This document shows positions 1 to 64,000 of a DNA stretch of 64,000 nucleotides, in pieces. The stretch is from Paramacrobiotus metropolitanus. Its lineage: Eukaryota; Tardigrada; Eutardigrada; Parachela; Macrobiotidae. The DNA lies in contig NW_026570376.1 of the NCBI RefSeq assembly GCF_019649055.1, positions 186,001 to 250,000 of the forward strand. Reading direction: 5' to 3'. Numbering within the stretch: position 1 is the stretch's first letter; each line of letters starts with the position of its first letter. Position numbers and translations under genes: made by a program. The notes under the pieces are model-generated. The model did not search any database, was not told where the DNA came from, and worked only from the letters and a program-made list of their open reading frames with translations.

Positions 1-290
1 TAGAACTGGGAAGGCCGGGTACTGATTACCGACGCGTCGAATTTCATTGATGATTTTGGAAGTAATTGTCAGCTGTCTGATCGTCTTTTGGCAGGGAAAT
101 GCTCGTATAAACGGCAACATGTTATTACGATTATCGCTTTATTATTATTATGATTATCGTTCGGTTATTACTGTTATTATCGTTTTTACTACTGCCGCTT
201 CCGCTGACAATTAGGCGATAATGAGGACATAATCGGGGCATTGAATACGCCTTGTCCATGCGATTTCATAGCTGATTGTGCGCACCGTAG
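1..290. other. Intron or upstream sequence of the DYRK1-like gene
   Basis: No exon is recognisable here. The glycine-loop exon of the kinase that must precede the exon at 291 is not visible and probably lies before the window. TTATTA-rich simple sequence is found around 120-190. Confidence 0.5.
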
Positions 291-3631
<3,341 letters not shown>

Positions 3632-4357
3632 GTAAGCAGCGCAGACGTTCGTTTTTAACTATCTTGCTTGAATTTTTCACATTGTGTCTGGATATACCGT
3701 TTGTGTTCTTCATAGCTGTGCGTCGTTTGGTGAAGCGGAGGGGCTACCCGGGACGGTTTGGTGTGTCTTTCGGAATCTCTCCACTTGCCCGTTTTGTGAT
3801 CGTTGGCGTTGATCTAATCCAGTGATGACAGATTTGCATATGGTACGGTTTATTTGGAAGTACATACCCACTTTACATAACAGTAAACTTGCGCTGGTAC
3901 TAATTAAAATAATTCAAATTTTAATTACGAAATAAATTTAACTGAATTTAATCGAACTACTGCTCATGAAATTTGACTAGATAAAAGCAATTAAATATTT
4001 AAATGATCAAATTTTCAGAATTTTATTGGACCTTTGTCAGGCGTATGCAATTTAGGATATCATTTGTGTTTACGTTCTTGTCATAAGCCGACTTCTAGAC
4101 CGGCTAATTATAATTTTGTGCTAAAGCTGACGTTCTCTTAGTCACTTGCTAAAATCAGTGTTTTGTAGTGTGCACTCGGGAGAAAACATTTTTTTCGCCT
4201 TATGCGTCACACTGGCTCGCATGCGTTCGCTTTCTTTGAACAGAAAATCATTTGGTTCCGCTTAGCGTGATAATATATGTGGCGGAAAGAGAATCTTGTC
4301 CTAAATAGATGTGTGCGAAATATCATTGAACAACGGTGGAAGATCAGATTGCATGTC
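3632..4357. other. Non-coding stretch after the last visible kinase exon
   Basis: AT-rich sequence with no ORF or conserved splice structure that I can support. It may be the next intron of the kinase gene or its 3' flank. Confidence 0.4.
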
Positions 4358-5290
4358 TACTGTAGGTTAATGGCTGGCTGTTTCGGAGACCGGTTGATCA
4401 GATTATTTTCTCGCCGGAACGAAGAGGATACCGTGCTGTTGTCCGCTCTCGCAAACTCCTGTTTCCCGGCCAAAGGAGTCTGTCGTTTGTCTCCATTGAA
4501 TCGCTGATTGCCGTTTGGTGTGCGCTGTTTGCACTGCTCTTTCGCTGAATGTCGGTAGCGTTTTTTGCTGCTCTACTGGGATATGAGACGAAACCGATAG
4601 CGTATAAAATTGGAAATTTTCTGCTTGAATAAAAAACACCTCCGAGAGACCGGCTTGTTCCCCCATCTTCTGTAGCGTAGGGTGTTTACGTTGCGTATTC
4701 CATGAGCGTGTAGATAAGGGTCAGTTTCACTCCCCGTATTGAGCAGTGCCCGGCATTATTGGATGACCGTTACCGATTCTGCGAAACTTAAGTAAGCTAA
4801 TCTGAGTCCGTGGGTATGTGTCCTGAGCTGGAAAAGTTGTCATAGACCGGATGTGGGCAAAAACTATGGATAAATCGGGATGGTTTTTGCCACATTCCGT
4901 CTCAAATTGGATGTATTGAGTAACTACATTAACTCAGCCGCCACAAGATAAATAAATCAACAATGTAACTTCCCATTCTCTCCCCGTATATATTATGATG
5001 AAGGCATAGGAGCATACTTTCATATACGTAGATGAGCAGGAAGGAATACCTTCCGTTCCCGCTGCCGGCATGCAAGTTGCAACTTTGTACTCGTAATTAT
5101 TATTAATCTAATCTGGAAGTTCAGATAAACCTGTGCTCCAAGTTCCAACAATGGCTAATTTATCCGAAACGGAATTTGTCGTATATGAGACAAAATTCGG
5201 ACACAACGTGTCTGACGTGGCATGCGCTCTGGACTCGGACTGCTCTTCCATTAGGCTATTTAATTATGCGAAGGAAAACCGTGACCTAGC
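4358..5290 (+). repeat. Diverged segmental duplicate, left copy (partner 33402-34575)
   Basis: Several blocks occur in the same order and orientation near 33.4-34.6 kb: a block starting TAGGTTAATGGCTGG (4364), TTTCCCGGCC near 4463, the block with GTTTTTGCCACA near 4880, GCAAGTTGCAACTTTGTA near 5070, and CTGCTCTTCCATT near 5240. Identity is patchy with many indels, so the duplication is old. An ORF at 5133-5516 lies across the end; its frame is not kept in the partner, so I do not treat it as a gene. Confidence 0.6.
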
Positions 5291-5516
5291 AGCCGATATG
5301 CGACTTCTATCGATTTGTGCAGTAATTGTGGTGATCTGTTGTGGTGATCTATGCAGCAAAATCGGCGATCCAAGAGCGCGATCTTTTGGAGTTGCTGCGG
5401 AAACAGGAAAATATCATTTCGCAATTTGGGGAAGCGAACTTAATTCCACCAGACTGACCACCGAGCTGGTCAAGCAGACAGAGGCCGTACCACAGATATG
5501 TGTGGCCTTAAAATAA

Positions 5517-5949
5517 AGTTAAAATTAAATAAAGTTAAAATAAAGTTAAATAAAGTATCTGTGCTTCTACCGACTGTACGAAAAAATAAAAATGCTATTC
5601 GAGTATATAGATATTATGTGTTGCTAAATAATGATATTATTACCGATATATTACGTATAAATCCGTATACGATATATATGTACGTGTTGTTATTGTTTTA
5701 ACTGTGATATCGCTTGCAGACTGATCGATTTCATTCGATTAAATTTTGTTTTCAGAAGTATATATATATTTATCGTTTTACATTTATCAGTTGCCGTCTT
5801 CTAAATATTTTTACATTAAATAATAATTTTAAAAAATTTACTCGTGCGTCTTAAAATTCTAAAGTACTGTAACTTGTAAATCTACATTTCTGTTTTAAAA
5901 AAGGTGTTCTAAAAATCTTTTGAAATTAAAACAGCTAAAAATTTGTTAC
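5517..5949. other. AT-rich spacer
   Basis: Low-complexity AT-rich DNA, starting with an imperfect run of AATAAAGTTA-like units at 5510-5560. No gene is visible. Confidence 0.5.
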
Positions 5950-6244
5950 AGAACTACGTACCTGCAACGGTGCCGCTCTGGCAGCAGCTGTATTGTACAT
6001 TGTGTATGCTAATCTCCGCCTTTCGGATCCCCCACACCACAACTCCCGGCGGGCACTGGTTCATATACTCTGACAGCTTCCGCACATCGGCTTCCCCGTG
6101 CACCTCCTTATGCGCCCAAGAATCACCAGTCCACACGCGGGATCCAGCCTTTTCTTCCCAATAAACAGCAGTCGGTTGCAGATACAGATAGATGTTGGTT
6201 GGACGAAGCGGGATATTGAGAGCAGCGTCGGCGTCGGTCTTCAT
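5950..6244 (-). pseudogene. Inverted, internally deleted copy of the first exon of the zinc-finger gene
   Basis: Read on the minus strand, the block starts at an ATG at 6244 in the context CCGCGGCGATGAA, as does the first exon at 36095. Near its end it encodes GEADVRKLSEYMNQCP, against GEADVRKLLEHVNQCP in the intact gene. It ends in a matching splice-donor context (ACCGTTGCAG then GTACGT; partner ACCGTCGGAG then GTACAA). About 250 bp of the middle of the exon is missing and no following zinc-finger exon is found on this strand. The best reading is a decayed paralogue, inverted relative to 36095-39482. A short functional protein is not excluded. Confidence 0.6.
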
Positions 6245-6839
6245 CGCCGCGGAACAAACATTATAACACTATGTATTATCCTTGTGTTTTACAAGCAATA
6301 TTCAACTGATATTAAACCGCTGTTGTACTGTATAGTAAAATATTTCTATATAATACAAACTTGCTGTGTGTTAACATTAGTAGTATTACTCACAACCTAA
6401 TATGCGCAGTTATTTACGGGATGAACGATAAATTAGCGGCTGACGGAGAACAAAACAAAGTGAAAACAGATAAAATAAAAGTAAGTCCATCAGTGTTTAC
6501 GCAGATAAGCTACTGCAAAGTATATGTAATGTAAGTATATTTATATGTAATGTTGTCTTGAGCTGCTGGTGGTAAAAATTGTATTACTTATAAAATGAAA
6601 AATTAAAAAATAATAAATCAAACAGTGGTATGCGGGGTCAAAGGTGATATTAGGAGTCAAAAGGGTATAAAAGGTGATACCAGGAGCCAAAGGTGGTATG
6701 CGGAGGCTTCACCTAAAAATTTGAATTATATGAGTTTCGAGTACAACAATGCAGTACTGCTGATACACAAACACGTCACTTATAAAAATATTATATAACT
6801 CACTGCATATGCTGCAATACATGGATATTAATACCGGTA
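6245..6839. repeat. Spacer with short imperfect tandem repeats
   Basis: At 6626-6712 units like GGAGTCAAAGGTGATA recur about four times with substitutions. The rest is AT-rich and without a recognisable gene. Confidence 0.4.
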
Positions 6840-7026
6840 TAACATTACCGCTGTGACGTCGATTTCATCCCGCAGTCGCCATAGCTTCGTGAGATCGTCG
6901 AACTGCTCTCACACAGCCGTCAATCATGAGAATAAGTTATCGCTACGTACGAGTAAATTCTTACAGTACACGTACTTACAGGTACGCCTACGCGAAACAC
7001 GCGTACCTTTACAGTGCCAGCTGTAT
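6840..7026 (+). repeat. 5' flank of Ig-like copy 1, paralogous to 42300-42470
   Basis: CCGCAGTCGCCATAGCTTCG at 6871, TCGTCGAACTGCTCTCACAC and TATCGCTACGTACG match CCGCAGTCGTCATAGCTTCG, TCGTCGAACCGCGCTCACAC and TATCGCCGCGTACG near 42340-42450, which lie just upstream of Ig-like copy 2. This shows that the giant element separated Ig-like copy 1 from its original upstream DNA. Confidence 0.7.
7023..7026 (+). repeat. Target site duplication GTAT, left
   Basis: GTAT immediately precedes the 5' LTR and recurs at 31021-31024 right after the 3' LTR. Four to six bp is usual for LTR elements. It shows that the two LTRs belong to one insertion event. Confidence 0.85.
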
Positions 7027-7598
7027 TGACGTATGGGAGTAGGATCATACGCCGGATGTACGTACGGATGCTGACTGTCCGCCTTCCACCTGCAACACAA
7101 CGGATAATCTAGTCAATCTCTTTTGTGATTTGTTGTTCTCTTTTACTAGCGATGTATATGATGTCATAATGCGAAGTCTATATAAGTTCCTGTTTCTTCT
7201 AATATCGGAATCAGTAGTCTGAGATTTACTTCTGAGACTGCTTCCTAATTACGATTTCCTAGCGTTGTGAACTGTGATGTGTATTGGATAAAGAGACAGC
7301 AATACTTGTTCCTTCTGATGTACATGATCGTTCCCGGATTATTGCATAGAATACAGGTTTGCTCGTGACACTATCGTCCTAGCTCTTGCCGATCCTCACA
7401 GGACTTACGACCGGAAGTTGTGGTTAGCTTGTTCCTGAGGGATTCCTGACTCGTGTTCCTGAATCGTTCGTCTTATTTCCACCATAGTTCTTCTGTTACA
7501 GTTTGAGAGTACGAGTGCCTACCGATTGAGCATTACAGGCGTGGAAGAGTAAAGATTGTTCATGGAGCCTTAAACGGCGTGAACGCTTATACACGACA
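7027..7598 (+). repeat. 5' LTR
   Basis: 572 bp, TGACG...CGACA. Aligned by eye with 30449-31020 the only difference is one T/C in AATCTCTTTTGTG versus AATCTCTTCTGTG. It holds a TATA box and an initiator-like TCAGTAG. No exact AATAAA is present in the LTR. Confidence 0.95.
7179..7220 (+). promoter_or_regulatory. LTR core promoter: TATATAAG plus initiator TCAGTAG
   Basis: TATATAAG at 7179-7186 is followed by TCAGTAG at 7211, a spacing that fits TATA-directed Pol II initiation near 7213. This would set the U3/R border. The same pair is in the 3' LTR (TATA at 30601). Confidence 0.65.
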
Positions 7599-7615
7599 TG
7601 GCGCCCACCGGTGTC
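7599..7615 (+). promoter_or_regulatory. Primer binding site (PBS)
   Basis: TGGCGCCCACCGGTGTC abuts the LTR directly. TGGCGCCC is the reverse complement of a tRNA 3' end GGGCGCCA, as used by tRNA-Lys-primed elements. The tRNA assignment is tentative because only the first eight or so bases fit a common tRNA-Lys end. Confidence 0.75.
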
Positions 7616-7768
7616 TTTTAATTTTCCCGATGTAACAGAAAATTAATGGTGGAAAGTTTGATGGTAATCTATTGGTAAAAAGTGGTCCGTTTTTGAAAAG
7701 CGTCGAACCGCAAAGGTACGCCGAAGGAGGTCAGCGTTCCTGATCTGGCCTAGTTTAATTTATTTTCA

Positions 7769-7817
7769 GCGAGCTTCCTCGCAATTGTGAGCTTCCTCAC
7801 TGGTGAGCTTCCTCGCC
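7769..7817 (+). promoter_or_regulatory. Three consecutive hairpins with CTTC loops
   Basis: GCGAG-CTTC-CTCGC (7769-7782), GTGAG-CTTC-CTCAC (7787-7800) and GGTGAG-CTTC-CTCGCC (7802-7817). The second stem position changes from C:G to T:A with pairing kept, a compensatory change that argues for an RNA structure. Confidence 0.7.
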
Positions 7818-8344
7818 AATTAAATTAAATTTAATTAAGTTGGACCGTAGGATTAAACAGTCGAAACCTGAAAGGTCGGCTGTGTAATTAATCGGTGCCT
7901 GTGTGGGTAATTTCCGGGTTGTCTGCACAAAGCAGTAACCGTGGTGAAGAAAGCGTAATCAGCAGTGTCAGTGCACCTGGCCTGCAGATAAATCAGATAG
8001 TGAGCGCCGAGCCATTGTCAGCGGCCAGGTGAGATAACGATCTCCAGCTAGACTGATAAAGGCAAGCCGCAAGCGGTAGCCAAAATCAGCAGCTAGAGAG
8101 AGTTGACCGTGAAAAAAGGTAAACACCGGCAAACGGTGATTGACCTGCGAATTTTAAATTGCTGTAGCACGCAAAGTGCAGCAGTGTAATTTTAGGAACT
8201 TGTTACAGTCGAAACCGCAAAGGTCGGCTGTCAGTAAACCATCACTGAACAATTCAAACCTAAAAGGAGGATTGGGAAGTGACGTAGTAGTAACTGCACA
8301 ATTGCAATTTCGGAAGCAGTAGCACAATCGCTACTGTAAGTATT

Positions 8345-8375
8345 ATTTTAAATAGCCGCAAAGGTTATTTAAAAT
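8345..8375 (+). promoter_or_regulatory. Long hairpin directly before the first AUG of the element
   Basis: A 13-nt arm (8345-8357), loop GCAAA (8358-8362) and complementary arm (8363-8375) pair throughout apart from one wobble. The ATG of the first ORF follows 11 nt later at 8387. Such a stem would impede scanning ribosomes or serve as a landing site. Confidence 0.6.
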
Positions 8376-8386
8376 AAAAAGCAGAA

Positions 8387-9127
8387 ATGTTGGGCGGTTC
8401 GATTCCTAGAAATCGCCCACCACCGCGTAAAATTCCAGACAACAAAGTGATCATTGGGGCGTATGATGGGTCGAGAGCCCAGACAAGGTTCAAATTCAAC
8501 GCAAAAGAAATTCCGTTGAATTTGATGTACCTTGCTCTTAATGTTGAACCACCAGAAGCACAAGATGCATTCTGTGGGAAGTCATGGATTGATTACCAGG
8601 AAATCAGGCGGTACTTAAATTCCAAAACGAGATTACCAGCACATTTTAAACCTTGGATTGAGTACGAGGGATGTATCCCTGAAGCTTACCTGGACATCAC
8701 TGATGAGCAGTTTAAAGCGGCTTTGCAGGATGCAAACAGGTGGCTGCCAGAATACACGGAAGATTTGAATAGACGAAGAGAGGCGGCCCAAGCAGCACTT
8801 ACAGCGTCAAAAGCAACCGGAAAAACTCCAAAAAAACAGGCAGCAAATGAGCGCGTCACGCGCGGTGCCAAGGAGAGAATTCCAGCCCAGGCATCCGGTG
8901 CGATATTGGATGAACCCATATCGGAAACTCCAAGCGTGGCCGAGAGCCAGACAGAACCCCAGTCGTCCCAGTCGGACAATAACTTGATAGCGTTGTCGGC
9001 TGCGGATAAAGCGGATATTTCTGAAGGATCAGAAACAAGAGCAAGTAAAAGCATTCGAGGTGGAACAATGACATTCCACCCGGCACAACTAAAATTACAC
9101 AGTTTTGTATCGGAAAAAAGATTTTGA
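8387..9127 (+). CDS. Coiled-coil leader protein, N-terminal part (unknown family)
   Basis: The ATG at 8387 is the first after the leader hairpin. The 246-aa product has an apparently folded N-terminal half (about 1-130, with KFNAKEIPLNLMYLALNV and a WIDYQEIRRYLNS stretch) and a Lys/Ala/Ser-rich disordered second half. I do not recognise the family. The frame closes at 9127, but the downstream ORF takes over from the A run at 9114-9119 with a +1 change, so both may be one protein of about 690 aa if the run carries an extra base or the ribosome shifts there. It has no counterpart in ordinary gypsy elements, where Gag comes first. Confidence 0.7.
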   Translation: MLGGSIPRNRPPPRKIPDNKVIIGAYDGSRAQTRFKFNAKEIPLNLMYLALNVEPPEAQDAFCGKSWIDYQEIRRYLNSKTRLPAHFKPWIEYEGCIPEAYLDITDEQFKAALQDANRWLPEYTEDLNRRREAAQAALTASKATGKTPKKQAANERVTRGAKERIPAQASGAILDEPISETPSVAESQTEPQSSQSDNNLIALSAADKADISEGSETRASKSIRGGTMTFHPAQLKLHSFVSEKRF

Positions 9128-10469
9128 GCAACCAGATGAGGACTTTCTTACTCAAGCTAGGGAAGTCGATGAGCAGTTAGCTGCGGCAGAAACTGACCAG
9201 GACGTGGGCTTGATAGTCCGGCAAACTATGCCCGTATTGATCCAAAGTCTCCGCACGCTCATCGCATCTACAAAAACAAAAGTAGATGAAATGGGCAATT
9301 CAATGTCTTTAGACGCTCGTGTCGATGCGGAACGAAATGAAAAATTGAAATTCCAAAACGATTTCAATGAGATGCGTGTTAAATTTGAAAATGAACAAAT
9401 AGAAAATGATAGATTGGCTAACGAAATACGCATTGCGAATGATAATCTGCACGGTTTAAGACAAGCCAACAGAAATGCGGAGGCCGCGTTTAATGCAATG
9501 AAAGATGAGCGCGATACTTTAACAGACACGAATCGTAATTTTGAAAAACAGTTGGAAGATGCTCAGAGAGATCTTTCAAACGCGAAAGCTACGATTGATG
9601 GCTTCAGTGCTCATCCAACACCGGATACGGCAAAACAGATTGTGGATTTAGACCAAAAATTGAATAAAGCACTGAGAGATTTGAGTGCCGAAAAAGATGC
9701 GCACCAAGTCACAAATAAAAAACTAACTGATGCGCAGAATTTGTCCCAGAAACTTACTAAAGATTTGGAAGATGAAAAGAAGCGAGCCAAAGATGCGGAA
9801 GACTCCCTACAGCGTGAACTCACACAAGCGAGGGTACAGCTGAATAAGGTGTCCTCAGTTGGCCCAATGCATATTCCCAAGGAAAAGGATGATTCGTCCC
9901 AAAAGGAAATTGAGAGGTTACAGGATCTGTTGACCACAGAGCGAGAGAATGTTCAAAAGGCCCAAAAGGAATTAAAAGATTCGAAAAAGGATAAAAGATG
10001 TGATAATTGTGAGAACGCGATTCAAGCGAAAAATACAGCACAGGCTGATGCATATGAAAAGTCTGAAAGGTGTAATCGACTGTATGAAGAAAATGCGCAA
10101 TGCCGAAAGGAATGGCATGAAAAACAAGACCAACTTACCAAGATGGAAGTGGACTTAAAGCAAGCGTATGACGAACTTCGTCAGCTTCGAAATACAGATG
10201 CTGCTCTTGGCGGCGGTGAAGGATACTTTCAAAGGGAAGCGCCGGTAGCGACAGGAGACGTATTACGTCCTCCCGCGTTTACACCATTTTATCCCCAAAA
10301 TTTCTCGTCATACGTGGATCAGCCTTTAGCCACTGGCAGTAATCCGGTTGGCATCTTGCGGAGACCTAGACAGGTATCGCGAGTCGAATTTTCGGAGGCT
10401 CACTCCATGCCACGCTCGTCTTCAGAGAGTCAGATTCCCAGGGAAACAGTACCACCTAAGCAAAAGTAA
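9105..10469 (+). CDS. Coiled-coil leader protein, C-terminal part
   Basis: 454 codons open in frame 3 with no good ATG at the start, which supports its being the continuation of the ORF above. Residues 30-370 are a long heptad-rich coiled coil (EKLKFQNDFNEMRVKFENEQ, then many similar stretches), interrupted by a possible CxxC at CDNCENA. The tail is Pro/Ser/Arg-rich. It ends at a TAA (10467). The same frame stays open beyond the stop into the Gag ORF at 10533, so gag expression may need stop readthrough or reinitiation. The likely role is a multimerising structural or RNA-binding protein; this is inference. Confidence 0.7.
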   Translation: MYRKKDFEQPDEDFLTQAREVDEQLAAAETDQDVGLIVRQTMPVLIQSLRTLIASTKTKVDEMGNSMSLDARVDAERNEKLKFQNDFNEMRVKFENEQIENDRLANEIRIANDNLHGLRQANRNAEAAFNAMKDERDTLTDTNRNFEKQLEDAQRDLSNAKATIDGFSAHPTPDTAKQIVDLDQKLNKALRDLSAEKDAHQVTNKKLTDAQNLSQKLTKDLEDEKKRAKDAEDSLQRELTQARVQLNKVSSVGPMHIPKEKDDSSQKEIERLQDLLTTERENVQKAQKELKDSKKDKRCDNCENAIQAKNTAQADAYEKSERCNRLYEENAQCRKEWHEKQDQLTKMEVDLKQAYDELRQLRNTDAALGGGEGYFQREAPVATGDVLRPPAFTPFYPQNFSSYVDQPLATGSNPVGILRRPRQVSRVEFSEAHSMPRSSSESQIPRETVPPKQK

Positions 10470-10532
10470 AATAAACCAACAGATTTACGCCAAGAGGTAT
10501 TTAGAAGAATATCTGACGACGCTGGCCGCCAG

Positions 10533-11423
10533 ATGCGAGGAACAGAAAATAGGGACAGTTCCGATACAGAAAATGAACTGATGGATGATGCCCTCATGGA
10601 GGATGAACACCGTCGCCCCAGTAGCACGGCCAGCAATGAGTCTATGTCCAGAAATCCTCAGCTGGAGGAATGGCTGAATAAACAGACCCAAATTTCGGAT
10701 AGAACGACGCTTACACAAGAAAGCGTTGTTGAACTTTTAGCGAAATTTGTGGAAAAGGACAGCGATAAAACGGTAGGTGGCATGAAGCTCCTTGCCTTTG
10801 ACGATGCTCATCCAGAAAAAATTCAAAGATGGCTCATGAATGTTGAACAATGCAGAGCCACAAATAATTGGAATGATGAAACAACGTGTCGCAGAGTAAT
10901 CGGTGCATTCACCGGTCCGTCTTTTCAATGGTTTGAAAAGTTCTGGAAGGACAATAAAGGCAAATCGTGGTCAGATTTCTTCAAGCCGGCTATTGTAGAG
11001 CACTTTAACGGCTCTTTGTCTAAAGCCGATATTCGTCGAAAAATGAATAACCGCAAATTGGAGTTCTATGAACCAGTTCGTGCTTACCTAGATAGCTTCC
11101 TTCCATGGTTCGAAGAATTAAAAGTATCTGATGAGGAACAAGTTGAGGCACTTCTGGAGGGCGTTCAGGAGCACAGACCGGCGTGGTTCCGCGAAATATA
11201 TAATGCAGCGCCTAAAAATTACACCGAATTTGAAAAGAAACTACAAGAGTGCGAGAAGCTATGGAAGCGTATGAATAAGGATAAAAAGGCACCCGATTCA
11301 ACACAGAAAAGTGCTCCTTCAGAACCGAGAAGTGCCGGTAATAACAATTATAATAATTCGAATTACGAAAATCGAGGCGGCCGTGGTGGCTCGTCTCAAA
11401 GAGGAAATTATTATTCGAACTGA
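10533..11423 (+). CDS. gag: Gag capsid protein (retrotransposon gag type)
   Basis: 296 aa. After an acidic N-terminus, residues 80-230 have the helical pattern of retrotransposon Gag: HPEKIQRWLMNVEQC, WNDETTCRRVIGAFTGPSFQWFEKF, WSDFFKPAIVEHFN, then YLDSFLPWFEELK. The C-terminus is Asn- and RGG-rich (nucleic-acid binding). It ends at TGA 11421-11423 inside the RGG/Asn repeat; the frame is unchanged and the same repeat continues after the stop, so Gag and Pol are separated only by this codon. The TGA sits where neighbouring units have CGA (AAT CGA GGC), so a C-to-T change at a CpG is one explanation; programmed readthrough is another. Confidence 0.85.
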   Translation: MRGTENRDSSDTENELMDDALMEDEHRRPSSTASNESMSRNPQLEEWLNKQTQISDRTTLTQESVVELLAKFVEKDSDKTVGGMKLLAFDDAHPEKIQRWLMNVEQCRATNNWNDETTCRRVIGAFTGPSFQWFEKFWKDNKGKSWSDFFKPAIVEHFNGSLSKADIRRKMNNRKLEFYEPVRAYLDSFLPWFEELKVSDEEQVEALLEGVQEHRPAWFREIYNAAPKNYTEFEKKLQECEKLWKRMNKDKKAPDSTQKSAPSEPRSAGNNNYNNSNYENRGGRGGSSQRGNYYSN

Positions 11424-14400
11424 GGAGGCCGCGGGAATTATGGGAATAATCGAGGCGGATATTCCCGCTCGTACACGGAGACGGTAATTCCTCAGCCACA
11501 GAATTTGGTAGCTCCTGTGCAGCCTGTTCTGAATGTCTCCCAGCCGCAATTTGTTCCAGTCCCGGTGTTTCAACAGCCGCAATATGTTGAGCAACAACAC
11601 CCGGTGCAATTTGCGCAGACCTTTCCGCAGCCTATCCCCATGCAGGCTCCGATACCCGTTCCGATGCAAATGATGAATCCGATGATGCCGGTTATGCAAC
11701 CGCAGTTCCAACAACCGGTACAGAACTTCGATCCGCAGTACCAACAGGATGGCCCTGCGAATAACAATAACTATAATGGCGGCAATAATCGTGGAAATTA
11801 CCGAAATAATAATAATAATTATCGCGGACGCGGTGGTTACAACAACAACAATAATCGTCAGCAAAATAACCAGAATTACCGACAAAATCAGCAGGCTACC
11901 AGCCAACCTCCGTTTGATGAACGGAATATCCTGAAGGATAAATGGCGAACAAATCGCGGAGTCGAAATCTGCTTCCGCTGTCATGGTCTACATCCAGCGG
12001 CAGGTTGCACCAATCAGTTTGTCCTGCCTCGGCAGTACGAGCCGTCTGCGGAATTATTGGCTCGATATAACAATCCGCAGCAACAAATTAACATGATGGA
12101 ATTAGACTTACCTGCTGGTTTGTCTTCTCCGACGCCCCAATGTAATAAAATGGAAGTTCAGGATTTTTCCCAGTACCCGCTAGCGGATCATGTGTGCTTG
12201 TTGCCGACACTCGACGCTCAGGCATGGTATTCTGTAATTGATATTAATTATCAGAAAGTGAAAACCATGTTAGACACCGGCTCTAGCATTTCAGTTATGT
12301 CTCTGAAAATGGCGAATGAATTAAAATTAAACATCCATCGGTGTCCTGATCATATTAAGGGCAGAGTCGTTCATACGGCCTACCAGGGAAGACAATTAAT
12401 CGAGCCGTTGTCGGTGGTGGTCACCCTCCATGAATTTGGGATGGCTTTCGAGCATGCAGTACTTGTGAGTTCCACTTTTGATCGGGACCACGTTGTTTTA
12501 GGTTTGGACTTTTTAGCTACAAAACCTTTTATATTAGATATGAATACAATGACCTGGCGTCTCTCGCGTAGACAGCCTAATGCTCCGGCATTTTTCCGTC
12601 GTGAGACTCACCTCATGTCCGACGTCATTCGCTCGCACGATTTTGACCCGCTAATCCCTCCGGGAGTTAAGCCGTCCCCCACAATTCCTGCGTTGATGTT
12701 AACAGAGCGAATTGGCGTAGCTAAAGAAGCAAAATTTGTACCATATGAGTCAGCCCATTTAATTCTGGCGAAAGCAGATCCAGAAATTTGTATTTTACAC
12801 TTACAAAAAGCCAAGCAGGAGTGGCCGCGTCCTGTCCAATTGCCACCAACAACAAAAGTGACTGATGCCCCAGTGAAAACGGTAGTTAAAGAAACTGCAC
12901 CTGTACAGACAGCACAGATCAAAAAGGGATCAGATCAGCGTGACGAAGAGTTTGTTCGAAGTGTTGTCCAGGAGATGATTCGTCAATATCTCCCTAAAGC
13001 AGCCTCGGTGGCGGATGAACCGGTTAAACCTATAATTAAAAAGGAAATTAAAACGGAGAAACACCCAGAACCAAGTCAAGTTCGTGGGGGAGGCGGTGAG
13101 ACAGTTGTACATAATATGCAGTCAAGTTCGCGGGGGAGAGAACAGGCGTCTTCTCAGCAGCCAGTTAAAAAGGAAAAAGTTGTTCAGCCGTCACCGGCAA
13201 GCAGTCCGAGTACCTCGTCTCCGACATCGGTTAGTCCCGTGCTTAATTCTGGCTCCAGTCAAGTTCGTGGGGGTGACGATTCCCTGCAACTTCCGATTCG
13301 TATTGCTTCGATGGATGCAGTCCTTAAACAGCATCCTGCAACAAAATACCTATATATGGGTGTCCTAGAAAAATCCGCTAAATCCGTGGAATGTTTAAGC
13401 ATGGATAATAAACTGCTAAATGTCATACCTGTTAAACGCGATCGCAGAGACGTTGATGAAGTCCACGATTATCCTTCTTACATGGCACGGAATCCAGAGT
13501 TGAAGAAGTGGATGACGCCGATGGATAGGCCACAGGATAAACAGTTGTTTCCATCGGAACAACGTTTCAGAGATCCACAGTTTTGGCGCGAAACTCAGCA
13601 GCAATGTGTTGATAGCCGGATGTGGTACAAAATGTACAAAAAGCCGTCGCATGCTAATACCAATTTTACTAAGTACGAAATAAATCGGTTCGTAATCTGT
13701 GAAGGGATTTTATGTAGAGTCCCTGATCATAGTGGTGCTTGCCCGAGAATTTACGTGCCGCACCAATGGCGACAGAAATTGATAGCCTGCTTTCACGAAA
13801 TTTTAATCCATAAGCAAGCCTACGGCCGGCATGAAAAGCTATATCCGTACTTGGTGAAATTATTTTACTGGCCTGATTGTATAATTGAAGTCGAACGCTA
13901 TGAAAAGAACTGCAATGCCTGTCGAAACTCGATTAATGATCGCCGGCATTTTGAAACCTTGAAACGCACGGAGCAATTACACGCACAGAAAGCTACAGGA
14001 AAACGTAAAGTTACCTTTTCTGTGGATAACCCGGCACCAGCAGGTGAATTCGAGAATGGTAGCTTTATTCCCGCGGAAAGCATGAAGCCCGTTAACATCG
14101 GCCCGTTTCCGGTTTCCTACGAAGATATACAAGCGGAGAAGCAAAGGGAAATAAACTCTCAAATGATTAGCAACTCACCGCCGCCGAAGCCGTCTGAGTT
14201 CGTTTCAGAGGATGTCAGAGCGACCTACGATGTCTCGACAAATGTTAATATGAACGAACAGTGGGAAATCTGGAATGAAATACAGAAACAGAAAGCATTG
14301 AGTGAGTCTGTAGCTGTAAACCCAGCGCAACCCACCGTGGGAAATTACGAACCATCACCGGAAGGTTCGGGAAGGAGTTCTTTTCGGCGTAAAAAGTCCA

Positions 14401-15944
14401 GTTACAGCCGTAGAATCAGACGGGAATATGCGGAAAGAGAGGCGGCAAGCCAGATGTCAGCTGAGACAGTGCAGCCAGCACTGGTAGTACAACAGCCGGT
14501 GGCTAAAAATTTGCCCAAACGGTCTCAGGACGTCCGTGAGTCCACAGATATTCCGGCTTGCGTGTATTCGAAGGATGTCATCGAGCTGGCATATAGAGAC
14601 GCCCACCTGAAACAGGCACAAGCACAAGTTGAAGTTAATTCAGTCGAACATGATATTTACCGCTTTGAGCCAGAACCTGGTCCGATTGATTGCTTCAAAA
14701 TGGAGTTATTCCCGGCTTCACCGGTGATAATTCAACCCCACTCGCAGGGAATTATTCGCGCAAAGACGTCTATGTCCGATGAGCAATTTATGGAGTTTCA
14801 GGATGAGTATTTATATACTCAGCCTTTTCTCTACGAAGGAAAAATTCCAGAATCAAATAAAAATGCGGTATTACTGGACGGCGTTTTAACGCTAAACGAA
14901 TACGGAAATTGTAGAGTATGCGTTGTAAATGTCTCTGACAAACCACTGGTTTTAAATGAGGAAACAAACCTGGGTGAAGTCGCGCTCGTGGACGCTGTCT
15001 ACCAGATGGACTCTCCAGAGTTTCAGCACAGTTGTCAAGAAGCGATTACTGGCATTCCTGCAGATAGCGAAAAGGCAGTCCCGGTGCCGAAGAAAATAAA
15101 TGAATGCATGGTTATCCAGTCGCCGCCATCCGCTGTTGCCGTTGTCGATCCTGAAACAGAAGAAACTTTCGCGAAAATTAAAGTGGGAGACATTTGCCCC
15201 AGCAAGGACGAATTAAAAGCCATCTTTTACCAAGCAAAAGCTGTCTTACCGACTAAGGCGCGTCCTGTGGGATGCTGTACCATTTATGAGCACTCTGTGG
15301 ATACAGGTACAAGTTTGCCGGTTAGAACGCCTCCGTACCGTACATCGTTTGAAGATCGCAAGTGGCTCCAAGCTAAAACACAAGAAATGATTAAAGATGG
15401 TATTATTGAGCCTACAAATTCGGCATGGGGAAGTCCTATTTGTATTGTGAAAAAGAAGGATAAATCTCGGCGATTAACCGTGGATTTTCGTAAATTAAAC
15501 GAACGGTTAATGGGCAGCAGTTACCCGCTTCCCAGAGTTGACGACATATTAAATGCCCTCGATAAAGCTACTGTCTTCAGTAAAATAGATTTAAAGAGTG
15601 GCTTTTGGCAAATAAAAATTAAACCAGAAGACCGGTGTAAAACAACGATGGTGGGGGAAGAATTTACGTTCCAGTATAAGGTCTTACCTTTTGGAATGAA
15701 GGACGCGCCTTCGGCTTTCCAGCGCGCCATGGATTTGACGCTTGCGAACATGAAGTGGAGGAACGTGTTGGTTTTATTGATGACATTATTGTCTTCAGTA
15801 AAAACCTGGCTGATCATATGCGGGATTTACAGGAGCTTTTCCTGCGGCTCCAGGAATGCGGCTGGACCATTAATCCTGAAAAAACAGAATTATTTGTTAA
15901 TTCGATTACGTTCTTGGGTCATACGGTCGATCAATTTGGTATAA
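11424..15944 (+). CDS. pol: Pol, part 1: Asn-rich linker, zinc knuckle, protease, extra H2C2 domain, RT N-terminal half
   Basis: Open from the TGA to 15944 (first start-like codon 11505). Counting from 11505: Gln/Pro- then Asn/Arg/Gly-rich linker to about 145; CX2CX3HX4C knuckle CFRCHGLHPAAGC at 156; aspartic protease DTGSSISVMS at 257; a long Lys/Ser/Pro linker with three SQVRGG-like repeats (about 523-592); an integrase-type zinc domain at about 760-806 (H at 13794, CNAC at 13911) ending FYWPDCIIEVERYEKN; a further linker; and RT from about 1265 with SPICIVKKKD, LTVDFRKLN, FSKIDLKSGFWQI and LPFGMKDAPSAFQRAM. The useful frame ends at the T run 15772-15775, just before the catalytic DD motif, after which the coding moves to the next ORF; 15776-15944 is out of frame. 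A zinc domain ahead of RT is unusual. Confidence 0.9.
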   Translation, partial: GGRGNYGNNRGGYSRSYTETVIPQPQNLVAPVQPVLNVSQPQFVPVPVFQQPQYVEQQHPVQFAQTFPQPIPMQAPIPVPMQMMNPMMPVMQPQFQQPVQNFDPQYQQDGPANNNNYNGGNNRGNYRNNNNNYRGRGGYNNNNNRQQNNQNYRQNQQATSQPPFDERNILKDKWRTNRGVEICFRCHGLHPAAGCTNQFVLPRQYEPSAELLARYNNPQQQINMMELDLPAGLSSPTPQCNKMEVQDFSQYPLADHVCLLPTLDAQAWYSVIDINYQKVKTMLDTGSSISVMSLKMANELKLNIHRCPDHIKGRVVHTAYQGRQLIEPLSVVVTLHEFGMAFEHAVLVSSTFDRDHVVLGLDFLATKPFILDMNTMTWRLSRRQPNAPAFFRRETHLMSDVIRSHDFDPLIPPGVKPSPTIPALMLTERIGVAKEAKFVPYESAHLILAKADPEICILHLQKAKQEWPRPVQLPPTTKVTDAPVKTVVKETAPVQTAQIKKGSDQRDEEFVRSVVQEMIRQYLPKAASVADEPVKPIIKKEIKTEKHPEPSQVRGGGGETVVHNMQSSSRGREQASSQQPVKKEKVVQPSPASSPSTSSPTSVSPVLNSGSSQVRGGDDSLQLPIRIASMDAVLKQHPATKYLYMGVLEKSAKSVECLSMDNKLLNVIPVKRDRRDVDEVHDYPSYMARNPELKKWMTPMDRPQDKQLFPSEQRFRDPQFWRETQQQCVDSRMWYKMYKKPSHANTNFTKYEINRFVICEGILCRVPDHSGACPRIYVPHQWRQKLIACFHEILIHKQAYGRHEKLYPYLVKLFYWPDCIIEVERYEKNCNACRNSINDRRHFETLKRTEQLHAQKATGKRKVTFSVDNPAPAGEFENGSFIPAESMKPVNIGPFPVSYEDIQAEKQREINSQMISNSPPPKPSEFVSEDVRATYDVSTNVNMNEQWEIWNEIQKQKALSESVAVNPAQPTVGNYEPSPEGSGRSSFRRKKSSYSRRIRREYAEREAASQMSAETVQPALVVQQPVAKNLPKRSQDVRESTDIPACVYSKDVIELAYRDAHLKQAQAQVEVNSVEHDIYRFEPEPGPIDCFKMELFPASPVIIQPHSQGIIRAKTSMSDEQFMEFQDEYLYTQPFLYEGKIPESNKNAVLLDGVLTLNEYGNCRVCVVNVSDKPLVLNEETNLGEVALVDAVYQMDSPEFQHSCQEAITGIPADSEKAVPVPKKINECMVIQSPPSAVAVVDPETEETFAKIKVGDICPSKDELKAIFYQAKAVLPTKARPVGCCTIYEHSVDTGTSLPVRTPPYRTSFEDRKWLQAKTQEMIKDGIIEPTNSAWGSPICIVKKKDKSRRLTVDFRKLNERLMGSSYPLPRVDDILNALDKATVFSKIDLKSGFWQIKIKPEDRCKTTMVGEEFTFQYKVLPFGMKDAPSAFQRAMDLTLANMKWRNVLVLLMTLLSSVKTWLIICGIYRSFSCGSRNAAGPLILKKQNYLLIRLRSWVIRSINLV
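13075..13096 (+). repeat. Internal PPT-like copy 1 in pol
   Basis: AGTTCGTGGGGGAGGCGG matches the 3' PPT core GTTCGTGGGGG exactly over 11 bases and then continues purine-rich. It lies within the linker between protease and the first zinc domain. Confidence 0.65.
13121..13140 (+). repeat. Internal PPT-like copy 2 in pol
   Basis: GTCAAGTTCGCGGGGGAGAG has one substitution in the PPT core and shares the GTCAAG lead-in with copies 1 and 3. Confidence 0.6.
13258..13278 (+). repeat. Internal PPT-like copy 3 in pol, identical to the PPT/LTR junction
   Basis: GTTCGTGGGGGTGACG at 13263-13278 equals 30438-30453, which covers the 3' PPT and the first five bases of the LTR. A 16-base match to one fixed site is not expected by chance in 24 kb. 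It is a candidate central plus-strand start site, as known for lentiviral and Ty1 central PPTs. Confidence 0.7.
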
Positions 15945-18061
15945 GTACGGATCCAGAGAAAATTCAGGCGGTTAAGGATTTCGGCCCTATAAAAGACAAA
16001 AAAGATATACTGCGTTTCCTGGGCATGGTTGGATATTATCGCCAATTTATTAAGAATTTTCAAGAGATTGCGGAGCCGCTCCAGAAATTAATTCCTAAAA
16101 AAGTTACCTTTGAGTGGGGAACTGACCAGTGTCGGGCTGTGGAACAATTGAAGGAGGCGTTGGTGACGGCGCCGGTCCTGGCCCGTTACGATCCAGAGGC
16201 CTTGTCGAGAGTGGTTGTCGACGCCAGCACTATCGCAGTCGGCGCAGTACTCATGCAGTGCCCGCGAGATAAGCCGACGGATGTGCCAACAAACTGGCGT
16301 CCTATCGCGTATTTAAGCCGCAAGTTAACCGAGACTCAGAAAAGGCTCTACTTCCCTACTGAGCTTGAGGCCTATGCTGTTATTTGCGCTCTCAAGAAAT
16401 GGAAACACTATCTTTCTGATTATCAGTTCGAAGTACAAACTGATCACCAAGCATTGGTCTTTCTTAATAATATGCGCGATGCCGCTGGCCGCCTTGGGCG
16501 CTGGGCGTTGTATATCCAGCAATTTAACACTAAACCTGTTCACATACCTGGCAAAGAGAACGTTATTGCTGATGCCCTGAGTAGAAATCCAGGAGAGCAA
16601 CCGGCACCCGACTCCGACGACTCGGACATTGAGTTTGATTATCGGCAAACTTACCCTTTTGCCGGTGATGCAGCGATGATTGAATGTTGTTTTGCGGTTT
16701 TGGAGAGGGATTATGTGGACATCCGGTTCGAAATGATGTCGGCTGAAGTGAAGGCAGTCTCCCAGGAGGACATGCAAGCCTTCGACGCTGATAAAGTCCA
16801 AAAGTTGATTACGGATGATAAAGCCTCACACTGGGCTGAGGAGCAGTCTCGCGATGCCCGAATTGTCCGATGGCGACTGCTCCTAGAAAATAAAAAGGAA
16901 AAAATGTCAGAGCACGAGAGATTACATCTAAACAAATTTGTAGTGAAACAGGGCGTTGTATACTACAAGTTCGAATTAAACCGGAAGATCTATTACTGCA
17001 TGTATGTACCTGTTCACTGGCGGCTTCAGTTCCTTCAGGATAACCATGATTCCCCGTTAGCGGCACACTTGGGCGTCCTGGCCACCTATAAGAGGATGTA
17101 TAAATATTTTTATTGGCCCCGTATGTTCGAGTCTGTTAAAAGTTATTGTGCCTCTTGCCCGGCGTGCCTTGCACAAAATCCTCTTGCTACGGCACCGGCC
17201 GGTGCTCTCCAGTCAAATCCGACGGTTCCTCCCCGGTTAGTTTGGGCAATTGACGTTGCTCCGGCCCTCCCAACGACGGAATCTGGAAACAAAAACATAA
17301 TTATTGCAGTAGATTACGGGAGCAAATACATAGTCGCAGAGGCAGTTGAGAGAAATGACGCTGCCACTTTGGCGTTGTTCTTTTATCGTCGTATCCTCAC
17401 GGTCTTTGGTATGCCTGTACACATCACTTCAGACCGCGGCAGTAATTTCATGTCTGAAATGTTTCGGGAGCTTCTCGCTCTCGCTGGTGTTGCTCACGCA
17501 CCGACGGCGTCAGGCCACCAGCAGGGTAACGGTCTTGTTGAAAAACGTGTAGGGGAAATCAAGAAGGCGTTGGCGAAGTATGTTAATGAACAGCAAAGTG
17601 ACTGGGATATATTCCTCCCAGCACTTTGTGCTTTTTTTAACAGTAAGGTTGTGGAGAGAACGGGTCGCTCACCATTCTTCATGATGCATGGCACCGAGAT
17701 GCGCTTACCGATAAATAACTTCCTGCCTTTTGAAGAGGATTTCGTGATTCCTGCTCACGTATATGTACAGCAGATGCAGCGCGGCCTTGGTGAGGCCCTG
17801 GACTTGGTGAATGCAGAAGAGTTTCGCCATAAACTAAAAGATAAAATTAGATATGATGCCAATATATCCCATACCTCGTATAAACCGGGAGATCAGGTTT
17901 TGGTGTACGTACTTCATAGAAAAGTGGGGAAGAATCCATCCCTTATGCCCCGTTGGACTGCTGGATGGGAAATCGTGCGTCAGTCAGGGCCAGTGCATTA
18001 TGTAGTAAAAGTAACCGGCGCGGAAATGTCAAAACTGACACTGTACATGTCAGCCGTTTAA
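15755..18061 (+). CDS. pol: Pol, part 2: RT C-terminal half, RNase H, integrase
   Basis: Meaningful from about 15776. It opens at the RT catalytic box FIDDIIVFSKN and continues with the thumb (FLGHTVDQFGI, FLGMVGYYRQFI). RNase H follows with VVVDASTIAVGAVL, TELEAYAVICALKKW and VQTDHQAL. The canonical integrase zinc domain is at 17040-17175 (ending CPAC), and the catalytic core has D at 17252, D at 17432 and E at 17540, with 35 residues between the last two (DD35E). A GPY-like C-terminal domain follows (MPRWTAGWEIV). The reading changes frame again near the A run at 18024-18026, and the last 12 codons before the stop at 18061 are out of frame. The break before the catalytic aspartates would inactivate this copy unless it is a sequencing error or a frameshift site. 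Confidence 0.92.
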   Translation: MEERVGFIDDIIVFSKNLADHMRDLQELFLRLQECGWTINPEKTELFVNSITFLGHTVDQFGISTDPEKIQAVKDFGPIKDKKDILRFLGMVGYYRQFIKNFQEIAEPLQKLIPKKVTFEWGTDQCRAVEQLKEALVTAPVLARYDPEALSRVVVDASTIAVGAVLMQCPRDKPTDVPTNWRPIAYLSRKLTETQKRLYFPTELEAYAVICALKKWKHYLSDYQFEVQTDHQALVFLNNMRDAAGRLGRWALYIQQFNTKPVHIPGKENVIADALSRNPGEQPAPDSDDSDIEFDYRQTYPFAGDAAMIECCFAVLERDYVDIRFEMMSAEVKAVSQEDMQAFDADKVQKLITDDKASHWAEEQSRDARIVRWRLLLENKKEKMSEHERLHLNKFVVKQGVVYYKFELNRKIYYCMYVPVHWRLQFLQDNHDSPLAAHLGVLATYKRMYKYFYWPRMFESVKSYCASCPACLAQNPLATAPAGALQSNPTVPPRLVWAIDVAPALPTTESGNKNIIIAVDYGSKYIVAEAVERNDAATLALFFYRRILTVFGMPVHITSDRGSNFMSEMFRELLALAGVAHAPTASGHQQGNGLVEKRVGEIKKALAKYVNEQQSDWDIFLPALCAFFNSKVVERTGRSPFFMMHGTEMRLPINNFLPFEEDFVIPAHVYVQQMQRGLGEALDLVNAEEFRHKLKDKIRYDANISHTSYKPGDQVLVYVLHRKVGKNPSLMPRWTAGWEIVRQSGPVHYVVKVTGAEMSKLTLYMSAV

Positions 18062-18996
18062 AGCCGTATAATTTCCGCGACGTCGATACTATTCTACAAG
18101 ATGAGCACTTACCGAAGTTGCTCGATTGTGTGGAGAAGGAGTGCCCCGATGAATTAGTTGAGGCACCCGCGCCGCCGCCGGTGATTCCATCCGTTGACTC
18201 AGCATCGTCGCGCCTTGATGCTGAGTATGCTGAATATCTGGATAACCAGATGGAAGCGGTTCCATTGCTTAAAACCCGCTCCGGGCGTGTGGTGAAACCT
18301 GTGGAAAGACTTGTGAACCAGATAAACGACAAAAAGCGTAAAAGAGACCCGTCGGCTGATGCTAAAAAGCGCATGGCCACAAATGATAGAGAACCGGCTA
18401 TTCTGAATGTATCCCAGCCGGGAGGGGGTCAATCCGAACCAGCTGAACTATTGGCCAGTCATACTTCGTCAATTACCTGTAGCGCAATGGAGATTGGGCC
18501 GGCGCAGCCAGCAAAAACTTCTTTAGCAGTTGTTGAAGACAGAATTCTTCCAGTCCCGGCTTGGGCGCGTCCAATTGAGCAGTTCTGGCCTCAGGGTGTA
18601 ATATCCGATGACGCCCTTGATAAACAGGAATTCTGGAAGTATCGCCAGATGGAGTGCAGTGACATGATGTTGTGGGACGCCGTTGTTGATGGAGATTGCA
18701 CTCTTGAGGAATCTGCATACGCGGCCTGGCATCTTCCTTTAGTTCTAAAAGTAAACGGCATTATTTGCCATTATGGAGAAAAACAGGACATTGCAAAAAG
18801 GGTACCTAAAATTCTCATTCCTTATCAGTGGCGTAAAATCTTAGTTGAGTCTGTACATCGGCGGTTGTTGCATAAGTATAACAGTAATATTACGCCGTAT
18901 GATTACTTGTATAGAAGTCTTCGTCTCTTCTGGCCGGAAATGAGGCGTGATTGTGATTATTTTATAAAAATCTGTACCTTATGCAATAACGATTAA
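17953..18996 (+). CDS. pol: Pol, part 3: integrase C-terminus and terminal extra H2C2-like domain
   Basis: Useful from about 18027, where it supplies the end of the integrase C-terminal domain (VHVSRLKPY). A disordered Pro/Ala/Lys-rich linker follows, with basic patch KKRKRDPS-like sequence near 18340 and a second LNVSQP motif. The last 130 residues form a module FWKYRQMECSDMMLW ... ILIPYQWRKILVESVHRRLL ... LFWPEMRRDCDYFIK then CTLC, ending at 18996. This resembles the zinc module before RT (FWRETQQQCVDSRMW ... YVPHQWRQKLIACFHE ... LFYWPDC ... CNAC) more than the canonical one. The second histidine seems lost, so zinc binding is uncertain. A chromodomain, often found here, is absent. Confidence 0.75.
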   Translation: MDCWMGNRASVRASALCSKSNRRGNVKTDTVHVSRLKPYNFRDVDTILQDEHLPKLLDCVEKECPDELVEAPAPPPVIPSVDSASSRLDAEYAEYLDNQMEAVPLLKTRSGRVVKPVERLVNQINDKKRKRDPSADAKKRMATNDREPAILNVSQPGGGQSEPAELLASHTSSITCSAMEIGPAQPAKTSLAVVEDRILPVPAWARPIEQFWPQGVISDDALDKQEFWKYRQMECSDMMLWDAVVDGDCTLEESAYAAWHLPLVLKVNGIICHYGEKQDIAKRVPKILIPYQWRKILVESVHRRLLHKYNSNITPYDYLYRSLRLFWPEMRRDCDYFIKICTLCNND

Positions 18997-19344
18997 ACAA
19001 GCTGAGCGGCCGTCTAAATATGTACATTCCTTTTATTTTTAAATTTTACAGGGTTGAAATTTTATTCCTTAACGCATTAAAATTGTTTGGAAAGTTCCCA
19101 TTAAATCTGTGTGTACGTACGGATTGAGTAGTCGTATTCGCCATTGGACAGTCCGCAGTGACGTGGTCGCGTTCGTTGCTCTTCCTGCATATTAGCTGCG
19201 TAGGAAAGTTGCTCTTAGCTGGCAGCAAATCAAATTCATACCTGCAAAGATTTGTGTCTGTCATTAAGTCGCCTTCGGTCTCGTTTGTGTGTTCTCCTTC
19301 CTTGTACTGATTTTATGCCTAACAATTTCTGATATACCGCTATA
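18997..19344. other. Spacer between pol and the first accessory ORF
   Basis: No ORF. A pyrimidine-rich tract ending TTTTACAG at 19042-19051 looks like a splice acceptor and could produce spliced mRNAs for the ORF at 19345; there is no obvious TATA box. Confidence 0.35.
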
Positions 19345-20193
19345 ATGTATCGTCCGAAAGTGCCGTCACATCCTTCTTATCAGCATGAGGATACCACGAG
19401 TTCCTCGGAGAATTCTGTGCAGGTTTTGGCAGATGTCTTGGCCGATGTTCAGCCGCCAATGTATCCCGATCCTCATGTTGGATGGCCTGAACCAACATTT
19501 GAATGGTCCCATCGCATGGTGGATTGTGGCCTTCGTCCGTCTCCGCACGACTACGCTCGTGGAGGAAAGAGTTATATTCCCCCGTCTGGTTTGATACATT
19601 GTCCCTACAATCCGGACACCGATTATGTCGAGCTGCACTCCGAAACTCGATTGCGTTTCCGCGGCAAGATTTACCATAATGGATCGGAGATGACGTTGGA
19701 CAAATACAACCGCTTTGTTCACACTCTAGATTTGTCAAAGGACGCACACTATGCATTGTTGCGTTACCTGCGGGTGGACTTCCGCCAAGGATGGCTCATC
19801 GGGCAAATTGTTTGCGAACTCCGTCGGAACTACGGCATCAATGTGGTGCGCAATCCTGTCGAGTTTCTCACCGCGTTGGATTATGTCCCGGGGGAAACGG
19901 GAGATCATGGTGCCGTTGTTACGCTCGTGGACGCGTATAATCAGCATATCGAGGAATTGGTTTCCAATATTGACGAGGATCACCGCTTGGAAGCAGAGCA
20001 GCGCTATTTCGATCGTCTGAATGCAGCGGATCCGCGCTCGTCATCCCAACAACAGCAGCAATTGCAACAAACTCGTTGGCTGTTACATGAAGGACAGGAG
20101 AAGCGTGGCCCGGGTAAACTGGATGCTTCGATCGCCAAACGCCATCGTCCACGTCGTGATGACGACAATGATAACATGGGTGCCGCTGTTTAG
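19345..20193 (+). CDS. Accessory protein A (unknown family; related to the ORF at 27152)
   Basis: 282 aa from ATG 19345. The middle of the protein (about 70-170) looks folded: GLIHCPYNPD, then RFRGKIYHNGSEMTLDKYN and a helical region FRQGWLIGQIVCELRRNYG. A coiled or helical region near 195-220 precedes a polyglutamine run (SSSQQQQQLQQ) and a basic/acidic tail (KRHRPRRDDDNDN) that could act as a nuclear signal. The PYNPD block and the following layout recur in the 439-aa product at 27152, so the two are probably diverged paralogues. A possible AATAAA follows at 20437. The function is unknown. Confidence 0.7.
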   Translation: MYRPKVPSHPSYQHEDTTSSSENSVQVLADVLADVQPPMYPDPHVGWPEPTFEWSHRMVDCGLRPSPHDYARGGKSYIPPSGLIHCPYNPDTDYVELHSETRLRFRGKIYHNGSEMTLDKYNRFVHTLDLSKDAHYALLRYLRVDFRQGWLIGQIVCELRRNYGINVVRNPVEFLTALDYVPGETGDHGAVVTLVDAYNQHIEELVSNIDEDHRLEAEQRYFDRLNAADPRSSSQQQQQLQQTRWLLHEGQEKRGPGKLDASIAKRHRPRRDDDNDNMGAAV

Positions 20194-20436
20194 CCAATTG
20201 CCTATAAACTCAGCATTCAATTGGCTTTTCCTACTATTTTTCTGGTATAGTTCATATTTTGCTTGGCCATCTATACTTTGGCGCAGCTGGAGATAAATAG
20301 TTCTTCTCTAGTTTTAAGTTTTTGTACAGTCGTTTCCCTTTTACGGTTAGCTTTTTGACATAATCTTATGTTGTACAGACTCCGCTGTGTTTTGGCTTAC
20401 CATTTATCCGCAGGAGATAGATTTGGACCGTTCCGC

Positions 20437-20442
20437 AATAAA
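20437..20442 (+). terminator. Poly(A) signal AATAAA after accessory ORF A
   Basis: The first AATAAA after the stop at 20193 on this strand, 244 nt downstream. Confidence 0.4.
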
Positions 20443-20586
20443 ATCTGGTTAAATAGGTTGAAATTCTTATTGCTAGTATCAAATTGTGTGGAAATAGCTA
20501 AAAGCTCGTTAGGAAACACGAAAACTCTAAAAAATCTCAAGAAAGATCCTAGATTTCATGTTAGAATGTGTAGAGTACTCTGGGCA

Positions 20587-20645
20587 TGTCAACCGCCCGA
20601 ACGTAGCCAAATGTTAGGGCAGTCGCAGTTTGAGTGCACACAGCT
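20587..20645 (+). promoter_or_regulatory. Shared promoter-like module upstream of accessory ORF B
   Basis: TGTCAACCGC is followed by GGGCAGT and TTTGAGT; the same three blocks in the same order occur at 26971-27010 ahead of the ORF at 27152. The distance from TGTCAACCGC to the ATG is 173 here and 181 there. This suggests a common Pol II promoter type used by accessory genes. Confidence 0.5.
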
Positions 20646-20759
20646 GTTTCTGGTCTGCACAGCTGCAGTGTGTCAGCAGTTTTCATGTTTGGATCTGCAG
20701 CTCTCTCGTCTTTTCTCATTCACATTCTTTTCCGTTTAAATCCCTACTTTTCTTTTAAA

Positions 20760-21551
20760 ATGGAGATGGAATTTTATAAATCCGAGCGCGGGCGTATGAT
20801 TTGTGCTGAGCAAGATGAGAAGAAGCGCCGTAAGTTCGTCACATTTTCTGATTCCGTTGCGTATGTTCTGGCGAACCAGGAACACATTTCCGAGTTTGTG
20901 TACTTTTGGCGTTCTTTGGACGGCCCGTATATTTCTATTTCGGAGCTTTGTAAACTCTCTAATTCCGAAATTATGGCCTTGAATTTTACAGAACCCGAGC
21001 CAATGGATTTTGAGGCTCAGGTGGCTTTAGAGATCGAGAAAGTTCGTGCGTCGGAAATGCAGATGTATTACTTGAAGATCGGTTTCATTCTGTATCCCGA
21101 CACTCCTGTCCTACGTGAAGCATCTGAACGGCTTCGTAAGGAATTTGGCTTGCCATCCTTATTCAACCCGCCGGAAACCCCACGCGAGCGCCATCAGCGC
21201 ATGGTAGAACACAACAAGCGCGTGATGGAGGAGGAACTCTGTTGTGTTGACTGCGAGAATAATGGCCCGGGTTCGTGTGGCCGTATTTTGTACACCTTGG
21301 ATGATGACGAGCCTGTTCCAAATATCTGGGGATCTGGCAATCTTGAAGATTGGAAAGAGCCAGATTCAGATTTGGATGACTGGTGGGCAGAGCACAAGCT
21401 GGATTTTCCGGATCCAGTCAAAACCTCGCCTGCGGATATGCTGTGGGTGGATGAAGACCTCGGTCCTGACCGGACGCCCAAGAAGAAGCGTAAGCACATC
21501 GTTGTGCAGCGTCACTCTCTGCGTGGCATTCCCCACAACTATTGGAAGTGA
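20760..21551 (+). CDS. Accessory protein B (acidic, possible nuclear signal; unknown family)
   Basis: 263 aa from ATG 20760, the first in a pyrimidine-rich leader. A basic start (EKKRRKF) precedes a folded-looking region (SVAYVLANQEHISEFVYFW, about 25-50), and a helical middle (ASERLRKEFGLP). A cysteine group CCVDCENNGPGSC at about 160-173 may bind metal. Acidic Trp-containing stretches (DSDLDDWWAEHK) follow, and near the C-terminus PKKKRKH is a textbook monopartite nuclear signal. The open frame has no breaks, unlike pol. I recognise no family; a nuclear regulatory role is only inferred from the signal. Confidence 0.7.
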   Translation: MEMEFYKSERGRMICAEQDEKKRRKFVTFSDSVAYVLANQEHISEFVYFWRSLDGPYISISELCKLSNSEIMALNFTEPEPMDFEAQVALEIEKVRASEMQMYYLKIGFILYPDTPVLREASERLRKEFGLPSLFNPPETPRERHQRMVEHNKRVMEEELCCVDCENNGPGSCGRILYTLDDDEPVPNIWGSGNLEDWKEPDSDLDDWWAEHKLDFPDPVKTSPADMLWVDEDLGPDRTPKKKRKHIVVQRHSLRGIPHNYWK

Positions 21552-22204
21552 GGATTTTTGCCGATCGGCCGTTTGTATTTTTAAAGCACGCCAGATGATT
21601 TGATGGCTCTTTTGTTTAAATCTCGTGCTGTTCTCTGCCTTTTCTGCGTTCTTTCTTTATGATGTCTCAGTGTGGCACGCTTAATCCAGTATAATTTTAC
21701 AGCTGCCGCGTTTTGAATGTTTAAATGAGCGTTGTCTTGCTAGTTGTCTTGCTATTCCTCCAGTTGTGATCGAGCCCATCGTTATGGCTCTGTTTTCCAT
21801 GAATTTTGTACTGATGGAATGATCCGTAATTTTATAGGCTTTAAGTATTTTGTAAAAACGAATTAAAAACCTGTGGAAGTTAGGATTTTGCGTGTTGAAA
21901 GCGGTAAATTGTCGAGCGTATATTCGTTTAATATACACACTCTAGCGAAATCGCTGACGGTGGTAAGAAGTGTTGTTGCAATATACACGCTCTGCCATAG
22001 GCCGTGTGTTAATGGACTTCGCTGGTTACGAAGTATGCGGTCGCCAGCGTGGGCGGCTGTCAAACTCCTATCCTGAATGTATCCCAGTATGAGTTTTTAT
22101 TTAAATTTAATTATTTACTATTACTGTGATCTAATTCCGCTAACTCTGCTGCTTTAAGCCTTATTTGCGGAATTCGTGATTTGCTCCCAATCGTTCGCAT
22201 CATC
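21552..22204. other. Spacer between accessory ORFs B and C
   Basis: No supported gene. It includes CTGAATGTATCCCAG near 22072, a copy of a motif also present in gag-pol coding DNA at 18404. Confidence 0.4.
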
Positions 22205-22387
22205 ATGACTCCTCCGGCAAGCGAGAGGAAGAAAGCGGCCAAGCAGGCGCTGGAGAACCGTGTTACCGCATGGACGGAGATAGTCGCTCAGAAGATGGCC
22301 GAACGTACTGAAGCTCAGCAACGTTTTGAGCGTGGCAGAATCGCTGTCAAGGAGGCAGTGTCTAAGCTTCCCCCGAAGACTCCTTGA
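22205..22387 (+). CDS. Small accessory protein C (60 aa, helical, basic)
   Basis: ATG at 22205, product rich in Lys, Glu and Ala (ERKKAAKQALENRV ... MAERTEAQQRFERGR), likely one long amphipathic helix or coiled coil, ending KLPPKTP. It is followed by an AATAAA at 22725. It is short enough that chance cannot be ruled out, but composition and the clean helix argue for coding. Confidence 0.5.
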   Translation: MTPPASERKKAAKQALENRVTAWTEIVAQKMAERTEAQQRFERGRIAVKEAVSKLPPKTP

Positions 22388-22614
22388 TGTCGCATCATTG
22401 GGTGGATTTATGCAGGCTGATTTTGCCCACTATTGTTAGAATGTCTGGTATTTTGTGCGAAATGCTTGAAACCGTGCTTTACTCGTATGATCTCCCTTGC
22501 CTTCATCTTTTTATTCGTACGCTCATGTCTCTTCTGAGATCTCATATTGTAGATTTAGTGTATCGTTTTATCTTGTATTTTTATGGTTTACGGTTAGTTT
22601 TCCCCTTTATTTAG
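22384..22614 (+). CDS. Possible hydrophobic ORF overlapping the end of ORF C
   Basis: 76 codons with hydrophobic and aromatic composition (SHIVDLVYRFILYFYGL). It overlaps ORF C by four bases (ATGA-type), which can allow termination-reinitiation. T-rich DNA easily gives such ORFs by chance, so support is weak. Confidence 0.2.
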   Translation: MMSHHWVDLCRLILPTIVRMSGILCEMLETVLYSYDLPCLHLFIRTLMSLLRSHIVDLVYRFILYFYGLRLVFPFI

Positions 22615-22724
22615 ATTGTGTTTTGCCACACGGGTTGTACACTCTTTAGCTGGTACATTATGGTTTTTGCGTTTCGTCCCGCAAGGCGTTCTTGTTGTTT
22701 ACTTACTGTGTGAGTTGCGAGTTC

Positions 22725-22730
22725 AATAAA
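22725..22730 (+). terminator. Poly(A) signal AATAAA after ORF C
   Basis: First AATAAA downstream of ORF C; the tRNA-like array starts about 200 bp later. Confidence 0.4.
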
Positions 22731-22925
22731 GTCTATGTAGTCACCGTCTGTGCTGTTGTTGGTAAATGCTGAACAGCGTAGCGCACGACCGCACGAGACT
22801 ACACTTCCGTTGGGACATTGTGTTGGTTGCAAGTAGCTGGTCACTTCGGTGGGTAGGCCACAGGCACATTCACTATGGATTGTTGTCAGTGTACGCCTTC
22901 GGCGCTTCCGTTCAATAGGATTTTG

Positions 22926-23024
22926 CGTAGAGCGACCCCGCTAGTATAGTAGTGCCTTCCGTTGCTTCGTCATTGGAGGTTCTAGTCTACATTAAAACGC
23001 GATTTTGTAAATGTCCCTCTTTTT
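22926..23024 (+). ncRNA. tRNA-like unit 1
   Basis: Lead-in GCGTAGAGCGACC, A-box-like TAGTATAGTAG at 22942, B-box-like GGTTCTAGTCT at 22978, T run at 23020. The lead-in also occurs in unit 6 (GCGTAGAGCACC). Confidence 0.5.
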
Positions 23025-23149
23025 GGTTTTTATCTCATGAATCGTTATATTTTATTTAGCGGGACTTAACATGGGGAATATTGGGTGAATCGCTGTTGAG
23101 AGGTGTCAAAATGAACACTGCAAGCTGTGTTATTAGTATTATTTTTGTC

Positions 23150-23272
23150 AATGACTCTTGTAGTCGAGTGGTCCAGTAAAGTGGACAATACCAGGCGAAT
23201 CCGTTTACCTGTTGCTGGTCCTGGGTTCCAATCCCAAAAAATCAAAAAGCGTTTTCTTAAAACCTTCTTTTT
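23150..23272 (+). ncRNA. tRNA-like unit 2
   Basis: A box TAGTCGAGTGG at 23161, B box GGTTCCAATCC at 23224, tail TTCTTAAAACCTTC and T5 at 23268. Confidence 0.6.
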
Positions 23273-23400
23273 CGTGCCTAAATTTTTGCACTTGGTTGTA
23301 CTTACACATTCGGTGTGATACTGTTAATTCCTTATTAGTTTCCAACGAGCGGCACACAGTTGTACAACCCTTACCGTTCAGATTTTCTTCCTTCTTCATG

Positions 23401-23513
23401 AGACGTCGTAGTGTAGTGGTTGTCCGCCTTGTCCCCGCTACGACTCGGTCAATTTAGGGCCTTGGGTTCGAAACCCTTACAAGTAATGCACATTTCTTAA
23501 AACCTTCTTTTTT
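23401..23513 (+). ncRNA. tRNA-like unit 3
   Basis: A box TAGTGTAGTGG at 23409, B box GGTTCGAAACC at 23465, tail TTCTTAAAACCTTC and T6 at 23508. The tail is identical to that of unit 2 over about 20 bases. Confidence 0.65.
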
Positions 23514-23610
23514 GGATTTTATTTTGTTATAATGACATCGAATATGCATTGCTATTGACCGTTGTAATTTTACGTTCTTCTCCGACGAGCGAATTCCAAA
23601 GTTACTGTCG

Positions 23611-23727
23611 TAGAACAGCGTAGTATAGTGCTTTGCACCGTTGAACTACAGCAACGGGGAAATGAAACGGTTGCGGGTTCAAGTCCCTTACAGCTAATTT
23701 GCAATTTTGAGAAACTTACCTTTTTTT
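23611..23727 (+). ncRNA. tRNA-like unit 4
   Basis: A box TAGTATAGTGC at 23621, B box GGTTCAAGTCC at 23676, T7 at 23721. Between the boxes it resembles unit 7 (CCGTTGAACTACAGCAACGG versus CTGTTGAACCACAACAACAG), a stem-loop in both with changed pairs. Confidence 0.65.
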
Positions 23728-23875
23728 CGTTTTATATTCTTGTTGTCGTCTTGGGAAAAGTATTGACAATAGTTCCCAGAAATATTAGAATTAAACTCAA
23801 AGAGCTGGGCGTAAAATTGTATGCACACTCAATGGTTAACATTGCACTTGGCCGTCTGTTTGTCTGTATTCGAAT

Positions 23876-23986
23876 GACTTCGTAGTTCAGTGGCTATGAA
23901 TGATGGCCATTCGCCTCATGTACTACCTCCTTAACGGCCGGTCTTAATCTCAGGGTTGCATGCTGCATGTGGAAAACTACCTTTTT
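23876..23986 (+). ncRNA. tRNA-like unit 5 (degenerate B box)
   Basis: A box TAGTTCAGTGG at 23883, weak B box GGTTGCATGCT at 23954, T5 at 23982. Confidence 0.45.
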
Positions 23987-24067
23987 CTGCCCTATATTTT
24001 CGTACTTTTGTGGGATGAAATTACGCCGAAGGGTTAATGGTTTAGTGCCTTATTGCAGTCAGGTTAA

Positions 24068-24100
24068 TTATACACGACATGGCGCTTCCGGTGTTGAATC
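24068..24100 (+). repeat. Internal copy of the LTR-end/PBS junction
   Basis: TTATACACGACATGGCGC is identical to 7587-7604, which joins the last 12 LTR bases to the first six PBS bases; CCGGTGT follows in both. The internal version starting TGGCGCTTCCGGTG could itself pair to a tRNA 3' end. It lies between tRNA-like units 5 and 6. Confidence 0.7.
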
Positions 24101-24111
24101 TAACTTGGCTT

Positions 24112-24228
24112 TAGCGTAGAGCACCTTGTGGCGTAGTGGCTAGACTAAGAATCCATACCGACCCGCTTCTCGCAAGTCTAGAGTTCAAATCCTAAAAGTT
24201 AATCCGTTTAATTTAAAACCTTCTTTTT
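24112..24228 (+). ncRNA. tRNA-like unit 6
   Basis: A box TGGCGTAGTGG at 24129, B box AGTTCAAATCC at 24182, tail TTTAAAACCTTC and T5 at 24224. The PBS-like sequence at 24080 lies just before it. Confidence 0.6.
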
Positions 24229-24324
24229 CGGTTTTATATTTTTAAATCAATATGCAGCATTATGTTGGCGTTGAGATCGCTAATTTTTCGTTCACTCCCG
24301 GTGAGCGAAGTTAAAGTTTAACTC

Positions 24325-24441
24325 CGCAGATTGTAGTGGCGTAGTGCACTGAACTGTTGAACCACAACAACAGGTGCAATGAAGGTTGCGGGTTCGAGTC
24401 CCCTACAATTAATGTGCATTTTCTGAAACCTTATCTTTTTT
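24325..24441 (+). ncRNA. tRNA-like unit 7 with 7-bp acceptor-like stem
   Basis: A box TGGCGTAGTGC at 24337, B box GGTTCGAGTCC at 24391, T6 at 24436. ATTGTAG (24330-24336) is fully complementary to CTACAAT (24403-24409), placed as the two sides of a tRNA acceptor stem would be. Confidence 0.65.
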
Positions 24442-24558
24442 GCTTTTGTGAATTTATTACTGTTATTGTGAAAATATTGCCGTTGACGGAATGAATCTTT
24501 TAGCCACGGTGACGGTGAAATCTTAACACTTATCAGCTGCTTCAGTGGTGAATTTTTA

Positions 24559-25170
24559 TTATATTGTGAATTTTCGTAGTACAGCGCCTCTAGTGATTGC
24601 CAAATTAAAAGTGAAATGTGGTATAGCCATGCTAGCGTATGGGCAAGAGCAGGATTTAGTTGTCCACCTAGATGCAAGGTTCAATCCTGCGTGAATACAA
24701 ATTTTGCAAGCTTTACGAGTTTCTCTCCATTCTTTTTTCCTTTCTTTGGTGGCTTCTGTAACTTTATTCCCAGAATGGAATATTAAAATTGTTTTTAGCG
24801 TTTGATTCACGCTTACGGGTGTGAAATTTGATTTTACCTTGTTAATTGGCCATTCTATATCGGAATTGACTGCAGCCGCGACTGCGTATTCTCCTACACT
24901 GATTTTATTCCGATTATTTAAAGCCTTACATAAATCCAAAATTAATCTCAAATTAAGATCTGTCCGACCAGCATAATTAACGACTATACGAGAATCTGTA
25001 TGAATGAGAATTATTAAACCAACAAGAGTGAGATTAAACGGAAGAAATAACAGTCGGCCGAATTTTAGAACAAAATTATCAGACAGCCGCCGGAAATTAT
25101 CAGATATGTTACAACTGCTGTTTAGTCCAGATCCAGATTCTCCTTCGCAGTTTTCAAGTTCGCAAGACAT
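24559..25170 (-). CDS. Doubtful minus-strand ORF, possible RNase H-like fragment
   Basis: 203 codons read from 25170. The first part is an out-of-frame overlap with the 3' end of the ORF at 25122-25748 and the last part runs over tRNA-like unit 8, so only 24750-25110 is independent. There LIILIHTDSRIVVNY resembles an RNase H third strand with its aspartate, but no other RNase H motif is clear. It could be a decayed fragment or chance. Confidence 0.25.
   Translation of the reverse strand: MSCELENCEGESGSGLNSSCNISDNFRRLSDNFVLKFGRLLFLPFNLTLVGLIILIHTDSRIVVNYAGRTDLNLRLILDLCKALNNRNKISVGEYAVAAAVNSDIEWPINKVKSNFTPVSVNQTLKTILIFHSGNKVTEATKERKKEWRETRKACKICIHAGLNLASRWTTKSCSCPYASMAIPHFTFNLAITRGAVLRKFTI
24620..24738 (+). 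ncRNA. tRNA-like unit 8 (diverged)
   Basis: A-box-like TAGCGTATGGG at 24633, B box GGTTCAATCC at 24678, T6 at 24733. The shared tail is not recognisable. Confidence 0.4.
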
Positions 25171-25748
25171 TGTTCCAGCGCCTCACGGATATATGCGATA
25201 TGTTTAGCATCCATCGTCGCTCGAGCCTTCAGCGTATTTACCAGCGCCTTGCAGTTATCCATGATATCCTTTTCGCGTTCAACCTGTTCCAGTAACTTGT
25301 CGATTGCGTCTGGCTTTTTGATAGCATCTGGTTCTGCAGCGCTCACTTCAGCGCCAGGTTGTTCAGCCTTCTCCTTCATCTTCTGGCTTTTCTTTTCGGT
25401 ATCCGTATTTTTCGATCGGGGAACGTATTTAGGACGGCCGCCCGTAGCTTTCAGCTGAGTGAGCGTGATAATTGGTTCTCGCTCAATGCGTCCATCTTTG
25501 CTTGCCCGGATTACCAGATTTACGTTGGTGATGTTGTTCTTCCCGGGCTCGATTGCCTCTAGCCGTTCCATAACCCCATCCACAACTAAATCTGCGTCTT
25601 GCCCCACATGGCCAAAGCTGCAATCGGCAACGTGCTGTTCGGTCTCCTTGCCGTTTACGATAACCTTCATCGTGCCCATCTTGATATCTGCAAAATACGT
25701 CGTTTTAATTAGGCTACGGAAAGTACGATAAATTGCAGTATGTAGCAT
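25122..25748 (-). CDS. Accessory protein D (minus strand, basic region and coiled coil)
   Basis: 208 aa from ATG at 25748, or 185 aa from Met24 (25679), which may be better because a TATA-like TTATATACA lies at about 25773-25781 on this strand, too near the first ATG. The N-terminal half has a beta-rich look (MKVIVNGKE ... DADLVVDGVMERLEAI ... NVNLVIRASKDGR). A Lys-rich linker follows with GGRPKYVPR, an AT-hook-like core, and the last 70 residues are a coiled coil (DKLLEQVEREKDIMDNCKAL). No family recognised. DNA or RNA binding is an inference. Confidence 0.65.
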   Translation of the reverse strand: MLHTAIYRTFRSLIKTTYFADIKMGTMKVIVNGKETEQHVADCSFGHVGQDADLVVDGVMERLEAIEPGKNNITNVNLVIRASKDGRIEREPIITLTQLKATGGRPKYVPRSKNTDTEKKSQKMKEKAEQPGAEVSAAEPDAIKKPDAIDKLLEQVEREKDIMDNCKALVNTLKARATMDAKHIAYIREALEQCLANLKTAKENLDLD

Positions 25749-25819
25749 GGTTAGCCTCCTTTAACGCGCAAATGTATATAAATTAATATAACCAAGCACC
25801 TACATTACATTTTCCTGAC

Positions 25820-25825
25820 TTTATT
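25820..25825 (-). terminator. Poly(A) signal AATAAA for the minus-strand ORF E
   Basis: AATAAA on the minus strand 19 nt after the stop of the ORF at 25844-26539, before the TATA-like box of the next minus-strand ORF. This implies separate transcripts. Confidence 0.5.
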
Positions 25826-25843
25826 ACGGGAAATCGAAACTGC

Positions 25844-26539
25844 TTAGTACTTACTGATAGTTTGGGCTAGAGTGGTGCAGAGACAGCAGCCTCGGATGCT
25901 TCGTAGCCACAGGTCGATGCAACTATCCACGAAAAGATTTCCGTAGACGACGACGACATGTTTCTTTTTAACCAGTTGGCGCAGCCCGCGCTCCAGCCAG
26001 TAGTCTACGTCCTGCAGATGTATGTCGAACGTCCAGATCCAGTGTTGGATTTCGGTGCGTGACATGGCATATCGGCCGTGGTAGAGGATTACTCGAATCA
26101 TTCGACGAAACTTGCTAGTTGTGTCGATTACCTTCGTCTCTGGATCGCGGTTATTCTTTACTTCCTCGGCCACTTCGAGCACGAAACGTCCATCGCGGCT
26201 CATCTTCTTGAGCAAGACTCCAGCATTAATAGCGTCGCCGAGGAAGAAATCCACTCGTTCTTCCGTGAAATCATCGTGCATTTCCACAATGAATTTCTTG
26301 ATAGATGACATGTCCACATAATATCCCGTAATGTCAGCCTCAAGAATGCACGCGTGGGCTGCCGTATGCATCGCCAATTGTCGACGGCTTCGGATGGTTT
26401 CGTTTGGCTGTAGAGGCTCTGCCATGGCAAACTGAACTGATTCGCGAGTCCGTCCCTTCCAGTATTCGTAGTGGGCAATCGCGTCCGTTTCGGGCGATGG
26501 TAGAGGCTCTCCAGCTGGTCCTACAGGCTGTCTTGACAT
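25844..26539 (-). CDS. Accessory protein E (two winged-helix-like repeats; minus strand)
   Basis: 231 aa from ATG 26539. Two segments share a helix-helix-strand layout with a closing G-x-hydrophobic hairpin: residues about 75-125 (SSIKKFIVEMHDDF ... FFLGDAINAGVLLKKMSRDGRFVLEV) and about 145-205 (MIRVILYHGRYAMSRTEIQHWIW ... WLERGLRQLVKKKHVVVVYGNLFV). The first resembles the linker-histone/winged-helix pattern in which a third helix is followed by a basic beta wing. If so it would bind DNA or chromatin. This is a fold-level guess from pattern only. It is divergent from the ORF at 27152, with a shared 610-bp intergenic region that holds two copies of the promoter-like motif. Confidence 0.7.
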   Translation of the reverse strand: MSRQPVGPAGEPLPSPETDAIAHYEYWKGRTRESVQFAMAEPLQPNETIRSRRQLAMHTAAHACILEADITGYYVDMSSIKKFIVEMHDDFTEERVDFFLGDAINAGVLLKKMSRDGRFVLEVAEEVKNNRDPETKVIDTTSKFRRMIRVILYHGRYAMSRTEIQHWIWTFDIHLQDVDYWLERGLRQLVKKKHVVVVYGNLFVDSCIDLWLRSIRGCCLCTTLAQTISKY

Positions 26540-27151
26540 AATGATTAGTAAAAATTATTGAATTAAATGCAATAAGAGAAAACAAAATGCGCTAGTAAAT
26601 GAGAAACAGAAAAATCCCGTCACCACAAAAAGATAAATATTGTTGGGTTCTTCACTTTCTCTATTAATAAAGAACAGCTGATATTTCTCGTGCGATGTAC
26701 CGGTATTTTGTCGCCTGTCAACCGCCTTGACTTGACAGTGTGCTCGGAAACTGTGTGGTTTCCGGTCTGTGTTTTAAATGTAACCCAGCCGCGTGTTTCG
26801 CTTCTTCGTCTTGTGACGGCTGTCGTTCATTTGAGCATCAAGTGTATAATTATTAAAAACTATCTGCAACGCTTTAAAATTGTCCATTTTTTCCGGAAAA
26901 GATTGGTCCTTTTGTTCCATTGTGTGAAGTACTTTCAATTTTAGGAAATCCAAAAATTCAGTCTGTCGCCTGTCAACCGCTTCGGGGGCAGTTTGCGGTA
27001 TTTGAGTACTTCCAGTGTCGGTGCCAGTGCTGATGGTCTGTTGTGCTTTTTCTCTGCACTCCATCCCTTCATTTTTCTACATCAGCTGGCATTCGCTTAT
27101 TTTGTTTTGTTCTTCTCGTCTCGTACGATTTATCATTTCTACGCCTTGAGG
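26540..27151. promoter_or_regulatory. Divergent promoter region between ORFs E (minus) and F (plus)
   Basis: TGTCGCCTGTCAACCGC occurs at 26709-26725 and again at 26964-26980. The first lies 170 bp from the minus-strand ATG, the second about 172-188 bp from the plus-strand ATG. The second copy is followed by GGGGGCAGT and TTTGAGT as at 20587. AACCCAGCCG near 26780 resembles the motif at 18412. Confidence 0.55.
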
Positions 27152-28471
27152 ATGTCGCCTCCCGCAAAGAAAGCAACTGCGCGGAAGACTGCATCGCGAA
27201 CACCGCGCCCGAGTCGTGCAACAGCGGGACTGAGTTTTGGTTATTCTCCGGACAGCGATGAAGCCCGTTCTTCATCGCGTGTCACTCGGTCTCGAGTTTC
27301 TCGCCGAACTTCGGCTCAGCCAGTGTTCTCTGCACAATCCCCTGCTCCATCTGGAAGTGTAAGTGCAGCAGTGGTCCAGCACCCTTCAATGAATCGGACA
27401 GATGCGATATTGCATGCTTTACAGCGCCGATATGACGCACAACGGCGACGAACGATCCTGCGACGCAATGCTGCTGTGGTTCGCCGCCGTGCCCGTCGGG
27501 GATCATTCCCTACCAGTCCAGACGTTGAGATTCGTCAGCCGTCACCCAAGAAATTGCAGACGCAGGCGGAGAGACAGTTGGGCACTCCTGATTTGACTGA
27601 AGAGGAGCCATCATCTTCTGAAACTCCGTCTGTGCGAGCAAAGCGAGATGAGGTGCATCTGCGTAAAGGCGGAATTTTATACGCGCCCTATAACCCGGAT
27701 GCACCGCGGCCGGTCTTCAAGACCAAGCAGACGGCTCGCAAACGAGCGCATTCCGGCGCATTTCCAAGAATGGCTGTCGCAAACAAGAATGGTGAGCTGG
27801 CTATATCTGAAGCCTATTTTTCTGGACTAAATCGCTTTCATCTTTTTTATCCACGTCTATATTTGTCGCGCTTTTTATTCCGTGACGGAGCTTTGATTAA
27901 CCGTTTTGACTTATGTGCATTTACTCAGATGCTTCCTACAGCTATCGCTCTTGAATTGCGAGGCCAATATCTCTATCTCAATCCTGTTTTTATTGGTCTG
28001 TTTAAAGAAATCGCCAATCGTCAGCAGCGTGATGCGGTGGCTCGTCAAGCGATAGTCGATGCTGGTGTCGTGGAAAATGCTGAACCGCAGGCTTCAACCT
28101 CTGCTGCACGCCCGTATAATTTTCGTACTCGTGGGGAAAAGCGCAAGTACAAGGAGGTCTCGCCGTCCTCGTCTTCTTCACCAAGCGAAGTGTCGGTCTC
28201 GGACGATGGGGAAGATCGTGAGGATCCTTCGGCCGTGTTATCCCCTGATCAGAGTGCTGATGTCGAAGCTGATGAGAACGCGGACATGGTAGTTGATTGC
28301 GAGGGCGACGATGGATCTGACTTGGGGAAGATGGATGTAGATCCGTTGCCGTCTCTGCAGCCGGCTGTTCCAGCTGTGCCACCTGTTGCCGTAGTTGTCC
28401 GCGAGGACTCACCTGAGATTGCGGAACCGGCAGGCTATATTCAACAACAGCCGCATTCTGATGAATTGTGA
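27152..28471 (+). CDS. Accessory protein F (basic N-terminus, acidic C-terminus; relative of protein A)
   Basis: 439 aa from ATG 27152. The N-terminal 170 residues are very rich in Arg, Ser, Pro and Lys (SPPAKKATARKTASRTPRPS), like a nucleic-acid-binding or chromatin-associated tail. A folded block at about 170-300 carries GILYAPYNPD and SGLNRFHLFYPRLYLSRFLF, and aligns by layout with residues about 80-165 of the ORF at 19345. The last 120 residues are Ser/Asp/Glu-rich (SSSSSPSEVSVSDDGEDRED) and probably disordered. No AATAAA is seen close behind. Function unknown. Confidence 0.72.
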   Translation: MSPPAKKATARKTASRTPRPSRATAGLSFGYSPDSDEARSSSRVTRSRVSRRTSAQPVFSAQSPAPSGSVSAAVVQHPSMNRTDAILHALQRRYDAQRRRTILRRNAAVVRRRARRGSFPTSPDVEIRQPSPKKLQTQAERQLGTPDLTEEEPSSSETPSVRAKRDEVHLRKGGILYAPYNPDAPRPVFKTKQTARKRAHSGAFPRMAVANKNGELAISEAYFSGLNRFHLFYPRLYLSRFLFRDGALINRFDLCAFTQMLPTAIALELRGQYLYLNPVFIGLFKEIANRQQRDAVARQAIVDAGVVENAEPQASTSAARPYNFRTRGEKRKYKEVSPSSSSSPSEVSVSDDGEDREDPSAVLSPDQSADVEADENADMVVDCEGDDGSDLGKMDVDPLPSLQPAVPAVPPVAVVVREDSPEIAEPAGYIQQQPHSDEL

Positions 28472-28852
28472 ATCCATTTTTGCTGGTTTTTATCTTTTCA
28501 TGTCGTATATATTCTCCATGAGCTGATTCACTCGTTCTTTGTATTAATTTGCATTTGGATGAGTAAATTGTCCTCTTGGTTTTTACTCTGTAGCTCTCGC
28601 TGTGAAGTTGTAGGAATTTTGTATTATCCAATTTTTATTTTTCTAAGTTTACGCGTTTTGAGTCATTGAACTGGTCGTTAGTGTATTGTATGTGCGCGGT
28701 AGCCGCCAGTGCCGAATCTTTCGTTGTACCTGGATTAGATCTGATTTTCCGATTACGTTGAATTAAAAGGATATAGCGCGAAGCGCTGATTGGTTGCTTC
28801 TCTTACTAGTATGGAATCTGCCGCACTTTAAATTTTCGCTCCAGCAGACAGG

Positions 28853-28859
28853 TATAAAA
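28853..28859 (+). promoter_or_regulatory. TATA box of accessory ORF G
   Basis: TATAAAA stands 154 nt before the ATG at 29013, with a plausible start site near 28885. It is a separate internal Pol II promoter within the retroelement. Confidence 0.5.
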
Positions 28860-29012
28860 TCACTTGCGCGTAGTGTGCAGAAATTGGCATTGTGGATTTT
28901 TCGATTCGGCCTTCTGGCATGCTGGATTTTCACTGTGTGTAGACTGTGATTTCGACGCTTTTCCTCTATACACTTTTAGCGTTTAAGGTCACTAGTTTTC
29001 TTTAGTTTGGGC

Positions 29013-29810
29013 ATGCCGCCTATTGATCCTAACCGAGCCTTTGATAAGCTGGTAGACGCTATTTTTCATTCGTCCTCCAACCAGCAGCAACAGCAGTATA
29101 ATGCCGGTTATAATCACCGAGGAAGGGGTGGAGCCCGTGGTGCTTACCGTGGCAACTTTCGTCCGTACGGCCGAGGAAATCATAGGAACTTTGGAGACAA
29201 TAACTTGCGTCGTGGAAACGATCATTGGCGTCGTAATGGCCGACCTCTGGGCGCACCGGAAGTTATTGAAGTACCTGATGGAGTCGATCACCCAGTTGCT
29301 CCAGTGGAAGCTGCCGCCACAAACATGGAGGTTGATGACCCGGGCAACCAAGCAGCGAATGCACCGAATCCGGTCCAAGGCAACGGAAATGTTGCTGCAG
29401 GTGAGCCCAATGGTGTCAACCCTGCTGTCAATCTACATGGCCCACCAGCCTTGAATGCCGTTGTCGTTCCTCCGGCTGTCATTCCACCTGCGCAGCAGCA
29501 AGCCCCGCAGAACGCCGAGTTTCCGGGTCTGCCACCAAACGTGTTGCCCCTTGCCGAAGTGCCGATTGTCCGCGATGCCCGCGACCGTTCTCCGGCTGAT
29601 CGCCCACGCGCGCCGTCCGCGCCTTCCGGCCCTGTTGGATCAGCTGAGCATAATTTTGTGCCTGGTTATTTGGCCCAGCAACAGCAGCGTGAATTGGATG
29701 CTGATCGCCGACGTCAGATGGCTGCGGAAGTTTCTCGCCGTTTGGATGCCGCTGCATCTGGCTCTGGTATTACTGGTCTCTTTTCATTGGCTCCCAGTGC
29801 TGGCAAGTAA
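29013..29810 (+). CDS. Accessory protein G (RGG-box and proline-rich protein)
   Basis: 265 aa. ATG 29013 is the first methionine of the frame. Residues 1-30 are helical, then QQQQQYNAGYNHRGRGGARGAYRGN and later RPYGRGNHRN and RRGNDHWRRNG form an RGG/RG region to about 85. A long Pro/Ala/Val-rich linker follows, with a final helix LAQQQQRELDADRRRQMAAEVSRRL written in the 225-250 region. RGG boxes bind RNA, and the Gag C-terminus of the same element has a similar composition, so a second nucleocapsid-like protein is possible. An AATAAA lies at 30134. Confidence 0.7.
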   Translation: MPPIDPNRAFDKLVDAIFHSSSNQQQQQYNAGYNHRGRGGARGAYRGNFRPYGRGNHRNFGDNNLRRGNDHWRRNGRPLGAPEVIEVPDGVDHPVAPVEAAATNMEVDDPGNQAANAPNPVQGNGNVAAGEPNGVNPAVNLHGPPALNAVVVPPAVIPPAQQQAPQNAEFPGLPPNVLPLAEVPIVRDARDRSPADRPRAPSAPSGPVGSAEHNFVPGYLAQQQQRELDADRRRQMAAEVSRRLDAAASGSGITGLFSLAPSAGK

Positions 29811-30437
29811 CCTTGACTCACCTTTGCCATTGACCTTGTTTGCCTTCTTTGATCTCATATTGTTTCTCACTTTGTTGTACCGAAGCTATTTTGCCTTTTT
29901 GATTTTATTACTGCTTCTCTACTGGTTTAAATTTGGTTCTGTGTACCAGTAATCTGTACTGATCTTTATATGATTTTGTCTAGCTTGTTTGTTGTTGTTG
30001 ACCGTGTTATTGTGGTGCAATCTGGATTCGAGAATTCGTAAGAATACCAGTCGGATGATTCACTCGTACGTTCAATGCATAATAGTTCAATCAACCACAA
30101 GCCATATTCAACTTTAAGCATTTAATGTCAGCTAATAAAGCCTTATGCCGTCTCCGTACATACAAAGCACCGTCTAAACTTAAACGGCACAGTATTAGTA
30201 ATTCATAGTTCCCCTTCCTGGATCCTTGGACCTCCGCCCTGCCAACCCGTGGACTTCCGGATGCCTTTTCGCCAAAGATTTCACACTCTAGCTCTCTCGG
30301 AATCGCGGCGTACAGTCACATTGGGCATCAGATGGACACGTGGATTGTGCGGTGGATCGGGATCAGGATGGATGGAAGTGCACAATCGCACTGGGATGTT
30401 GCGGGATGGATTGTTTATTTTGGCACGGCCAAGCATC
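29811..30437. other. Untranslated 3' region of the element
   Basis: No convincing ORF. GATCTCATATTGT at about 29850 also occurs near 22540, suggesting that the 3' flanks of ORFs C and G are related. Confidence 0.4.
30134..30139 (+). terminator. Poly(A) signal AATAAA after ORF G
   Basis: AATAAA 324 nt after the ORF G stop; it could also serve upstream accessory transcripts. Confidence 0.4.
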
Positions 30438-30448
30438 GTTCGTGGGGG
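30438..30448 (+). promoter_or_regulatory. 3' polypurine tract
   Basis: GTTCGTGGGGG ends directly at the TG of the 3' LTR. It is short and G-rich. Three similar copies lie in pol at 13075-13278. Confidence 0.65.
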
Positions 30449-31020
30449 TGACGTATGGGAGTAGGATCATACGCCGGATGTACGTACGGATGCTGACTGT
30501 CCGCCTTCCACCTGCAACACAACGGATAATCTAGTCAATCTCTTCTGTGATTTGTTGTTCTCTTTTACTAGCGATGTATATGATGTCATAATGCGAAGTC
30601 TATATAAGTTCCTGTTTCTTCTAATATCGGAATCAGTAGTCTGAGATTTACTTCTGAGACTGCTTCCTAATTACGATTTCCTAGCGTTGTGAACTGTGAT
30701 GTGTATTGGATAAAGAGACAGCAATACTTGTTCCTTCTGATGTACATGATCGTTCCCGGATTATTGCATAGAATACAGGTTTGCTCGTGACACTATCGTC
30801 CTAGCTCTTGCCGATCCTCACAGGACTTACGACCGGAAGTTGTGGTTAGCTTGTTCCTGAGGGATTCCTGACTCGTGTTCCTGAATCGTTCGTCTTATTT
30901 CCACCATAGTTCTTCTGTTACAGTTTGAGAGTACGAGTGCCTACCGATTGAGCATTACAGGCGTGGAAGAGTAAAGATTGTTCATGGAGCCTTAAACGGC
31001 GTGAACGCTTATACACGACA
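30449..31020 (+). repeat. 3' LTR
   Basis: 572 bp, one difference from the 5' LTR; followed by the target duplication GTAT at 31021-31024. Confidence 0.95.
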
Positions 31021-31024
31021 GTAT
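31021..31024 (+). repeat. Target site duplication GTAT, right
   Basis: Repeats 7023-7026 on the other side of the element. Confidence 0.85.
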
Positions 31025-31055
31025 TTACGGTATAATCCGGAGTCATGACCTATGC

Positions 31056-32114
31056 GTGATGTGGTCTGTAGTGCTCCTCAAACTATTCTCGCTGATTCAG
31101 GCACTCTCGCATAGTTGCCGTCTGTGGTTTTTAATTATATTGAAAATGACACTGGATGGCGGATGGAGCGATGGATGCTCCTCCTCTCCGAAACTGACGC
31201 CCCGTAAGATTTTCTACGATTTTTCAACATTCTTCGGCAAGTTTTCTACATATTTCTGTTTCAAAAATTTTTTCAGTGGAAACATTCCTTCTAAAAGCCG
31301 AGCAGCAAATGCAAGATGGTCGGATGCTGTTGCCGATCCTCGACCGGTTTTTACCACCAGCAGTGGAGCAGGAGATCATCCGCGCTGCCACCGGGACAAC
31401 CGTGTCGTTTTCCTGTACACCTCTGGCGACGGGCGTCATGGATCCAAAACAGCTTATCTGGCGTCATAAAAACTTGATGATTTTCGCCAACTCCAGTGTA
31501 CCACCGACCACGTCCGAGGCGTATTTCTATACGCACGCCACACATGGACATGCCAGCCACTTTTTCCTCCACAACATGACCTTTGGCGCTAGCGGGACCG
31601 TCCAGTGTCTACAGTACTGCAACGACAGCTTATGCGTGGTGAAGCGATGGGAACTCGTGGGGAATTCCGCTCGGCGAAAGAAGTCTTTAAGGGCGACATT
31701 ACAATTAGCAAAACCCCAAAAACCCAGTTCCGCGAGCGTTCCTGGATTTCTTTTACGTGCACAACTACGTACAGCTGCGATTGCGATAGATATCCGAACT
31801 TCATCTGGAAAGCGGACGGGAAATTCATGGATGTGCCCAGGGAGCAACAACGCGGGATGACGGACTACTTACTCACAGCTTTTGATTCGCGAACCATATC
31901 GCTAGTTGGGCTGACGACAGACTATATTGGTTTGAAATGCCGACTCTCTACCGATCCAGTAAAAGTGCCATGTCAAATGAACCTGACAGCAATTCAATGG
32001 CTGGTAATTCGTCAGCAACCAGTCGTGGTCGAGTGCTGGGTTCAACCGGACCGCACTGTAAATGAATGGTTCGTTCAGAAAGTCACTATTGACGTTTCTG
32101 GCCAAAAGATATGA
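31056..32114 (+). pseudogene. Ig-like secreted-type protein, copy 1, with a one-base frame break
   Basis: Exon 1 31056-31203 (hydrophobic start MMWSVVLLKLFSLIQAL, a possible signal peptide), intron 31204-31276, exon 2 31277-32114. Two Ig-like segments are visible: VSFSCTP...LIWRH...SGTVQC and ISFTCTT...YPNFIWKADGK; a conserved end VVVECWVQPDRTVNEWF follows. Compared with copy 2 at 42490, the sequence GGGGAATTCC at 31659-31668 is one base shorter than GGGGAAATTAC there, and the frame changes at that point. No transmembrane segment. I do not recognise the family. The giant LTR element starts 36 bp upstream of the first ATG, so regulation is probably changed. Sequencing error is an alternative for the frame break. 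Confidence 0.65.
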
Positions 32115-33401
32115 CATGGTATATCACATAGAACTGACAGAAGTATTGAGTATGTCTGTGATACCTTTCTGTTTTTTTGTTACAAATTTTTGTGCGCTTC
32201 GTTAGTTATATTTCCTATAATAATGATCGACCACCATCCTTTCTTCAAAAGAATGGAGAAATGCACACGCCTAATATTAGCGCCAAGTGTAAAAATACTT
32301 CGGTAGAGTGCATGCAGTATGGTCAACCGTTCAGTAGTGTAATACAAAAAATGTAGTGTAGTGTAAATTAAGGCTTGGGCTAATACCACCACAGTTCACA
32401 ACAAAACGGAATCGTCACTACAGTCCACATCGCAGTTTGGTTAACTGCACTGCAGAAGGTCATCTGACGTTTTACTATATGCACTCAGGGCCGTCGTTAG
32501 ACCCCTATCCAGTTTTCAAAACACTACTCCTCCTACAGTTTCCATCCGATAATTTTTCTGAATACACCATTGAACTCAGCGTAAAATTCTGAACAAGATG
32601 ATTGAGGCCGATTTTTGAAATTCGAATTTCCCCTGGATCGACTACCACGGGCGGTTGCCCTGTGCGACAGGTATGTTTTTGGGGCTTTCTCCCCTGGCCC
32701 CCTAAACATATTTTGACACTAAAAAACACTAAAAAACACAAAAAACAGTGCATAATGCACTGTAGTACGCTAATGGCACTAGCACAGTCAGTTGACCGAT
32801 GGTGGTAGTTGGGACCTTCGACTCGTCTCGTTATTTTTCGTTCTTCGCGATATCGCTCGGTGCTGCTGAGCTTTTTCGGTTTAGTATTAATTTTCTCTTC
32901 CTCAATCATTGCAAGTTCGTTTTAGTTTTGTTGTAGCATTAGAAATTCATATACAACGTTTTTCCCGCACTCATGATTGAACAAAATATTGCCTTCCGTG
33001 TAGCAGTAAATGGCAGCGTAGAAGCAATCGTAAATATCATATTTTCGTTGTGCGTTTGGAATATTCAGTTGCGCTATCCAAGTTTTAATCCATTTAATAA
33101 CATGGAAAACGCAGAGTGTGTGCAATAGTCAATTGATTACTTGTAGTTGAGCGTACATACTGATAGGCAGATTCCGAAGGATTTCTAATTGCATGAAACT
33201 CGAATAAGCAGAAACTTTATGGAAACTATAGCTTTTAAGATCAGTATATAATAGATGTCTTAATTTTTTTCCAATTTCTTTTGTTTTTCGTTTTCGATTT
33301 TACTGTCGTCTTTGACAAAGGGCATTCCAAATGTGAATTTTGCTAATTTTGCACTTGGCGGTGTAAAGCGTTCCGCTAAAATTCAGAGTGCCCTTTTCTC
33401 G
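32115..33401. other. Spacer without supported gene
   Basis: AT-rich DNA with a small palindrome (GTGCATAATGCAC at 32748) and A-rich repeats (CTAAAAAACA) near 32720. Minus-strand ORFs here are short and lack recognisable domains. Confidence 0.45.
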
Positions 33402-34575
33402 TAGGTTAATTGGCTGGTTATTCGATAATCGGATTTTTCTAGGCGCAGCTAATTAAGTATATTTCTACACGCTATTTCCGCAGTTTTGCGGTTTCCCGGC
33501 CAGCAGAACCAGCATGCTACCTGATGCAACGTCCAGCTGCAGCTGTGTGTATGTGCTGCCTGTAGACGACTCAGGACTGGAGAACATGTGTTTTCTCTGA
33601 TATCTGAATGTTACCATAGTGTATCATTTGTGCGCTTATTGGGATGTTGCTCACGAGGCAGTCGATACTCGATAGCGGAAACTGAAAAGGACAGCGGAGT
33701 TAAAAGCAGACCGCAGTGAAGCCGTCTTATCTGTTTATCTGTACAGTACCCATACACGTAGAAACCGTTCATAGTAATGCTGGGAAACGAAGCCACTGTG
33801 CTTCGGTTAGAAAACCCTGTTATAGACAGGATGAGAGAAAAACCGCGGATAATCCGGGGCAGTTTTTGCCACAACGTCTGCAATAGACGTTCATGGAAAG
33901 CTGTTAATAATGCAGCTGCGAGACAAGATCAATAGACGGCTTATCGATTCTTTTATTCTGTTAGTTTATTTAAACCGCGGCGAAGATGTTGTAACTTGTG
34001 ACATGCACACCTCGATACAAGAGATACACGTGAAATCACCAGTTTATTGTTAAGGGCACTGCTTGTGGCCATTAAATTCATTTGCGACCTTTAAATATGA
34101 ATTTCTTCATGATCATCAAAATGACGGAAGGCAGGTGGACGATTTTATCCGATTCTTGCCCGTACCAGGAATAATTAAAGTATGCGTTGCACCATACACG
34201 TGACTTCGCGTGCGCTTTTGAATGATCGATGCTCTCCCATTCGGATTGCTCTTTAGCGTAATCGCGGTTCTCCTTGATCATACGCCAAGGAAAACCGGGA
34301 TTACGCTAAAGATATCTTGGACTATGCCTTTGCCATGATAGTCAGGACACTGGAGTGCCAAGCGATATCTTCCGTTCCAGTTGCCGGAATGCAAGTTGCG
34401 ACTTTGTATTATTTATTTCATAATTTAGATGTACCCGTGCTTCAATGGTAATTTATCAAAAGCTGCAGCTTTAGAGTTTTGATGAATGGGAGCAAATTTG
34501 GAGGGTACGTTTCTGCCGTCGCTTGTGCACTGGAACTCAGACTGAGACTGCTCTGCTCTTCCATTCGACTGCTAA
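33402..34575 (+). repeat. Diverged segmental duplicate, right copy (partner 4358-5290)
   Basis: TAGGTTAATTGGCTGG at 33403, TTTCCCGGCC near 33491, AGTTTTTGCCACA near 33860, GCAAGTTGCGACTTTGTA near 34390 and CTGCTCTTCCATT near 34552 follow the order of the left copy. It has gained and lost segments. Confidence 0.6.
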
Positions 34576-34845
34576 TACAAAGAACACTTCGAAAAGTTTT
34601 CGGAAAAGCTTTCTAAAAACAATTAAAATTCACTACGGACCACTTCGGAAAATAGGGAAGTTTCTTAAGAGTCAGCGGCATTAAGACTATGAATGCCCAA
34701 TACTAACCACGTGTTGGCGAGTCCATAAAAACCGGTTTAAAGGTTGCACGAGTATGAATAATACGACTGTACGAGTATGAATTCGTATAGAGAACGACAA
34801 TCAAATGCTTATTCCACTTAAATACTGCAAGGCGATGCGTAGGAG

Positions 34846-35671
34846 TAGGGTTGTCATCACGTCATCACACACTTTCACAATCACGCCGTCTTCCTGCTCG
34901 CAATCCCATCATGCCGAACAATTGCAGCAAAAAAATGTGATGAGTGATGGGACGGTGATGTGATGGGATGAATTTGTATTGTTAAAAATGAAAGGTCAAA
35001 ATCCGGCACCTGAACTATAGCGCGCTGCGCCTCGGCAGTGCATACATTTCTAGATAATAATAACCTACATTTCTAAGTGATTCTAACGAATTCGGTGAAG
35101 GAGCAGTTTAGAATCGAGAAATGCGAATGGTTGCGCTGATTCACATACTGTTACAGATACTTTGAGGCTTGATTGTGAGTGACTTGGTTCACCGCTGATT
35201 TGATTTTATGGAAAAGATACTTGCAAAAAGGTGTAGCAATTTGATATCGTCATAGTCATTGGGCAAGGCTTGATTTTGCAAAATTACAGTATCAGTATCT
35301 GCCAAAATAGACGGCGATTGGGATGCTGAAGTGACCATTGTGGAAGATAATGATACGATACAGTACTTGACGTAATTCGTCAACGGCTTTTTACTTCTTG
35401 AGAACTATTGCGAGAACCATCAGATTCCGTTGCGTGCGATTTTTGGGTTTTGACTGTTGTTAATTTGTTGTGATTTACTAATAACGTCGGTTAATAAACT
35501 TTCTTTACGTTTGTTTCGAAAGGCTTCTTTATTGTAATAAAAAACTAGCAAAAAAGTTTTAGTTTTATTTGCGAAAAATATGTCAGAAATTAATCAATAA
35601 ATTAGCAGTCTATCCCACATTCCCATCACATCCCACGTACCCTCCAAAACCTTGGTGGGATGACAACCCTA
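34846..35671. mobile_element. hAT-type non-autonomous DNA transposon (826 bp)
   Basis: Terminal inverted repeats TAGGGTTGTCATC (34846) and its complement at 35671 are flanked by CGTAGGAG (34838-34845) and CGTAGAAG (35672-35679), an 8-bp target duplication with one difference. Eight-bp duplications and TAGGG ends fit hAT. The inside holds GTGATGGGA-type short repeats and only short ORFs, so it cannot encode a transposase. Confidence 0.7.
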
Positions 35672-36094
35672 CGTAGAAGTACGGTTTATATAAGTACACA
35701 TTTATACACAGTGCAAACGCATCGACTCGAGTGTAGAGAGTGGACTACTTACTAAGGTCTAGACACATTCCTGAAATCTGCAAGGCATGCAAGCTGCGTG
35801 GCATTAGGCTGTAGCCTGTACAATTGTACCGCAGTCTCTAGGCACGCCATTGGCATAGTCATTTCATAGGATTTCCATACGAGTCTTATGCACCAGATAA
35901 CGTTCATATTTTTTCCCTTTTTATTGTTCTCGGTCCTCCGATGATTTAGCAGGATATACTTTATCCCATGAATATCTGCCCGTATATTTTGCTGTTCTGG
36001 GTGTCCTCCAGGTTTTTGCTAATTAAGCAGTTGACAACTGAAATTTGAAACTGAATTGCAAAATTAATATTACTGTAATGCCTGTCCCGCGGCG

Positions 36095-39000
36095 ATGAAA
36101 CCCGAAGCTCACGCTTCTCGCCAACATCCCGTTTCGCCCGACCCCGTTGGCAGGATGTCCGTCCTCCCGTCCTCTGACACCCCCGCGCCCCCGGGCGGGC
36201 TCCCGAACGATAGCGTCTTCACCTTCGAGACCCTGGTGGACCTCGCCGCCCGGATTGATCCCCTGGTCTGGCTGTCCTCCGTCAGCTACCACCGCCACAG
36301 TATCCTCTTCTACCAGCTGCATTGGGACGTGGATGCCGTGCCCACCGTGGCCAAATCGGTGACGCTGGCGTGGGGCGATGAGGAGGCGGGGGAGAGTGGA
36401 CTACCCATCCCCCTGCTGTGTATCGGGGAGAAAAGCTGGACCCCACGTGTGGACTGCTGATCTTGGGGCATCGGGAGGTGCGCGGGGAGGCCGATGTGCG
36501 GAAGCTGTTGGAGCATGTCAATCAGTGCCCGGCGGAGGAGGTCGTGCAGGAGATGGATAAGGCGGAGATGGGTAATGGGCAGGTGCTGCACAACGGCACC
36601 GTCGGAGGTACAATTTGAGCTATTTCTGGTGTTCTGTTCTCGGGATATTACAGTATTTCGAACATTATTAACAGAATATTTAGGAATTCCATTATTCCAA
36701 ATATTTTTAAAATTTGTATCTGGAATAGAAGTTTGTTTTTAGGATTATATAACCTAGTTCAGTTCTGGTTTATTATTTTGTTTTCTCAGGAAATGCCGTA
36801 GTCGCATAGAAGTTGTTATTTTCTATTGAAGAACACTTTAAAAATAACAAAAAAGTTTTAAATAAAAGATAAGGGTAATTAACCAGACCAGGGAATGGCT
36901 TCATAAAAATAGGTAGCAGTTACGGAAAACTTGCTTCTTGTCCCCTTGCTTGTTACTAAAACATTTGAGCAGCAAAACGCTGACTGGTTTTTTCGCCATC
37001 AAATATGTGCAAAAATTGTGTCATTGTTATCGTGAAAAAATGCAAAAATGTTTCCCAGAGAAAATTAAAACATTGATTTTCCGTTGAAAAAGTCCGTATG
37101 ACACGTTCTCATTTTGTTTGCCGTGAAAATTATTATACGTACGTACACGTCGTACAGTATACAGATATCTGTACTGTAATGCGAGAAAACGATATACAAT
37201 ACAAGTATTACGTACTCTTTCGTATCTCCGGGAGACCATTTTTACAATTTAATGCTACGCCATTAAACCAATAACTACTAAAATTGTTTGAAATAAAAAA
37301 TTTGGTTTAATTACAATTTTGTCATTTTGCTGTTGCAACTTAAATCTGGAAGACGTTTAAGGATCGCAAAGCTTTCAGGCCCAGTTTGCCGCTGCTCTAC
37401 CAAATCGCATTAATTTGACTCACCAGGGCACATACCGAAGCTATAAATTCAGAAAAACCTCATTTTTGGCAGAAAGGTAGAACAACTACGTAGGATGTTT
37501 AAAAAAATTATTTCATGTGCCATGGCCAATGGGCGTGGCCAAAACGAAATTTGAAAGTAAATCCTACACTATGCTGTAGCCTACAACCGTGTCATACGGT
37601 AAAACTTTAAACGATTTTCTTTAATTTGTATACAAAGAAGCTTTCGAATATTACTTGTAAGTCATAGCACACAGAAGTATTCCCAATTCAGCCGCCTGCG
37701 AAACGGGTTTGTAAATGGTGTGCAATGCATGCTTTAACTTGTTTCGCATGTCGGTACAAACGTGTTACCTACCGAGTAGATTTTGTAACTAGTTAACAGA
37801 ATCTAAACACAATCTGCAGAAAGGGAAACAACTATTACAATAAGCGAGCAGCACAGATAAATATATTTTAAATGAGTAAGCTGCCTTCGTACTGATTGTG
37901 CAGTATTATAAGTCTTTTAGTGTATGATGCGAAGCATTTGCTATAGGCTATGGCACAGTGTAGAATTTATTTCTGAATTTTGTTTTGACCACGCCCTGTT
38001 GACCATAGCACATGAAATAATTTTTCTAAGCATCCTACATACATAGTTGTTCTACCGTTCTGCCAAAAATGAGGTTTTTCTGAATTTCTAGCTTCGGTAT
38101 GTGCCCTGGTCAGTCAAACAACTTTTCGTATCGGCATGTTCGTAACTTCGTACGTATACGATATTACAGTTATGTTATAGCCTCCGCCGCCCTGCCAATC
38201 ATCTCCGCCGAGCAGGCACGCGATATCCTCCTCCTCTCGCAGAGTCTGCCGCGCGTGGAGACCCTCTCGGACCCGGCTAGCATGGCCACCCCGCTGCCTT
38301 CTCCCCCGTCCTGCGGCGGCAGGCCCCGGCCCGCTCCATGGCGACGCTCAACGGCTACCATCTGGACGACACGCCCACCGGCACGCCGCAGCCCACCTTC
38401 CTGGCAGCGGGCGCGTCCTTCTCCCGCAAGCGCAAGCCGGTGGAGTGCGACGTGTGCCACCAGATCTACTCCACCAAGCACTCCATGCTGCTGCACCGCC
38501 AATCACAGCATGAACATCTGCGGCACACCTGCGAATACTGCGACCGCTCCTTCTCCTATAAATATGACCTTTACACGTAAGTACCGGGAGCGGTATGGTC
38601 TGCGAGCGGAAATTCTTGTCGTCGATGCCGGTAGAGTTTTTCTTCAGTGTAAAAAATTTTCAGTGCTTTATGGGGGCTTCTTCGTAATTATGTCGACCGA
38701 TAATAATTTTTGAGTTTTAATATAAAAAACCCGCAGTTCGAGGCTACAAAGTAAATTTTATCAAATTGTACATAAGTAAAAATATATATAAAAAATGAAA
38801 AATTTATGTAAGAATTATTATATAATTTTATGTAAGACTCGTAAGGAGCGAAAATTGTAGTAGGAGTACATAATAATTATGATAAGTAAGTAATGTATCA
38901 GAGGTAAGCTTGAACGCGGCGACTGTATAATAAATACTGAAAATTTGATTGCATGGCAATCCTTGCATACGATCCGTATCAAAGACCGGGCAAGACGGAA

Positions 39001-39482
39001 TTTACTGTGTTGTGTGTATATTTCGTACTGTTTTTGTGTTGTGTGTATATTTCGTCATCGGTATATCTTACGCTGGCTGAACTCGCAAGTCAGCACTAAT
39101 ATTTCTAGTTTATGTGCATAGAGGGGCTCCAAAGTCGAACCGCGCTGAATGTCATACGTTCTAATTTCTGTAATATTACTTAATACGAGTGTTTTTGCAT
39201 AGAAATAATTATATGCACTCAAATTTTCCGACAAGAAAAAGTTTCACTGACATTTAATGGGCTGTTTTTATGGTAATGTATTTTTATCGTAGTTGTTTGT
39301 GCTAACGGTGCAGCACTGATGGTGTGGTTTTCCCTCGCAGGCACATGACCAAAGCCCATCCGGAAGTGGAAGGACTGGGCGCCAACTGTGAAGTGTGCGG
39401 CGTGTTGACGCACTTTGCCGTGTTGGAGGGCCATCAGAAGAAGTGCGGCCGGAAGGTCGTCAAGCAGAACGGCGGTGGTTAA
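36095..39482 (+). CDS. C2H2 zinc-finger protein gene (three exons)
   Basis: Exons 36095-36607, 38181-38576 and 39341-39482 with AG/GT borders and matching phases. Exon 1 (ATG 36095) encodes a domain of unknown family: FETLVDLAARIDPLVWL ... LHWDVDAVPTVAKSVTLAW ... GEADVRKLLEHVNQCP. Exon 2 has SRKRKPVECDVCHQIYSTKH, the first C2H2 finger. A second finger (CEYCDRSFSYKYDLYT) is completed across the exon 2/3 border by HMTKAH, and a third, C2HC-type, is CEVCGVLTHF...HQKKC; stop at 39480. Two frame breaks are needed at homopolymers: the A run at 36431-36434 and a C-rich tract at 38289-38307. DNA or RNA binding in the nucleus is likely. A long-TIR element sits in intron 1. Confidence 0.78.
37416..38118. 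mobile_element. Foldback/MITE-like element with long terminal inverted repeats in intron 1 of the zinc-finger gene
   Basis: The left end (TTGACTCACCAGGGCACATA at about 37416) pairs with the right end (TATGTGCCCTGGTCAGTCAA, ending about 38118). Imperfect pairing continues for over 200 bp, including AAACCTCATTTTTGGCAGAA. No clear target duplication was found, and no ORF of transposase type. Confidence 0.65.
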
Positions 39483-42240
39483 ATAGCGCAGTGCGCCTGC
39501 TGGACCGCTGGTGCATTATTCGATGATCTCTTGACCTTTCCTCCCGGGACCCCTTCTTTCTACAGACGTATTTTCCTACACAGATACATACCCTGCTTTT
39601 TTTGTACTGTACAGCATATAGAACTAGTTTTGTGATGTGAAACTGCGGCTGGTTTCTCTTATAAAAATTAACTTTTTATGTTTGAAAGTTTTTGAGAAGT
39701 GTGGGAATTTGTGTGTTTTGATGCTTGATGGAACATATCATTACGTTGACTCCGATGACTTTTTCGGTGTAAAAAAAGAAGAAACAGAAGATTTTGAAGA
39801 TTAAGACTGCGAATGAGTAGGAATTCCAAGCAGTTACACAGTACAGTAATTGCTTTGGAATCGTGCTGACGTGCGATGTCAGTCACAGACTCACAGTAAA
39901 TGCGCTTTTTTATTATTAGCTTAGTGTATCTGGGAGCAGACAACTCTTGTGTCTGGTTACCAAATCGTATCGCAAAGAACAAGATGCCTAACATAATGAG
40001 ATTACGAGTCCATCCATGTTATAAGACGATTTCTGTCGTGCAGTTTTCGAGTTCGAAAAAAAGTCACATTTTTGTTACTATTGACTATGATTACCTTTTT
40101 GTAAACCGACCTCAGATTCGTTTTCAGCGGCCTCAAATAGGTAAGAAAATTTTGTTATCATCTATTTCTATCGTATACCTTTGAGCGGGGACAAAGAACT
40201 TAAAACGGTAGAAAGGTGAAGTCAAAAGTCCGCGGTATTGGTTCGAAGGTTCTCATTCCACACATCTGAGCAGTAGTTCCAGTTCCGTATGTAATACCAT
40301 ACAAGATACTGTTACAGTAGTCGGTTTGACTGCTGTTCTAGTGGGTTGGTTAACCCTCCAGCGGGCGGTACCCGAAGGAGTGCGAGTTCCATTTTGAAAA
40401 TTGGGATTTCCCGATGAAAAAAATCAATTAAGACAGGGAATTTTTTGTAAGCTTGTGCTGACCATAGGTCAGCCGTGGTGACTAGGGTGTTTGCCAACGC
40501 CAATGCCCATGAACGGTTTACAGCATAAAAAGGTTTAATTTTGTGATAATTAAACGATGGGGAATTACATAAAAGCAATAATTTCATTAAATAGTACAAA
40601 AAAGCACTTCCAAACAAGAGCACAGCAGTGGTCAACAAGTTGACCACTGGTCAGAAAAAAATAAAAACTACCAAATCACGTTGCCATGTGGAATACAGAA
40701 AATAAACGATGCTAACAATATTTCTCTCCCATAACTTTCATTATACTCTCATACGAGACTGCACGAAGCATAATTTTTGAAGTTTAACATTGCATTTCCT
40801 GTATGTCTGGCACGTCTAGCCGCCTTTATACTGCCCGCATTGTGCGCGCTTGCATTTTTCTTTGGTGTGGCCGCAAGTGCCACTATCTAAAAAGCGGCGC
40901 GGATAGTCCAGCTGCACTGGTCATTGGCGCAAAATGAGATATTAGCGGTTACTGGTCACTAGCTCCTTCTGGAACGCATTAGCGACCGGAAGAAACTAGC
41001 TACGCTGCCGCAAAGGTCAAGATCCGCAATGTGCACGCGTAAGTGTGCAATTACGGTAGTTTTCAACCGCCCGAGACTGATCACCCAAAATTCATGTTTC
41101 TGAAAAGCTGTGCAGCTCTCGCCTAGCTTACCCAAGCGATGCATCAATATGTAGAAACGCGGCAAAGCGCGTGGTGTTGTGCCGCCATTCAATGTTACTG
41201 CAGCGACGGTAGAATTACAATCAGGACTACCATGTTCGGTTAACCTGCGTTCTGTTTCCCTGATGCAGACAAATTTAGAGGCGATTTTGGTTTTCGCCGA
41301 CCGCCCGGGGTGTTGATACTCAAAAGCGTTTTTTGCCAGCATCCGACCAACAGAACCGCGTGGCGCATGTTTTGCGTACGAACCGACAGTAACTTGATCT
41401 GATTATGTGATAAAGAGAAATAGTCGAAATTGCACCCGCCCGTGTATCTGAGACCCTTCATGGGCAATGGTGTTGGCACGCAACACAAGTTTTTGACGGA
41501 CTGTGGTCTTCTACTGTTCAACTTACATGACCTGTGTTAATCGATTTTGGATAGAACATTGTTAGTTGTACCTTGTTGATTTATCTCTGGTTTAATTATT
41601 CATCCACTAATTAGTTAATCAGCAAGATCTACGAGAGCTTGAAAGGTCCGAAATTAGCCATTTTCGGGCAACGGTCATTTGTAATTAACTTGAGATATAA
41701 GTTCGAATTATGTTTTTACTGCTGCTTTAAAGTCTCTTATTGCTAATTATGCTAATTGATATCCATTAACTGTTCCCAATCATTCGGAAAAAAATTCAGA
41801 AGACCATGTTGCGTCCTGACGCCAATGCCCGTCAACGGGTTAATCCACCTTACCACGATCTGTCGGCTGTTAGTGTGGGAAAGGCTGGCACGGTCGGCAG
41901 CGATGCTGACCGGAAGCAGACTACCATTTACAGGGTGATAAGACGGTGGGGATGCATGATCATCCCAATGCGATTAAGCAACACAAAACAAGGTCATCGC
42001 AAGTGTTTATTAGCAAGTACACGTATCAAGATTCAGCGAGCAATGCAAGCTGAGGAGCAAGAACGCACAAGCGTGGAGCAAGAAGCGCGAAAGGCGCGGA
42101 GCAAAATTCGGAGCAAGCTGCAGCAAGACTAATTTCAAGATATTTCTGACCGTGAGATGCGGTCGGTAAAATGCAAGAAAATAAGGATTCTGATCTTCAT
42201 AACACAACAACCAATAAACAGTACGAGAGAAAGGCAATTA
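39483..42240. other. Spacer with a small dispersed repeat family
   Basis: A motif near CCAATGCCCATGAACGGTTT occurs at about 40498, 41820 (CCAATGCCCGTCAACGGGTT) and, on the minus strand, near 41455-41480 (CCATTGCCCATGAAGGGTCT). The last two face each other. The ORFs here (40959-41521 minus, 41806-42132 plus) overlap these repeats and are not supported as genes. Confidence 0.45.
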
Positions 42241-42299
42241 ACACTCCTACTGGCGGTACAATCCAATGTCTATCGCTACAATACGGTTCATTGCTGCAA

Positions 42300-42489
42300 T
42301 ATTACCGGAATTACGTAACCGCCGTGGCGTCGATCTTGTGCCGCAGTCGTCATAGCTTCGATATAGTAGTCGTCAAGGGCTTCATGAGAATCGTCGAACC
42401 GCGCTCACACAGCTGTCAACCGTGGGAATCAGCTATCGCCGCGTACGTACCTGCATTTGCGGCTGCGTAATAACGCGAAGTCGTGATTC
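42300..42489 (+). repeat. 5' flank of Ig-like copy 2: paralogous empty site of the giant element
   Basis: Matches 6840-7000 on its left part and continues without interruption into GATGTGGTCGGTAGGG, matching 31058 onward. This shows that the two sides of the giant element were adjacent in the ancestor. Confidence 0.65.
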
Positions 42490-44227
42490 GTGATGTGGTC
42501 GGTAGGGTTCCCCAATGTGTGCTTGCCGATTCAGGCACTGCCAAATAGTTGCCGCTTGTGGTTACTAGTTCTATTAAAAATGGCATTGGATGGAGGATGG
42601 AGTGATGGATGCCCCTCCAGCTCTCCGAAACTGACGCTCTGTAATACGATTTTTTTGAAATCTTTCTATATTAACGTATTAAATTGAAATTTATTCAGTA
42701 GAGGAATCTCTGCTCCAAGCCGAACAGCAAATGCAAGACGGCCGGATGCTGTTGCCGATCCTCGACCGGTTTTTACCACCAGAGAAGCAGGAGATCCTCC
42801 GCGCTGCCATCGGGACCACCGTGTCCTTCTCCTGTACACCCCTGGCGACGGGCGTCACGGATCCGCTTCAGCTTATATGGCGTCATCATAACTTACTGAT
42901 TTACGCCAACTCCAGTGTACCACCGGCCACCTCCGAAGCGTATTTCTACACCCACGCTGTCCACGGACCGGCCAGCCACCTGTTCATCCACAACGAGAGC
43001 ATAGTATTACCGTGCAGACGTATCGTTTAATTCAACTTTAATCTCAAATTTGCGTGAGCTGCAGCACCGGATCAAAACACCGAGGCGGTGAGCAGGCGAC
43101 GGGCAGCGCTGGCAGTACTTTGTTCAGTGTGACTGCTGCCAAATTACGTGCAAATTTTAAATATTCGAAAATTTATAACTTTGTGTATTCTTTAGTAAAA
43201 ATTGTATCCATAGGCTTGAAAAATACATAATAATATAAACTTTTTGACAGTATGAATGCAATTCTTTTATTTCGATCGCAAAGTAACGATAGGACTCTCC
43301 GCATTTAACATAGTCCTCTATGAGAAAATGGATAAAAGCCAGCACCGGGTTTGCCATAGAGGAGTATGGTAAATGCGGAGAAATGGTATCTTTACTTTGC
43401 AATCGAAATAAAAAGATTGCATTCATACTGTCAAAAAGTTTATATTATTATGTATTTTTCAAGCCTATGGATACAATTTTTACTAAAGAATACACAAAGT
43501 TATAAATTTTCGAATATTTAAAATTTGCACGTAATTTGGCAGCAGTCACACTGAACAAAGTACTGCCAGCGCTGCCCGTCGCCTGCTCACCGCCTCGGTG
43601 TTTTGATCCGGTGCTGCAGCTCACGCAAATTTGAGATTAAAATTGAATTAAACGATACGTCTGCACGGTAATACTATGCTCTCCCACAACATGACCGCAG
43701 ACGCTAGCGGCAGCGTGCATTGTATGCAGTATAGGCACAACGGTAGCTTGTATGTTGTGAGGCGATGGGAGCTCGTGGGGAAATTACGCTCGGCGAAAGA
43801 AGTCTTTAAGGGCGATATTACCGTATCCAAGGTACCAACAACTCAGTTCCGCGAGCGTTCATTCATTTCTTTCACCTGCACCACGGCATACCAGTGCGAG
43901 TGCGATCGATATCCGAACTTTATTTGGAAAGCGGACGGGAAATTCATGGTTGTTCCCAAGAAACACGGGATGGCGGATTATTTACGTACATCTTTCGGTA
44001 CGGAAACTGCACCTCCAAACGGGCTGTTGGCCGACAAGCTGTCGTACCAGTGCCGATGGCCAACCGATGCCGAAAACATTCCGTGCCAGATAACTCTATT
44101 AGCCATCGAGTGGCTGGCCATTCGTGATCAGCCAATGGTGGTCGAGTGCTGGGTGCAACCGGACCCAACCGTTAATGAATGGTTCGTTAACAAAATTATG
44201 ATTGATGTTTCCGGCCGAAAAATATGA
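42490..44227 (+). pseudogene. Ig-like secreted-type protein, copy 2, split by a foldback transposon
   Basis: Exon 1 42490-42640, intron 42641-42698, exon 2 42699-44227. Domain order is as in copy 1 (VSFSCTP...LIWRH; then SGSVHCMQY; ISFTCTTAYQCECDRYPNFIWKADGK; VECWVQPDPTVNEWF). A 689-bp element at 42995-43683 interrupts the first Ig-like domain after the codons for HLFIHN; in the rest the frame is open to the stop at 44225. Without the insertion the reading would be continuous, so copy 2 was probably functional until the transposition. The element could also be spliced out by chance, which I cannot test. Confidence 0.75.
42995..43683. mobile_element. 689-bp near-perfect foldback transposon with 7-bp target duplication
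   Basis: Ends GAGAGCATAGTATTACCG and its exact complement; arms of about 330 bp are almost perfectly complementary around a centre near 43340. Flanking CCACAAC at 42988-42994 and 43684-43690 is the target duplication; copy 1 of the gene has CCTCCACAACATGACC at the same place with no insertion. No transposase is encoded. A 7-bp duplication does not match the common superfamilies with 2, 4, 5, 8 or 9 bp. Confidence 0.85.
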
Positions 44228-44689
44228 CCATATTTTGTATTTCTTAACAAATCGTAGCCGACGACCAGCCGTTATATATTTTTTACAAAAACTACGTACG
44301 TATTTATGGATAGCGTCCTTCTGCACCTACCTCGCAAAACACAAACATGTGCATGTTTGACAGCAGGATTGACAATGTTGAGAGGTCACCCGGCAAATAT
44401 ATGGTACAAGAAACAGCCTCGGCTTCGCCTCCGCGTTTCTTGTGGTCCGTGGCCATTTAATTTCAATTTGAATGAATATTTATTAGAATAACATCTATAT
44501 TTCGTCGAAACATGATCGGAAAATGCAATAGGGCAAACACGAATTTTATATGAAAATCAGTTAATGATCCTTTCAACCTTGAAAGCATTACCTTTCGCTG
44601 TACATACAGATAATTTTTACGATCTTCCCTAGACCCGAAAAAAAGCCGAAATACTGTATCAGTCTATAAGGTATAAATTCGAACCAGTG

Positions 44690-45790
44690 ACAGTGCACTG
44701 GATCACTACGAGTAGTTGGGTGACTCGTCACTTCACTGGCTCTTCTCACTGGAAAGTGGTGTGTGCCCAAAAGTGTACATCCGGTCAGTAGTGGTACCTC
44801 GATTACTTGCTTACCTAACCGGTTCTGTTCGCCGGACAGTAGTGGTAGCTCGGTCACTCGTTCCCTAAAGGGCCTTGCACACTGCACAGTAGTAAGTCAC
44901 TCGTTCCCTATTAAACGGGCTCTGTACCCTAAACGTTAGTGATATCTCGGTCGCCCGCTCACCTACCGGGCTCTCTGCAGCGGTTGGTAGTGACAGCGCG
45001 GTCACCCGCTCCCCTCCCGGGCTCTGTGCACGGACAGAAGTGGTAACTCGGTCACTCGTTTAAACGGGCTTTCTGCGCCGGACAGCAGTGGTAGCTCGGT
45101 CACCCGCTCACCTACCGGGTTCTTTGCACTCGTTTACCGAGCGGGCTTTGTGCACGAGATAGTAGTGGTAGCTCGGTCACCTCGGCTTCGCCTCTGCGTT
45201 TCTTGTGGTCTACGGGTGGTCGATTCGCGGAGGCAAAGCCGAGGCTGTTTCTGTTTTAATCGTTTTTATTCGTACCTGTTGGCTCTGTCAACTGGACTAC
45301 AGTGGTGGACTCGTAGTTCGGTCACTCATGTGCACTGTACAGTAATGACAGCTCGGTCACTCGGCTCTGTGCACGGACCGCAGTGGTAACTAGGTCACGC
45401 GCTCCCTAAAGGGCTTTGTACGCTGGACAGTAGTGACAGCTCGGTCACCCGCTCACCTCCCGGGCTAGCTCTGTGCACGGACAGTAGTGGTAACTCGGTC
45501 ACTCGTTTACCTGACGGGCTTTCTGCGCCGGACTGCACTGGTAGCTCGGTCACCCGCTCACCCACCGGGCTTTGTGCATCGGACAGTAATGGAAGCTCGG
45601 TCAACTGCTCACATAGCTATCCATACAAGTAGTGGCAATTCGGTCACTCACTGGCTTATCGGGCTATTTTAACTAGAATATAGTGGGCTATTTTAACTAG
45701 AATATTTTAACCAGAATATAGTCACTCGCTGAACTAACGGGTTTGCGCAGTGAACAGTTGCGGTAGTTCGGTCTATCACTGATTGAACAG
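44690..45790. repeat. Minisatellite, unit about 50 bp, roughly 16 copies
   Basis: Units resemble GACAGTAGTGGTAGCTCGG then TCACCCGCTCACCTACCGGGCT and CTGTGCACCG. Copies vary in length and sequence. One unit is interrupted at 45181-45245 by an inverted repeat (CTCGGCTTCGCCTC ... GAGGCAAAGCCGAG), whose left half also occurs alone at about 44414. Confidence 0.75.
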
Positions 45791-48700
45791 ACGATCGCAG
45801 TAGAGATAGTGTAGCGATAGCTGCTCGGCTGGCACTTATTTAGAAATTTTTCTCGATGACAACGTTAGTTATGTAGTCGTTCTTTGTCGTAATAACGGTC
45901 TGCTAATAAATTCATTCTGATATTTTAATTAGTGGAAAATACTTAGATTTTTTAACTGTATTTTAGTTGGTTTACGTGGTAACACTGCCTCGTTAAAAAC
46001 ACCACGACGATAATTATTATTGTAATAATTTGGGCGCATTCATTTGGTGAAGGTAGTCAAAATTCTTCCGCTTTGGCGTTCGAAACGGGAGAGGTTTTGA
46101 AAGAAATGAATACTATCTGGCCGGGTTTTCGACTACAGGCTTTCAGAATATAATATTGGTTTTGGTCAGTCTTTTCTGGTTTGCCGGCTCTGGTGTATCC
46201 CATTCGTGGCAATATAGATCTGAATCTGGATACAGTCATATACTGAATTAATGGTGTCTATCAAGAAGTTGCGTTTGTATAATGTCCAAAGGAGCAAAGT
46301 TGCTTATCTCATGACCTTTCGTTTAATTGGTGATGGATTAAAAGAGATTGCTGAATTGGACACTTATTTAGCATGATGTTCCTTGACTACAGATAGTCAG
46401 AGACTCAGATACACAGTAGAATAAAGTAGATTCGAAAAGCAGTTTTATGTGAAACTGTATAAATAGAAAATATTTATGGAAAATATCATTAAATGAAAGT
46501 AACTGTGTAGAGTCGTACATAGTACTGTACATGTACTGTACTGTACATACTCTGTGCCGAAGCAGTGACATCGAAAAAGAAAATCTATAAATTCTGAAAA
46601 ATAAATGAACAAGTTTACATGTAAACAGATATACATAATTAAAGGGTCGTGTTTGAAATGTAAGTAAAACCGCAGACACCGATGTCGAAGGATACATTTA
46701 AAATCACAGAAACAATCAGCCGACTAAATCACCCGGTCGATGAGTATGCGTGTCAAAAGGAATTGCGGCGGAATGTAGCGTCAATGGGTGAAAAATCTGT
46801 GATATACTGTATTTTATGCCGGTGTCGGCGGCAATGTATATTAATACGCACACGACAACAGTTGATTGCACCTGAAAATTCTGCTGGCTGGACAGAATTC
46901 GGTTTGGATGGTAAACGGAAACGATGTAGAGCGTCGAATGGCCCCGGATACAAACACCGTGTCAGCACATTGCCACACCGTGCGCGCTGCTTTCCCATTA
47001 TCAGTTCAAGTGTCCCTTTTTACAATCCGATTACTTTGTGCTTTGATTAGATCAACTCATACGGTGAATAGCCGGCTACTGCGCTGGCTGTTGCCAATAT
47101 GCCAATGATAAGACGATGCAAAATGTGTCTATATGACTCTTTAGCAGGCTTACCCAATATTAGCCGAAGAAACTGGATACCCGTGTAAATAGGTAAAATA
47201 TTCACCGGCAGTTTGAGTAGCGTGTAAAATATTCAATCAGCAAAACTACACAACTGCCGGGTTTGTAAGCACTAAAAATTTATATAGCAGTTATGTTTAC
47301 TGTGCTTCATCCAGTTCAATATAAATTTTATTTTTTTTAGTACGGCATAGAAAATTTTTTAAAACACATTTCCGAAGTTGTTTTTCTTTGAGTTTTACAT
47401 ACTTTGTATAAGATATACATGTACAATGCATATATCGTTTTCTACTTTCTGTATAAGTTAAGGTTAATTTTGTCGTCCGTCAGAGACTTAATAACTTACT
47501 TCCGAAGATTTTACTAGATTTCATTAAGATCTTATTATTTAAAATTTATTGATATTTGATCAGGAAATCTGAAAATTTCTGTTACATTTTACGATTACAT
47601 TTTTCTTTTCTTTTTTTTTCTGTCATTTTCTGTTACATTTTTCTGTTACAAAATAACGATTCGTTGCGTATTCGAAATAAAAATAGTACCTAATCCGTCC
47701 GGATCACTTCAGATTTTATTAAGGTCCTATTGCTTAAAACGTATTACGGTTTAATCAGCAAGAATCTCTTCGCCTCCCAAAAAAAACAGCATCACCGCTA
47801 AGACAAGCAATAAAAGCAAATGAGAATTTAATGGTCTCTTTTAACGACGCACAACATGAATCGGCGAACGTGAACGACCGGCGTGCACGCGGCAAACTGT
47901 GTATACGGAATATTGTTGCAGTCTTATCGCTCCTGTCAGCGACAACACGGGCCCGGTGCATATAAAACGGGTGTTCCGCGTGGAGCCCTTTTATACACAA
48001 CCGGTACCGCCTCGTACACGAACACCATTCCAGTGGCACATTGTATCGAACACCATTATTTGCCGGGCTCGTATAAGTAACTGCATTACCGCAGGTTTTC
48101 TTATCAGTCGCGCGTTCCTCCGACTGTATTCATGTATCCTTCGTAGTTTCAATGGATTACTTATTTGTGTGTTGATGTAGGACTGCAGCGAAAATATTGT
48201 CGTGGATGTGTATGAATACCGTTAACCACCTGAAATGCTAATACGACAAAATTCACACTGTCCGAGCTGTTGTTGCAAACTTTTTCTGCTGCTACAACAG
48301 CAATGATACATTTAAAGTTGCCGACAAAATTATACACAATATACGGCATGAAACGACCATATAATGTGCGCGTGGACAATCTTGGACTTTTACGGGAGTA
48401 TATCACGATTTTTGTTTTTTTCTTCTCCGGATATTGAATCGCGATTTCGTGTGTTATATATCACAATCTTTGGATAATATTTATCGTGGCACTGAATTTT
48501 TTTAGGTAAGTACTCGTACAACTTTTAATTTTGTCACTGCAATAACTCTTATATAAAAATAGGGTACCAGTAAAATTTGATTTGCGTTCATATTTACATG
48601 GCCGCCTTAACAAGCGTTTGCATGAATTACAGTCCATTAATAATCTCGCCGGCTTTTTACTGTTAAGCAAAATTTCATGCACGTGGCGCGCCTTAACAAA

Positions 48701-51700
48701 TATGTATTTAAATGGATCAGTATTAACATTGCTGTATTTTGCATCAAAGGTAAAAATATTTCCTTGCACTACTGGCCGCAGAAAAATATTATAATATTCT
48801 ATATCAATTAAGTCTTTATGTTTTGTTTGCTGTGTGTAATCATACGTATTACAAGATGCGCAAAAAATCTATCGTTTACAAACAGTGCCTGTATAAATCG
48901 ATTTACAAATTTACAGTATGTTTTCTGTCAAGTGCCCAGAAGAAGTATAAACCGGCAACAAATAATAATTAATTTTATTACTGAGATGAATAAACTGCAG
49001 CGAGTCTGTTATTGACCGGCATCGTGATTTGTCAGTGGCACTGGCTATTAGGCCAACAATTGTGTATATATATGATTAGCTCTCACAAGCGGAAAGGAGG
49101 GAAAAAGTGTTAGCGCGCGCGAGTGCCATTAGTCATTTAGCAGCTCCCGGTCGCACCGGGACCTGTACAATATTATACGCCGGGCTGTGGGGCCAATTAC
49201 TAGCCGTGACCCCCTGCCGACCGAGTGTTTCATTATACTGCATCCCGGCGCTGTGCTCCCAATTGGCCAGGTTACGCACTTCCGCTCTTCAATTTCCCCC
49301 ATCAACACACGCGGCACTATATAGTGCAGCGCAATATACACAGTATTATGTAGATGAAAAGTGCATTGATTTATTGGATCATGATGTGGCACAGCGGGAC
49401 CCGGCTCCGCGCTATGCCGAATTTGGATACAGGGTGACGGAAATTTAAAGTTTTATTTCTCGCTCACTTCGCGGAAAAGTTTGTTGCGTCGTGCGAAGTC
49501 GTGCTGGGTTAACGGGGACAAGTGATATTGTGTCTTTATCATATTGTCCGCTTGGCAGATTAGACCGACATTTCTGATTATCTGTAGCAGTTGATTAACG
49601 CCACACGTACATATGCGGAATTTTAAATACAACAATAAATACTGTAACAGTTAAACTACTCAATGAACAAATACTAATCACTATGAAAATGCCGAATAAT
49701 ATTATTTTTTCGTTAAAGCTCACTTTCAACACGCTATAATCCAGAAGCTGCCTACAGCCTACCTGTATTTTATCTTTTTTAAATAATTTTGGAGAAAAGA
49801 TTCAAATACTCCACACAGTTATTTATATGATGTATCTGCATGTCTATTATTACTATTTAGAGTACGCCTGATATCAGTTTTTCAGTACAAAAATTATTTT
49901 TTCGCCGCTTTCGCTAAATTTTCCCATTTAGAAAGACATTAATTTTACCGAGGCAACAACCTACGCAGTCACATTGGTCGCGTGTCCTTATCACGCGCCA
50001 TTTTTATTGTAATCAGCTTCCAATTGGATATGGCCAACAAAATGACCGACTATCACTTTACAACCCGCCACTGTATACACCAACAATACCGCTTCTCTGT
50101 AGTGCACACTGCCTTCCATCGCACACAAGCGCACTCCTAGGCCCAGCTGATTGTCCCCGGGAACAATCAATGGGAAGAAAACGCATTCAGGGCAGCGCGC
50201 GCGGAACCAATGTGAGTGCCTATTGGGGCCCGCTTAGCGTGGAATCAATTGGCCTTTACGAGATGGTCCCGGTTGGCAAGTGGGCCATGTCGAAGACGCC
50301 GGGTTCTGCTGCGTACAAATGCCTTATATGTTTGTGTATATACATTTCATATATTATGTGAGTATAATGTATGAAGCATCCATTAGACATCCAGTGGACG
50401 CCATGTTTCACACAAACAGCACACCTATTATACGTACATTATATATAGATATAATGTACAATGCATATAATTATATGCTATATATGTAAAACGGGTATAT
50501 AGTACATATATTTACATATATTGCACATAGTTGTATGTATATATTACATGTTTTGTACATAAGTTTAAAATTTATTATGTATCATTAAACATCCGGTGAA
50601 CGACTCATTTCAACAAATACTATATATATAATGTGCATACATTTTATCTATAAGAGTACATTGTATGGAGCATCATCAGGCATCCGGTGGACGAGCACAG
50701 TTGGCGTTTCCTGTTAGGTGCGTACAGCTGCACACGCTCGGCTTTTTGAGACCAACAAACACCCGTGTCAACATTGACCCGGCCCCGCGGCTGGCACTTA
50801 TTTTCCCGGAATATCGACGGACGCTGTCGTGGCACGCAAATTGGCGTGCTGTATTGTACATTGCGTGGAGCATCTTGACTATGTTTTGGAGTCTAGAATG
50901 ACGCTTTATGCCAATTGATGCTGTTCATGCTCGATTCGCCGGTTGATTTGGCGTGAATGCATAAGCATTTTACGGGAAGGTTATGGTTGTGAATCTGTGA
51001 CCATAAAAACTAGTTGAACATTATATGAAGTGTGTATATAAATACAGCGAAGTGTTTGGTGGTTGTACATAATTAAGTGGTTATCAGCTCGATGTTTTTC
51101 GTTCTAGCTTTTTCCTTCATTATAATTTGTAATAATTTATTTATGACAAAATCATATTTTATGAAGAAGCTAAAGTATTACAGTTTTAAGTTTAAAAAAA
51201 TCAGTATTTCGTACAACGATACATTTGGTATTTTATGAATACTTGTCTAGTTATTTTTTTGGTAACGATTATTGAAAAGGGGTACTTCTACCGAAAATCG
51301 CTGTCAAAAAACTATTTTGATCAGTATAAAAATTCGAGTCCTTTAAATTTAAAAATCCCAAAAATGACTGTTAAAATAAAAGAAAAAAACCGTAATTTAA
51401 GTTCATGTATATCTGTACTACAATATAAATATAAAATTACGTAATTTAAAAAAATTATATAATTTTTTTCTGAAACGTTAGAACTTTTTTAAACTTCGAC
51501 AGATAGCTTGCGACTTCTTGTATTGTTTGGTGGGGGAATAATATCTGTGTGGCGCAACGTATGTTCAACCGCGACCTTCATGAAAATTATAATAACACAA
51601 AAATTTTTAAATGCCAGCTTTTTGTACACGTACGTACGCCGTCCCACCCGGCAAAACGAACTCCCGGCGATCTGCGCTCATGCAACCGGGGAGTGTTTTC

Positions 51701-52285
51701 TGACAAGTGCCAGACAGCAGCAATGGGCGCTGCGTATAACGCTTCCACATAGAGCGGAATACGAGCGTGTAAGCAGTTTTCCGTTGGTGCCCGGGCCATC
51801 TGTGCCAGGATGAAGAAAATGTCAAGTAGCTCTCTCTTAACGCCAGTTGTGTGTATATTGGCAGCGTGTAAGTGCGAGAAAAAAAACCACGCGCTGAACG
51901 CACAGTGTGTAAGCGTGTAGTCTGCCGTGATGCGATAATATTATCGATGCCGGTCGGGGATAAATGATAATCACCGGGATGCCCCGGTGTATCCTCCACA
52001 TGGACTAATGAATACGTATTGATGGGTGGTATTGTTTGGCTGTTGCGATAGTGTAACGGCGGATTTGGTGTATACGTGACTGGACGCTCGGGAACAACGT
52101 AAGTTAATGATCGCTGTATAGCTAACCAGTATATAACGATTTTCATGCGGGGGTCATTATGTAAATGTTGGTCAACATGCTAACTGATGATCGACTGATA
52201 AGTGTCGTGACAACAGTGAGCAAACAAAAACGTGTTAGGGAAGCCGAAACGGTCTGAATCCGACCGATTTTTCTGGCAAACGTTG
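45791..52285. other. Long gene-free interval, part 1
   Basis: No ORF with domain or exon signals. Of note: a degenerate repeat of a GCATCCGGTGGACGA-like block at about 50366, 50576 and 50658, and TATA-repeat-rich DNA at 50400-50640. It may include distal regulatory DNA of the GPCR gene. Confidence 0.4.
50366..50700 (+). repeat. Three degenerate copies of a 35-bp block
   Basis: GAAGCATCCATTAGACATCC at 50370, ATTAAACATCCGGTGAACGA near 50583 and GGAGCATCATCAGGCATCCG near 50666 share layout and the following GTGGACG. Confidence 0.5.
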
Positions 52286-52545
52286 ACGGTTTTTTTGCAT
52301 TCCGGACATTTTTCATAATATGGGTTCGCGTACAGGATACCAGAGACACGCTACTCTTCGCGTGGTGCCACGGGGCAAAAACTCTTCAAAAATTGATTGC
52401 GTGATAATTATTGTTTTATACAAGTTTGTACACGAGATTAATAGACAATTATCAACTTTTCTAACGCAGAGAATTTCCTCTCTTGGGAGTGCAATACACG
52501 AATTCGTAGTGTGAAAGTGTCCGGACTGCGATAAAAGTACATTGA
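52286..52545. mobile_element. MITE, copy 1 (pair of 61885-62120)
   Basis: Left end TTTTGCATTCCGGACATTTT, right end GTGTCCGGACTGCGATAAAA; both ends are inverted repeats of about 45 bp. Internal ACACGAGATTAAT and the CCAGAGACACG block also match the second copy. Confidence 0.65.
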
Positions 52546-52853
52546 TTGTTCAATATATCGCCGCATCGGATCTAGATGCGATCATCCCGTTAAATTGCCG
52601 GTAGAATATTAGAAGTTCAGGAAGAATAACCAAGATTGGTCGACGTATATGCCTGTATTGGACTCAATCAAAAATTATCGGAAGTCAGAGATTTATTGAA
52701 GTATTTGCCGGTCACTGTCTGCCTGTCGATCTGTGATTTGAGCATGCGCAAGAAACAGCAGCAAAGGTTACATAAGAGTACATAAAAAACGCAGCGAAAT
52801 CAGCGAAATCTTGTTACAAATTGTTGTGGTATTTCAGTTGTAGCGTATTATGT

Positions 52854-53190
52854 CTGTGATGCAGATAGAAGTATTCCTTTTTTTAAAATTTGCGTATCTT
52901 CGACGGAGTTATAATACCGGTTGTGTCATATTAATCTAAAGGGAAAACGTCGATAACTGCGACACAAGTTACATAATCTTAACATAACCTTATTTTTTAT
53001 ATATAAAATTACGCTGAATTTACGCTGAAAGTTTTGTAACGCTGCTGTGGTTTTCTTATAAAACATATTACTTTGTATAGCATAGATAGCAGAGTTTCCT
53101 CCTTAAAATAAGGCGTATCTTCGACGGAGTTGTAATAGCGGCTGCGCAGTAATCGTCTAAAGGAGGGGAACGTCGGTCAGCGATTAGCAT
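52854..53190 (+). repeat. Diverged tandem duplication, period about 220 bp
   Basis: GCGTATCTTCGACGGAGTTA (52904) and GCGTATCTTCGACGGAGTTG (53122), each preceded by GATAGAAGT/GATAGCAGAG and TTTCCT-like blocks and followed by a CTAAAGG...AACGTCG block. Confidence 0.6.
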
Positions 53191-54595
53191 TATTCATCCG
53201 GCGTATATATGTTTGTTATGCATGAGAAGAGTTTGGTATACAATGTTGTCTTTCAAGATGATACTCGGCTGCACACACACACATACACAGCGTCCAACAT
53301 TTAATTCCAATCAATCCCGCTCCCCGCTTGTCAGCTCCCGTTATCCGCCTTCGGTCAACATTCTTATACCCCGGCCAACAAAGTCAATAGGCCCCGAATG
53401 TGTTCGTTAAGATTTGCTCAACCACTTTTTTCATCTCCCAGCATCCAATCAGCCCCCGAGAAAAAATCCAATATAAAACCGAATCCTTCACGATAAGACG
53501 ATACATGTCAGGAACGGGGAAGATTGATGCGCCCGGGTAATTATGTAGTCGATCGGCATAAATTAGCCCACTCCATCATACTGTCTACCGCGATGCAATA
53601 TATATACAGAATATATAACACACTTGTTGAAATGTCTGTAGTTTTATGGGCAATCGCGGCAGTTATGTAATTGCCGTTTGATTGCCGGCCTTTCTGTATT
53701 TATAGCTCCCAATGTTGCCAGTTGTCTTAATAGACTCCCGTCACGCAGTACGGCGTTGTCAGGCGCGTATATATGCATTTGTTGTTTATGGTGTACGGGG
53801 TGTACTTATCGTGTACATGGTGTTTATGAGCGTGATGGGACAAAAACGTTTCATTACTCCCATTAGACAGATTGCTGCTGGCTTTTTGTCGGCGGCTAAT
53901 GTCGTCGCGGTGCGGGATTATTGGGTAAATATTTGCGGAAGCCCGGCAATCATCCGCACAGATTGGAAGCAGCGTTTTTTATAAAGAGCACACTTTGTAA
54001 ATTTACCGGAAATTTGTCCACGATAACATACCGCAACTTTTTGTCGCAAAAGTATTTTACAAATACGGATTAACAAAGTAATAACGTTCTACTTAGTTTG
54101 TACTAGCACTGTGATTTTAATTAAATATATACATAAACTTCAGTTTTTTATATCTTTTTACGTTGCAAAACATTTTTCCTTTATTTTGAATGTGTTAAAA
54201 TTTATTCTGGAGCTGTTTAAAATCATTTCAACACTGCATTCAGTACAAAAACATTTCCAAGAAAACCAAAAATAATTCCGGCTTTTAGCATTTCCAAAAT
54301 TTTCGATATTTATTAATTATTCAAAGGGCAAACGTTTCCGGTTAAACTATTTGAATAAAACATAGGGAGCGATGTTCTTCCGGGAAATGTATCGTCCAGT
54401 CCATGCCGGTTGGCAGTGTGCGTAGATCGTCAAAAAGCGCCTCACCGCTAGCTCAGCAAGAAAACGGAATCGGCAATCTGTCGCGTTGAAGTGGGGGCGC
54501 CTCGGTGGTGCCTAATTTAGACTGGCCGAGAGTGCTCAGCCGCAACGCTCGCACCCATATATACACTACGATATGCTGAAGTAGCGGGACAGCGC

Positions 54596-54635
54596 GCGGA
54601 AGACACTAGTGTCTCGCGGAAGACACTAGTGTCTC
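54596..54635. repeat. Two-copy 21-bp tandem repeat with palindrome GACACTAGTGTC
   Basis: GCGGAAGACACTAGTGTCTC is present twice in a row at about 54596-54635. Confidence 0.7.
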
Positions 54636-57600
54636 GGGCATCATACACGTATTTCCGGTCCCGATAAGATGGGCATCGGCATAATATTTAATGTTCCCCT
54701 GATTAGCCGCGCGATCTTAAGCCTGAAGGACAGTCGTATACACAGTGCAGTGCACACTTCAGTGGCGACGATGCCACAAATGGGATTAGCATGCAGTTCA
54801 TTTTCAGCTGGATGGGTTTTTCTTCTCCCTGACGATCGTCGCTCGAGTCGTCACCCGGCTCAAGCGCGTCCTTGGCCCGGCATCCCGCATAAAGCCGGTG
54901 ACAATGCCGGCGGATGTTGAGAACTAATTTGTTTTGTTGTGTTTTTAGTGGAATCGGTCAGCATATATATACTGTTAAATCAGTTTCCGGCGATTACCAG
55001 TCGTAATATTATTTACTTCATTTCTCTTGGATGTGGTAATTTTTATATTTTGTAAATTTTTCTTGTTTTTTTATAAATATAATAATTTTTTTAGTTTTTT
55101 ATAGGCTTGGAATTTTTGATATGCACCGCGTCTGGTAAAAATTCTGATGTGATTAATAATTTTTCGGAGAGTTTACGGCGATTGTTAATAGTATCATCAT
55201 TAAATAGATTGTTTGTGGTCTGTGGATGTTTTACATTTTTTATACATGCACATAAATGTTTTCGTATTTTTATGGACAGGTTTTTTTAATGTTTTAAATA
55301 ATCACAGTATTTTCTAGTTTGTTTAATAGGCAAAGTGTTTTTTAAATATACGTAAATACAGTATTTTCTTAGACACTGAACTTCCAGAACGAATTTGCAT
55401 CGTCAATATATCGCCTTTTTAATGACAGCAAAAATCCACGCCAAAATGCAGTAATTCGTTATTCGCATATGCTCTGCATTGGTCACAGACACCGAGTCAC
55501 AGCGGCGGGGAAGAAAAATGTTTTGCCCGCTTAAAAGCATCGTCCCTATAAAAAAAGTAGAGCTAATGTATTTAATTTGGCAGCCCTTACCAATACCGAC
55601 CGGGTGGTAAATCAATCCGGTTGCCGGTCGAATTAGCCGTGAATTTCCATACGTTAATTGCTTGTCGCAGCCCAGCCAGCCATACCCACGTCAGCCGTGA
55701 TTTGGCTCAAAGTGTGTTTATTTGAATATTATGTTAAGGCGCGCGCACTGCCCTCGCCAGCCATCCCCAATTCGGGGCTAAGCAATCAGAGTTTTGTCAG
55801 CTGGATGCGATGGGGAGCAGGATGATTAGGCTGTCATGTCCAATCGCCATCACGTGTCACTGCATCCGCTGTATCAGTACAGTGCATTGTTTATAGACGT
55901 ACTGGTACCGGCGTATATACATAATTTGTGTTACTGTGCATTGGTCGTTGGCGCTGACCGTGGCGGCTTTACGTTCGTCAGCGATGCAACTGTTTCTATC
56001 TTTGGTATATATGTATACACCACGCCAAAGACAAACCGGAAGTTCAATCAACCGCTACGTCTGCCTGGATGGATGCCCGTGATTCAGTTGTAACAAGAAT
56101 GCAGAAAATGTCAATATGCATCTGTCGGCGGAAATTCCCGGTGTAATTTTCAAACGGAAATATTTATCTTACAAAACTGTTCCCAGAAAAATTTATAAAA
56201 AGCATAAGTCGATGAAAATTATCATTACCACGGATTAAGTCGCCATAAAAAATTGATAGAAAATTAGTTGTGCGAGTAATTTGTAAAGTCGTCTTTATAA
56301 CGACAACATTCATTAGTATTGATTAATGTTCGGCTAAAAAGAAAACAACAAATTCGCCAGAATGCGATACTCGCGCGAGAAACGTAACATGACCGACAGC
56401 TACTAATACCGCACTTGTGATGTGTATTTTTGGAAACGCTCCAGGAATGCGCATACGTCGCAGTTTGGCACTTGGCGTTTTTGACGCTGTGTATTCCGAG
56501 ACACTTGGAAATTTTATTGCAGATTTAGTTGGCTTGTTTGTATTTTTAATTGCCTGTTAAAAACTACAACTGAATTTTTTAATTATCCATAAGAAAATAT
56601 TAAAGTTCACAAATTCTACGTTCATTAATTTAGTTAAATGTCATCAAATATACCATTATTGAGACATTAATGCAATTACTATACTAAAAATTTGTATTTA
56701 ATGAAACTAAAACATATGTCTGCAAGTAATAATAAAATTTATGCTACGACCTTTCTTTTTAAAGACTAACTGTGCTATAAAGAATGTTATTCGATTTGAT
56801 ACTATTTTATAAAAATTTAATTTGATTTGATTTTTTATGGACAATCTGTTCGTGTAATGTGTTTATTATTTTGTTATTTATTACACATATTAAAAATTGG
56901 CTGCATAAAGCTACCGTTGCATTTTCCGGATCAATAGACGATAAATACATCAGCGTAAGAAAAAAAGAAAAATAGCGTGTATGAGTTGTTTGATCAGGCA
57001 GTGATAATCGACACCGGCCGATGAATATCAATAACCCGTATGTAGCGCGGGAGAATTGTTTTCCCGGCTCCTTTCCTTCGCATTGGCTGCCCATCAGCTG
57101 GGCCCGCACTTTACATAACAGCTGGTCTTTTCGGCGAGCTGCCATATGTACGGGGCCGATAGATTTTCCCATAAAATTCCATCATCTTACTGGTACTTTC
57201 TCTCTCAGCGTAACCGATGCTAATGTAAGCCAACACACAGTCGACACGCGCGCATCGGCCACCGTTTCCCGTCATTGACGGAAACGATGCGACCGGCGCA
57301 CTCACAGGCAGAAATGGCACAACAATATATGCGTAATATATTGATAAACATGTACAGATGGCGTGGATGCACTTTAACCGTCGTTTACACGACGGCTGGT
57401 GGCGGTAATTGGTAAAGGTCACGGTGATATTCACAAATAAACTGCAGTATTTGCCACTTTTACTTTGATGTTATTATTTCGACTGCACATAACCTCGGCT
57501 CCTGTAGCATGTTGTGTAATAAATTAATTTTATTTATTTATTATTTATAAAGCATTAAATGGTTTCGTACAAATTATACTAAATTTTCTTCGTAATTATG

Positions 57601-60322
57601 CGTCTTTGTCGTTTTGTGTGCAAAAAAGCCCTTTTCAAGTCACAATCATTTCGCGGTGGGTGGTAGCTACTTTGTATTTAGCCAAATTTGTGTGATATTT
57701 AATACATTTTACCCAATACTTTATTTTACAAATTATTCAATATACTGGACATTCTTTAACACTCGTAAGGATTTAGCAAATTTTATTTACCATTTAACAA
57801 AATATACTTAATATTTTACTTCATATGTAGTTGATATATATTTGACATTTCTTTGAGACTTCGTATATGTTTAACCAAATTAACCAAATTTATTCAACCT
57901 TATAACTCATTTTCCCAGTTGATGTTTCATAGTATGCGTAACAGTTCACATCCCGTTTGACTGTATGTGTAAATGAAAATTCCCGCGAGGAACATTTCTC
58001 ACCCGTGCATGTGACGCTGTTGTGATTATTTTGCCGTTTTGGGAAAAAACAGCGGCACTCTCCGTTGTGACGCCATTGTATCCGGGTAGGGGTATACACC
58101 GTAGGATGTGTAATCAGTTAACAGCGCCCAGCCAATTTGGGATGCGGTCGCTGGAGAGTTGGTTGGCCGCCTGGGAACCGTGCCGCCTGCAATCACGCCG
58201 GCTGACCGCGCAGGCCGGGATCGCGCGCTGTTTAACGTTGACGACCTTCTCCCACCGCCCCAATTTCCGCCAGGGAATTTAGTGTCGGGTTACACTTTTT
58301 TCTGCTGTTTACCTAGTTGAGCAAGTGAACATATATCCGTACGATCAGAAAAACCGGGATTTCGGTTAAATAACTGCTTTTACAAATTTGTTTTAGGATA
58401 GGAAAAGGACGAAAACGAATGTTTGTTAGAGATATAAGTTAAAAAATCCCCTTACAAAATACATAAATTAGGCATGAGTATTGGAAATAAAGACTAATAT
58501 TTATAATAAATTATTATATGAGAAGTAATTAAATCTTAGTTTTTACTAATACCAGATTATTAGGAAAACTGATTTTGCTGACAAGAAAATGCAAAAATTT
58601 ATGGCGGTTGAAACAGGAACTTTGCTTTTTGTATCTAATTACATTCATCTAATACCCGTGCATGGAGTTAGCAATTCCAAAACCCGGGAAAATCAAAATG
58701 CTTGATAGTCTATAAATAACTTTTCCTGTAAGCCGAAAGCCAGTCTAATTTTAGGGAAGCCCGTCAGAGAAACGTTTCTTAATTATCGCCGACACATTGT
58801 GTTGGTAAACACATTTAACCTTGCGAGACCGTCCACAGGTGACGGGGTACACCGGGGCGCTCGCTAATAGCGGAAACCGGCAAATAGCGTCCGGCTGACG
58901 TCATACGTGTGCTCGTCTACTTCCGGTTGCTGCTGATTCGCAAAGTTTGCGTTGGCAGTGTGTCTGACCAGTGCAGTATATACTTGCGCGTCGACGGCAG
59001 GGGGCGGAGTCACGGGATGCAATCACCGGCATCCCGGGAGGGATTTGCGCCGGGCTCCGTAATTTGCTGCTCCCACTGTGTGCCCGCATTACACACACTA
59101 ATCATTGCGATCGATAAGCGAAGTTTGCTAACCCTCTCTCTGTGCTAACGACAACAATCGTGACAAGCGAATAATCCGTGTTTTTTTTATAACGATAGCC
59201 TGATAAAAAACCCGATTGATGTGTGTATCTTCCCGGGATTATGTTGATGTATTCCCCCGGTTTCGCGGGAGCATCCAGGGCGATGATCTCCCGGAAGAGC
59301 TTTGTGTCATGCGATTGTCTGGCACTAATTATTGCCCGCGTACTGGATGTAGTGCCTCGAGCGCCGCTTCATCGGCGACGGAGTGTGTATTAAAGATTCA
59401 TGTGCAGTAGACTGGGAAGCTGTTGAACAGTCTGTCACCTGGATGGAACCTAACAATTACGTTACGTTCTTCCGGTTGGCTGGGATTCTTTACTAATTCC
59501 ACTATATGATTACCGGAGTTTTCAAGAAAACTGTAGTTCCCTTAAATTCGTTTGGGAAAAGTCTGCCGACCATTTTATCGCATCATATATATACGCTCCA
59601 GTGACCTTTTGTATAAGTGAAAGACTTTGTCGCTGGGTGTACAGGCGCTGATGCGACTAGAGGAATCAATAAATAATTACCGTCATTTTGTCTTTCCCAC
59701 TCGACCCATGCCGTTTGTTGGCTTAGATGTATGTATGATTAAGCAGTTATAGTTTTTTTTCTCCATAGCCATCTCATTCGCTGCCACGGCACTCCGCGCG
59801 AGAGAGGGAAAAGAGACGCATAGTGCGTCCAGTGTAAACATCCTTATTGATTATCAGCCAGGCATATTACAGACCCACAGTCTTTGCTGCGTAGTGCGTA
59901 CCAGTATTCTTTCTCCTCTTTAACAGGAGTCGAACGTGAAAAAGTGAACACACTTGACCTTTTCATCGGTCAGACCCGCGAACGCCGATATGTGCCGGGG
60001 ATAGAATTCAGCTGCTGATCAATCCATATTGCCGATATCCTTCGTTTGACTATGTCTTCTTGATTGGAAAACCGCTATTTCTCCCATTGGACACATCTCC
60101 AATATTTTCACTATGGATAATCCATGAAGCAGCGCAGTCCGCGGTTTTCTCGGGAATGCTGTTCTTTTAATCAAATTTACCAGGAATAAATCTGGAATAT
60201 TAACGCAGTTATTGGATGTTGTATCCCGCAAACTGGAATTTTAAAAAGCGAAATTCTTTGTACATAAGTTGATTTGCCGGTAATGATTATTATGCACCGA
60301 TTCGCCGGTACGCACTAATCGG

Positions 60323-63300
60323 ATGACGGTCTCCATGGATCATACGATGGACGCGCTGATCGGTGCAGCGCATGATGCCGGTCTGACCAGTACACCGTCG
60401 CTGCACACCATGCAGTTATGGCCGGAGATTGAGAGTATCCTGACGGAATACGGGTTGCGGTGGGAGACGCTGGGTGGCAGTCAGCAGGAGCAACTACTCA
60501 GTGTGGAAGCCGACAAGCACTGTCGGGATGCGGAGGCCGGCGCCTGGGATCCGCAGTGTGTCCGCAAGGGCTACCGGTGCTATATTGACTCGTGGACGGA
60601 TAGTGCGCGGCTGACGATCGAGACAGCCAGCGGCGGGAGTGGTTCGTACTGTCCCCCGAAATTTGACGGGTATAACTGGTACGTGCGATAAAAAACCTTT
60701 CGTACGGTTTCTTCATGTGATTTTTCCCCTACAAAATGAGATTTCTAGGCGTTGTAACTGAACAAGTTTAAACGGTAGATAAAACGTTTTAACGTTACTC
60801 AAGTTTTAACGGTATATTATTTGCAATGCAACTTTGCAAATATTCGCCGTGGCTAATATTTTTATTCGGATTTTGTTATTTTTGCTGAATTTTAGCGTTG
60901 TTCGATATCGTATGGTCGATCGATTTTCGCGCCGGTTTTCTAGGTTAATTTTCAGCACAATGAAAAATTGTTATATGACGTCCATCAATCAATCAATATT
61001 TCTATTACACTTTCCATACAAGCGTAACCATCCTAAGCGACGAAATAACCTTTGCGTCTTGTTGATCATAAGTTGCTTCACAACATGTTATACATTCCGC
61101 TTCTTTTCTCGGCATAATGAGTAACATCTCAGCCAGAAGGATAGTACCCGTATAAACAGTCTCCATGTAATGAAAAACGGACGAATTAAATTACAGCACT
61201 TCATTTACCGATCAGGCGCTAAATAGTGGGCTGTACCAACACGTTTGACAGGCGTTTCGTAATACCACCGACATGTGACACTCACTCTGACTGTATCTGC
61301 GATGCTGTCCTTGTGATTACAGCTGGCCGGCCCAGAAATCCGGACAACTGACGGCCATGCCCTGCAGCCAGGCCATTCCGGCTGAGATCCTCACAACCTG
61401 CCAGCGCCTACTGCGTAAGTTCACATTTCCCGTGCCCACTTGAAGCGTATAGGCAATACACATCCGATCCCGGCAAAGTCTAATAATACCCGGTGCTGCG
61501 ATATTGTGCCAACACACACTTAAGAGTGGCGAAGCGCACTGTAAAAGGGGATTAGGAGATAGGAGCTGTGATGGCCAGGGAGATTAGTTTACAATGGCAA
61601 GGGAAAGGTCGTCAGTGAGAGCGCGGCGCCGGGCTAGAAATGAGAATTGATGAGACAGGCCAGAGCCCATCAGTGAGCGGGCAGCTGTCGCGCGCTGACA
61701 TGTGCCATATCCGGATACAATCCGCGGGTAGCGCCGGATTGGATGTCCTCTCGCGCGTTAACGCTTGGCGACGGGTTATCGTACTGGCTGACCTTTATGT
61801 TGCCATAACAAGGATTTCGAAAATGTTATACTGTGTTTGTTCCAAAATATCGGACTGGTTGTGACTTGTATACTTCGACGTTTATCGCATTCCGGACACT
61901 TTCACAATACGGATTCGCGTACCGGACACCAGAGACACGATATCCCTGCGTTGTTCCACATTAGAAACTTGATAATTTTTCATCAATCTCGTGTACCTAC
62001 AAGTTTGTAAAAAACTACATATCATGTAACCAATTTTCAAAAACGTTTTTGCTACGTGGAACAACGCCGAGAATGGTAGAGTCCGGTACGTGAATCCATA
62101 CTGCGAAAATGTCCGGAATGCAAGAAACGTCTAAGTATGTGTAATGTTATGAAGCTGAACGAATTCTCCATGCTGTCATATTGTAGTTTATTTAATTCCT
62201 CTAACCACTAGAGAAATTTACCTTTAGGCAATCGAATTTTGGGTCTCCCGACATAATGAACCGCTAACCAGGTTTCTAGTAAATTCGTTGAGACGAATGA
62301 GTAAATCGTTAAAGGTTGACATTTATCTCGGATATGTCTCATAAACCACACACTTGTATCCGGAATTATTTTTTTCATAAAAGCGTAAAGCAGAAGTTTT
62401 TGCCGTTTTGCAGCTACCTTGGATACAGGCACCCTGCACGCTTTTCGCGAATGCTCGGAATACGGCGTGTGGGAGGATGCGCGGACTAACTACAGCGCCT
62501 GTCATAACTATGTCAACCAGTGCACCAAGAATATGACGGATCTACAGGGCCGCTACAACCCGCTAACGGATACGTGGCCCTTTGATCTGTCCTCCAATAA
62601 CAGCTTACTCGATGTAAGTGCAATGTCTGGTTGGCGTCCTCACTTCGCATTGTCTAAGCACCCTTCATCATACTTGGGGAAAATCCTGGATTATGCGCGG
62701 GTCATTCGGGAAAAACACACCGTAGTGTGTTTTTCCTGCGACAGTGTTAAACAAGAATGTTATTGACCTGCGTTGATAGTTTGCACTGTGTGGACACACA
62801 TTCAATACGGTGACTGAGTGGTTCTGTGCGCAGGGTGGAGCCGGTGAAGTCATGGACGAGGAAACCAAACAGATTGTCACCTACGTGTTTGCCGGTCTGG
62901 CTATCACGTCCCTGGTTCTTCTGTCAATTTCCTTCTTCATCTTTGCATACTTCAAGTACGCTGTCTGAATTGCAAACCAGTTATTATTTATATACATTAA
63001 AATACGTAATTCCTATATATTCCATTAGCGCAAGTTGTCGCTTTGCAGAACACTCCACTGCAGTCGCAACTCGATCCATATGAATCTCTTCGCGGCGCTG
63101 ATGCTACAAGCCATCGCCTTGTTAACCATCTTGTCACCAAGGATTAGTGGCGACGAAACACTGCACCGATCGGCAAGTTGTAAAACTGTTTCCACTATGT
63201 ACCGTAACTTAATCGTCCGGTCTTATTTGCAGGCATGGCTGTGCAAAAGCTTTATGTTCTTGTCACTCTTTACCGTTCCTGCTAGCATCTTCTGGACGTT

Positions 63301-64000
63301 CGTCGAAGGTCTGTACTTGTCACAGCGGTTGACGTTGGCGGTGTTTCGGAAAGAAGCACCGTTTCGGATGTATGTTTTTATTGGCTGGGGTAAGGATGAA
63401 CCTCATTGTAGGTTTATAATCGAGTAAAGATCCGTGAAGAAGTGTTTGCGCTTTCGGTCTGTGGATTTTCGAACTGGTGAAAAGAAAAGCGTTTAAAATC
63501 GTATTCGCAAAACCTGTTTAACGTAAGTAAGTTTCTGATCGAAAGAAAGTGTGAACCAATAGAAGAGTACGATTTTAAGCTATGCTGGAGCCTGCACCGA
63601 TAGACGATTCTATTAAAGTTCTTTCTGCGAGTACGGATGTATGGAAGTACAAATGTACAGTACGTACAGTTTTAACACGAATATATAGTATGTACGTAAG
63701 TATGCGGCTGATACGATTGGTCGGTTGTGTCGCTTGGCATTGCTGAAGATTTTATAAGTAGACGAATGGTCATTTCAGGAATACCGCTAGTACTGGTCAG
63801 CATTTGGGCCCTGATGACAGAGCTGCACGTGGAACCCGACGCCACCGCAGCGCTGTACGCATCCAGCGTGGAATCGGTCCTCCCGATTTCCACTCACACC
63901 ATCTCCACGTTGAACCATACTGTGCTAACGTACTCCGCAACCAGCACGGACGATCAGCCCTTTCGCCCGCCGACGGCCAATACGTGCTGGCAGAACTACT
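60323..64000 (+). CDS. Class B (secretin-family) neuropeptide GPCR, 5' part
   Basis: Exons 60323-60676, 61323-61414, 62414-62613, 62834-62955, 63049-63389 (perhaps with an in-frame intron inside) and 63779 to the window end, all in compatible phases. The hormone-binding domain is read across exons 1-3: CVRKGYRCYIDSW, CPPKFDGYN, CWPAQKSGQLTAMPC, then HAFRECSEYGVW and TNYSAC, the six-cysteine pattern of class B receptors. TM1 is VTYVFAGLAITSLVLLSISF (exon 4), TM2 SIHMNLFAALMLQAIALL, TM3 CKSFMFLSLFTVPASIFWTF with EGLYL, TM4 IPLVLVSIWALM (exon 6). TM5-7 lie beyond the window. Such receptors signal through Gs/cAMP for PDF-, calcitonin- or CRF-like peptides; the subtype is not decidable here. No clear signal peptide follows the first ATG, so the true start may be upstream. 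Confidence 0.88.
61885..62120. mobile_element. MITE, copy 2, in an intron of the GPCR gene
   Basis: Ends GACGTTTATCGCATTCCGG and the complement of CCGGAATGCAAGAAACGTC form TIRs of at least 45 bp. It matches the element at 52286-52545 in its ends and in the CCAGAGACACG block. Confidence 0.7.

Follow-up and report, generated by a model that had tools for sequence, protein, structure and literature searches.

An array of units with the layout of type-2 RNA polymerase III (Pol III) genes lies inside an LTR retrotransposon of Paramacrobiotus metropolitanus. Each unit consists of an A box, a B box and a T-run in that order; seven are clear and one (U5) is doubtful. Sequence and comparison of copies show the units, their spacing, and their retention within the element under purifying selection. 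With moderate confidence, they are read as seven or eight small-RNA genes whose predicted transcripts would act in trans for the element, and the element probably makes small RNAs of its own. Among the roles suggested in a preliminary description of this DNA, regulators or decoys are favored over primers or a captured SINE. Coordinates refer to the window, that is, the whole 64-kb stretch of DNA analyzed (Table 1).

Table 1. Features of the element and its array, with positions in the window
Feature	Position	Strand	Remarks
LTR retrotransposon, Ty3-like, 23,994 bp	7027..31020	+	LTR pair, GTAT flanks, Pfam domains
5′ LTR	7027..7598	+	TG..CA ends
Primer-binding site, TGGCGCCCACCGG	7599..7611	+	Complement of host tRNA-Lys(CTT) 3′ end plus CCA (locus L068)
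Cargo ORF, rightward	19345..20193	+	Median dN/dS 0.11; 15/18 copies without frameshifts or stops
Cargo ORF, rightward	20634..21551	+	Median dN/dS 0.14, one copy 1.36; 4/18 copies intact (no frameshifts or stops)
Small ORF, 60 aa	22205..22387	+	Codon-like conservation in 21 rows, by eye
AATAAA, polyadenylation-like, rightward gene block	22725..22730	+	Each base kept in 20 or 21/21 rows
U1	22942..23024	+	A 22942, B 22978, T-run 23020
U2	23161..23272	+	A 23161, B 23224, T-run 23268
U3	23409..23513	+	A 23409, B 23465, T-run 23508
U4	23621..23727	+	A 23621, B 23676, T-run 23721
U5	23883..23986	+	A 23883, poor B 23953, T-run 23982
Internal copy of LTR end and primer-binding-site start	24070..24092	+	In spacer upstream of U6
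U6	24129..24228	+	A 24129, B 24182, T-run 24224
U7	24337..24441	+	A 24337, B 24391, T-run 24436
U8	24577..24738	+	A best at 24633, B 24678, T-run from 24733; conserved body from about 24577
TTTATT (AATAAA on minus), polyadenylation-like, leftward gene block	24904..24909	-	Each base kept in 19 or 20/21 rows
Cargo ORF, leftward	25122..25748	-	Median dN/dS 0.10; 17/20 copies without frameshifts or stops
Cargo ORF, leftward	25844..26539	-	Mean dN 0.028, dS 0.279; 13/19 copies without frameshifts or stops
Cargo ORF, 439 aa	27152..28471	+	5 matching proteins
Cargo ORF	29013..29810	+	Open frame
3′ LTR	30449..31020	+	GTGGGGG upstream, polypurine-tract-like by eye

The element is a Ty3-type LTR retrotransposon (Metaviridae-like), in agreement with its LTRs, target-site duplication, domain order and primer-binding site. 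The two LTRs are identical at 571 of 572 bases, GTAT stands at both flanks (a short target-site duplication), and Pfam matches to a gag-asp protease, RVT_1, RNase H and integrase follow in that order in 11424-18061, which bore out the initial placement of the array inside a retrotransposon. The reverse transcriptase (RT) match of this copy is spread over two frames, and the Ty3_capsid profile scored below its cutoff (15.3 bits, cutoff 29.1). By eye, the primer-binding site matches tRNA-Lys(CTT), one of the 40 host tRNA genes fetched, over 13 nt. For the RT-to-integrase ORF, scoring of the 7993 candidates with the most words in common gave at least 238 matching proteins; among the 120 matches listed, those covering at least 90% of the ORF were 26-31% identical, and no tardigrade was found among the names shown, most of these rows being nameless.

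The array had been described as flanked by protein-coding cargo, and the four cargo ORFs tested proved to be under selection, with a median dN/dS of 0.10-0.14 in three of them. For the fourth (25844..26539) the median is undefined, one copy having zero synonymous changes. Mean dS was 0.279-0.472 in the four ORFs. Pfam gave no match above cutoff for the two leftward ORFs and none for 29013..29810. All five proteins matching the 439-aa ORF are from P. metropolitanus (7993 candidates scored), and this ORF is whole in none of 20 loci. Both AlphaFold models made for the cargo were poor (mean pLDDT 47.2 and 48.6).

Units were detected using A-box and B-box matrices built from the 40 host tRNA genes, which contributed 22 different A and 20 different B boxes, together with a T-run rule; all 40 genes are followed by T4 to T9. 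The strict scan returned five units in the array, against a mean of 0.075 and a maximum of one in 200 Markov shuffles, and the looser scan returned seven (mean 0.19, maximum two, 100 shuffles). Over the whole window, six units were found by the strict scan on the plus strand, five of them in the array, and none on the minus strand, with a mean of 1.3 units per strand in 10 shuffled windows. Of the eight units originally proposed, seven were thus recovered with host matrices, whereas U5 is doubtful, its B box (GGGTTGCATGC) being missed by the host matrix in both scans. The A box, body and T-run of U5 are conserved across copies, the T-run being at least T4 in 36/36 and T5 in 24/36. For U8, an A box at 24633 (A-B distance 45) fits better than one at 24577, according to the looser scan and a sister copy; the diversity, distance and tree figures for U8 were obtained with 24577. 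Six units have about 42-47 nt from B box to T-run; for U5 this distance is near 30 and for U8 it is 55. The units are paralogous to each other within the array, and the tail said to be common to several of them (TTAAAACCTTCTTTTT) occurs exactly in U2, U3 and U6. U1 of this copy lacks 7 bp between its boxes that are present in 35/36 copies.

Conservation was quantified in 36 copies. Diversity was 0.044 in A boxes, 0.079 between the boxes, 0.056 in B boxes, 0.021 in T-runs and 0.157 in spacers. On a tree that was built from spacer sequence and took in 29 of these 36 copies, the corresponding numbers of changes per site were 0.43, 0.86, 0.69, 0.25 and 1.94. On this tree, the stretch between the boxes (the payload) is more conserved than the spacers in seven of the eight units, most strongly in U1, U4, U6, U7 and U8; for U3, the difference was not significant. 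All eight terminator T-runs are at least T4 in every copy having them, while six other T-runs do not keep T4 in this way. Distances between A and B boxes and between B boxes and T-runs are near-fixed across copies (A-B is 55 in U4 of 36/36), the trailer between B box and T-run is loosely conserved, and a deletion removes or fuses U2/U3 in 7/36 copies. The boxes, whose loss from other copies had been set beforehand as an outcome that would speak against the proposal, are kept in this comparison. Spacer diversity lies below the divergence at synonymous sites of the flanking ORFs. Because these ORFs have a dN/dS of about 0.1 and a dS of up to 0.47, conservation of the units is ascribed to selection and not to youth.

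Two diverged sister copies keep arrays of recognizable units, with long matching pieces about 68-79% identical to this array, and further sister array places were obtained from the genome comparison, with 11 places that are 70-100% identical to the sister array L094 ranking first. Within a sister pair, U4 and U7-type bodies are 81-82% identical; the spacer from U7 to U5 is 95% identical, equal to the payloads. Comparison of the arrays shows units that have evidently been duplicated, lost and reshuffled, with payloads differing between units and between element lineages. The internal copy of the LTR end and primer-binding-site start changed at 0.22 per site, as against the much higher spacer rate, and its local alignment with the LTR/primer-binding-site junction scored 51 (best of 200 shuffles, 44). 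Three such internal copies are present in each of the sister arrays L093 and L094. Several of the internal copies sit 41 nt upstream of an A box.

The units had been called tRNA-like, which holds for their promoter boxes but not for their fold. ARAGORN at default stringency detected no tRNA in this array, nor in any of the 36 copies with introns allowed. In an Rfam search of 22700-24900 at E ≤ 10, RF00005 (tRNA) was absent and two weak matches, neither to a tRNA, were returned (E 5.3 and 8.7); at gathering scores, no family was found over the whole window. Folding z-scores of whole units averaged -0.63 to 0.67 in 10 of the 36 copies, compared with -2.11 for host tRNAs, and the lowest value for part of a unit was -1.53 (U1, lead to B box; same number of copies). 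Identity of the units as tRNA genes was rejected on the missing cloverleaf and RF00005 match and on these scores near zero. With RNAalifold, structure was better than in shuffled columns for U5 (z -3.4), U2 (-2.6), U7 (-2.3) and weakly U8 (-1.7), and no better for U1, U3, U4 and U6. An acceptor stem attributed to U7 did not hold up: all eight tested pairs are present in just 4/36 copies, the longest run is six pairs in one copy and at most four in 30 others, and no score was obtained for the last copy. A central stem described in U4 and U7 mostly persists, with one two-sided change, but the third pair of U4 is broken in 10/36 copies. The folding scores near zero point to sequence rather than shape as the conserved property, and the conserved stretch is mostly unstructured, in contrast to retroviral Pol III miRNA hairpins.

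Genome matches were collected for payload probes of U8 and U6, the sole units probed. The U8 26-mer is exact at 38 of its 43 matches; by location, 38 of the 43 lie in arrays and five (C37, C73, C94, C96 and C136) adjoin other array marks. The U6 20-mer is exact at 39 places and has one mismatch at two; of these 41, 38 lie in arrays and two, C73 and C136, adjoin array marks, with C502 as the remaining place. Eight further U6 matches had three mismatches, against six for a reversed-pattern control. Neither probe revealed the dispersed copies outside the element that a tRNA-derived SINE implies, and the suggestion of a captured SINE was abandoned for these payloads, almost confined as they are to arrays. 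A role of the units as primers was rejected, since the primer-binding site fits the 3′ terminus of the host's tRNA-Lys(CTT) and each unit closes with a T-run.

In the preferred reading, each gene would have its conserved payload between an A box and a B box, followed by a loosely conserved trailer and a T-run terminator. Host Pol III would transcribe the units, and the short products, about 100 nt long, would act in trans on behalf of the element. Most likely, the single-stranded payloads would bind host RNAs or proteins, with blunted silencing or regulated expression as the outcome, a job done by Pol III RNAs for some retroviruses and herpesviruses. Counted against this reading were the failure of the complementarity comparisons to yield a target, the U3 payload, the poor U5 B box, the structure seen with RNAalifold, the highly similar sister spacer together with the lower identity of the U4 and U7-type bodies, the spacers being less diverged than synonymous sites, and the position of the array between convergent gene blocks, a placement that would also fit a role at the DNA level. 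A more elaborate form, entertained tentatively, is a multi-gene Pol III RNA system of the element's own. Here a constant promoter and terminator frame would deliver single-stranded payloads as guides or baits against host targets, for example as anti-silencing RNAs; the payloads would be near-invariant within a lineage and varied between units and lineages, and the internal LTR-end/primer-binding-site copies would mark spread of the module or aid priming.

tRNA genes serve as insulators elsewhere, and the array could likewise be a boundary or roadblock that binds TFIIIC and Pol III and parts convergent Pol II gene blocks, any RNA being incidental. Its location between two conserved AATAAA signals (22725, and 24904 on the minus strand), each ending a block that points inward, agrees with this. 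Such a boundary needs boxes and not payloads, yet payload conservation exceeds that of the spacers in nearly all units and terminators are kept too, so that we regard it as unlikely. Slightly less likely again is a retroviral-type cluster with one hairpin per unit processed to a miRNA. Promoter type, clustering and T-run termination are as in BLV (PMC7252678), foamy viruses have Pol III pri-miRNAs (PMC7693620), and invariant stretches of at least 20 nt occur, but the folding scores revealed no compact hairpins and RNAalifold beat shuffles for only part of the units. Clustered binding sites for host factors, conserved as untranscribed DNA, would fit a constraint that acts on sequence and leaves few traces of RNA structure; the conservation of T-runs at near-constant spacing from the B boxes speaks instead for a terminator requirement and makes this improbable. 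The least credible reading, to which we give very little weight, is that of passive relics, tRNA-derived sequence amplified in the element and kept by chance or recent spread. Unit paralogy, the U2-U3 deletions and the internal LTR-end/primer-binding-site copy are in line with it. It is contradicted by the strong contrast between units and spacers in the same copies and by the spacer-tree rates, and the near-confinement of the U6 and U8 probes to arrays argues against it as well; the copies are also not young, because of the mean dS of the four flanking ORFs.

Descriptions of Pol III small-RNA clusters exist for a few retroviruses and herpesviruses. The closest known systems are the Pol III miRNA cassettes of BLV and foamy viruses. 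BLV likewise carries a type-2 cluster in a retroelement, outside gag-pol, and its units have A and B boxes as well as poly-T terminators (PMC7252678). Its units are five pre-miRNA hairpins (PMC7252678), whereas the tardigrade array, in an invertebrate LTR retrotransposon, consists of mostly unstructured units whose conserved payload lies between the boxes. The foamy viruses SFV and BFV produce short Pol III transcripts from a complex retroelement (PMC7693620), as predicted from sequence for the present element, but their cassettes form dumbbells or single stem-loops (PMC7693620); SFV encodes its miRNAs within the LTR (PMC7104284). The TMERs of murine gammaherpesvirus 68 are also virus-derived Pol III units that contain A and B boxes (PMC8223928). 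They belong to a DNA virus and have a tRNA-like 5′ part followed by miRNA hairpins (PMC8223928), while searches of the array gave no tRNA fold and its trailers are poorly conserved. Helenus, Ajax and Cassandra (TRIMs) are LTR retroelements with tRNA- or 5S-derived, expected Pol III promoters, demonstrated for Cassandra (PMC10886601). In these TRIMs a single unit sits within the LTR, and the element is short and non-autonomous (PMC10886601), in contrast to an internal array in a coding element. Membership in Helenus/TRIMp3 was rejected, as the strict scan found no Pol III unit in the LTRs and the element is coding and 24 kb long. Among the titles and abstract openings listed from the PMC open subset, none described an array of Pol III genes within an LTR retrotransposon, and nothing in that subset paired Paramacrobiotus with a retrotransposon. 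With such a cluster in an invertebrate LTR retrotransposon, its dozens of copies in one genome amount to a natural saturation experiment on which bases matter. If the RNAs are made, this would suggest that the evolution of non-coding regulators by selfish elements does not depend on vertebrate immunity, and would allow a direct test of their targets in an animal known for stress tolerance.

Complementarity of the payloads to the element was not clearly beyond that of shuffles on either strand, and a role as antisense or guide RNAs acting on the element was rejected on that ground; U7 against the antisense strand was equaled by 1/40 shuffles, in one of 24 tests. When the payloads were compared with the 40 host tRNAs, only U2, U6 and U8 reached the upper tail, their scores being attained by 0, 2 and 1 of 40 shuffles, respectively. 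Units and tRNAs have boxes in common, which bears on these three scores.

The array is housed in an LTR retrotransposon, as the preliminary description had proposed; the host assembly comprises 533 contigs (169.8 Mb), and the window lies on contig C156, at 186001-250000. The LTR pair has 1 mismatch in 572 bases, TG..CA ends and GTAT on both flanks, and protease, RT, RNase H and integrase domains were matched using Pfam. For one cargo ORF, five matching proteins were found, all named Paramacrobiotus metropolitanus, the tardigrade taken here as the host. The array is flanked by two conserved AATAAA motifs, one of the rightward and one of the leftward gene block. These two opposed blocks recall complex retroviruses.

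Positions, in window coordinates, of the element, the units U1 to U8 of its array and further features
Feature	Position
LTR retrotransposon	7027-31020
B-box-like GGTTCGATTCC	8388-8430
Region with protease-RT gap	11424-15944
Frame junction in RT match	about 15750-15770
60-aa ORF	22205-22387
AATAAA, rightward block	22725
Array	22926-24738
U1	22942-23024
U2	23161-23272
U3	23409-23513
U4	23621-23727
U5	23883-23986
TATACACGACATGGCGCTTCCGGTG, upstream of U6	24070-24092
U6	24129-24228
U7	24337-24441
U8	24577-24738
AATAAA, leftward block (minus strand)	24904
Two leftward ORFs	25122-26539
Repeated sequence	31.3-32.1 kb
Inverted repeat	42995-43683
Tandem array	44767-45629

Several observations concern the remainder of the element. 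The RT match spans two reading frames, so pol of the window copy is broken at that point, despite almost identical LTRs. About 970 residues separate the protease and RT matches, with no Pfam domain above its cutoff between them; in an ordinary Ty3 pol this gap is far shorter. A B-box-like GGTTCGATTCC was seen by eye in the opening codons of the first long ORF past the 5′ LTR, in a stretch able, also by eye, to form a short hairpin. The 60-aa ORF, with codon-like conservation, lies upstream of the AATAAA closing the rightward block, and the two leftward ORFs are under purifying selection and had no Pfam match above cutoff.

Forty tRNA genes of the host supplied the A- and B-box matrices used to detect units, and a T-run was required downstream. 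The strict scan gave 5 units in the array (0.075 in shuffles) and, over the whole window, 6 on the plus strand (about 1.3 in shuffles) and none on the minus strand. Seven of the eight units described earlier were recovered by a looser scan (0.19 in shuffles), the B box of U5 being missed by the matrix. The T-runs are credible terminators, since a T4 to T9 run follows the host tRNA genes in 40/40 cases.

In the first genome search, the best 40 were scored out of 59 candidate regions, which yielded 47 matches. The 46 loci included 7 repeats of the same places, leaving 39 distinct; 36 were aligned and the partial L036, L037 and L046 omitted. Pairwise identity among array copies is 78-97%. Changes were counted on a tree of spacer columns from 29 copies, after removal of the 7 carrying a U2/U3 deletion; both diversity and tree counts used an earlier U8 A-box position, 24577. 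Across the copies the boxes were kept, with less diversity than the spacers between units.

Variation by class of site; payload, between A and B boxes; trailer, from B box to T-run
Class	Mean pairwise diversity (36 copies)	Circular mask shifts matching observed diversity	Changes per site on spacer tree
A box	0.044	0.1%	0.43
Payload	0.079	3.1%	0.86
B box	0.056	0.9%	0.69
T-run	0.021	0.05%	0.25
Trailer	0.121	47%	1.59
Spacer	0.157		1.94

Trailers were slightly more conserved than spacers on the tree test. Payload changes per site ranged from 0.32 (U1) to 1.73 (U3), and U3 was the only unit of the eight whose payload did not differ from spacers on this test. None of the eight terminator T-runs falls below four Ts in any row having it (36 rows; 29 for U2), whereas six other T-runs hold four or more in 30/36, 27/35, 22/29, 34/36, 33/36 and 25/36. 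Twenty longer loci served for analysis of four flanking ORFs, each measured in 18 to 20 of them; mean dN was 0.028-0.063 and mean dS 0.279-0.472. Median dN/dS was 0.11, 0.14 and 0.10 for three of them and undefined for the fourth, in which one copy is free of synonymous changes; in two ORFs an individual copy gave 1.36 and 0.36, respectively. Selection has therefore acted on the lineages from which the copies descend, and the array is maintained along with the proteins.

Spacing is likewise regular. The A-B distance is 55 in U4 (36/36 copies), 54 in U7 (35/36) and 43 in U1 (35/36; the window copy is without 7 bp there), and the B-T distance is mostly 42-47, near 30 in U5 and 55 in U8 (36/36). 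About 190-250 bp are deleted between U2 and U3 in 7/36 copies; in five (L039, L041, L042, L043 and L045) the left aligned piece stops exactly at the U2 tail end, the breakpoint that recombination between identical U2 and U3 tails would give.

For the units, previously described as tRNA-like, no tRNA fold was recovered: ARAGORN at default stringency found no tRNA in the window or the 36 copies, and Rfam gave no tRNA match at E ≤ 10. Relaxed ARAGORN settings gave 395 and 25,372 mutually contradictory matches and were disregarded. All 8 tested pairs of the proposed unit-7 acceptor stem were present in just 4/36 copies. The central stem described for U4 and U7 stood in part, with 5/6 pairs held in 34-36 of 36 copies per unit and the second pair occurring as C-G, U-A and U-G; the third pair of U4 is disrupted in 10/36. 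Four sister stretches of U4/U7 type, selected by requiring at least 4/6 pairs, also fit this stem. Mean folding z (10 of 36 copies) was −0.63 to 0.67, compared with 0.08 for spacers and −2.11 for 40 host tRNAs. RNAalifold scored U5, U2, U7 and, weakly, U8 above shuffled columns, and U1, U3, U4 and U6 no better. It is therefore mainly the sequence of the units that is conserved.

Two sister arrays, L093 and L094, were reached by a tail search of the genome; their longer matching pieces show about 68-79% identity to the window array, in different order. The same matrices found 4 and 6 units, respectively (shuffles 0.15 and 0.13). With L094 as query, the best 40 of 58 candidate regions gave, besides L094 itself, places at 77-83% (seven) and 70-74% (three) identity to it. 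Between L093 and L094, in pieces delimited by eye, unit bodies are 98% (U8), 95% (U6), 91% (U3), 87% (U5) and 81-82% (U4 and U7-type) identical, and most spacers 57-82% (U7-U5 spacer, 95%). Payloads of corresponding units clearly differ between lineages.

TATACACGACATGGCGCTTCCGGTG closely resembles the LTR end together with the start of the primer-binding site and is almost invariant across copies (0.22 changes per site, spacer tree). Genome-wide, a pattern covering it and the true primer site has 103 occurrences; among the 100 listed, the true site and the TATACACGACATGGCGCTTCCGGTG form are the two main forms, commonly about 16.4 kb apart. L093 and L094 each hold three such internal copies between Pol III units. 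CCGGTG lies 41 nt upstream of a scan-found A box in the window copy and 3/6 sister copies, 40 nt upstream of an A box recognised by eye in one, and 31 and 61 nt away in two.

Taken together, boxes, fixed spacings, terminators and conserved payloads fit putative genes whose products would be short Pol III RNAs. A boundary role is disfavoured, since a boundary has no need of payloads, yet these are conserved. A captured SINE, as suggested earlier, would be dispersed, and probes from two units matched almost only in or beside arrays. A U8 26-mer had 43 genome matches at ≤3 mismatches (38 exact), 38 of the places being in arrays from the first search and those on C37, C73, C94, C96 and C136 beside other array marks. 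A U6 20-mer matched exactly at 39 places and with one mismatch at 2; of these 41, 38 were in such arrays, 2 beside other marks and 1 on C502. A further 8 matches had three mismatches, compared with 6 for a reversed-pattern control. Units serving as primers, also suggested, should fit the primer-binding site; this site, 3′ of the 5′ LTR, instead matches 13 nt at the 3′ end of a tRNA-Lys(CTT) gene from the host (compared by eye; 40 tRNA genes fetched of 60 listed), which argues against that role. Between units and element, no complementarity clearly beyond chance was found.

BLV and foamy viruses, with their Pol III miRNA clusters, and a herpesvirus, with its TMERs, provide the closest known parallels; unlike these, the tardigrade array is without clear hairpins and tRNA folds. 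Elements of the Helenus type are short, and their tRNA-like unit sits in the LTR.

Elsewhere in the window, the inverted repeat has arms of 297 nt, 98% complementary and 95 nt apart, and adjoins sequence that recurs at 31.3-32.1 kb. The tandem array, outside the element, consists of about 51-bp units, with 10 copies in one family.
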